Made by a program: the position numbers and the translations under genes. The notes below the pieces were generated by a model. The model had not been told where the DNA came from. It ran no database searches and saw only the letters and a list, made by a program, of their open reading frames with translations. 35,455 nt of DNA from a virus. How positions within the stretch are numbered: the stretch's first letter is position 1; every line of letters begins with the position of its first letter. The stretch spans positions 1 to 35,455 of IMG/VR virus record IMGVR_UViG_3300032289_000690. One strand, given 5' to 3'. Shown here one piece after another: positions 1 through 35,455 of this stretch.

Positions 1-2
1 AA

Positions 3-95
3 AAGAATTGTGTGGGCGCAACTGCAATCGGAGCCTCCGCAAACAACGCAGTAAGTTCGTACTTCAACATCATTTTGATTAAGAACGGCCCTTAA
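3..95 (+). CDS. 3' end of an upstream gene, probably a structural protein
   Basis: An open frame runs in from the left edge and ends with TAA at 93-95, two bases before the next start codon. The 30 visible residues end in YFNIILIKNGP and include small-residue stretches (GATAIGASANNAV) typical of beta-rich virion proteins. The other two forward frames also stay open for part of this stretch, so the frame choice rests on the tight spacing to the next gene and on residue composition. No family can be named from so short a piece. Confidence 0.45.
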   Translation, partial: KNCVGATAIGASANNAVSSYFNIILIKNGP

Positions 96-97
96 TA

Positions 98-763
98 ATG
101 CCAAGCAAATCACCAGCCCAGCATCGCCTGATGGAGGCGGTTGCTCACAATCCAAAATTTGCCAAGAAGGTTGGTATTCCTACGTCGGTTGGGAAAGACT
201 TTGCAGCGGCCGATAAAAAAATGAACGATGGCGGCGTAATAAAATCTTTGAAGAAAGAAGGTTTTTATGACGCGGGAAAAAGCAAATCCGAACGTCTAAG
301 CATTATCAACAAAGAAACAACCAAACCTGAAAGGCTGGAAATGGTTGATAAAATGTTCTTGGGAAAGAAAATGAAAGGCGGCGGATTATATGCCAATATT
401 CATGCCAAACAGGAACGTATTGCCCATGGCAGCAAAGAAAAGATGCGCAAACCCGGTTCTCCGGGCGCACCGACTGCAGAAGCATTCCGGGAGTCAGCCA
501 AGACCGCAAAGATGAAGGATGGCGGACCAAGTCTGGCAATCGGCCGTGGTGAGAAATTGCCTGCGGATCGAGGTGCGGGGCTTACGGCAAAGGGCAGGGC
601 AAAGTACAATAGTGAGACCGGATCTAATCTCAAAGCACCACAACCTCAAGGCGGATCAAGACGTGATTCGTTCTGTGCTCGTATGGGTGCGGTAGCGGAA
701 AAAAGTGAGACTGGAAGTCGGTCTAGGGCCTCGATGAAGCGTTGGAACTGTCCGGGGTGGTAG
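98..763 (+). CDS. KG-rich phage protein with conserved SPAQHRLM and RRDSFCARM motifs
   Basis: The protein has 221 residues and is strongly basic. The N-terminus reads PSKSPAQHRLMEAVAHNP (residues 2-19), followed by repeated MKxGG/MNDGG patches. The C-terminus (about 166-221) has GRAKYN, LKAPQPQGG, RRDSFCARMGAV and a final MKRWNCPGW. I recognise this two-ended pattern from many podovirus and siphovirus genomes as a conserved uncharacterised family next to capsid and neck genes, possibly the one called DUF6321; I am not sure of the accession. Its stop codon directly abuts the next start. It is probably a minor virion or DNA-associated protein, but its function is unknown. Confidence 0.85.
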   Translation: MPSKSPAQHRLMEAVAHNPKFAKKVGIPTSVGKDFAAADKKMNDGGVIKSLKKEGFYDAGKSKSERLSIINKETTKPERLEMVDKMFLGKKMKGGGLYANIHAKQERIAHGSKEKMRKPGSPGAPTAEAFRESAKTAKMKDGGPSLAIGRGEKLPADRGAGLTAKGRAKYNSETGSNLKAPQPQGGSRRDSFCARMGAVAEKSETGSRSRASMKRWNCPGW

Positions 764-1816
764 ATGGCGTATTCAGGGACTGTTGGCACTACGGTCATCA
801 ATGTTCAGCAGTTAATCGACCACGGAGCACGTCGGGCCGGTAAACTTGCTGAGGAACTCACGTCGGAGCAGGTAACGTCTGCTCGTGAGTCTTTATTCTT
901 TCTGTTGTCCAACCTAATCAACATTGGGATTCAGTATTGGGCAATCGTCAAGAAAGTGTACGGCCTGAGAGCGGACCAGTACATTTACGACCTTCCTGTT
1001 GGCGGAAACGACGTATTGCAAGCCTTGTATCGCAAGATGGCAAGGCCAACGGGGGCATACTCAAGCAGCGCCGGCGGAGTGGTGGAGAACGCCTTTGACG
1101 GCGATATAGACACCATTTGCACCCAAACTAACCCCGGCGGGAATATTTTGGTCAACTATGGATCGCCGGTCTATATCGGATCAATCGGCGTCTTGCCGGG
1201 CGTTTCTGGCACGTTCAATGTGGTATTTGAGTGCTCCTCTGATGGAACTACATGGAAGACCATTGCCGCTCCGGGATCAACCGTCTGGGTTGACAACGAA
1301 TGGCTCTGGTACGACATTGACCCCGGATACACGGTCCCGTACTACCGCATTCGATCTATTTCAGGGACGTTGAGCCTGCGGGAGTTGTTCTTCGGGAATA
1401 ACTCAACTGAAATCACGATGGCGCGTCTCAACAGGGACGACTACACCAATCTTCCGAACAAAAACTTCACGGCCAACCAGCCGTTCCAGTTCTGGTTTAA
1501 TAGAACAATTCCTCAGTCCAAGATCTACTTGTGGCCAGTGCCGAGTGATCCATTCATTCAAATGACTGTCTGGTACTCACGTCAGATTGATGATGTTGGT
1601 GCGTTGACCAATGAGTTGGAAGTACCTCAGCGATGGTACGAGGCAACGGTTATGATGCTGGCTCACCGTATGAGCCTAGAGTTACCCGGAGTGCCGTTGG
1701 ATCGGGTGCAATACCTTGAGGCGCAGGCCGAGAAGTATCTGGGTCAAGCCGAGGCGGAAGAGCGCGACAAGTCGCCGATCTACTTTGCCCCGAACATTGC
1801 GGTGTATACCCAATAA
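764..1816 (+). CDS. Neck/head-tail adaptor-like protein with inserted discoidin-like domain
   Basis: The protein has 350 residues. An N-terminal helical part (about 10-92) has ESLFFLLSNLINIGIQYWAI, and a C-terminal part (about 215-340) has NQPFQFWFNRTIP, LWPVPSDPFIQMTVWYSRQI and RWYEATVMMLAHRMSLELP. This arrangement is seen in phage neck proteins related to the T7 gp11 / P22 gp4 adaptor class, which join the portal to the tail nozzle. Residues about 93-212 look like an inserted F5/8-C (discoidin) jelly-roll fold: ENAFDGDIDT, a lone VNYG strand, ECSSDGTTWKTI and YYRIRS. Such folds usually bind glycans. The start directly follows the previous stop. The adaptor role is inferred from pattern, not from an alignment. 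Confidence 0.75.
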   Translation: MAYSGTVGTTVINVQQLIDHGARRAGKLAEELTSEQVTSARESLFFLLSNLINIGIQYWAIVKKVYGLRADQYIYDLPVGGNDVLQALYRKMARPTGAYSSSAGGVVENAFDGDIDTICTQTNPGGNILVNYGSPVYIGSIGVLPGVSGTFNVVFECSSDGTTWKTIAAPGSTVWVDNEWLWYDIDPGYTVPYYRIRSISGTLSLRELFFGNNSTEITMARLNRDDYTNLPNKNFTANQPFQFWFNRTIPQSKIYLWPVPSDPFIQMTVWYSRQIDDVGALTNELEVPQRWYEATVMMLAHRMSLELPGVPLDRVQYLEAQAEKYLGQAEAEERDKSPIYFAPNIAVYTQ

Positions 1817-2169
1817 TGCCGCGTTTCCTCGACACTCGTGGTTACTCTGATATTGCAATAGCGGTATGCGACCGTTGCAAGATGAAATACCCGCACGCCG
1901 TGTTGAGACCAGATCCAAACTTTCCGGGTTTGCAAGTTTGCGATACTGGTTGCGCCGATCAATTTGATCCGTATCGATTACCCGCAAGAAAGACGGAGCG
2001 TATTACAATTAGGTTCCCGCGTCCTGATGTGAGCGTGGCCGCCAATGATGATTACCTGTTGACCACGGGGGGCAATCAGTTTCAAATCTCGACGGAAGGC
2101 AACACGCAGACGCCTACGACTACGGGTAACAAAGACACGATTGCACCCAGCCCACCGAGCCAAGAGTAA
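1816..2169 (+). CDS. Small zinc-ribbon-like phage protein
   Basis: The protein has 117 residues, and its ATG overlaps the previous TAA (TAATG). Residues 18-21 (CDRC) and a later CDTGC (about 42-46) give two cysteine pairs that could hold a zinc ion. The middle part reads KMKYPHAVLRPDPNFPGLQV. The last 50 residues are polar, rich in Thr/Pro and probably disordered. Proteins of this type commonly follow the neck gene in related phages. It could be a small virion or assembly protein; the function is unknown. Confidence 0.8.
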   Translation: MPRFLDTRGYSDIAIAVCDRCKMKYPHAVLRPDPNFPGLQVCDTGCADQFDPYRLPARKTERITIRFPRPDVSVAANDDYLLTTGGNQFQISTEGNTQTPTTTGNKDTIAPSPPSQE

Positions 2170-4310
2170 TGTCAGCACAAGTCACGATTACCCAACTGCC
2201 AGCCGCCGGTGCCATTACTGGAACCGAGTCGGTTCCGATTGTTCAGAATGGTCAGACGGTACGGACAACGACTGGCGCTATTGCTGCTTCACCTAGTCAG
2301 ACGCAGACGTTCATCACGGTTAATCAAGAGCCAACGCTCGCAAACAGCAGGTACTTGGGCGCAACCAACGGCCTGACGTTATCAGCGAGCAGTCCGCAGG
2401 GTGTCTTGAACATTACGACCACCGGCGCTTTGTTGTCGCTGATTAGTTCTGGCACCGGGTTGCAGGTCAAGACTGATGCAACTACGCTGACTGGACGCAC
2501 AATTAGCACCGGAACCGCTGGCATTTCTGTATCCAACGGGGACGGGGTATCTGGCAATCCAACCATTTCGTTGACCGGTCAGGTTCTGAACTTTGCAAAT
2601 GCCAGCGTCAATGGGATTGTGACGCTTACTACTGGAGGAACAGTTTCCTCCACTCAGATTCAGGGAACTGCGAATCAAATTGATGTGGCCAATGGCAACG
2701 GGGTTAGTGGATCACCAACGATTGGAATTGCGACTAATCCTACGCTGCCCGGAGCCGCTGGCGTGCTGCTGCCTTCTGGTAGTTCCGGTGATCGTTCTGT
2801 TGCTCCAACCAATGGAACATTGCGCTACAACACCGATTTTACGGTTCTAGAAGCGTATCTAAACAACGCTTGGACGACGCTGGCCTCTGGGTCAGGGGTA
2901 ACGTCTATCGCCACCGGTACGGGCCTTTCAGGAGGCCCTATAACGTCAACAGGGACAATCTTCCTTGCTAATACGGCGGTAACGGCTGGCAGTTATACCG
3001 CCGCTAATATTACGGTGAACGCTCAAGGCCAGATCACTGCCGCAAGCAGTAACGCCTCGTTGGTAAGTTCATTCAGCGGCGGTAGCACTGGATTGACCCC
3101 GGCCACTGCAACAACTGGAGCAATCACCCTTGCTGGCGTGCTGGTTCCTGCAAACGGTGGTACAGGTGCGGCTACGTTGACCGGCTATGTGTACGGCAAC
3201 GGTACGGGTACGATGACGGCCAGCACAACTATTCCAACCACCGCATTAAGCGGTACGGTTACGAATGCCCAATTGGCAAACAGTACGATTACGCTTGGAT
3301 CAACCAGTATTTCGTTGGGTGGCTCAACGCTTGCGCCTATTGGTTTGACATCGGTAACGGTCACGCAAGACCCAACAACGGCGTTTCAATTAGCCACCAA
3401 GCAATACGTTGATACTCAGGTTTCAACCGGGTTGACGTATCACCAGCCAGTGCAGGCGGCGACTACTGCCGCTTTGACTGGGGTTGTCACTTATAACAAC
3501 GGCACGGCAGGTGTTGGGGCTACGCTTACGCTTGGCACGGCGTTGACTGTTTTGGACGGTTACACGCTTGTTAACACTGATCGGGTTTTGATCAAGAATC
3601 AAGCAGATCAAATTCAAAACGGAGTCTATACATGGGCAACAGGCGGCACGGTTCTGACCCGTGCCACGGACGCTGATACTTACGGCTCTGGCGTAAACAA
3701 CCTTAGTCTTAACGATTACTTTTTTGTTCAGAACGGTACTGTAAACAAAGGCATTTCATATGTTTTAAGTTCCCCAGCGGGGACTATTACATTCGGCACA
3801 TCCAATATTGTTTTTTCTGAATTTAGCACCTCGCAGGTTTACACCGGAACGTCCCCAATCAATATATCGGGTACGGTTATTTCGCTGAACACCGTCCCTG
3901 CTACTTCTGGCGGCACCGGAACGGCTACGGTAACCACCGGAGACTTGCTGTACGGGTCTGCCGCCGATACTTGGTCAAAACTGGGAATTGGTACGAACGG
4001 CTACATTCTGACTGTTTCCGGTGGTGTCCCTACATGGTCGGCGGCACCTGCTACAGGGGTAACTTCTTTCAGCGCGGGGTCGACGGGCCTGACGCCTAAT
4101 ACGGCTACCACCGGGGCTGTTACTCTTGCAGGAACGCTCGCAATTGCCAACGGCGGTACCAATGGCACGGCGACTCCGACTGCGGGTGGGTCTGCGTATG
4201 GTACTGGGACCGCGTATGCATTCACCGCGGCTGGGACGGCGGGTCAAGTATTAACATCGGCGGGTGCAAGTGCGCCTGTGTGGTCAGGAATTTCAGGAGG
4301 CACCTTCTAA
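2169..4310 (+). CDS. Tail fibre / receptor-binding-type protein
   Basis: The protein has 713 residues, is very rich in Thr, Gly, Ser, Ala and Asn, and has almost no Cys, as expected for a trimeric beta-rich fibre. Repeated phrases include GGTGxAT, FSxGSTGLTPxTATTGA(I/V)TLAG (twice) and NPTI/SPTI turns. A more complex block at about 400-560 contains DPTTAFQLATKQYVD, YNNGTAGVGATLTLG and DRVLIKNQADQIQNGVYTW, a module I know from many tail fibre proteins. The C-terminus ends in SGISGGTF, a frequent fibre ending. It overlaps the next gene by one base. It probably forms a distal fibre that recognises the host surface. Confidence 0.8.
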   Translation: MSAQVTITQLPAAGAITGTESVPIVQNGQTVRTTTGAIAASPSQTQTFITVNQEPTLANSRYLGATNGLTLSASSPQGVLNITTTGALLSLISSGTGLQVKTDATTLTGRTISTGTAGISVSNGDGVSGNPTISLTGQVLNFANASVNGIVTLTTGGTVSSTQIQGTANQIDVANGNGVSGSPTIGIATNPTLPGAAGVLLPSGSSGDRSVAPTNGTLRYNTDFTVLEAYLNNAWTTLASGSGVTSIATGTGLSGGPITSTGTIFLANTAVTAGSYTAANITVNAQGQITAASSNASLVSSFSGGSTGLTPATATTGAITLAGVLVPANGGTGAATLTGYVYGNGTGTMTASTTIPTTALSGTVTNAQLANSTITLGSTSISLGGSTLAPIGLTSVTVTQDPTTAFQLATKQYVDTQVSTGLTYHQPVQAATTAALTGVVTYNNGTAGVGATLTLGTALTVLDGYTLVNTDRVLIKNQADQIQNGVYTWATGGTVLTRATDADTYGSGVNNLSLNDYFFVQNGTVNKGISYVLSSPAGTITFGTSNIVFSEFSTSQVYTGTSPINISGTVISLNTVPATSGGTGTATVTTGDLLYGSAADTWSKLGIGTNGYILTVSGGVPTWSAAPATGVTSFSAGSTGLTPNTATTGAVTLAGTLAIANGGTNGTATPTAGGSAYGTGTAYAFTAAGTAGQVLTSAGASAPVWSGISGGTF

Positions 4311-4822
4311 TGGCTGCGACCAATTTCACTCCAATATCGCTATACCATAGTACGACGGCGTCCGCCGTACCTCTTGCGGCTAACCTAGTCAGCGGTGAGT
4401 TGGCGATCAACATCAACACCGCTGATGGAAAGTTGTATTACAAAGACAGCGCCGGCGTTGTTCAGTTGTTGGCTCAGAAGGGCGGTGGGATTGGGACGTC
4501 ATCGAACACGCAGATCTTATACAACAGCAGTGGAAGCGTTGCTGGATCGGCTAATCTGACGTTTAACGGTACAACCCTAACGGCCAACACAATCAGCGCA
4601 ACCAACGCGATTGGAGTGGCTTCTGGGGGTACTGGAGCGGCTACGTTCACAGCCAACAACGTATTGCTTGGGAACGGCACTTCGGCGTTTCAGGTAGTGG
4701 CTCCCAGCACGGCAGGAAACGTATTAACGTCTAACGGTACTACTTGGCAAAGCACAGCACCTGCGGCTTCTGGTGTATCTCAGGCGAAAGCCACAATGAT
4801 TTCTTTGATTTTTTCAATGTAA
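4310..4822 (+). CDS. Small tail-fibre-like protein
   Basis: The ATG at 4310 (TAATG overlap) is chosen over an in-frame ATG at 4280 because AGGAGG at 4295-4300 sits nine bases before it. The protein has 170 residues. The N-terminus PISLYHSTTASAVPLAANL and ELAININTADGKLYYKD (about 29-45) form a module common at the start of phage fibre proteins. The rest carries the GGTGAATFTANN / NVLTSNGTTWQST repeats also present in the preceding fibre. The last ten residues (ATMISLIFSM) depart from the pattern. It may be a fibre subunit or a split continuation of the preceding gene. Confidence 0.75.
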   Translation: MAATNFTPISLYHSTTASAVPLAANLVSGELAININTADGKLYYKDSAGVVQLLAQKGGGIGTSSNTQILYNSSGSVAGSANLTFNGTTLTANTISATNAIGVASGGTGAATFTANNVLLGNGTSAFQVVAPSTAGNVLTSNGTTWQSTAPAASGVSQAKATMISLIFSM

Positions 4823-4831
4823 GGACCCGTC

Positions 4832-5227
4832 ATGGCAAACCCAAACTTACTTGCCGCGACGACGGCACTTGGCACCACCACTTATCTCACACCGACTGGA
4901 ACAACAGCGGTTGTGTTACTTCCCAACGGGGCAACATCTGGGCAGGTATTTAAAATTAATCAGATTGTTGCTACCAACGTCAACGGCTCATCTGCTGTAA
5001 ACGCCACGGTAAGCATTTATACCAACGGTGCTCAAGCACAGGGCAATCCGCCATCAAGCGGAACGGCATATCCAATTGCTTCGACCATCTCGGTCCCGGC
5101 AAATGCCGCGCTGATTGTGGTGGACAAGACCACGCAGTTGTATCTACAAGAAGGCACATCAATCACAGTGACTTCTGGTACAGCAAATGGCATTACATAC
5201 AGCATTTCTTACGAAGTCATCAGTTAA
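4832..5227 (+). CDS. Small beta-rich virion protein
   Basis: The protein has 131 residues, with AAGGA eight bases before the ATG. The sequence is rich in Thr, Ala and Asn, with alternating hydrophobic strands (VVLLPNGA, FKINQIVATNV, VSIYTNGA, LIVVDKTTQLYLQEGTSITV), as in a single jelly-roll or Ig-like domain. Similar short proteins lie beside fibre genes in other phages and may decorate tail or capsid. It lies between the fibre gene and the first RCC1 gene in the same operon. No specific function can be assigned. Confidence 0.75.
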   Translation: MANPNLLAATTALGTTTYLTPTGTTAVVLLPNGATSGQVFKINQIVATNVNGSSAVNATVSIYTNGAQAQGNPPSSGTAYPIASTISVPANAALIVVDKTTQLYLQEGTSITVTSGTANGITYSISYEVIS

Positions 5228-5238
5228 GGACTAGCGCC

Positions 5239-6369
5239 ATGTCCATGCGCTACAAGGGTGCGATAAACAAGCCGGGGTTCAACCCGCTTGGCGCTCAGAC
5301 GGTTACTTACACTTACTATCTTAATAGTTGGGGTAGTAACGGTGCGGGGAAATTAGGATTAAATAACACCACGAGTTATTCTTCTCCCAAGCAAGTTGGT
5401 TCATTAACAAATTGGTCTGTTATTTCCGCTGGGGGCGACTGCTCAGTGGCTATTAAAACAGATGGAACTTTCTGGGCTTGGGGGTCTAATACATATGGAG
5501 AACTTGGACTTGGAAATACAACAAATTATTCTTCTCCAAAACAAGTTGGTTTACTAACAAATTGGGCTACAGTTAGCGAAAATTTTTCGGCGACTGTTTC
5601 AGTAAAAACAGACGGAACCCTTTGGGCTTGGGGCCGAGGCATTTATGGGCAGTTAGGACACGGAAATACAAACAATTATTCTTCTCCAAAACAAGTTGGT
5701 GCGTTAACAAATTGGTCGAATGTAAGCACGGCCGGTAACGCGACTTTTGCAGTAAAAACCAATGGTACGTTGTGGTCTTGGGGGCTTAACGACACTGGGC
5801 AATTAGGGTTAGGCAACACAACTTATTACTCTTCTCCCAAGCAAATCGGAGCATTGACCACATGGTTTATGACTAGCGCCGGTAGTAATTCTGCATTTGC
5901 CATTAAAACAGATGGCACATTGTGGTCTTGGGGATTTGGAAATGTGGGTAGGATAGGACTTAATAACACTACTAATTATTCTAGTCCCAAACAAGTTGGG
6001 TCTTTAACAAATTGGGCATATATCTGGAGCGGCGCACCCGGTGCAACTGGAATGGCTATAAAAACCGATGGGACAATATGGTCTTGGGGGTTTGGCGGTA
6101 ATGGCGCTTTGGGTTTAAACAATACGACTAATTATTCATCGCCAAAACAAATTGGCGCTTTAACCAATTGGTCAAAAGTTGTATCAAACAGTGGTTCTGT
6201 AATGGCAACCAAAACCGATGGCACGCTTTGGGCTTGGGGCCAGAATGGCAACGGTCAACTTGGTCTAGGAGATACAACAAATCGTTCTTCCCCCGTACAA
6301 GTTGGGTCTGCAACAAATTGGGGGGCCGCCCATACAGGTGGTGACTATACTTTAGCACTTGCTTATTAA
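5239..6369 (+). CDS. RCC1-repeat (seven-bladed beta-propeller) tail protein 1
   Basis: The protein has 376 residues. After a short leader (MSMRYKGAINKPG) come seven copies of a 50-residue repeat. Each runs roughly: SSPKQVGxLTNW, a variable loop, AIKTDGTLWxWG, then xxGQLGLGNTTNY. The KTDGTLWSWG phrase and G-x-LG-LG spacing are characteristic of RCC1 (regulator of chromosome condensation) repeats. Seven repeats are the number needed to close one propeller. The leader resembles those of phage tail proteins, which suggests attachment to the virion. RCC1 propellers bind proteins or other ligands; a role in host recognition is inferred from context. The DNA is clearly AT-richer than the flanking genes. 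Confidence 0.85.
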   Translation: MSMRYKGAINKPGFNPLGAQTVTYTYYLNSWGSNGAGKLGLNNTTSYSSPKQVGSLTNWSVISAGGDCSVAIKTDGTFWAWGSNTYGELGLGNTTNYSSPKQVGLLTNWATVSENFSATVSVKTDGTLWAWGRGIYGQLGHGNTNNYSSPKQVGALTNWSNVSTAGNATFAVKTNGTLWSWGLNDTGQLGLGNTTYYSSPKQIGALTTWFMTSAGSNSAFAIKTDGTLWSWGFGNVGRIGLNNTTNYSSPKQVGSLTNWAYIWSGAPGATGMAIKTDGTIWSWGFGGNGALGLNNTTNYSSPKQIGALTNWSKVVSNSGSVMATKTDGTLWAWGQNGNGQLGLGDTTNRSSPVQVGSATNWGAAHTGGDYTLALAY

Positions 6370-6375
6370 AAAATC

Positions 6376-7533
6376 ATGCCAATACAAGTATCAGGCGTTC
6401 GGTATTCAGGGCTATGGACACGTTCCCAGCAGTTGCAGGCTACGGCGGCTGGTACTTGGACTGGGTTGCCGTTTTTATATGCATGGGGATATAACGTAAC
6501 CTATGGCGCTTTAGGGTTAGGGGACACAATCAATCGTTCTTCTCCAACACAGGTTGGCGCTCTTACAAATTGGCTCGGAGTGGCAAGCGGTCTGTATCAT
6601 GCTGTAGCAGTTAAAACAGACGGAACACTTTGGTCTTGGGGTTATAACGGATATGGAAATTTGGGGTTAGGTAATACAACCGCTTATTCTTCTCCCAAAC
6701 AAGTTGGCGCTTTGACTAATTGGTCATTTGTATCGGCCAATCTGCAATCTGGCCTTGCCATCAAAAACAATGGTACGTTATGGTCTTGGGGTTATAACGC
6801 CGTGGGCCAACTTGGACTGGGAAATATAACAAACTATTCAAGCCCTAAGCAAGTTGGGGCGCTTGCCAATTGGTCAACAATTGCTGGTGGTAGAGATTTT
6901 TGTATAGCAGTAAAAACCGATGGAACTCTTTGGTCTTGGGGTTATAACGCTCAAGGCCAACTTGGATTAGGGAATACAGTTAATCGCTCTTCTCCAAACC
7001 AAATTGGCGCTTTGACTTCGTGGTTAAAAGTTGCATCAGGAACATATAATGCATTTGCAATAAAAACAGATGGCACTTTATGGGCATGGGGATATAATTT
7101 TGGAGGAGCGTTAGGCCTTGGAAACACAACATATTACTCATCTCCAAAACAAGTCGGTTCATTAACAACTTGGAGCAGTGTATCAGCAAACGACCAGAGT
7201 GGGTATGGAATAAGAAACGACGGAACTCTTTGGTCTTGGGGGGCTAATGACAGCGGACAATTAGGACTAGGACTAGCAGTTGGATCATACAGGTCTTCCC
7301 CAACTCAAGTTGGTTCATTAACAAGTTGGTCAATTATAAATTCATCCAAAAGATCGGCAATAGGAATTGAAAGCGGTAGATTGTATTCTTGGGGGTCAAA
7401 CGCTCAAGGTGTGCTTGGTCTAGGAAATACCACTAGTTATTCATCTCCCAAACAAGTTGGAAGTCTAACAACTTGGAAAAATATTTTTTACAATACCTGT
7501 ACGTTTATAGTTTTTGGAATAGCATCAGTATGA
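6376..7533 (+). CDS. RCC1-repeat (seven-bladed beta-propeller) tail protein 2
   Basis: The protein has 385 residues with seven RCC1-type repeats, similar to its upstream neighbour. The N-terminus (MPIQVSGVRYSGLWTRSQQL, then QATAAGTWTG) matches a short leader (SGxWTxxQQ...W) that I recognise at the start of many phage tail proteins, supporting a virion location. The sixth repeat is slightly longer (LGLGLAVGSYRSSP). The last repeat has lost KTDGTLW (it reads IESGRLYSWG). No clear Shine-Dalgarno site is seen before the ATG, so translation may be coupled to the gene just six bases upstream. It overlaps the following sulfotransferase fusion by ATGA. Confidence 0.85.
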   Translation: MPIQVSGVRYSGLWTRSQQLQATAAGTWTGLPFLYAWGYNVTYGALGLGDTINRSSPTQVGALTNWLGVASGLYHAVAVKTDGTLWSWGYNGYGNLGLGNTTAYSSPKQVGALTNWSFVSANLQSGLAIKNNGTLWSWGYNAVGQLGLGNITNYSSPKQVGALANWSTIAGGRDFCIAVKTDGTLWSWGYNAQGQLGLGNTVNRSSPNQIGALTSWLKVASGTYNAFAIKTDGTLWAWGYNFGGALGLGNTTYYSSPKQVGSLTTWSSVSANDQSGYGIRNDGTLWSWGANDSGQLGLGLAVGSYRSSPTQVGSLTSWSIINSSKRSAIGIESGRLYSWGSNAQGVLGLGNTTSYSSPKQVGSLTTWKNIFYNTCTFIVFGIASV

Positions 7534-9296
7534 ACAAAACGCTTCACTTCCTTTCTGGTATTCCACGGTCTGGTTCGACCGTGCTTGCGGCTATTCTCAA
7601 CCAGAACCCGATGACCCATGTCTCTACGACATCCGGGTTGGTTCATGCGTTGGATGGGTTGGCTAACACTTGGCACTCTGCTGGATTGCTCAACGAGAAT
7701 GACCCAGAACGGAAGAAGTTGGCGCAGACGATGCGCGGGGCAATTGATGCGTTTTACGAAGACACTGACAAGCCGGTAATCATTGACAAGTCCCGTGGCT
7801 GGCCTATCGGTCAAATTATGGGCGCGATGTCTCAAGTCTTAGAGCGTCAGCCCAAGATCATTGCCACAGTACGTTCGGTGCCTGATTGCGCGGCATCGTT
7901 CATCCGGGTAGCCAAGCCGCAGGACTTGGAAGAGTTCATGGCTACGGGGCAGTTGATGGACCACCTACGGGCGGCGTACATCAGCCTTCAGGACGGTTAC
8001 CAACACGCGCCAGACAACTTCTTGTTTGTGGAATATGAAGACCTTATCCGTGACCCACAAAGTCAACTGGAGCGCATTCATGCGTTTCTAGAACTGCCTC
8101 CGTTTGAGTACGACCTGAAGAACATCGACGGGTCAAGCGTCAAGGAAGACGACGAGAACATTCACGGCTATGCCGGGATGCACGACGTAAAGCCGGTGTT
8201 GGCTAAACAGCACTATGAAGACCCGCGTGACTTGCTCAAGCATCACTACTCGGCGTTCTGTCAGCCTGAGTTTTGGTTAGAGAAGCCTCGGACCCTGCCA
8301 GAGTTGCACGACCTAGACCTTCAGTTGGCGGCATCCACAATGGGTGACTTTGCTGAAGGCTGGAGGCTGTCGCAGAAACTTGAGGCAGAAGAACCGCATA
8401 ACCACCGTGCGGCATACAACCGGGGTTGGTACTACTTGCGTCAAGGGCAGATCCAGAAGGGCTACCAGTTGATGGACCGGGGCCGTTTGGTGGGCGTGTT
8501 TGGAAACAAGCGCCCGGACGCGCCAACGAACCAGTGGGACGGCAAGACCCGTGGCGTTGTGATGTTGTACCTTGAGGGTGGCTTGGGTGATCAAATCCAT
8601 CAAATTCGCTATGCAAAGCATATTGCTGACCGTGGTTGCAGGGTTGTTGTATCTTGTTCTGGTCCCCTTGCAAGTCTATTTGCGGGTGTTGAAGGTGTTT
8701 CGGCGGTAGTTCAGCACGAGGCTACGTTTGGCATTTACCACGACTTCTACGTTGCCGGGATGTCGGCTGTTGTCCCGCTCGGGTTTGAACTCAAGGACAT
8801 ATCCGGTGCGCCGTACCTTGAGAAACCGATGACCATCAAGGGTCGCAAGAAGCGCATTGGACTGCGGTGGCAGGGTCAGTCGCGGTTTGAGCACGAGCAC
8901 CACAAGAAGTTTCCGTATGACTTGCTGTTTAACGCCGTCAAAGACGCAGACGCTGAGTTCATCAGTCTTCAGCGTGACGAGGGTTCGGACGCTTGTCCAA
9001 GTTGGGTAAGGCAAGTGCCGCTAAACTCTTGGGAAGACACGCGACAGGCGGCGGCAAGTTGCGACTTAGTGATTTCGTCCTGCACTAGCGTGAGTCATCT
9101 AGCGGCGGCGATGGGCGTAAAGACTTGGGTAATTACGCCGGTCATGCCTTATTTCTTGTATGCTATCGACGGTGAGCGCACCCCGTATTACGATTCTATG
9201 CGACTGATTCGGCAAGAGGTGTACGGTGACTGGACCCACCCGTTTAAATCCGTTGCAGAGCGTCTAGAGCGTCCAAAACTTAGGAGCGTGGCATGA
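7530..9296 (+). CDS. Sulfotransferase-TPR-glycosyltransferase fusion protein
   Basis: The ATG at 7530 (ATGA overlap) gives 588 residues; an upstream in-frame ATG at 7473 would overlap the RCC1 gene by 61 bases. Residues 1-250 are a Sulfotransfer_3-type domain: PAPS 5'-phosphosulfate loop SGIPRSGST (9-17), IIDKSRGWP (84-92), 3'-phosphate motif VRSVPDCAASFIR (114-126) and VEYEDLIRDP (167-176). Residues about 265-325 look like one or two TPR units. Residues about 345-580 resemble a GT9/GT-B-like C-terminal fold: LEGGLGDQIHQIRYAKH (348-364) and DLVISSCTSVSHLAAAMG (512-529). Such enzymes transfer sulfate from PAPS and sugar from an activated donor. The target is unknown; neighbouring RCC1 proteins or cell-surface glycans are candidates. 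The DNA is much GC-richer than the flanking RCC1 genes. Confidence 0.85.
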   Translation: MNKTLHFLSGIPRSGSTVLAAILNQNPMTHVSTTSGLVHALDGLANTWHSAGLLNENDPERKKLAQTMRGAIDAFYEDTDKPVIIDKSRGWPIGQIMGAMSQVLERQPKIIATVRSVPDCAASFIRVAKPQDLEEFMATGQLMDHLRAAYISLQDGYQHAPDNFLFVEYEDLIRDPQSQLERIHAFLELPPFEYDLKNIDGSSVKEDDENIHGYAGMHDVKPVLAKQHYEDPRDLLKHHYSAFCQPEFWLEKPRTLPELHDLDLQLAASTMGDFAEGWRLSQKLEAEEPHNHRAAYNRGWYYLRQGQIQKGYQLMDRGRLVGVFGNKRPDAPTNQWDGKTRGVVMLYLEGGLGDQIHQIRYAKHIADRGCRVVVSCSGPLASLFAGVEGVSAVVQHEATFGIYHDFYVAGMSAVVPLGFELKDISGAPYLEKPMTIKGRKKRIGLRWQGQSRFEHEHHKKFPYDLLFNAVKDADAEFISLQRDEGSDACPSWVRQVPLNSWEDTRQAAASCDLVISSCTSVSHLAAAMGVKTWVITPVMPYFLYAIDGERTPYYDSMRLIRQEVYGDWTHPFKSVAERLERPKLRSVA

Positions 9297-10483
9297 GTGA
9301 ACGCTGGCCCGGAGGGATAATCTCTGCGACCGCTCCAACGGTTAGCACCTCTGCCGCGTCTGGTATTTGGACGATGGACCAAGCCAACTATTACATTGCA
9401 AACAATCAATGGCCTTTTCCGGGTGCCTCATATTTGTATGGTTGGGGTAGTAACAGTTCTGGCGAATTAGGAATATCAAATACTATTAATTATTCTTCCC
9501 CAAAGCAAGTTGGTTCAACAAACACTTGGTTGAATGTTGCGTCTGGGCAATATTGTTCGTTAGCAATAAAAAACAATGGAACTTTATGGTCTTGGGGCGT
9601 AAATTCGTCAGGTGAATTAGGGCTAGGAAACACAACCAATTATTCGTCTCCAAAACAAATTGGCGCGTTGACCAATTGGTCAAGCATATCTTTAAATACA
9701 TCTTCTTGTTTTGCTATTAAAACCGATAATACATTATGGGCGTGGGGCGCTGGCGGGAATGGCGCTTTAGGGTTTAATAACACAACAAGTTACTCGTCAC
9801 CAAAACAAGTTGGGGCATTAACCAACTGGGCTATTGTAGCCGCCAACGGGGCAACTACAATGGCAATTAAAACAGACGGTACGCTTTGGGGATGGGGGGC
9901 AGGTTTTAGCGGTCAACTTGGACTGGGCAATACAACCGCTTATTCTTCTCCGAAACAAATTGGTTCTTTAACAAACTGGTCAAAAGTTTCTTCTGGGTAT
10001 GCTTCAGCATCAACTCTTGCATTAAAAACTGACGGCACTCTTTGGGCTTGGGGTTACAACGGAGAGGGGCAGTTAGGTCTTGGCAATATAACAAATTATT
10101 CGTCTCCAAAACAAGTTGGTGCATTAACAACTTGGACAAGTGTTATTGCGTTTGCTAGAGCGTCAATGGCTATTAAAGGAAACGCATTATGGTCATGGGG
10201 AAGAAATACAACACACGGAATACTTGGGCTTGGGAATACAACTAATTACTCATCTCCAAAACAAGTTGGCGCATTGACTAATTGGCTGTCTTTATCCGGC
10301 GGCGCTTATTCCGCAATTGCAATTAAAACAGACGGCACGCTTTGGTCATGGGGGAGAAATAACAAAGGACAATTGGGGCTTGGAAACATTACAAGTTATT
10401 CAAGCCCTAAACAAATTGGCTCTTTGACTACATGGTTAAAGGCGGCTTGTGGTTATGTAAATTCGATTGCAATATCATCTTAA
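9293..10483 (+). CDS. RCC1-repeat (seven-bladed beta-propeller) tail protein 3
   Basis: The protein has 396 residues, starts in an ATGA overlap with the sulfotransferase fusion, and has TAGGAG before the ATG. The leader (GGIISATAPTVSTSAASGIW, then TMDQANYYIANNQWP) is a classic phage virion-anchor pattern. Seven RCC1-type repeats follow from about residue 45. Repeat phrases such as NTTNYSSPKQVGALTNW are almost identical to those in the two upstream propellers, so the three genes probably arose by duplication. It is probably a tail or fibre-tip component. Whether the three propellers assemble together or serve as alternatives cannot be told from sequence. Confidence 0.85.
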   Translation: MSERWPGGIISATAPTVSTSAASGIWTMDQANYYIANNQWPFPGASYLYGWGSNSSGELGISNTINYSSPKQVGSTNTWLNVASGQYCSLAIKNNGTLWSWGVNSSGELGLGNTTNYSSPKQIGALTNWSSISLNTSSCFAIKTDNTLWAWGAGGNGALGFNNTTSYSSPKQVGALTNWAIVAANGATTMAIKTDGTLWGWGAGFSGQLGLGNTTAYSSPKQIGSLTNWSKVSSGYASASTLALKTDGTLWAWGYNGEGQLGLGNITNYSSPKQVGALTTWTSVIAFARASMAIKGNALWSWGRNTTHGILGLGNTTNYSSPKQVGALTNWLSLSGGAYSAIAIKTDGTLWSWGRNNKGQLGLGNITSYSSPKQIGSLTTWLKAACGYVNSIAISS

Positions 10484-10502
10484 TTTCTTATAGGAGTCTT
10501 AA

Positions 10503-10913
10503 ATGACACATTTTGTTCGCGTTGTTAATGGTGAAATCAAAGATGTGTGGGACACCCCACCGGCAGAAGGTGTTGGCAACAACGGATGGCGCAATGCTAT
10601 TGAAGTGCGGCCAGCGATTATTGCTCACCGTCAGGGGTACACCGCGCACCGCTTTGACTTGAATGTAGACCCAGTGCAAATCATCTGGGACACCTACGAC
10701 ATTTCGGTTGACGACCGCAAGAACGGGATGAAGGCTAATGTTGGCTTTCAATTCCAGCAGGTTGTGATGGAGCAGGCCCGATTGCAGATGTCTCCCAATC
10801 CCAACGAGCAGTACGATGCGACGGCGGTTGAGACGGCGCGGCAGGCAATCTTCACGAAGCAAGCGGCAATTGACGCGGCAACCACTCACGATGAGTTGGA
10901 TGCGCTTCTGTGA
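10503..10913 (+). CDS. Tail-fibre-assembly-like / conserved phage protein
   Basis: The protein has 136 residues, with AGGAG eight bases before the ATG. The N-terminus FVRVVNGEIKDVWDTPP, followed by GWRNAIEVRPAI and RQGYTAHRFDL, is a pattern I associate with conserved proteins encoded just after tail fibres, some labelled fibre assembly chaperones. The C-terminal third (about 85-136) is predicted helical: TARQAIFTKQAAIDAATTHDELDAL. It is translationally coupled to the APS-kinase-like gene through GTGA. It is likely a tail accessory or assembly protein; no catalytic motif is seen. Confidence 0.7.
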   Translation: MTHFVRVVNGEIKDVWDTPPAEGVGNNGWRNAIEVRPAIIAHRQGYTAHRFDLNVDPVQIIWDTYDISVDDRKNGMKANVGFQFQQVVMEQARLQMSPNPNEQYDATAVETARQAIFTKQAAIDAATTHDELDALL

Positions 10914-11338
10914 AGATTCTGATCTGTGGACTTCCCGGTTCTGGCAAGACAACGCTCGCGCAGGCACTCATTAAGAGGTTGCGCGGGTACACGGTTGACT
11001 GGTTCAACGCTGATGCTGTCCGTGCGAAGTACAACGACTGGGACTTCAGCAAGGCTGGGCGGGAGCGTCAGGGCATCCGGATGATGTTGTTGGCGCAGAA
11101 TTCAACGGCGGAGTTTGTGATTGCGGATTTTGTTGCGCCGTATCCAGACGTTCGGGAGAACTTCAAACCGGACGTTTTGATTTTCATGGACACAATCAAG
11201 AACAGCCGTCACCGGGATACGGACAAGGTGTTCATTGCGCCGACAAACCCAAGTTTCCGAGTGACGGAGATGGACGCAGAGAAGTGGGCGCATATCATAG
11301 TTGACCGGATTCTTGAGCCAGAGTTTGCGGAAGTTTGA
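10910..11338 (+). CDS. Adenylylsulfate (APS) kinase-like P-loop kinase
   Basis: The start is GTG, overlapping the previous stop (GTGA); 142 residues. The P-loop GLPGSGKTT lies at 7-15. NADAVR (33-38) and DWDFSKAGRERQGIRM (43-58) match the APS-binding signature of CysC-type kinases (DxVR ... FSxxxR). DFVAPYPDVR (73-82) matches the conserved Ser/Asp-Phe-x-x-Pro-Tyr stretch. Near the end FIAPTNPSFRVTEMDAEKW fits the usual C-terminal block. APS kinase makes PAPS, the sulfate donor for sulfotransferases such as the one encoded 1.6 kb upstream. It is shorter than bacterial CysC (about 180-200 residues). An alternative is a small-molecule or nucleotide kinase of the same fold. Confidence 0.75.
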   Translation: MKILICGLPGSGKTTLAQALIKRLRGYTVDWFNADAVRAKYNDWDFSKAGRERQGIRMMLLAQNSTAEFVIADFVAPYPDVRENFKPDVLIFMDTIKNSRHRDTDKVFIAPTNPSFRVTEMDAEKWAHIIVDRILEPEFAEV

Positions 11339-11340
11339 TT

Positions 11341-11589
11341 GTGAACAAGTACCACATCAGGTTTAACACCAAGCACAACGGGTCGAATTTGGTGTGGCGG
11401 ATTTTTGAAAATGGCGTAGAGCATTTAGCGGCGGACGTTCGGGTGATTGGCGAAACTTTTACTGAACCTACGCAAGAGTGTGGCGAGACTAAATGGAACA
11501 TGGCTTGTCATGGGTACATGACAATTAATCGGGAAACTTTAACAGCAATTATTAAAGAGAACAAAAATGACGCTTCAACTTCCAATTGA
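11341..11589 (+). CDS. Small conserved phage protein (KYHIRFNTKH type)
   Basis: GTG at 11341 gives 82 residues (VNKYHIRFNTKHNGSNLVWR ...). An alternative TTG at 11335 would overlap the previous stop and add two residues; GTG is preferred as the more usual codon. The sequence is beta-rich and compact, with a C-terminal ETKWNMACHGYMTI. I have the impression that such proteins often travel with APS-kinase-like genes in phages, but no function is known. It overlaps the next small gene by 23 bases. Confidence 0.65.
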   Translation: MNKYHIRFNTKHNGSNLVWRIFENGVEHLAADVRVIGETFTEPTQECGETKWNMACHGYMTINRETLTAIIKENKNDASTSN

Positions 11590-11710
11590 ACTTGCAAACC
11601 AAATTATTGGGTATTTGGGGACACGCCCATACCAAGAGGTGTTTCAACTTATTCAGGCAATTCAAGAGGCCGCAAAGCCGAAGGAACCTGAAGCGCGGAA
11701 TGATGAGTAA
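11567..11710 (+). CDS. 47-residue conserved small protein (LPIELANQIIGYLGTRPY)
   Basis: The protein has 47 residues (MTLQLPIELA ... EARNDE), starting at ATG 11567 with AAAGAGA seven to thirteen bases upstream and ending at TAA 11708-11710. The phrase LPIELANQIIGYLGTRPYQE is one I know from many small proteins encoded in tail/lysis regions of phages. It is predicted to be two short helices, and its function is unknown. It overlaps the end of the preceding gene in another frame. Confidence 0.7.
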   Translation: MTLQLPIELANQIIGYLGTRPYQEVFQLIQAIQEAAKPKEPEARNDE

Positions 11711-11713
11711 GAA

Positions 11714-11929
11714 ATGGCTGACGTTCACGAACTTGCTTCTGAAACGGACAAACGCTTGAGCGTTCATGAAGCAATCTGCGCCCAACGACACGAAAGTATC
11801 CAAAAGCGGTTTGATGACGGGTCCAAGCGAATGGCTCGTATTGAATACATCTTGTATGTAGTGATTGCGGCTGTTTTGTTTGGTCCGGGTGTGGCGGCTG
11901 ATTTTGTCAAGAAATTGGTGGGTTTATGA
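11714..11929 (+). CDS. Small single-TM protein of the lysis region
   Basis: The protein has 71 residues. The N-terminal 40 are charged and helical (HELASETDKRLSVHEAICAQ, RHESIQKRFDDGSKRM). One transmembrane segment follows (about 44-63: ARIEYILYVVIAAVLFGPGV). This layout, a soluble coiled coil before one TM helix, is frequent for small phage lysis-cassette proteins (holin-like, antiholin-like or hemolysin XhlA-like). It is coupled by ATGA to the next membrane gene and lies just upstream of the endolysin. Confidence 0.7.
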   Translation: MADVHELASETDKRLSVHEAICAQRHESIQKRFDDGSKRMARIEYILYVVIAAVLFGPGVAADFVKKLVGL

Positions 11930-12234
11930 CTGAAAAACTGGAAGCCAAAAGTCAGTTGATCGAGAAGACGGCGTTTGCTGTTCTTCCGATCCTCTTCACT
12001 TGTGTTGTGTATCTGATGTCGTCGCTTGACAAATTGAGTCACGACGTAACGGTATTGAACGCCAAGATCAGTCTTGTGGTTACCAGTGACAACAAACAAG
12101 CCACCAACTCCGGTGCTGAACTAGCGCGGGAAAAGTTGCGTCAGGACCTTGAGAAGCAGATCAACGAGAATCGGGAACTGATTCACATCAACCGTGAGCG
12201 GATCGTGATTCTTGAAGAACGGATGAAGAAATAA
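11926..12234 (+). CDS. Membrane protein with periplasmic coiled coil, possible i-spanin-like
   Basis: The protein has 102 residues. One TM segment lies at about 15-34 (KTAFAVLPILFTCVVYLMSS). A long heptad-like helix follows (about 65-102: LAREKLRQDLEKQINENREL, then IHINRERIVILEERMKK). An N-terminal anchor plus coiled coil fits an inner-membrane spanin or another lysis accessory protein. No partner lipoprotein (o-spanin) with a lipobox was found nested in it or nearby, so the spanin call is tentative. It is flanked by another TM protein and the endolysin. Confidence 0.65.
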   Translation: MTEKLEAKSQLIEKTAFAVLPILFTCVVYLMSSLDKLSHDVTVLNAKISLVVTSDNKQATNSGAELAREKLRQDLEKQINENRELIHINRERIVILEERMKK

Positions 12235-12743
12235 TGGCCGACTTCAATCCAGCGTTTGAGAAGATGATCCACGATGAGGGTGGATACCAATTAACCGACA
12301 TTCCGGGTGACCGGGGGGGGCAGACTTATGCAGGAATCGCAAGAAAGCCAAATCCAGACTGGGCAGGATGGCAGTTCATTGATCGCAAGGATTTCGGATC
12401 GGCTACTCCTTTGGTTCGTGAGTTTTACAAGTCTAATTTCTGGAATCGTGTCCGAGGTGACGATATTACGAACCAAGCTATTGCGGAAACAATCTTCAAT
12501 TTTGCCGTCAACACCGGAGTCGGAGTTGCCTCCAAGCTCGCCCAACTTATCGTCGGAACAACGCCAGACGGAGCAATCGGACCAAAAACCATTGAACGGT
12601 TGAACATCTGTACTGCTGAGAAGTTTCTTCCTGCCTATGCATTAGCCAAGATTCAACGGTATGTGAACATTTGTATGAAGGACCGTTCGCAGTCAAAATT
12701 TTTACTTGGTTGGTGTAGGCGCTCCCTTGAAGGACTTAAATAA
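12234..12743 (+). CDS. Endolysin, glycoside hydrolase family 108 (muramidase-like)
   Basis: The protein has 169 residues, and the ATG overlaps the previous TAA (TAATG). The catalytic signature HDEGGY (13-18) with Glu15, then DIPGDRGGQTYAGIA (22-36), identifies the GH108 N-acetylmuramidase-type family. The C-terminal half has the family's usual peptidoglycan-binding region, including TTPDGAIGPKTIERL (about 108-122). The length of about 170 fits single-module phage lysins. No signal peptide is visible, so release depends on the holin. It cleaves peptidoglycan at the end of infection. Confidence 0.92.
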   Translation: MADFNPAFEKMIHDEGGYQLTDIPGDRGGQTYAGIARKPNPDWAGWQFIDRKDFGSATPLVREFYKSNFWNRVRGDDITNQAIAETIFNFAVNTGVGVASKLAQLIVGTTPDGAIGPKTIERLNICTAEKFLPAYALAKIQRYVNICMKDRSQSKFLLGWCRRSLEGLK

Positions 12744-13180
12744 TGGACCTCATCGGAATCGGGAGCATCATTGAGGGCGTTGGCAAGGTTGCGGGTGACC
12801 TCATCACAACGGACAAGGAACGCCTCGAAATGGCGTTGGAAGAGCGCAAGCTGGACTTGGAAGAGAAGAGGATTGATCAAGAAACCGGTTTGGCTCAGGT
12901 TGAGGTCAATAAGATTGAAGCGGCGAGTTCTAGCGTATTTGTCTCTGGCTGGCGTCCTGCTGTGGGTTGGGTTGGGGTTCTTGGCCTCTCTTACCAGTTC
13001 CTTGGGTACCCGATGATGCAGTGGCTATGGGCTTTCGGTCAGGGAGTCGATATAATTCCAAAGGAGCTGCATCCGCCGCCTGATCTAGACGTTGAGCAAC
13101 TCATGACTCTTCTTGCTGGTTTGCTTGGGTTTGGCGGCATGAGGTCTTTTGAAAAATCCAGAGGGGTGGCAGCAAAATGA
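12743..13180 (+). CDS. Holin of the three-TM (Holin_3TMs) family
   Basis: The protein has 145 residues. The N-terminus has a weakly hydrophobic helix (1-20), then a charged helix (about 23-60: KERLEMALEERKLDLEEKRI). The hydrophobic core VFVSGWRPAVGWVGVLGLSY (65-84) and the stretch to residue 99, then QLMTLLAGLLGFGGMRSFEK (119-138), match the phage 3TM holin family. The SGWRP and GLLGxGGxRxxEK phrases are diagnostic. It permeabilises the inner membrane for the endolysin encoded directly upstream (one-base overlap). Confidence 0.88.
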   Translation: MDLIGIGSIIEGVGKVAGDLITTDKERLEMALEERKLDLEEKRIDQETGLAQVEVNKIEAASSSVFVSGWRPAVGWVGVLGLSYQFLGYPMMQWLWAFGQGVDIIPKELHPPPDLDVEQLMTLLAGLLGFGGMRSFEKSRGVAAK

Positions 13181-13812
13181 CCGTCGCGGCAGTAATGACG
13201 TATGACTCGCTGGTCAACGACATCTCAACTTACCTTGAGCGCAATGATCAGGCGACGTTAGACAAGATTCCGCAGTTCATCATGTTTGCGGAACAAGTTC
13301 TTGCGTCCGAGATTAAGTTCCTTGGTAACTTGACGGTAGCTGACGGGACAATGACAATCAACAACCCGGTTCTAGACAAACCTGCAAGGTGGCGAAAGAC
13401 GGTATCGTTCAACGTTACTCTGGCTGGCGAGCGCTATCCGGTGTTCTTGCGCAAATACGAATACTTGCGCGAATACTGGCCAGACGACACGCAGACTGGG
13501 CTGCCTGCATTTTATTGTGACTACGACTACACCCATTGGCTCGTGGCCCCTACCCCAGCGGCGGCGTACTCGTTTCAGGTTCTGTATTACGAACGTAATC
13601 AGCCGCTGGACTCGGCCAATCAATCTAATTGGTTTACGCAGTATGCCCCGCAGGCGTTGCTGTACGGAAGCCTGCTGCAGGCTATGCCGTTCTTAAAGAA
13701 CGATGAGCGCATTCCGGTATGGGCGGCCATGTACGACAAGTCGATTGCATTGCTCAAACAGGAAGACCTAACTCGGGTCGGTGATCGTCAAACGGTGGTA
13801 AACGACTCATGA
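13177..13812 (+). CDS. Tail adaptor / tubular-A-like structural protein
   Basis: The protein has 211 residues with an ATGA overlap at both ends. The N-terminus is helical (YDSLVNDISTYLERNDQATL, IPQFIMFAEQVLASEIKFLG). A beta-rich core follows (ARWRKTVSFNV, YPVFLRKYEYLREYWPD). The C-terminal helix reads YAPQALLYGSLLQAMPFLKN (about 160-179). This resembles the T7 gp11 / head-to-tail adaptor class found next to the nozzle gene. Together with the gene at 764-1816 the phage would have two adaptor-like proteins, one of which may be a true head-tail connector. Confidence 0.75.
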   Translation: MTVAAVMTYDSLVNDISTYLERNDQATLDKIPQFIMFAEQVLASEIKFLGNLTVADGTMTINNPVLDKPARWRKTVSFNVTLAGERYPVFLRKYEYLREYWPDDTQTGLPAFYCDYDYTHWLVAPTPAAAYSFQVLYYERNQPLDSANQSNWFTQYAPQALLYGSLLQAMPFLKNDERIPVWAAMYDKSIALLKQEDLTRVGDRQTVVNDS

Positions 13813-15080
13813 GTTATAACTCGCCTTTTACGGGCAACGTGATCCAGCCAACGGATGTTGCTTATGCGTCCTACGCTCTAACGTCTACCACCGGGACCAT
13901 TCAACTTGAGTGGCCGCTGAACGGTAACGACACAGACTATGTTGCCGCACGGGTCATGCAGGTCAGCACGACCAGTACATCCTATGAATTGTGGATGCCA
14001 CCGGCCAATCAGGCGTCTGTAGGTCAGGATGCACTGATCTACAACACCGGTGGGGTCACGCTGACGGTCAAGTCATTTGGCGGGGCCAGTACGATTGTTT
14101 CCATTCCCTCGACGGGCGGAAGTGCGCAGTACATTTTTGTCACGTCTAACGCCACGACAACGGGGACGTGGGGCGTTATAGCGTTTGGTTCGACGACGAC
14201 CAACTCTAATGCTGCAACGCTTGCAGGGTACGGTCTGACGGCAATTGGAGCTACGTTAAATCAGTCTCAACCGGTAACGACATTTTCATCGAACTACACG
14301 GCAATTGCCTCTGATCGTGCCAACACGTATGTTTGGACGGGCGGTGCAGGTACGCTTACTTTGACCTCAGCGTCAACGCTTGGGGATAATTGGTTCTTTT
14401 TGGTCCGTAACGGCGGCACCGGAACTCTTGCTGTAACGCCGAGTGGCGGAAATTTGATTAATGGATCGGCATCGCTCGACCTACAGCCGGCTGACTCGTG
14501 CTTGATCTCAAGTTCAGGAACAGCGTTTTATTCTGTCGGTCTTGGCAAGAGCACCCAGTTCAACTTTACACAGCTTACAAAGGCGGTGACCTTTGCTGGG
14601 TCGCCTTATACGTTGACTTCAGCGGAAGCCGCCAACGTCATTCAGAAGTACACCGGGACATTGACCGGAAACGTGGTGGTGAACCTGCCGCAGACGATTC
14701 AGGTTTACTACATTACCAACCAGACAACTGGGGCGTACACGATTACGTTCCAGACCGGAGTTTCTGGTGGTGCTACTGCGGTGATTCCTTCGGGGCAGCA
14801 GGTCATTCTTTTGTGTGACTCTGTAAACCTTTACAACGCCTCAACAATTGCCGCAGGGGCTACGACGGTTGCGTTGTCTAATGGAACGGTTTCATCACCG
14901 TCCTTGAACTTTTCTTCAGAGAGCACGACGGGCATTTACCGGCCTGCTTCCGGGGAATTTGGCATTACGGTCCTTGGCTCTCAAGTGCTTAATGTGATTG
15001 CATCCGGGATTGCTGTGACCGGCACCGCGCAGATTGGTTCCGGGACTACTGGAGGGCTTGCCGGCGGGACGTTCACATGA
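13809..15080 (+). CDS. Tail fibre-like virion protein
   Basis: The protein has 423 residues, with ATGA overlaps on both sides. The N-terminus NVIQPTDVAYASYAL, the phrase QLEWPLNGNDTDYVAARVM and MPPANQASVGQDALIYNTGG (about 64-83) form a conserved virion attachment domain I know from podovirus genomes, next to nozzle genes. The remainder is Thr/Gly/Ser-rich beta sequence. The C-terminal STTGIYRPASGEFGI and GGLAGGTFT are typical fibre endings. It probably forms a short fibre or stopper attached to the nozzle. Confidence 0.75.
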   Translation: MSYNSPFTGNVIQPTDVAYASYALTSTTGTIQLEWPLNGNDTDYVAARVMQVSTTSTSYELWMPPANQASVGQDALIYNTGGVTLTVKSFGGASTIVSIPSTGGSAQYIFVTSNATTTGTWGVIAFGSTTTNSNAATLAGYGLTAIGATLNQSQPVTTFSSNYTAIASDRANTYVWTGGAGTLTLTSASTLGDNWFFLVRNGGTGTLAVTPSGGNLINGSASLDLQPADSCLISSSGTAFYSVGLGKSTQFNFTQLTKAVTFAGSPYTLTSAEAANVIQKYTGTLTGNVVVNLPQTIQVYYITNQTTGAYTITFQTGVSGGATAVIPSGQQVILLCDSVNLYNASTIAAGATTVALSNGTVSSPSLNFSSESTTGIYRPASGEFGITVLGSQVLNVIASGIAVTGTAQIGSGTTGGLAGGTFT

Positions 15081-17551
15081 CCGCTAAGGTTTTCCAGTTA
15101 GATACGAAGGCTGGCGTCCAGCGCGACGGCACTACGTTTGACAAGGACTTTTACGTCGGCGGACGTTGGGTTCGTTTTCAGCGCGGCCGGCCAAGAAAGA
15201 TTGGTGGGTATGCTGTGATGTCGGACCAACTGACCGGGCCAAGCCGCGGGGTTTGGGTAAATCCGAATAACGGTTTCAACCAGATCTTCAGCGGTTACAA
15301 CAACGGCCTGCAGGCGTTGTCGGTTGACAATAATGGTGCTGGCGCTGGGGTTACCAACTACACCTTGAACAACTTTACGGCCAACGATCTCAACCTGTGG
15401 CAGTTTGACGGGTTCTATGACATCGGTGGTTCTGGGGTTGCGTCGATTTTGGCGCACCCCGGACAGAACCTTGCTCAGACTGATGCGGTAGCCAACACTC
15501 CAGTTTTGATTGGGAACATCAACGGAACAACATTATCCCAAATAGGAACTTTTTCAACGGCCAACTCTTACCTGAACGGTACGGTTGACGTCACAATATC
15601 AACAACCAATTCATTGATTGGTGCCGGGCAGACTGTTACGGGAACGGGAATTCCTTCAGGGACAACAGTTTCATCCGTTACGGCAGCCAACGGCATACTT
15701 GGTTCAGTTGCGGTAACTGGGATAGCGGGGCAGTGTTCTTGTACGAGCACGTCTGGGTTGTTCATTGGGCAGACCGTATCGGTCACCGGAACTAACACAG
15801 GGACGGCTACGGGTATCACCTCTGGCACGACCTATTACATTATTGCCACCAACTACTCGACTACGTTTACTTTATCGGCCACGTCTGGCGGTGGCGCGAT
15901 TGTGACCACGGCGGGGACAACGACTGGTTTAATATTCACGATCGGCAACTACCAGAAGGTTACGTTGTCGGCGGCGGCTACTACGAGCGGCGCATCGACG
16001 TTGACGTACAACAACAATGTATCCGTGTCGGGCGGGGTGGTTACGCTGCACCCTTACGTCTTTGTTTACGGCAACAATGGGTTGATCAAAAACTGTGCCG
16101 CGGGTAACGCGCAGGATTGGGTATCAGCGGACGCTAACGAGGTCAACGTAGCGACCGGCAAGATAGTCCAAGGGTTACCAGTACGGGGTGGTTCAAACGC
16201 GCCTTCTGGCCTGTTTTGGAGTCTTGACAGTCTAATCCGAGTGTCCTACATCGGCGGCACCGGTACTCCAATTCAATACTGGCGCTACGACATTATTTCG
16301 AGCCAATCTTCGATTTTGTCGAGTCAGTCTGCAATTGAGTACGACGGGGTGTACTACTGGTGCGGTGTTGACCGGTTTCTGTTGTACAACGGTACAGTCA
16401 AAGAAATTCCAAACACGTTCAATCAGAACTACTTTTTTGACAATCTGAACTACAACCAGCGCCAGAAGGTTTGGGTTACGAAGATTCCGCGTTATGGAGA
16501 AATCTGGTGGTTCTACCCCAGAGGCAGTGCAACCGAGTGTACGGATGCCATCATCTATAACGTGCGCGAGAACATTTGGTACGACGCTGGTGAGGCGCTA
16601 GGTGCAAGAAGGTCCGCTGGATACTTCTCGCAAGTTTTCTCGCACCCAGTGGCGGCCGGATGGGATACCAGTACGGCAACGGCTGTATTCACGCAGTCAA
16701 TGTCAACGACGAGCGCCAGTACATTCATCAATCTGTCTACGTTCAATACGCAGGTTAGGATCAATCAAATTGTGTCCGGGACAAATATTGTTTCTGGGAC
16801 GACGGTCAGTGCAATTACGGCAAGTGCGATTCAGACGTTGGGTGCAATTACGGCCGGTTCTGGGTACACTGATGGAACCTACAACAACGTACCGTTGACC
16901 GGTGGGAGCGGAGCCAACGCTAGGGCTACGATTGTGGTTAGCGGTGGTGTGGTGACTTCTGTGACCATTACCTTGAGGGGGGCAAGTTACGTTATTGGAA
17001 ACGTACTGAGCGCCTCAAACACAAATCTTGGCGGCACCGGGGCGGGATTTTCTATCCCGGTTACTGCAATCTTTGCCCAAACCATCACTTTGTCGGTGGC
17101 TGCCTCGGGTACTGGGACGCAAGATTTGACGTTTAGCACTCCTCCAAATTTAATCTCAATGTGGCAGCACGAGGTTGGGGTAGATGCAATCGCCGAGCAA
17201 AACGTGGTTGCGATTGATTCTTACTTTGAGACCAGTGATCTTGGTTGGGTTGCCGGGGGACCCCCTGAGCCTTCGATGGTTGGAGAAAATCGCTGGTTGA
17301 GATTGGAGCGTATTGAGCCTGACTTTATTCAGAGCGGTGACATGACGGTGGTTGTGACTGGCCGACCGTTTGCGCAGAGCGAGGACGTTGATTCAGATCC
17401 GTACACGTTTGGTCCAGACACTGGCAAGGTTGACATGAGAGAGCAGCGCCGGGAATTAAGGTTGCGTTTTAGGTCAAATGTTGTCGGCGGCGACTACCAA
17501 CTTGGTAAACTTCTATTGAGTGCAGCGATTGGCGATGTGAGGCCGTACTAA
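15077..17551 (+). CDS. Tail nozzle-like large virion protein with Ig/beta insertions
   Basis: The protein has 824 residues. Conserved blocks are FDKDFYVGGRWVRFQRGRPR (about 22-41), YVFVYGNNGLIKNCA, a central propeller-like part (QYWRYDIISSQSSILSSQSA, YDGVYYWCGVDRFLLYNG, YGEIWWFYPRG) and a C-terminal FIQSGDMTVVVTGRPFAQSE followed by REQRRELRLRFRSN. This pattern resembles podovirus nozzle proteins (T7 gp12 / P22 gp10 class), which close the tail tube. Two Thr/Gly/Ser-rich insertions (about 150-335 and 520-705) carry GQTVTGTGIPSGTTV-like and GSGYTDGTYNNVPLTGGSG modules. The assignment is by pattern only. Confidence 0.75.
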   Translation: MTAKVFQLDTKAGVQRDGTTFDKDFYVGGRWVRFQRGRPRKIGGYAVMSDQLTGPSRGVWVNPNNGFNQIFSGYNNGLQALSVDNNGAGAGVTNYTLNNFTANDLNLWQFDGFYDIGGSGVASILAHPGQNLAQTDAVANTPVLIGNINGTTLSQIGTFSTANSYLNGTVDVTISTTNSLIGAGQTVTGTGIPSGTTVSSVTAANGILGSVAVTGIAGQCSCTSTSGLFIGQTVSVTGTNTGTATGITSGTTYYIIATNYSTTFTLSATSGGGAIVTTAGTTTGLIFTIGNYQKVTLSAAATTSGASTLTYNNNVSVSGGVVTLHPYVFVYGNNGLIKNCAAGNAQDWVSADANEVNVATGKIVQGLPVRGGSNAPSGLFWSLDSLIRVSYIGGTGTPIQYWRYDIISSQSSILSSQSAIEYDGVYYWCGVDRFLLYNGTVKEIPNTFNQNYFFDNLNYNQRQKVWVTKIPRYGEIWWFYPRGSATECTDAIIYNVRENIWYDAGEALGARRSAGYFSQVFSHPVAAGWDTSTATAVFTQSMSTTSASTFINLSTFNTQVRINQIVSGTNIVSGTTVSAITASAIQTLGAITAGSGYTDGTYNNVPLTGGSGANARATIVVSGGVVTSVTITLRGASYVIGNVLSASNTNLGGTGAGFSIPVTAIFAQTITLSVAASGTGTQDLTFSTPPNLISMWQHEVGVDAIAEQNVVAIDSYFETSDLGWVAGGPPEPSMVGENRWLRLERIEPDFIQSGDMTVVVTGRPFAQSEDVDSDPYTFGPDTGKVDMREQRRELRLRFRSNVVGGDYQLGKLLLSAAIGDVRPY

Positions 17552-17799
17552 TGGCGCAGGCCCTTGTTTATGATCCGAGGTTTCATACCTTTGAGACTTG
17601 GGCTGCCCTGATGTGTGAACAGTACGCGGCGCAGCAATTAGAGATTCCGACTCAGTTCACGGATTGGAAGACTTGGGGCAATGGCATCAACGCCATCGAT
17701 GTGTTCGCAAACGAAGCAATTCCGCACACCGACAATTTTGACAACTGGTACGACTGGGCTGCCGCCTTACTCGGAACTGTAAACCCATCCGCAGGTTGA
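17551..17799 (+). CDS. Small acidic virion-associated protein
   Basis: The protein has 82 residues, with a TAATG-type overlap with the nozzle-like gene. It is rich in aromatic residues (Trp, Tyr, Phe): FETWAALMCEQYAAQQL, FTDWKTWGNGINAIDVFANE, NFDNWYDWAAALLG. It is predicted mostly helical. Similar short proteins follow the nozzle gene in related phages. It may be a chaperone or a minor tail component; no known motif is seen. Confidence 0.75.
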   Translation: MAQALVYDPRFHTFETWAALMCEQYAAQQLEIPTQFTDWKTWGNGINAIDVFANEAIPHTDNFDNWYDWAAALLGTVNPSAG

Positions 17800-17800
17800 C

Positions 17801-20800
17801 ATGAATAGTTTCACGACTTCGCCCGAGTTTGTCAGAAATTACTTGACCAATGTTGCTGGGATTGATGCCAGCAACATGAACGACATGGATATGCTCGCCA
17901 AGGCGGTCGAGTTAAGCGGTGGCGACCGGGGTAGGTATAGCGGTGGTGAATGGTTTGACCCTGTTGCTTACAACGCCTCTAAAAATGCGTCTACAACCAC
18001 CAATGTTCAGCCAACCGGTGGGCTTTCCCAAGTCACAATGGAACAAACCCAACCGGGAACCACCGGTGGGCTTTCTCAAATTACAGCGGCACAAACTCAA
18101 CCTGAAACCGCTGGTGGACTTTCCGCTCTCAACCAAAACTATAATCCAAATAGCTACTACAATAACTACGATTATTCATATGGTGCCCAACCAGATTATT
18201 CAGGGCAATACAACCCCTCGGGAAATGGTCAGCTTGACTATGAGGCACAATACAATCTTCAAAAAGCTGCGCAGCCTAGCTACGAAGCAAAATATAATTT
18301 AGCAGCTAACAAACAGCCTGATTATTCCAACTTTAATTCTAACAATCCTGCTTACAATCCTGCTTACAATCCTTTGGCAGAGTATTCTCAAGCAGGCAAC
18401 GCGGCTGGAACAGGAAATGCTGCTACACCCAAACAGGCGATTATAGGAAGCGGCGACCAAAAATCAGATGCCGTTGGAAAATCAACAGGAACAACCGGGG
18501 AAACTGCAGAAACCGAAAGTCAATACACAAATGTTGCGGGTTGGGATCCCGCAACTGGAAAATGGTTTAATAATTTTAAACCCGGGACTGCTGAATACGA
18601 AAGGGAAGAAAGCCGAAATAACGAATACCTTCAATACAAAGACCCAAATTCGGATCGTATTGCCATTGATTACACCATGGGAAAAAATTTGTTCCCAAAG
18701 TGGGATCCTGCGTTTTACACCGATTATAACGATTATTTGGGCAAAGCAAAAGAATATGTAGATAGGTATGTCCCCAAAGACGCAAACGGAAATTATGTAC
18801 AAACAACCAATCCCGGTGACTCAAGAACCACTCTGGAACAGATTTATGATCAACTAAAGCCCGGCGGGGGATGGGATCCTAGAGCCGATTATATTCAACA
18901 GCAATTAGGCGACTTAAATCCAGCAACAGAATCTATTGGTAAAGGCCTTGCTCAGCGAGGTCTTGGAAGTGTTACGGATATTGGCGTAAGGCAAGTTGAA
19001 CAGATAGTACCCGGAGTTTCCTACAGCGAATATACTATTCCGGATCAAACCGTTTTAGTAAACGAGTTTTATAACAAAAAAACAGGAGAACTGATTGACC
19101 CTAACTGGGTTGGTGTAATTCCAAACGGGACCGCTGGTGTTCAAGGCGGGGACGTTCGCTATGATTTGGATACGGACGAAAATGGAAATGTAACTTTTAA
19201 ACAGTCTTTCAGCGAAAAATCCGCGGGTTTCCTTTATGGAACCCCGGTCGGCGAGGCGCTGAGGTTTATTGCAAAGGTTTATCCTGTAACTGCGCCGTTT
19301 GCGTATGCTATGGATGCTGGCCGAGCGTTGGGAAAGGGCGACGCACTTGGATTTGCAATAAATGCCGTTGGAGGCATGACTTCCGGAATAGAGTCCGGCC
19401 TTTTGCCAACAACTGACGCGGCTGGAACCGTATCAACCCTTAATACTGCAAAAACGGCTCTTCAAGTAATGAAGGCCGCTGAAGACAAGGATTGGGCTTC
19501 GGTTGCGTTACTGGGGTCTGGTTTAGCTGGGACTGGTAACACTCCAATTGGAAATACAGGATTTACGGTTAGTGATGTTGGAAAGTTTGCTGCAATTGGG
19601 ATGGGTGTTGCGAATGGAAATTTTGGGGCTGCGTTTGTTGGTGCGGGTCAGTATATAAACAGCCCTAATCTTGAATTGGCTGGCAGGGCACTTCAACTTC
19701 AAAGTGCTCTTGAAAATTGGGAAAAGACCGGTCTTATTACTGGGGTTCTTGAAGCCAGTTCAAACTTTGCAAGAACGGCTTCAAAAGTAACTGGGGCAAA
19801 CGCAGTTACCGCGCCAACTACAGGTACGACCAAAGCTGATGCCGGGACGGGTGAAACAGTAGCTTCTACAACATATCCATATACGGACAACAATGGAGAT
19901 ACATGGGTAGATGCTAATACTAAGATTTCCGCAGCTACAGCGGGGCCTGATGCTGCAAGAATGGTTGCAAGTCTAACCAGTGTGTTCCAAGAAGCTGATG
20001 AAAATCCAGAGCTTGCCCAAGCGCTTACTGAAATTCAAAGAGCCTACGGGGCGGAAAACCAAGAAGCCTTTTTAGGAGCAATTCTTCCGGGTGTTGTTCG
20101 CGCAGGAAGCGCCGGCCTGTCTGTTGCAGCCCAATCTCAATTAGGCCAACGACTTATTCAAATTGCACAAGATCCAAAAACCTTAGACCGGACTATTGCT
20201 GCAGCAACATCCCTTGGGTTAAATGGTCTGGCATTGTATATGTTTGATCAAAGCATGGGGCGCGGCATATCGCAAGACGCTCGTCATCAAATGCTAATGG
20301 ATCAGTTGGCAGCAATTGACGATCCAGAGAAAAAAGAAAAAGCAAAACAAGACTACGAAGTTCTTTTTTCATTGAATCCACAAACTTTGCCAACTGTAAA
20401 TATCAGTGCATCAACAGCCGGCGGGACGACAACGACAAAAACAAAAATAGGATCTCAGAACGGCAAAAACGTCTACACAACCGCTTATGACCCGACTCCT
20501 CGTGATGATTACGGCGAGCCTCTTACATTGACGGGTGGTTTTGTTCCATTAAATCCAGATATTTATGACACAAAAACAAAATTAGACGACACAAAGCCTA
20601 CAACAACGCCGCCAGAAGACGAAGACGACACAACAGTTACAACAACGGATGTTAAACAAAAAACTCCAGAACAACTTGCAAAAGAAGTAAAATCAAAGAA
20701 TAGCTCTTCTGTTTCATCTCTTGCGAGCCAACTAATTCAAGGTGGCACCCCGGTTAGTGAAGCTGTTTCTTCTGCTGCGGCTACTCTTGGATTGACGAGT

Positions 20801-22744
20801 TCTGAGTACGATCCACCGGATTGGTCGCAGCCATCCGGTCAGGTTGGTGGGGCTGATGCAAAGAACGGAGTGCTAGGCGGTGGCACAACCGCAGGCGGCA
20901 CAACCGCCGGTGGCGATACTGGTGGCGGGGGCGGTGGTGGGGGCGGAGGCGGAGGCGGCGGTGGAACGCCATCGGGCGGCAGTCCTCCGGGTGGTAGTCC
21001 TCAGGGTGGCGGCCCCGGCGGTGGCACTCTTGGTGGTGGAAATGTTCCTAGTGGAGGGGTCCTAGGTGGAGGCAATCCGCCGGGAGATACTCCTGTAGAA
21101 AAAGTAACAAGAGACGCCGATTTTTTTATTTCTGCTGGTGATTCTCCTGCGGATGCGTGGACGAAAGCCCAAACCAAGAATGGTATTAAAGATGGGGACA
21201 TAGTTAGGCCAAATTGGGCTGTTCCCGGTGGCGGACTTCCGGGTGGTGGTTCTCCAAGTTCTAATACTAAACTTACTGATTTTGGACCTCCTTTGCCGGG
21301 TGTTGGAACAAGTGGCGCATCTGGGCTGTCGGGCACGTCTGGGGGCTCTGGTGCGCCCGGGGTATCTGGAACAAGTGGAACCTCTGGTGCTGCAGGAACT
21401 AGCGGAGCGTCTGGAAGCTCTGGCACTCCCGGGACTTCTGGAGCCGGTGGGGCATCAGGAACAAGTGGTACGTCTGGAACCAGCGGAACCTCTGGAGCTT
21501 TTGGAACGTCTGGAACATCAGGAACAAGTGGGGCGTCTGGAACCAGCGGGGCGTCTGGTGGGTCTGGAACTTCAGGAACCAGCGGAACGTCGGGGACGTC
21601 TGGAGCTAGTGGTACATCAGGGGTGTCTGGAGTTTCAGGGATTAGCGGCATTTCTGGAAAAAGCGGCACGTCAGGAGTTTCTGGCACCAGTGGAACATCC
21701 GGAACAAGTGGAACTTCTGGCGTTTCTGGGACAAGCGGCACGTCAGGAACAACCGGTACTACTGGAACGACCGGTACTACTGGGACCACGGGAACAACTG
21801 GAAAAACCGGGACCACAGGTTCTACCAGTACAAGCACTGGAACAAGTACAAGTACGTCAACGGGAACCGGAACAAGTACTTCTACGAGCACAAGCACTGG
21901 AACAAGTACTTCTACTGGAACCGGAACAAGCACATCGACGGGAACCGGGACAAGTACATCAACAGGTACTGGAACAAGCACCGGGACGGGGACTGGAACC
22001 GGCACTGGAACCGGTACTGGGACGGGGACAGGAACTGGAACTGGAACGGTCGTTCCTCCCCCTCCTCCTCCGTCTACGCCTTTTTCTGGATCACCTACAG
22101 CAGCAGCGGCTGCATCTGGGTCGCTTCCGCCTGCAGCGTTACTTCCATTGCTCAGAATTCTTGGAAAAAAAGAGCGTTTTGAAGGCCCTTTAGATAAAAT
22201 GCTGCAAGAGGCCGAGCAAATGTATCGTCAAAAAATGGACGAAGAATTTGATCAGCAGCAAACCAAAGGCACGCCAATGTCTCCTAACTCTTACTATTCA
22301 TATGGCAGCGGTGATTTGCCGAGCGTGGCGGATGTGCTTGGCTTTTCATCGGAGAACCAAGACTCTGACCAAGGATACAAAGCTGGTGGGCTGGCCACCC
22401 CGTTGTTTGCTGGCGGAGGTACGACGCGGTACGGAAAGTTCGCTGGCGGCGGGTTGAACATTGTTGAACACGCAGGTAAGCACCGAGTAGATTTTCGCAC
22501 TGGTGACGCTGTAACAGGGCCGGGGGATGGCCAAAGTGATGATATTCCGGCTATGCTTGCGGATGGTGAATTCGTGATTCCAGCGGACGTTGTATCTGCT
22601 TTAGGGAATGGATCCACAAAGGCTGGATCTGATGCGTTGTACGAGATGATGCACTCGATCCGGGCACGGGCGCGGAAGGGCCATCCGAAAAATCTTCCGC
22701 CGCCGGCAATGTCGCCGCTGGATTACATCAAACGGAGAAAGTAA
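17801..22744 (+). CDS. Giant 1647-residue virion protein with collagen-like tract
   Basis: The first 200 residues carry short repeats (GGLSQxTxxQTQP; PDYSxQYN/LDYEAQYN; NPAYNPAYNP). Residues about 470-670 hold hydrophobic Gly/Ala helices that could insert in membrane (GDALGFAINAVGGMTSGIES, FAAIGMGVANGNFGAAFVGA). Low-complexity linkers follow: 15 Gly in a row, 58 Gly-X-Y triplets (1169-1342), a Ser/Thr-Gly tract (1343-1416) and six Pro (1419-1424). The C-terminus has the phage-conserved GPGDGQSDDIPAMLADGEFV and IPADVVSALGNGS. It is encoded between nozzle and ejection genes, so it may be an ejection protein or fibre. It is not a typical tape measure protein, since it lacks long coiled coils. 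Confidence 0.85.
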   Translation: MNSFTTSPEFVRNYLTNVAGIDASNMNDMDMLAKAVELSGGDRGRYSGGEWFDPVAYNASKNASTTTNVQPTGGLSQVTMEQTQPGTTGGLSQITAAQTQPETAGGLSALNQNYNPNSYYNNYDYSYGAQPDYSGQYNPSGNGQLDYEAQYNLQKAAQPSYEAKYNLAANKQPDYSNFNSNNPAYNPAYNPLAEYSQAGNAAGTGNAATPKQAIIGSGDQKSDAVGKSTGTTGETAETESQYTNVAGWDPATGKWFNNFKPGTAEYEREESRNNEYLQYKDPNSDRIAIDYTMGKNLFPKWDPAFYTDYNDYLGKAKEYVDRYVPKDANGNYVQTTNPGDSRTTLEQIYDQLKPGGGWDPRADYIQQQLGDLNPATESIGKGLAQRGLGSVTDIGVRQVEQIVPGVSYSEYTIPDQTVLVNEFYNKKTGELIDPNWVGVIPNGTAGVQGGDVRYDLDTDENGNVTFKQSFSEKSAGFLYGTPVGEALRFIAKVYPVTAPFAYAMDAGRALGKGDALGFAINAVGGMTSGIESGLLPTTDAAGTVSTLNTAKTALQVMKAAEDKDWASVALLGSGLAGTGNTPIGNTGFTVSDVGKFAAIGMGVANGNFGAAFVGAGQYINSPNLELAGRALQLQSALENWEKTGLITGVLEASSNFARTASKVTGANAVTAPTTGTTKADAGTGETVASTTYPYTDNNGDTWVDANTKISAATAGPDAARMVASLTSVFQEADENPELAQALTEIQRAYGAENQEAFLGAILPGVVRAGSAGLSVAAQSQLGQRLIQIAQDPKTLDRTIAAATSLGLNGLALYMFDQSMGRGISQDARHQMLMDQLAAIDDPEKKEKAKQDYEVLFSLNPQTLPTVNISASTAGGTTTTKTKIGSQNGKNVYTTAYDPTPRDDYGEPLTLTGGFVPLNPDIYDTKTKLDDTKPTTTPPEDEDDTTVTTTDVKQKTPEQLAKEVKSKNSSSVSSLASQLIQGGTPVSEAVSSAAATLGLTSSEYDPPDWSQPSGQVGGADAKNGVLGGGTTAGGTTAGGDTGGGGGGGGGGGGGGGTPSGGSPPGGSPQGGGPGGGTLGGGNVPSGGVLGGGNPPGDTPVEKVTRDADFFISAGDSPADAWTKAQTKNGIKDGDIVRPNWAVPGGGLPGGGSPSSNTKLTDFGPPLPGVGTSGASGLSGTSGGSGAPGVSGTSGTSGAAGTSGASGSSGTPGTSGAGGASGTSGTSGTSGTSGAFGTSGTSGTSGASGTSGASGGSGTSGTSGTSGTSGASGTSGVSGVSGISGISGKSGTSGVSGTSGTSGTSGTSGVSGTSGTSGTTGTTGTTGTTGTTGTTGKTGTTGSTSTSTGTSTSTSTGTGTSTSTSTSTGTSTSTGTGTSTSTGTGTSTSTGTGTSTGTGTGTGTGTGTGTGTGTGTGTVVPPPPPPSTPFSGSPTAAAAASGSLPPAALLPLLRILGKKERFEGPLDKMLQEAEQMYRQKMDEEFDQQQTKGTPMSPNSYYSYGSGDLPSVADVLGFSSENQDSDQGYKAGGLATPLFAGGGTTRYGKFAGGGLNIVEHAGKHRVDFRTGDAVTGPGDGQSDDIPAMLADGEFVIPADVVSALGNGSTKAGSDALYEMMHSIRARARKGHPKNLPPPAMSPLDYIKRRK
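20921..20965 (+). repeat. Polyglycine-coding tract (15 Gly codons)
   Basis: Fifteen consecutive glycine codons (GGT/GGC/GGG/GGA mix) lie inside the 1647-residue protein. Codons are mixed, so it is not a simple trinucleotide expansion. It is followed by Gly/Ser/Pro-rich repeats (GGSPPGGSPQGGG) up to about 21090. It is probably a flexible linker. Confidence 0.9.
21305..22049 (+). repeat. Collagen-like Gly-X-Y tract and Ser/Thr-Gly tract
   Basis: 21305-21826 encodes 58 uninterrupted Gly-X-Y triplets: GTS is most common, with GAS, GVS, GIS and GTP mixed in, then a run of GTT. 21827-22048 encodes alternating S/T and G residues (TSTST, TGTGTG), followed by VV and six prolines. The triplets are real collagen periodicity, but only two of the Y positions are proline. 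The tract also gives long shadow open frames on both strands. Confidence 0.9.
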
Positions 22745-23725
22745 ATGTCATTTGCACAAGGGTCGCCGTTACCCGATGTTACGGAAAGGACGAATGTTAC
22801 TACTCCGGAGTGGTATACCAACCTAGCCACATCCCTATCCAACGCAACCCAAGGTGCTCTTGGAAGGACAGCGGCTCAGGGTGTTGCTGCGCAAGATCCG
22901 CTGCAGCAGCAGGCGTATGGTGCGACTGCCGCGGCGGCCAATGCTTACCAGCCGGGTCTGAACAACGCTACTGCTACGGCCAATCAAGCGGCGCAGGGGA
23001 TCAACTACGACCAGATTCAAAACTACATGGATCCGTACAGGAACAACGTAGTCAATGAAATGGGACGGTTGGCCAATCAGAATTTTCAGCGCAATGTTTT
23101 GCCGGGGATGGCTGGGCAGTTTGTTGGGACGGGAGGTTTAGGTAGCCAACGGTACGCCAACGCAATGGGGCAGTCTGCTGCGGACTTTCAGTCAAACCTG
23201 ACCGGTCAGCAGTATGGTGCCTTGTCTAAAGCCTACAACGATGCGGTTAATGCGGCCAGATCTCAGTCTGAATTGATGAACAACGCTGCGATTACTCAAG
23301 GCAATTTGGCCACAGCGGCACAGACAAATGCGTTGAAGGGCAATGAGGCCATGAACACGGCCGGTATGCGTCAGCAAGCGTATCAGCAGTCGTTGTTGGA
23401 TTTCCCGCTGTCTAACGCAACAAATGCTGCAAACGTGATGCGTGGCTACGCTGTGCCACAAAGCCAGACGTGGACGGGGCCGAAGGCTGGTTCTTACCAG
23501 ATGTCGCCGTTGCAGCAGATTCTTGGTGTTGGATCGTTACTTGGTTCGGCAAACTCCCAAAGCCTGTTGGGTCAAGGATTTAATAGTCTATTCTCTGGTT
23601 TGAATAGTTACTTGTCATCCAGCCCAATTGACTGGTCAAGGTTTACCGGAGGACTTGGTGTTGACACCGGTTCAACTGGAACAAATGTAACAAACCCTGA
23701 TGGCACTTCTGTTATCGAGATTTAA
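22745..23725 (+). CDS. Internal virion / ejection-type protein
   Basis: The protein has 326 residues, starts directly after the previous stop and has GGAG upstream. It is Ala/Gln/Asn-rich and helical, with PEWYTNLATSLSNATQGAL near the start, YDQIQNYMDPYRNNVVNEMG (about 98-117) and GTGGLGSQRYANAMGQS. I associate these phrases with a conserved phage structural family found downstream of neck genes, probably an internal or ejected protein. The C-terminal 80 residues are Ser/Gly-rich with SLLGSANSQSLLGQGFNSLF, possibly amphipathic. Confidence 0.75.
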   Translation: MSFAQGSPLPDVTERTNVTTPEWYTNLATSLSNATQGALGRTAAQGVAAQDPLQQQAYGATAAAANAYQPGLNNATATANQAAQGINYDQIQNYMDPYRNNVVNEMGRLANQNFQRNVLPGMAGQFVGTGGLGSQRYANAMGQSAADFQSNLTGQQYGALSKAYNDAVNAARSQSELMNNAAITQGNLATAAQTNALKGNEAMNTAGMRQQAYQQSLLDFPLSNATNAANVMRGYAVPQSQTWTGPKAGSYQMSPLQQILGVGSLLGSANSQSLLGQGFNSLFSGLNSYLSSSPIDWSRFTGGLGVDTGSTGTNVTNPDGTSVIEI

Positions 23726-23727
23726 TC

Positions 23728-25512
23728 ATGGCAGATGACGTTCAAACCTACCAAGACCAGCTTGCGAAACTGCTTCAGGGGCAGATGGCCGAGCGGCCAA
23801 AGCCATTCCTTGATCCACAGATGTTGGCGCTTGCGGAAGGGTTTCTTACACCCGGCCGCACTGGTAGCGCATGGGAGGCTTTAGGAACGGCTGCAGGCAA
23901 GCTCAGAACGGCTCAGGAGCAACAGCAGCAGATAGACCAAGCCGAATCAGCCAGAAAGATTCAGTTGGCCCAGCTAGGCCTGCAGATGGCCTACCAGAAG
24001 CGCAAGGAAGGCTTGTGGGATGAGTACGAGTCTGGGAATGCGCCCCAAGAAATGGCTCCTGCTCCGATGGGGCAGCCACCGATGCCGCCGATGGGTCAGC
24101 CACCTATGCAGCCGATGCGGGAATTAGCGGAAGGTCGTCCTGAAATAGATAGAGGGGCTATTCCGACTCCGGCTCAGGTAGGTCTGGTGCCGAAACCATC
24201 GTTTAAGTTTGGTATGAGCCCGGTCAATCCTCCTCCGGCTTCTCCTGCACAGCCCCCATCGGGTCTTGGGGGGGCACCTCAAGAACCACAAGGTGCGTTG
24301 CCAAGAGCCATGCCATCTCGTAATCAGTTTGCTGCAAGCGGAGTTCCAACAGCAATTCAAACAGAACTTGGCACTCAGATTGCACCACCGTTAAATGTTC
24401 CTGATGAAAAACAATTGGCTAGACTGGCTAGGATGGCCGGAACAGATCTTGCAACTTACCAAAATCAAAGGTTTGAACGAGAGTTAAAAAAGCGTCAAAA
24501 CCAGCCATGGGGCGTGTTTGATCCAGCATCGGGCATGGGGTACACCACTCCGTCTTCAAAAACGGCTCAGGTTCGACTTGGCCCTAACCCCGATGACGTC
24601 TACGAAGCCAATGAAGGATTGGTTGCCAATTACTATTCTGCGTACAACCGCGGTGACATAGCAAGAGCTTCGCATTTTAGTGATCAAATTAGAAATGTTG
24701 GACGCAATAACCCTCAATTTGACGAGTCTGGTAGGCCCGTTCCTCTAGAAAAAGTAAAGCCATATCCAACAGTTGCTGATACCAAAGCTCGTGAAGCCGA
24801 AGTTGCTTTGCAGCAAGAAATGGCAAAAAAAGAAGCAGAAGCAAATTTTAAAGCTCGCACCGAAACCATTCCAAACATGAAACAGGTTTCCAGAGAGCAA
24901 ATTGAAACAGCCACTCAACTAAAAGATTTGCTTAAAAACAATCCAATTGCATTTGGGCCATTAGCAAAGTCTGGCTTCCTTGCGGCTGCTACAAACTTTA
25001 TTGCTGGAAAGATTGTTTCTAAAGACCCCAGTGAACTAAATGGCATTGACGATTTGGTTGTTCAAATGACTGGAAAAGATGCGGACATTTCCGCTCGCCA
25101 GAACGCACGAGCGTTGATAAATAATGTTTTGTTTACGTTACGCCAAAAGAATCAAGGACAGGGCGCGTGGTCAAACGCCGAAAGTTCCGCGTTGGCTGCA
25201 ACTGGACCCGGACTTGGCGACACTCCGGAGGCGTTGCTCAACAAACTTGATATCCTCCGTTTGAACGGAATTAAACAACAAAAATATCTTGAAGATTACA
25301 AAGGGTGGCAAAAAAATCCTGTCAACAAAGGCAAAGGCTGGCTTAATTATTCTGAATCAGAAGATTACGAAAAAATCACAGAAGAATTTGACGAAAAATT
25401 AAAGTCAATATTCAAAGGTTCTGCGCCACGGCCATCTGCCCCTCCCGCGCCTCCTGCTCCTCCTGCGCCTTCTGCCCCAAAGGCTCCAAGAATCATTCCG
25501 TACACTCCGTAG
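23728..25512 (+). CDS. Internal virion / ejection-type protein, proline-rich
   Basis: The protein has 594 residues. The N-terminus FLDPQMLALAEGFLTPGRTG, then SAWEALGTAAGKLRTAQEQQ, is a module common in phage structural proteins. Residues about 110-130 repeat MGQPPMPPMGQPPMQPM, and more Pro-rich linkers follow to about 200. The C-terminal half is helical, with charged stretches (TKAREAEVALQQEMAKKEAE) and QNARALINNVLFTLRQKNQG. The end is PAPPAPPAPSAPKAPRIIPY. The organisation of three long helical genes after the nozzle fits the ejectosome of podoviruses, but no lytic transglycosylase motif is seen. Confidence 0.72.
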   Translation: MADDVQTYQDQLAKLLQGQMAERPKPFLDPQMLALAEGFLTPGRTGSAWEALGTAAGKLRTAQEQQQQIDQAESARKIQLAQLGLQMAYQKRKEGLWDEYESGNAPQEMAPAPMGQPPMPPMGQPPMQPMRELAEGRPEIDRGAIPTPAQVGLVPKPSFKFGMSPVNPPPASPAQPPSGLGGAPQEPQGALPRAMPSRNQFAASGVPTAIQTELGTQIAPPLNVPDEKQLARLARMAGTDLATYQNQRFERELKKRQNQPWGVFDPASGMGYTTPSSKTAQVRLGPNPDDVYEANEGLVANYYSAYNRGDIARASHFSDQIRNVGRNNPQFDESGRPVPLEKVKPYPTVADTKAREAEVALQQEMAKKEAEANFKARTETIPNMKQVSREQIETATQLKDLLKNNPIAFGPLAKSGFLAAATNFIAGKIVSKDPSELNGIDDLVVQMTGKDADISARQNARALINNVLFTLRQKNQGQGAWSNAESSALAATGPGLGDTPEALLNKLDILRLNGIKQQKYLEDYKGWQKNPVNKGKGWLNYSESEDYEKITEEFDEKLKSIFKGSAPRPSAPPAPPAPPAPSAPKAPRIIPYTP

Positions 25513-25524
25513 TAAGGATCGGCC

Positions 25525-26682
25525 ATGGCAACTAGAAACGTAAAACTGCCGAATGGCGACATTGTGTCTGGAGTGCCAGACAATGTGACTGATGAAGCTA
25601 TTTTTGCAAGGTACAGCAAACCGGCTGAATCAAAGGATGACGGACAAAAGCCTTCAAAGTTGCTCAATTTTTTGTTGGAAGAGCGCGAAGCAATTCGTAG
25701 AAGGATTGATGACGGGGATACGGATGTTGGCCAACCAGACTTAGACATTATTGAGCGCAAGATAAGGGAGGCCAAAGGGGAGCCTCCTATTGAAACGCCC
25801 AAACTTACGCCACAAGCTGTTGAAGACGGAGCGCCCCCATCGACTGGCCCAAGTTTGGAAGCTATGCAGGATGATGCGGCCAAACGTCAAGTACTCCAGC
25901 AAATGGAGCAACAACGGGCCGCGAGTCAGCCGGAACAAGACCGTCTGCTTGGCCAAATATTGGGAGGTACTGTAGGTGCCGGCGCTGGAGCGGCCATGCA
26001 AACCAACCAACTGGTTCGGGCTGGGATCAACGCCTTGCGTCAACCACCAGCAGCACCACGGATTGAACCTACACTTGATGGCCCGTTGACATCTGGCCAA
26101 AAATGGCTGAAAAACTACGCTGGGCATACAGACGTAAACCCTAATGTCACGAGCGTCCCTGAAGCTGCTGCGTTGCATAAACGTCAAAAGGTTGGCCACG
26201 GCAAAATTACAAGCCGCATCAGCGAGATGTATCCGCAGCGCCCGGGGCAGCCTAATTCAATTTTTGAGCGTATGGGTCCCAACCCTGAACCACCTGCGTC
26301 CCCGCCTATGGCTACGCCCCGTACAAGGGCTGCGCTGGACGCTGTGACTGACACCTTTAAAGCCGCAACCCAACCGTTTGCCGCGGCAAGTAGGGTTGGA
26401 ACTCAGGTTGTTCCGGCTTTAGGAATGCCGATTGCTGGGATTGGAGTTGGCGGCGGCTTGGCTGACGTTGCTACTGGAATACGACAAGGCGATTCCGAAC
26501 GTGCTGCTCTTGGCGGCGCTGAAACGGCTGGTTCTATAGCGTCACTGATTCCAAAGCTCGCAAGGCTTGGCATACCGTTAACGGTAGCAATTGAGGCATA
26601 TAGAGCATTGAAAGACCCAGCCGACCGTATGCGTCTACACGAGATGATGTTCGGCCGTACCGAGCCTGACAAGCCTATTTAA
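25525..26682 (+). CDS. Internal virion / ejection-type protein, last late gene
   Basis: The protein has 385 residues, with AAGGA before the ATG. The N-terminus KLPNGDIVSGVPDNVTDEAI (6-25) resembles the start of many phage structural proteins. Charged helices follow, then Gly/Ala-rich hydrophobic stretches: GQILGGTVGAGAGAAM (about 148-163) and GMPIAGIGVGGGLADVATGI (about 299-318). These could enter a membrane during DNA ejection. It is the final gene of the late operon; its stop lies within the end of the convergent gene, and a terminator follows 50 bases downstream. Confidence 0.72.
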   Translation: MATRNVKLPNGDIVSGVPDNVTDEAIFARYSKPAESKDDGQKPSKLLNFLLEEREAIRRRIDDGDTDVGQPDLDIIERKIREAKGEPPIETPKLTPQAVEDGAPPSTGPSLEAMQDDAAKRQVLQQMEQQRAASQPEQDRLLGQILGGTVGAGAGAAMQTNQLVRAGINALRQPPAAPRIEPTLDGPLTSGQKWLKNYAGHTDVNPNVTSVPEAAALHKRQKVGHGKITSRISEMYPQRPGQPNSIFERMGPNPEPPASPPMATPRTRAALDAVTDTFKAATQPFAAASRVGTQVVPALGMPIAGIGVGGGLADVATGIRQGDSERAALGGAETAGSIASLIPKLARLGIPLTVAIEAYRALKDPADRMRLHEMMFGRTEPDKPI

Positions 26683-26905
26683 GTTCAATCTTTGGGGTCT
26701 CTCCTCCCCCAAGGCCGGCGGGTGCCGGTTTAGCCGGTACGATTACCGGCTTTTTTTCGCTTTGAGCAATAACGTACTGCTCCACAATCCGAGCAAATTC
26801 TAATACATCGACGTATCCATACACGCCATTTGGATTGCGCGATTTATCGGTGTAAAAATATAGTTGCTTGATTGTGGCATCAGTCAAATAGGATTTACTT
26901 AACAT
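26675..26905 (-). CDS. Small early protein, convergent with the late operon
   Basis: The protein has 76 residues. The start overlaps the end of the upstream minus-strand gene (11 bases). The N-terminal 50 residues are likely folded (YLTDATIKQLYFYTDKSRNP, DVLEFARIVEQYVIAQ). The tail VIVPAKPAPAGLGGGETPK is Pro/Gly-rich and is encoded by the DNA that forms the plus-strand terminator. The last eight bases overlap the end of the convergent late gene. Function unknown. Confidence 0.65.
   Translation of the reverse strand: MLSKSYLTDATIKQLYFYTDKSRNPNGVYGYVDVLEFARIVEQYVIAQSEKKPVIVPAKPAPAGLGGGETPKIELK
26733..26757 (+). terminator. Intrinsic terminator ending the late operon
   Basis: GCCGGTA (26733-26739), loop CGAT, TACCGGC (26744-26750) form a perfect 7-bp stem followed by seven T (26751-26757). 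It lies 50 bases after the stop of the last late gene and reads in the plus direction. It sits inside the minus-strand gene at 26675-26905, so the same bases code for Pro/Ala/Lys residues there. Read as a minus-strand transcript, the stem would be preceded by A and not followed by U. Confidence 0.88.
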
Positions 26906-27107
26906 TCTTTGCCTTCCATAATTCCCAGTTGACGATTGCGTTTTTGGAAATAATGCGCTGAGTTCCTGACCTATAAAGGTTTAAATCTGAATCCAAAAAA
27001 TCTCCAATTGCTTCTTTTTTGGTCAAGAACAACTCGTGTTTTTCCGCCGCGTCGGCTGATGGAAAAATTTGACCATCGGTGGTCATGTAGGCTTGAACCG
27101 TTTTCAT
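26895..27107 (-). CDS. Small conserved-type early protein
   Basis: The start at 27107 (MKTVQAYMTTDGQIF) overlaps the nuclease stop by ATGA and is preferred over an in-frame ATG at 27131. The protein has 70 residues. The phrase TTDGQIFPSADAAEKHE resembles small phage proteins in which a DG..F....A..HE motif recurs. The rest is KEAIGDFLDSDLNLYR and a Trp-containing C-terminus (NWELWKAKNVK). Function unknown; it is probably translated together with the upstream PD-(D/E)XK nuclease. Confidence 0.7.
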   Translation of the reverse strand: MKTVQAYMTTDGQIFPSADAAEKHELFLTKKEAIGDFLDSDLNLYRSGTQRIISKNAIVNWELWKAKNVK

Positions 27108-27859
27108 TTGTGTCCGTTTTTTCGTTGCCAAAATTTAAGAAGGTAAAGGAACATATCAATTCCTTTGTCAATCTCCTCCTCCGTCCATTCTTTCAGGTAC
27201 ACCGTGCCGGGATGGGTACGAGAAACAAATAGATTTGCACATCGAGGCTCTTCCATCCCTAATCCAAGGCTGTACGCAGCCAACTGCATTAGGTGTTCAT
27301 CATAGCCTTCGATCTTGTCACCGGGTGCAAATTCCTTGGTTTTTACGTCAACCACAATGTTCTTGCAATGCAAATCAACTTTGCCGCCAAAGCCAAACTC
27401 ATGGCTAAAAGACTGTTCGGCAACCCACTCCTGATCACCAAAAGTTTCGCGTAGCCGATCATTGACTGCTTTGACGTGTTCAAAGTGACGCGAGATCTGA
27501 CGGCCAGTCCAAAAGTCTTCAATCGAATTGTGGATGTCCGTTCCGGCATCGGCCGCGGCTTTAGCCAACTCTTTAGAGTCAACCATCACACGGTCCATAA
27601 ACGAGCCGTCAGTCTCTTCCGGCTTCCGGGTAAGGGTAAGGGCGCTCAACAACACTTGGCGCTGCAGCCAAGCGGTCAGAGCGGGTTTTGCGGCCACGTT
27701 AAGTATCGTGGTCACCGATGGCACCAGATTCAGGGATCGTGCGTCCCTCAGAGTCGTTGGCCGGTAGTTTCCGTTGGCACCAAGCACTGTGTACATTGGA
27801 TCCCCAGAGCGGGTGTACCAATGCTCGCTGGAGCTAATCTTTCCTTGAGACGCGATCAT
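27104..27859 (-). CDS. PD-(D/E)XK nuclease (RecB/Cas4-like exonuclease fold)
   Basis: ATG at 27859 (251 residues) is chosen because TAGGAG lies six bases upstream; an in-frame ATG at 27892 lacks this. Motifs: GTDIH (106-110), Glu149 in AEQSFSHEF, GFGGKVDL (156-163) with Asp162, VVDVKTKE (169-176) giving D171-x-K173, and YDEHLMQLAAY (186-196) as the Q-xxx-Y motif. This full set is the RecB-type active site. Phage members act as DNA exonucleases in recombination or genome processing. It lies in the same operon as an SSB-like protein. Confidence 0.88.
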   Translation of the reverse strand: MIASQGKISSSEHWYTRSGDPMYTVLGANGNYRPTTLRDARSLNLVPSVTTILNVAAKPALTAWLQRQVLLSALTLTRKPEETDGSFMDRVMVDSKELAKAAADAGTDIHNSIEDFWTGRQISRHFEHVKAVNDRLRETFGDQEWVAEQSFSHEFGFGGKVDLHCKNIVVDVKTKEFAPGDKIEGYDEHLMQLAAYSLGLGMEEPRCANLFVSRTHPGTVYLKEWTEEEIDKGIDMFLYLLKFWQRKNGHK

Positions 27860-28007
27860 GCAAACTCCTATTTGGTTTTCCAACCCCAACAATTTGAAAA
27901 GGATGAGGGGTTGGCGCTGTTTTCTTAAATTCTTTAATCCACCTATTCAAGCGTGCAGAAGTTCTTTGATTCCAACCCCTGTCTTCTTTTTCTAGCAAAT
28001 GAATCAT
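27834..28007 (-). CDS. Possible 57-residue basic protein
   Basis: ATG at 28007, stop TAG at 27834-27836. The product is basic and begins MIHLLEKEDRGWNQRTSARL, followed by NRWIKEFKKTAP. GGAG lies about 12 bases before the ATG. It fills the gap between the glycosyltransferase and the nuclease gene and overlaps the latter by 26 bases. No family is recognised. The case is only moderate: length is short and there is no codon evidence beyond position. Confidence 0.4.
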   Translation of the reverse strand: MIHLLEKEDRGWNQRTSARLNRWIKEFKKTAPTPHPFQIVGVGKPNRSLHDRVSRKD

Positions 28008-28023
28008 TCAGTTTAACTCCATG

Positions 28024-28644
28024 TCATGTAATGTTGTCATACCCAAGGGTAGAACCCCACAATTGATCTGCAAAGCAGTGCCCGGTTCCTTCGTATCTAA
28101 CCCCTGCGTAATGAGTTTTAATGAAAAAATAAGAAGGGTAAATTGTCAAAGGATACTGTGTTTCTCGAAACACATTAGTTAGGTGGGTTGGCCCAACAGA
28201 AATCCAAGCCCTTTCGTTAATTACCGTTTCTTTTTTGTTCAAACCTAGAATGCACTCCCTAAAAAATTTGTTTTTTGGAACAGATCCAATTGTTCCGCAG
28301 GAAATTAAATTCGGCCTGATGAGTTCTTGCTCCCAACAAACAAAGGCTTCCGGAGCCAAAAGCCAATCTTCAAGTGGCTTTAGGCAAACAGAATCTGCAT
28401 CTAGTGTTATCCCTCCTTCGTTGTAAAGTATTTCATAGCGCATGATGTCTGCAACACCATTTAACTCCCTCGAAAACATATCTTTCATATGCCTTGAGTT
28501 AACCCAATGGTAGTCGTTTAATTCTTGATTGCCCCAAATTTTTATTTGGTAGTCTGGGTTTTTGATGCGCCAAGTGTTGATGCAATTATCCGGACGCTTA
28601 GACTCGTCTCCAACCCAGACAAAGTGCAATACCTTTGGTATCAC
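28024..28644 (-). CDS. Glycosyltransferase, GT32 / sugar-binding DXD family
   Basis: The start is GTG in a GTGA overlap with the HTH gene; 206 residues. The N-terminus IPKVLHFVWVGD is the classic opening of GT32-like (OCH1/Gly_transf_sug) enzymes. ADIMRYEILYNEGGITLDAD (65-84) contains the DXD metal/nucleotide-sugar motif (Asp82, Asp84). A C-terminal HCFADQLWGST lies near the end. The family transfers sugars, often mannose- or galactose-type, to glycans. Its place in the early operon suggests it acts before or during replication, perhaps on host envelope glycans or on phage DNA or protein. The acceptor is unknown. Confidence 0.88.
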   Translation of the reverse strand: MIPKVLHFVWVGDESKRPDNCINTWRIKNPDYQIKIWGNQELNDYHWVNSRHMKDMFSRELNGVADIMRYEILYNEGGITLDADSVCLKPLEDWLLAPEAFVCWEQELIRPNLISCGTIGSVPKNKFFRECILGLNKKETVINERAWISVGPTHLTNVFRETQYPLTIYPSYFFIKTHYAGVRYEGTGHCFADQLWGSTLGYDNIT

Positions 28645-29078
28645 TCTACTTCGCTCCGCAAGCCGTGTTTGAATTCAACTTGCTTGATTAGTTTGACAAC
28701 TTGTTTTTTGGTGAACAAGATGTACCGGTCTGCTTGATCAACAAGGTCTTCAATTTCATCGTCAGTCATTGCTTTTTTTTCTTCAACAACTGGTTTGGCA
28801 CGACGTTTGTTTGTCAGTTCAGACTTGCGTTTTGCTTGAAGTTGCTCGTACAAGTCATTGAAAACGCTAATGTCTATCTCGTGCATTTTTGCAAACTTGA
28901 TCACCTTGTCATGTCTTGGAAGGTAGTCACCACTGTCCCAACTTTGTACGGATGTTCGGTGGCAGTCTAGTTCTTCACAAACCATATTCATGGTTAAATT
29001 TAGCTTCTTGCGCTGAGCAAGTATTAGTTCTGAAAAAGGGTTTTCGTACCTGTCTTTGCGTTTTTCTGTATTAGCCAT
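28641..29078 (-). CDS. XRE-family HTH DNA-binding protein
   Basis: The start at 29078 is preferred over the longer in-frame ATG at 29213 because AGAGGGA precedes it and the longer form overlaps the upstream gene completely. The protein has 145 residues. The HTH lies at about 15-72: FSELILAQRKKLNLTMNMVC, then CHRTSVQSWDSGDYLP, as in Cro/CI-like domains. A basic linker (KRKSELTNKRRAKP, about 88-101) and a helical C-terminus follow. It may regulate the divergent promoters at 30.1 kb or a host operon; no peptidase or dimerisation domain typical of a CI repressor is seen. Confidence 0.75.
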   Translation of the reverse strand: MANTEKRKDRYENPFSELILAQRKKLNLTMNMVCEELDCHRTSVQSWDSGDYLPRHDKVIKFAKMHEIDISVFNDLYEQLQAKRKSELTNKRRAKPVVEEKKAMTDDEIEDLVDQADRYILFTKKQVVKLIKQVEFKHGLRSEVE

Positions 29079-29079
29079 T

Positions 29080-29271
29080 TTAGATCCCTCTGAAGTATTT
29101 TTTAAAGACTGAATTGGTAATTCTTGTTGCAATTGGATCTCTCCAGTTAAGAAGTGTGTTTTGAATGATCTCCATATCGTAGTCAAGTGATTGAATGCGT
29201 GGCTTTTTTTCATATGCCCTGCCGATGAATTTGGGTTCCCAATCCTTTACAATTTGACCTTGAACAATCAT
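29080..29271 (-). CDS. Small protein of unknown function
   Basis: The protein has 63 residues, starting in an ATGA overlap with the preceding membrane-protein gene and ending one base before the HTH gene start. The sequence is MIVQGQIVKDWEPKFIGRAY, then PRIQSLDYDMEIIQNTLLNW and RDPIATRITNSVFKKYF. It is predicted mixed alpha/beta, with no cysteines and no recognised family. The tight coupling on both sides supports its being translated. Confidence 0.6.
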   Translation of the reverse strand: MIVQGQIVKDWEPKFIGRAYEKKPRIQSLDYDMEIIQNTLLNWRDPIATRITNSVFKKYFRGI

Positions 29272-29414
29272 TTAGCATCCCTCATTGCCAATATTGTGTA
29301 GCCGATACACCAGACACAGGCCATCATCATGATCTGGTGCTCCTCAGCAAACGCTGAGGCAACAGCCAGAACAAATGACGCCAGCGCTGCCCACTCTTTG
29401 ATGGTTTCAGGCAT
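29268..29414 (-). CDS. 48-residue membrane protein
   Basis: ATG at 29414 is chosen: AAGGAG lies six bases upstream. It gives 48 residues, with two hydrophobic segments separated by a short acidic loop (EWAALASFVLAVASAFA; EEHQ; IMMMACVWCIGYTILAM). A longer frame from 29453 would overlap the SSB-like gene. Such tiny two-TM proteins in early phage operons may be involved in superinfection exclusion or host membrane takeover; this is only a suggestion. Confidence 0.65.
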   Translation of the reverse strand: MPETIKEWAALASFVLAVASAFAEEHQIMMMACVWCIGYTILAMRDAK

Positions 29415-29424
29415 GGCGGTCTCC

Positions 29425-30045
29425 TTAAAACGGAATGTCTTCGTCGACATCAACTGAAAACGAAGCCGGACTTGAAGTCTTGTTCCATTCAGGCGTGGCC
29501 ATCAGCTTGGCCTTTAGCCGGTCATGAAATGTCGCAAAGACAGCCATGTCAGGTTTAGACAAGTCAAAAATTTCAGGCTTGCTGAACCCTGTTGGAAGCC
29601 CCGCGGCCTTGATTGCTGAAGGCACCGGATTGACTGAGTCAATGTTGGTGTATTCCTTACCGTCTTGACCGATTGAAGTCACGATGGTGACCATGCACCA
29701 GACACCAAGCAGGTTTTTTAGCTCAAACCCCTTGAGTTCGTCTGATGTAAAATCACGCCCCCTCCACGAGGACAAGTCTTTACGCAACGCGGACTTGGGG
29801 GCCAACGTGTTGCTGTAGTTCTTGGACACGCTCATTGGCTCGCCCTTCGGGGTCAGCAAAGGTTTTCCCTCGTCATCTTCGCCGTGTACTTCCCAGTTAA
29901 TCATGATCATCTGGCGTTCTTTCGCAACGCCCATGTATTCAGTCTTCTGGGTTCCGAGGTCAACCACTCTGTAGCACCGGGCAAGGTGCATACCCGGGGG
30001 GACCGGCTTAAAAGTGCTTGTCGTTTCTTTCGCTATGAGACTCAT
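29425..30045 (-). CDS. Single-stranded DNA-binding protein (phage type)
   Basis: The protein has 206 residues, with AAGGA before the ATG. The C-terminus VDVDEDIPF is the acidic tip (DxDxIPF) by which SSBs recruit replication partners. The N-terminal body (GMHLARCYRVVDLGTQKTEY, MINWEVHGEDDEGKPLL, SVSKNYSNTLAPKSALRKDL, GVWCMVTIVTSIGQDGKEYT) matches the phage family of SSB-like proteins with an OB fold. It would coat single-stranded DNA during replication and recombination. It is the first gene of the minus-strand early operon, next to the divergent control region. Confidence 0.85.
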   Translation of the reverse strand: MSLIAKETTSTFKPVPPGMHLARCYRVVDLGTQKTEYMGVAKERQMIMINWEVHGEDDEGKPLLTPKGEPMSVSKNYSNTLAPKSALRKDLSSWRGRDFTSDELKGFELKNLLGVWCMVTIVTSIGQDGKEYTNIDSVNPVPSAIKAAGLPTGFSKPEIFDLSKPDMAVFATFHDRLKAKLMATPEWNKTSSPASFSVDVDEDIPF

Positions 30046-30179
30046 TTTGTTCCTTGGGTTGTAAAAACTTGGCGCAGGTAAGCACCAGACCGAAGACTAC
30101 CACCAGCCAGCGAAGAGTACAAGTGAGTTGCGTAAAAAACAAAAGCGTGCAACAATCACTTTCACTCTAGGGAGACGTG
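30046..30179 (+). promoter_or_regulatory. Divergent early control region
   Basis: These 134 bases separate the start of the SSB-like gene (minus) from the Cro-like gene (plus). A possible plus promoter is TTGCGT (30128-30133), 17-bp spacer, AACAAT (30151-30156); it matches the consensus only partly (3/6 and 4/6). Short arms GTTGC (30127-30131) and GCAAC (30149-30153) overlap it and could be an operator. The plus-strand ribosome site is AGGGAG (30169-30174). No convincing minus-strand promoter hexamers were found, though one must exist unless transcription starts elsewhere. Confidence 0.4.
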
Positions 30180-30383
30180 ATGCACCTGAACGAATATTTC
30201 AAGACCCAGCCGTACGGCCAGAAAGCAGAGTTGGCGCGGCGTCTGGGCATAACGAAGCAGTGGATGAGCGAGATCCTAAGCGGTCGTCAGGCACCCACCG
30301 CGATGATGGCAATCGAGATCGAGAGGGCCACTGGGGTCAGCCGCAAGCTGCTGCGTCCGGACGTGTTTGGGGACATCGAGTGA
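30180..30383 (+). CDS. Cro/YdaS-like HTH regulator
   Basis: ATG at 30180 (five bases after AGGGAG) gives 67 residues; a GTG three bases upstream is possible. The HTH AELARRLGITKQWMSEILSG (16-35) is followed by RQAPTAMMAIEIERATGVSR, the pattern of YdaS/Cro-type small regulators (the KLLRPDVF ending is typical). It sits as the first gene of the replication operon, as Cro does in lambdoid phages. It probably binds the adjacent divergent region. Confidence 0.85.
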   Translation: MHLNEYFKTQPYGQKAELARRLGITKQWMSEILSGRQAPTAMMAIEIERATGVSRKLLRPDVFGDIE

Positions 30384-31087
30384 ACTGGTACAAATTCTTT
30401 CCTAAGGACTTCCAGTTCAAGACTGCGCATCTTGACCACATGGAGAACCTGACCTATCGGCTCCTGCTGGATGAGATGTACATCACCGAACGGCCGATTG
30501 CTCTGGACCTTAAGCCACTGGCCCGAAGGCTGCGTTTGACCGAGGAAGTCATAGCGTCAGTGCTGGAAGAGTTTTTCCAGAAAACCGAGGCTGGCTGGGT
30601 CAATCCAAGGGTTGAGGAAGAGATGGTTGCATACCGTGCCACCTGCGAAAGACAGAGCCAAAATGCTTCCAAGCGTTGGAACAAGTCGAATGCCATGGCA
30701 TTGCCACGGGATGCCACTGCATTGCCACTGAATGCCAGTGCTATGCCACTTGATGCCACCGCAATGCCACTCGATGCCAATAGAAGTAGAAGTAGAAGAA
30801 TAGATATAGTCGAGTCGAATGAAAAAGTAGAACGATTTTTCGAGTTCTGGGCAACGTGGCCTGCAGGTAAGCGCAAGGTTGGGAAGCATGAGGCCCTGCG
30901 TCTCTGGCAACGTGATTCCTGCGAAGAAATTGCGCAGCGGATCATTGACCACCTCAAAGCCATGAAGTTGACCGAGCAGTGGCGCACCGGGTTTGAGCCG
31001 ATGCCTGCGACTTACCTTGGCCAGAAACGGTATTTCGACGAAATTCAACCGGACCAGACGATGGTTCAGGAACGGAGGGCACTATGA
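30380..31087 (+). CDS. Replication protein with DUF1376-type N-terminal domain
   Basis: GTG at 30380 (overlap with the previous TGA) gives 235 residues. Upstream in-frame codons back to 30128 would run through the HTH gene and are rejected. The N-terminus NWYKFFPKDFQFKTAHLDHM, NLTYRLLLDEMYITERPIAL resembles DUF1376, which occurs in phage replication initiators. Residues about 104-131 carry a seven-residue repeat ([ND]A[TMS]A[LM]P[LR]) encoded by iteron-like DNA. The C-terminal part (FFEFWATWPAGKRKVGKHEA) is similar to lambda O / primosomal helper proteins. Followed by primase-type zinc finger and helicase genes. Probably origin-binding. Confidence 0.75.
   Translation: MNWYKFFPKDFQFKTAHLDHMENLTYRLLLDEMYITERPIALDLKPLARRLRLTEEVIASVLEEFFQKTEAGWVNPRVEEEMVAYRATCERQSQNASKRWNKSNAMALPRDATALPLNASAMPLDATAMPLDANRSRSRRIDIVESNEKVERFFEFWATWPAGKRKVGKHEALRLWQRDSCEEIAQRIIDHLKAMKLTEQWRTGFEPMPATYLGQKRYFDEIQPDQTMVQERRAL
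30689..30780 (+). repeat. Iteron-like 21-bp direct repeats, candidate replication origin
   Basis: Four tandem 21-bp units start at 30689, 30710, 30731 and 30752, with a truncated fifth at 30773-30780. The consensus is RATGCCANNGCNWTGCCACNN. Unit 1 includes the perfect palindrome AATGCCATGGCATT (30689-30702). An A-rich stretch follows at once. The repeats lie in the reading frame of the replication protein gene. In lambda, four iterons plus an AT-rich region inside O form the origin, so this is a good candidate. The function is inferred. Confidence 0.7.
30781..30850 (+). other. A-rich stretch next to iterons, possible DNA-unwinding element
   Basis: Directly after the iterons come three AGAAGT-like units (TAGAAGTAGAAGTAGAAG), then ATAGATATAG and GAATGAAAAAGTAGAACGAT, then TTTTTCGAG. 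The stretch is purine- and A-rich and lower in GC than the gene around it. By analogy with lambda, it would be where the origin melts. It is also coding (RSRSRRIDIVESNEKVERFF), so the composition could simply reflect an Arg/Ser-Lys linker. Confidence 0.45.
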
Positions 31088-31494
31088 TCGATTCGATACT
31101 TTCGAGGCTTCAAAAGGTCAAGGGTGGCCGCGGGAGATGGACCGCCTGCTGTCCGCACCATCAGGACAAAAGTCCATCCTTAGCGATCCGACTGGTTGAA
31201 GACGGCCGGATCCTCCTGCACTGCTTCGGAGGGTGTTCGGTTGACGAGGTGGTCGGGTCGATGGGTATGAGCATCAACGACCTGTTTCCGCCCAGCGACA
31301 ACGGGCCTAAGTCGGCGGTCAAGCCTGCGTTTTACGCCAATGACCTCCTGCGAATCATCAAGTTTGAGACGACCATCGTGTCCCTGCTGGCTTCTGACGT
31401 AGCGCGGGGCAAGAAACTTTCAGAATCAGATCTAAACCGCGCAAAACTTGCCAGTGAGCGCATCTTTGAGGCAGCCAATTATGCAAATGTCTGA
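31084..31494 (+). CDS. Primase-type zinc-finger protein
   Basis: The protein has 136 residues with an ATGA overlap. The zinc-binding pattern is Cys23-x2-His26 (ACCPHHQDKSPSLAI) and Cys47-x3-Cys51 (LLHCFGGCSVDEV), like the CHC2 zinc domain of bacterial and T7-type primases. The usual TOPRIM catalytic domain is missing; the C-terminal half is helical. It is a standalone zinc-finger primase subunit or a truncated primase, encoded next to a DnaB-like helicase. Primase catalysis may come from the host. Confidence 0.8.
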   Translation: MIDSILSRLQKVKGGRGRWTACCPHHQDKSPSLAIRLVEDGRILLHCFGGCSVDEVVGSMGMSINDLFPPSDNGPKSAVKPAFYANDLLRIIKFETTIVSLLASDVARGKKLSESDLNRAKLASERIFEAANYANV

Positions 31495-32476
31495 CATCGA
31501 ACTCCGAGCCCGAGACCTTGACGAGGCCCGGAAGATCCGGATCGTTAAAAGCGGCGACATTGACATCGAGAAATGGTCCAAGTCCAGCGACATCGGACAG
31601 TTCGTCCGGGACCCTGCTGAATGGCTGCTGGAGATCAGCGCCGAATATGACGTCAAAACCACCTCTAAACGGGTCTGTATGCCGTGGACGAAGACCCATG
31701 AAGGGTTCGACTTCAGGAAGGGAGAAGTAACGGTCTACGCCGGCTCTAATGGCGGCGGGAAGTCATTGGCTACCGGACAGATCGCCATGAGCCTGATGGA
31801 GCAGGGCGAGAAGGTATGCGTGGCCTCATTTGAAATGAAACCCAAGCGCACCTTGCTGAGGATGTTGCGCCAGTTTGGCGGGTTCAACTTTGACATCCCC
31901 TTAATGCATGGCGTCAATCGCATCCACAGCATCATTGCCGAGTTTTCGGTTTGGGCTGACGGTTACTTGTGGCTGTACGACCAGCAGGGCAGCGTGTCAC
32001 CGCGGCAGGTGGTGGCCATGGCTCGTTACTGTGCGGTCGAACTTGGGATTGGCCACGTTTTTGTCGACAGTTTGATGAAGTGCGTGTCCGGCGAGGATGC
32101 ATACAACGAACAAAAGCAGTTTGTTGATGAGCTATGTGCCATCGCCCGGGACCACAACATTCACATCCACTTGATCCATCATATCCGCAAGGGCAGCAGC
32201 GAAGAGACCAAGCCAAACAAAATGGACATCAAGGGATCGGGCTCGATCACCGACCAAGTAGACAACGTATTCATTTGGTGGAGAAATAAAAAAAAGGAGC
32301 ATGATATTCAGAACGGGAACCCTCCCGACAATACGCAGCCTGATGCGATTATGATGTGCGAGAAACAGCGCAACGGAGAGTCAGAGCACTGGTACAACCT
32401 CTGGTACGATAAAGACAGCCAGCAGTTTATCGAGAGCGCAAACGCAGGACCAAAGAAATGGAAAAATCGTGATTGA
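31481..32476 (+). CDS. DnaB-like replicative helicase (RecA/DnaB fold)
   Basis: ATG at 31481 (GAGG nine bases upstream) gives 331 residues. An ATG two codons later is the alternative. Walker A AGSNGGGKS (87-95), SFEMKPKRTLLRML (116-129) with the catalytic-type Glu118, Walker B HVFVDSLMK (192-200), HLIHHIRK (230-237) and GSGSITDQVDNVFIWWR match DnaB/T7 gp4-type hexameric helicases. The N-terminal DnaB domain is absent, so loading may rely on the DUF1376-type protein and the zinc-finger protein encoded just upstream. Confidence 0.9.
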   Translation: MQMSDIELRARDLDEARKIRIVKSGDIDIEKWSKSSDIGQFVRDPAEWLLEISAEYDVKTTSKRVCMPWTKTHEGFDFRKGEVTVYAGSNGGGKSLATGQIAMSLMEQGEKVCVASFEMKPKRTLLRMLRQFGGFNFDIPLMHGVNRIHSIIAEFSVWADGYLWLYDQQGSVSPRQVVAMARYCAVELGIGHVFVDSLMKCVSGEDAYNEQKQFVDELCAIARDHNIHIHLIHHIRKGSSEETKPNKMDIKGSGSITDQVDNVFIWWRNKKKEHDIQNGNPPDNTQPDAIMMCEKQRNGESEHWYNLWYDKDSQQFIESANAGPKKWKNRD

Positions 32477-32813
32477 AATAACTTTGCCTTGGCCTCCTAG
32501 CCTCAACACATACTGGCGTCAATACAACGGCAGAGCCATCCTCAGCGAGAAAGGCCGGGCCTACCGCCGAGCCGTAATGGCTTTGTGCTTGCAACAAAGA
32601 GTTGACACTATAACCGGACCAATCAAAGTAGAGATTTTGGCCTACAGACCAGACAATAGAAAAAGAGATTTAGACAATTTACTTAAAGCCGCTCTTGATG
32701 GAATGGCAAAGGGGATGATTTACGAGGACGATGCGCAAATAAAAGACTTGAGAATTAGATGGGCAGACACAATTGGTGGGATGTTAAAGGTTAAAATTGA
32801 GGTGATACAGTGA
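32469..32813 (+). CDS. rusA: RusA-like Holliday junction resolvase
   Basis: The start is GTG at 32469 (overlaps the helicase end by eight bases); 114 residues. The PWPPSLNTYWRQ opening (7-18) is typical. Catalytic-type residues are visible: RDLDNLLKAALDG (66-78) with Asp67, Asp69, Lys73, and EDDAQIKDL (86-94) with Asp88. The length (about 115) matches RusA. It resolves branched DNA made during replication or recombination and is common in phage replication operons. Confidence 0.93.
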   Translation: MIEITLPWPPSLNTYWRQYNGRAILSEKGRAYRRAVMALCLQQRVDTITGPIKVEILAYRPDNRKRDLDNLLKAALDGMAKGMIYEDDAQIKDLRIRWADTIGGMLKVKIEVIQ

Positions 32814-33139
32814 AGCAAATTGACCCAAACGAAGCAATAGAATTTATTTTTAGGTCTGGCAAGGAGTACGCAAAGGCCCGAGCAGAACGGACGTACATCG
32901 AGGAATATCGCAAAAGTTTGAAGGCAATCCTCATGAAACGCAGCCGTGAGACCGCGGTCAATGCTCAGGAACGGGATGCATACAGTCAGGACGAGTATGT
33001 AACCCTGTTAGAGGGACTCAGGGCCGCTGTAGAGACCGAGGAGGAGCTACGCTGGTCGTTAGTAGCAGCGCAGGCTAGGATTGATGTATGGCGCAGTCAA
33101 GAGGCATCGGCAAGGCAAGAAGTGAGGGCTACATTATGA
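32810..33139 (+). CDS. Conserved helical phage protein
   Basis: The start is GTG (GTGA overlap); 109 residues. It is entirely helical and charged: EYAKARAERTYIEEYRKSLK, RSRETAVNAQERDAYSQDEY, AAVETEEELRWSLVAAQARI. I recognise the WRSQEASxRxExR ending and the NAQER.AY phrase from many phage early genes next to RusA. There is no known biochemical role; it could be a DNA- or protein-binding accessory to replication. Confidence 0.8.
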   Translation: MKQIDPNEAIEFIFRSGKEYAKARAERTYIEEYRKSLKAILMKRSRETAVNAQERDAYSQDEYVTLLEGLRAAVETEEELRWSLVAAQARIDVWRSQEASARQEVRATL

Positions 33140-33378
33140 AAGATCAGGCATGGAAGGATTGGTGGTCAAAGGCTCGCGGTGATGCACCGGTAGGTAGTTA
33201 TGACCCGCGAGAGGAGCACATTTATAAGGGTTGGTCGGCCGGTTGGGAGGCCGCGGAGGTTCAATCTCAACTTGAGATCATGCACCTCAAGGCTCAACTG
33301 TTGAGAGTTGGAAACCAGCAAGATGTTTTGAAAGCCGCATACCTCGCTGGACAAATGTCAGTAAAGGAGAAGAAATGA
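33136..33378 (+). CDS. Small early protein
   Basis: The start at 33136 (ATGA overlap) is preferred over 33088. The protein has 80 residues. The N-terminus is Trp/Lys-rich (MKDQAWKDWWSKARGD), followed by YKGWSAGWEAAEVQSQLEIM and a helix that may be a coiled coil (HLKAQLLRVGNQQDVLKAAY). No family is recognised. It is coupled to both neighbours. Confidence 0.7.
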   Translation: MKDQAWKDWWSKARGDAPVGSYDPREEHIYKGWSAGWEAAEVQSQLEIMHLKAQLLRVGNQQDVLKAAYLAGQMSVKEKK

Positions 33379-33515
33379 CCCATAACTGCCAGCAGTGCCG
33401 AGTAAACCCTGCAAGCCATAAGGTTCCAACGTCAACCGGGAAGGGGTTCCGTTGGAAGTGCGAGGCTTGCTTTAAACGACTAGCCCCGAGTGGGTTCAAG
33501 GACAAGGTGGCATGA
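33375..33515 (+). CDS. 46-residue zinc-ribbon protein
   Basis: ATG 33375 (ATGA overlap), TGA 33513-33515; 46 residues. Two Cys-x-x-Cys pairs, CQQC (5-8) and CEAC (29-32), flank a short basic loop (KGFRWK). This is a minimal zinc ribbon, common among small phage proteins that bind DNA, RNA or host polymerase. AAGGAG lies before the ATG. Confidence 0.75.
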   Translation: MTHNCQQCRVNPASHKVPTSTGKGFRWKCEACFKRLAPSGFKDKVA

Positions 33516-33712
33516 AACGCTGTTACCCAAAAAAACTGTACTACGTTATGTGCCGCTGGGTTGCTGTAAAAAATGGCAGCAGGAACTATGTCCGAACACC
33601 GTCTCTGGGCCGAGCGCGGTACTACGCCAAGCGATTGAAACTTGGCGTTCGCCAGATTGATGTGCGTCAAATGGGCAAGAAGGCGTATGTTTTGCAAGGA
33701 AGTTGGCTATGA
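33512..33712 (+). CDS. Small basic protein
   Basis: The protein has 66 residues, with an ATGA overlap with the zinc-ribbon gene. It is rich in Lys, Arg and Tyr (KRCYPKKLYYVMCRWVAVKN, RARYYAKRLKLGVRQIDVRQ) and ends in AYVLQGSWL. It is probably a small beta-rich, nucleic-acid-binding protein; no family is recognised. Confidence 0.65.
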   Translation: MKRCYPKKLYYVMCRWVAVKNGSRNYVRTPSLGRARYYAKRLKLGVRQIDVRQMGKKAYVLQGSWL

Positions 33713-33719
33713 AAGAATC

Positions 33720-33905
33720 ATGAAGTGCCCGGAATGCTTAGAACCAATGAGGACCAAAGACACGAGACAGTGGAGAGATACCGAGAAGGAATTTGATTGG
33801 GTAGAGCGGCGGCGGGTGTGCCCTTGCGGCTTTCGTTTGATGACAATCGAGATTCCTAAGGGCGTCTGGAATCAATACAGCGAGAGGCCAGTGGATGACA
33901 AATGA
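33720..33905 (+). CDS. Zinc-ribbon protein (CPEC ... CPC)
   Basis: The start at 33720 gives 61 residues beginning MKCPECLEPMRTKDTRQW; the in-frame ATG at 33642 lies inside the previous gene and is rejected. Cysteines: CPEC (3-6) and CPCG (about 35-38). The layout resembles the NrdR-type/phage zinc ribbon (MKCP.C......D.R....... RRR..C..C..R). It may be a transcriptional or nucleic-acid-binding factor. It overlaps the Ref-like nuclease gene by 11 bases. Confidence 0.75.
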   Translation: MKCPECLEPMRTKDTRQWRDTEKEFDWVERRRVCPCGFRLMTIEIPKGVWNQYSERPVDDK

Positions 33906-34173
33906 AGAGCGCCGCTACCTATCGCGGGTGGCGGAACTTGGATGCCTAGTATGCTCAAGAATGGGCTACCCCGGGACGCCTGCTGAAATACATCACAAAC
34001 GTGCCGGGACAGGGGCTGGCAGGCGCTCCAGCTATCTCGACGCCATGCCCCTGTGTCCTGAGCACCACCGCGGCAAGACGGGCCTACACGGCCTCGGGAC
34101 TAAAGGCTTCCCGAAGCATTGGGGTTATGACGAAGACGACTTGATCAGAGAAGTACGGGAAAAATTAGGTTAG
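33895..34173 (+). CDS. Ref-like HNH nuclease
   Basis: The protein has 92 residues. Zinc/HNH-type residues: CLVC (17-20), EIHHKRAGTGAGRRSSYLDA (31-50), PLCPEHHRGKTGLHGLGTK (52-70). This resembles the Ref (recombination enhancement function) / DUF968-type nucleases of phage P1 and lambdoid phages. Family members cut DNA with RecA or help recombination. It is the last gene before a 118-base intergenic gap. Confidence 0.85.
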   Translation: MTNEERRYLSRVAELGCLVCSRMGYPGTPAEIHHKRAGTGAGRRSSYLDAMPLCPEHHRGKTGLHGLGTKGFPKHWGYDEDDLIREVREKLG

Positions 34174-34291
34174 GGTTTCCCCTAGTGTGTTTTGTGAAAA
34201 TATTTTCTCAAAAGCGCACACAAAACATTTTGTCTGGGTTACTATCTCTCTACGCGCTGCACACCGCAGAGCGCCAACAGAGGAAAGTAAG
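34174..34291 (+). promoter_or_regulatory. Intergenic region with palindrome, probable promoter/operator
   Basis: This is the largest fully non-coding gap in the rightward early region. It contains a perfect palindrome, GAAAATATTTTC (34196-34207), and inverted arms TGTTTTGTG (34188-34196) and CACAAAACA (34219-34227). It precedes the next gene's GAGGAAAG ribosome site. No convincing -35/-10 pair was found; TACTAT at 34240-34245 is a weak -10 candidate. Functions as operator, promoter or RNA structure are all possible. Confidence 0.4.
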
Positions 34292-34582
34292 ATGGACCAG
34301 TCACAGATTCTCGCAGCCCAAGTCGACCAACTCGGTTACCTGCTCGCCCAGATCGACGTGTTGACCAAGCAGGCCAACCTGATCAAAGACGCCCTAAAAG
34401 ACCAAGCAACCCTGCCCGGCGGCAGCAAAGTCATCGACGGCAACCTGTTCCGCAGCACGATTGTCTCGGCCGACCGCGAGTTGTTCGACAGCAAAAAATT
34501 CATCGCTGCCCATGGTGAAGCTGCATACAAGCAGTACACCAAGATCAGCGCCAGCTTTTCTGTTCGTACCACCAGCAAGTAA
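34292..34582 (+). CDS. Small helical protein
   Basis: ATG 34292 with GAGGAAAG upstream gives 96 residues; the longer frame from 34187 is rejected because it runs through the regulatory gap. The N-terminus is a helical stretch (ILAAQVDQLGYLLAQIDVLT, KQANLIKDALKDQA), probably a coiled coil. The C-terminus is basic and Ser/Thr-rich (KISASFSVRTTSK). Followed by a GC-rich hairpin. Function unknown. Confidence 0.75.
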   Translation: MDQSQILAAQVDQLGYLLAQIDVLTKQANLIKDALKDQATLPGGSKVIDGNLFRSTIVSADRELFDSKKFIAAHGEAAYKQYTKISASFSVRTTSK

Positions 34583-34589
34583 ACCAACC

Positions 34590-34603
34590 GGGGCTTCGGC
34601 CCC
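34590..34603 (+). other. GC-rich UUCG-type hairpin between genes
   Basis: GGGGC-TTCG-GCCCC, a 5-bp stem with a UUCG tetraloop, lies eight bases after the upstream stop and before AAGGGA of the next gene. No T run follows, so it is not a standard intrinsic terminator. It may protect or process mRNA or tune translation. Confidence 0.6.
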
Positions 34604-34617
34604 AACCAAGGGAAAAA

Positions 34618-34872
34618 ATGGATTTTCAAACAGCACTCAAAGATTTGCCAGAAGGCACAGGCTTCGATTCATTCGTTCACAAAACAGTTGAAGACTTGTG
34701 TTGGCTTTGCCTGCACGAACTGGATATGCACGCTGAAGGTGAGTACTGGCACCCAGCGGCACGACGGAAAAAGTACCTGAACTTTTGCAGAAAGTACGGG
34801 TTTTATGAGGAGGAGGCCCAAGAGGAGTTTGAACTTGGCAAGGGCCTGAAAAAAGCAGACGCGCACATCTAA
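34618..34872 (+). CDS. Small acidic early protein
   Basis: The protein has 84 residues, with AAGGGA before the ATG. The sequence is helical with CWLCLHELDMH (28-38) and HPAARRKKYLNFCRKYGFYE, then EEAQEEFELGKGLKKADAH. It contains three Cys but no clear zinc pattern. No family is recognised. It lies between two hairpins. Confidence 0.7.
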   Translation: MDFQTALKDLPEGTGFDSFVHKTVEDLCWLCLHELDMHAEGEYWHPAARRKKYLNFCRKYGFYEEEAQEEFELGKGLKKADAHI

Positions 34873-34879
34873 CCAACCC

Positions 34880-34896
34880 GGGGGCTAACCACCCCC
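34880..34896 (+). other. GC-rich hairpin between genes
   Basis: GGGGG, loop CTAACCA, CCCCC: a 5-bp stem with a 7-base loop, seven bases after the upstream stop, followed by CACCCACAG and AAAGGAAAG of the next gene. No T run. It is similar in position to the hairpins at 34590 and 35113. Confidence 0.5.
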
Positions 34897-34917
34897 ACCC
34901 ACAGCAAAGGAAAGACC

Positions 34918-35103
34918 ATGACTTCATTAGACGTTCACGGCATTGAGAAAATCGAAGCACAAAAAACTGTGTTCCCGACATTTACGATGGTCAGATTAAC
35001 GCTGACCGACATCGATGGAAAAAAGTTCTACATCAATTCATACGTGCGTGAAGGCGTGAGTTTGGACGTGGAGTGGCTGCCTGACCTCGATGTCCGTAAA
35101 TAA
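34918..35103 (+). CDS. Small early protein
   Basis: The protein has 61 residues, with AAAGGAAAG before the ATG. It is beta-rich (IEAQKTVFPTFTMVRLTLTD, GKKFYINSYVREGVSLDVEW), suggesting a small barrel fold. No family is recognised. It is flanked by GC-rich hairpins. Confidence 0.7.
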   Translation: MTSLDVHGIEKIEAQKTVFPTFTMVRLTLTDIDGKKFYINSYVREGVSLDVEWLPDLDVRK

Positions 35104-35112
35104 ACCCAACCA

Positions 35113-35130
35113 GCCCCCTTCGGGGGGGGC
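35113..35130 (+). other. GC-rich UUCG-type hairpin between genes
   Basis: CCCCC-TTCG-GGGGG is the core, and the wider GCCCCC ... GGGGGC can also pair. It lies nine bases after the upstream stop and is followed directly by CAAGGA, the next ribosome site. No T run is present. Confidence 0.6.
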
Positions 35131-35141
35131 CAAGGACAATC

Positions 35142-35345
35142 ATGAATGTAATTTTTCAATCAGTTCGTAACTATTTAGAAGAAAGAGCAAAAGAACATTC
35201 AGAAAGCCGGCAAAGCCAAAGTGACTTTATGTTGGGCTCGTGTGAAATGCTGCTGGCCAGCGTCCTGTACGACATCAGCAAGAGCAACAAACCCTTGTTC
35301 GATCAGTGGATGAAGTACTTGACAGAAGGTGTAAAGTATGGATAA
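35142..35345 (+). CDS. Small early protein
   Basis: The protein has 67 residues, with AAGGA before the ATG. It is helical throughout: SVRNYLEERAKEHSESRQSQ, SDFMLGSCEMLLASVLYDIS, LFDQWMKYLTEGVKYG. No family is recognised. The end overlaps the start of the next gene by eight bases. Confidence 0.65.
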   Translation: MNVIFQSVRNYLEERAKEHSESRQSQSDFMLGSCEMLLASVLYDISKSNKPLFDQWMKYLTEGVKYG

Positions 35346-35455
35346 AAAAGGATATGCAGCCATGGCTAGAATTCTCAAACACGCAGTGAATATGAATGAA
35401 GGTTATGCGATGCACACCCTTGAACTTGACCGGCTGTGCCATTACATAATCGAAG
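35338..35455 (+). CDS. Start of another small gene, truncated by the window
   Basis: ATG 35338 opens a frame that stays open to the right edge: MDKKGYAAMARILKHAVNMN, then EGYAMHTLELDRLCHYIIE. The 39 visible residues are helical. Overlap with the preceding gene suggests coupling. Function unknown. Confidence 0.6.
   Translation, partial: MDKKGYAAMARILKHAVNMNEGYAMHTLELDRLCHYIIE

Follow-up and report, generated by a model that had tools for sequence, protein, structure and literature searches.

The open reading frame at positions 17801–22744 was analyzed in the context of the window, i.e. the complete 35,455-nucleotide stretch of DNA (positions 1 to 35,455 of IMG/VR record IMGVR_UViG_3300032289_000690), which derives from a short-tailed freshwater phage. 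The parts of the encoded protein and the flanking genes are compiled in Table 1. Relatives' loci are designated by L-numbers (L002, L059, etc.), and the window is used as the reference stretch.

Table 1. Position of the 17801–22744 gene, of its parts and of the neighbouring genes in the window.
Feature	Position	Strand	Remarks
SU10-type adaptor	13177..13812	+	PF24175, 85 bits
Fibre-like protein, syntenic	13809..15080	+	phrog_12796
Nozzle protein of short-tailed phages	15077..17551	+	profile matches PDB 9nwi_Y, 8zkm_E, 8zkk_O
Small conserved ORF	17551..17799	+	synteny
Gene for 1647-aa ejection/tape-measure-like protein	17801..22744	+	ATG start
N-terminal and middle part, residues 1–1000	17801..20800	+	similarity comparison
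15-Gly run, residues 1041–1055	20921..20965	+	
Anchor WAVPGGGL, residues 1139–1146	21215..21238	+	common to L002 and L059; variable spacer begins here
58 Gly-X-Y triplets, residues 1169–1342	21305..21826	+	
Ser/Thr-Gly tract, residues 1343–1416	21827..22048	+	counterpart to part of L002 (Gly-Thr)n
Six Pro, residues 1419–1424	22055..22072	+	
Conserved C-terminal domain, residues 1460–1647	22178..22741	+	
Tape-measure-type motif GPGDGQSDDIPAMLADGEFVIPADVV, residues 1573–1598	22517..22594	+	
Ejection-type protein	22745..23725	+	15/26 homologues match phrog_4287 'DNA ejection protein'
Syntenic protein, no family assigned	23728..25512	+	synteny
Gene with homologues bearing transglycosylase, glucosaminidase or lysozyme domains	25525..26682	+	homologues elsewhere

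The order adaptor, 13809 gene, nozzle, small ORF, 17801–22744 gene, 22745 gene and 23728 gene is conserved across 81 relatives' loci, in which the adaptor was found 51 times, the 13809 gene 67 times, the nozzle 70 times, the small ORF 74 times, and the 22745, 23728 and 25525 genes 79, 53 and 8 times, respectively, many loci being too short to hold all of them. A block consisting of adaptor, nozzle, small ORF, the 17801–22744 gene, an ejection-type gene and a lysozyme-domain gene is typical of short-tailed phages, and the position of our gene after adaptor and nozzle, together with its lysozyme-domain partner, corresponds to that expected of a podophage ejection gene. This gene order agrees with the structural role previously proposed for the product. 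The nozzle profile matched solved nozzles with E-values of 4e-12 to 3e-10, one of these structures (9NWI) being assigned to Pseudomonas phage Pa223 in a table of the corresponding publication (PMC13299392). For the product of the 22745 gene, an AlphaFold2 model reached a pLDDT of 69, and Foldseek returned no PDB fold under an E-value of 1 (best E 1.5). No tail-tube gene was recognised in the structural block beside the 17801–22744 gene, the neighbours being adaptor, nozzle and ejection-type genes. A homologue is also present in the cultured Caulobacter phage GB2A, where gp065 (580 aa), annotated as tape-measure protein, lies between the nozzle and transglycosylase genes, and portal and head genes were detected elsewhere in the genome; in the excerpted text of the Caulobacter phages' paper, a tape-measure gene is listed and the morphology is not stated (PMC11053796).

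Outside this block, a second SU10-adaptor-like protein (29.3 bits) is encoded at 764–1816 of the window and includes an F5/8 type C segment at 22.2 bits, which is below the cut-off. Eight upstream and modification-gene queries gave no tblastn match in L002–L082, most of these loci ending short of the upstream genes. Cysteine accounts for 59 of the 126,710 residues of the 75 counted family members; at L084 (MW202545.1), the counterpart (8351–10270) and its neighbour (10274–11512) are very Cys-rich (36/639 and 33/412 residues, respectively), and two genes further on at that locus contain none.

Next to this conserved gene order, the protein itself is conserved mainly at its C-terminal end. The last 207 residues matched at least 600 IMG/VR stretches, of which the best 80 were kept, so that the C-terminus, noted initially as a conserved phage feature, is indeed widespread in phages. 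All 60 C-terminal domains compared matched several tape-measure PHROGs across the short GPGDGQSDDIPAMLADGEFV motif, and in the PDB comparison the Douge tape-measure protein was matched weakly (E 0.0016). In the PHROG and PDB searches, no named or solved ejection protein matched the product, nor did any needle or fibre outside the repeat. The AlphaFold2 model of the C-terminal domain alone (60 rows) was poor (pLDDT 61, pTM 0.24), and no fold search was therefore based on it. Conserved hydrophobic membrane segments were considered and dropped, since hydrophobic 19-mers (KD ≥1.6) occurred in 39 of the 75 members and in 36.6 when sequences were shuffled; a membrane segment is thus not supported. 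At the other end of the protein, residues 1–1000 have clear counterparts in L002 only, and weaker ones in L059/L060 and a few others. The N-terminal 1066 residues found no relative among 50,697 phage records and a single IMG/VR relative in the close-relative search.

Between these parts lies the tract that had first drawn attention to the gene. ORF reading and triplet counting confirmed the 58 perfect Gly-X-Y triplets of the 1647-residue protein, and the longest in-register Gly run obtained in 2000 shuffles of residues 1071–1440 was 11 triplets (mean 4.5). The X positions are occupied by Thr (34/58), Ala (10/58) and Val (5/58), the Y positions by Ser (44/58) and Thr (9/58), and the commonest triplets are GTS (26), GTT (7), GAS (6) and GVS (5). 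With two Pro and two Lys among 174 residues, the X and Y positions are not rich in Pro or charge, the properties associated with helix stability without hydroxylation. The spacer is made up of Gly, Thr and Ser, is nearly uncharged, lacks Cys and has one aromatic residue. The Ser/Thr-Gly tract and the six Pro reported downstream of the triplets were recovered as well, VVPPPPPP forming the spacer boundary also in L002, and the 15-Gly linker placed before the triplets exists, although it does not adjoin them but lies 113 residues upstream. Pfam Collagen (PF01391) scored 21.4 bits, under its cut-off of 27.2, and a match to phrog_1806 'collagen like minor tail' is confined to the repeat region (1218–1373). 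Two further ORFs overlap the repeat in other frames, at 21001–22005 (−, 334 aa) and 21228–22193 (+, 321 aa), and are taken for putative by-products of its codon make-up.

Comparison of the segment following the WAVPGGGL anchor in close relatives revealed that the spacer composition is kept and the collagen register is not. In the window, Gly mostly recurs with period 3 over 270 residues (87% G+T+S), whereas the period is strictly 2 in L002 (381 residues, 99% G+T+S) and 4 and then 2 in L059 (233 residues, 87% G+T+S). L002 (5343–10883) is the sister of the window gene, with 93% identity in the C-terminal part, and carries Gly at every second position and Thr at nearly all others. Alternating Gly-Thr at the same place argues against an importance of the collagen register in the window lineage. 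Exchange of the spacer is also seen elsewhere in the family: L047 and L051, with nozzles 93% identical and slot flanks 51% and 88% identical, hold (GT)n and LPPVEVIGKK repeats, respectively, and L048 and L049, with nozzles 96% identical and slot flanks 84% and 76% identical, hold RTX-like and helical AEAERLRQEEA-type repeats. L072 and L088, in turn, are 45% identical over the whole protein and both display the Gly-X-Y register, with 64 and 49 triplets; the survival of the register through a change in length suggests that it counts in that lineage.

Across the family, protein length ranges from 468 to 3264 aa with a coefficient of variation of 0.30 (n=75, i.e. 74 loci and the window, after removal of seven of the 81 relatives in which the ORF runs off the locus start), compared to 0.01–0.16 for the neighbouring genes. 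Low-entropy 60-mers occur in 52 of the 75 members and, in the seven neighbouring genes, in 0/46, 0/53, 0/70, 0/75, 1/72, 10/59 and 0/17; the last 180 residues are free of low-entropy stretches in all 75. The slot is filled by (GT)n, (GS)n, (PT)n, poly-Pro, QPEP, Ala/Glu helices, NVNPN, SSSPP, RTX-like (repeat judged by eye) or Gly-X-Y sequences. On a quick nozzle tree without bootstrap, which 69 of the 75 entered (six had no complete matching nozzle ORF), the spacer class changed 29 times, the classes resting on an arbitrary entropy threshold to which the apparent switch between L021 and L038 (88% identical) is due. Gly-X-Y required four changes for four rows on this tree, in which the branches of L072 and L063 are long. 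At least 15 Gly-X-Y triplets are present in four of 98 distinct relatives (four scans, deduplicated on the last 400 residues, window left out), which is no unbiased frequency since the scans were ranked by C-domain or N-part similarity. Natural length variants of the tract, whose search the initial annotation had proposed, do exist, with 64, 58, 49, 21 and 19 triplets.

Such hypervariability of position, length and composition, with many unrelated fillings, would also be expected if repeats had expanded almost neutrally in a linker able to accept any sequence. We consider this improbable in view of the codon patterns. In the Gly-Thr tract of L002 (379 residues, lag 2), mismatches amount to.01,.02 and.77 at codon positions 1, 2 and 3; in the window tract, compared one repeat apart, the values are.36,.29 and.75, and the tract draws on all four codons of Gly and of Thr and on both Ser codon boxes. 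The pattern of the protein thus persists although synonymous sites have reached saturation, which shows that the protein pattern of the tract is under selection and that slippage is not its sole cause. A further reading, derived from the initial annotation, is a surface fibre built from Thr-rich collagen and stabilised by the phage's own glycosyltransferases, to which the prevalence of Thr and Ser at the X and Y positions and a glycosyltransferase gene in the window would conform. Only one of the two glycosyltransferases held up (28024–28644, PF04488, 45.9 bits against a cut-off of 23); the N-terminal half of the second candidate, 7473–9296, is that of a sulfotransferase, and its C-terminal half matches GT family 9 only at 11.7 bits (cut-off 22). 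PF04488 is missing from all 13 relatives' records searched, which may be fragments and include the Gly-X-Y-bearing L027, L063 and L072; of the controls for this search, the window gave a signal and the 14 named genomes did not. Stabilisation by Thr glycosylation is further at odds with the predominance of Ser at Y, and display at the surface with the location of the gene between the nozzle and ejection-type genes and with the resemblance of the C-terminal motif to tape-measure proteins. Accordingly, the data support neither a triple helix nor surface display nor glycosylation, and we regard the surface fibre as very improbable.

A tail needle or central fibre does fit the gene order, although we judge it unlikely. 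Here, the product would form a trimeric plug or needle, with the conserved C-terminus docked in the nozzle and the remainder projecting from or filling the tail axis, the tract constituting a true triple-helical rod and coiled coils occurring elsewhere. The gene indeed occupies a slot between nozzle and ejection-type genes, and the P22 gp26 needle gene lies between the hub and ejection genes. Ala/Glu-rich helical spacers are found in several relatives, and the register maintained by L072/L088 despite their different lengths points in the same direction. Moreover, tape-measure proteins sharing the motif can be trimers, as described for Douge in the excerpted text of PMC13033339, and trimerisation is documented for collagen-like fibres of phages (PMC3368898, in part). 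Against this stand the Gly periods of 2 and 4 in the nearest sisters, which are impossible for a collagen helix, the RTX-like and Pro-containing spacers filling the slot elsewhere, a tract almost without Pro or charge, and PHROG and PDB searches in which, apart from the repeat, nothing matched a needle or fibre.

In a separate observation, the sulfotransferase of the window (7473–9296; PF13469, 62 bits, and PF00685) belongs to a fibre cassette that also encodes an APS-kinase-like P-loop protein (10910–11338; PF01583, 38 bits), and it is flanked by three RCC1-repeat (beta-propeller) proteins (5239–6369, 6376–7533 and 9293–10483). With both genes in one cassette, it is conceivable that the phage could in principle synthesise PAPS and use it in sulfation, as judged from these domain matches.

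Since dissimilar repetitive stretches occupy the same slot in relatives, we read the Gly-X-Y tract as an exchangeable spacer and not as a sugar-stabilised collagen fibre. We see an even chance that the 17801–22744 product is a tape-measure/ejection-like virion component in which Gly-X-Y is this lineage's filling of that spacer. Its N-terminal part and spacer would be variable and followed by a conserved docking domain at the C-terminus, which presumably sits within the virion in the portal-nozzle channel or on an internal core. The protein may leave the particle before the DNA, in a largely unfolded state, with the spacer serving as a tether; as an extended chain, the spacer's length and easy threading would outweigh any triple helix. 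More tentatively, and as a possibility we rate somewhat below even, a DNA-delivery protein of the family as a whole may have a dedicated polymer slot with exchangeable content. Each lineage would have its own repetitive chain, acquired through recombination in the conserved sequences at either end and subsequently maintained by strong selection on the protein sequence. Under this polymer-slot model, what is selected would be a physical trait such as contour length, flexibility or nozzle threading, instead of a fold.

There is precedent in phages for each of the three kinds of protein, collagen-like, tape-measure and ejection. Among the open-licence papers listed by our searches, none described an exchangeable polymer slot in a protein of the delivery block, and searches for collagen or low-complexity spacers in tape-measure or ejection proteins retrieved no paper on this family. 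Close relatives in which the main difference of this protein is the polymer in the slot represent natural swap experiments, which could make testable what the middle of a delivery protein needs: a fold, a length or an easily threaded chain. They also advise caution, in that a phage Gly-X-Y tract need not represent a collagen fibre in every case.

Among known systems, P22 gp26 resembles the window gene in its slot between hub/nozzle and ejection genes; there is no sequence evidence for this relationship, and the conserved end here is the C-terminus. EPclA of E. coli prophages likewise contains uninterrupted Gly-X-Y within a phage protein, but its tract is Pro-rich and accompanied by trimerisation domains, with a Tm determined as 42 C according to the excerpted text of PMC3368898, whereas the window tract has 2 Pro in 174 residues and its sisters lack the register. 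Phage tape-measure proteins such as Douge gp16 (PDB 8zdo), likewise long and variable in length, share the GPGxGxSDxIxAxLxxGEFV motif; part of PMC13033339 describes the Douge protein as trimeric, the C-terminus lying inside the hub lumen. In contrast to such tape-measure systems, the phage analyzed here is short-tailed, with a nozzle present and a tail-tube gene not recognised in the structural block, and the motif lies near the C-terminus instead of at residues 966 and 1412 of 1699 as in Douge. Unlike established ejection proteins, the 17801–22744 product gave no sequence match to its counterparts, and a membrane segment is not supported; its gene neighbourhood, however, is of the same kind as that of T7 gp14/15/16, P22 gp7/20/16 and crAss001 gp45. 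Ejection proteins are described as varying in size and showing domain mosaicism (PMC8954989, in part), and the crAss001 cargo protein gp45, according to the excerpted text of PMC10172136, binds the portal through one of its domains and presumably exits partly unfolded.
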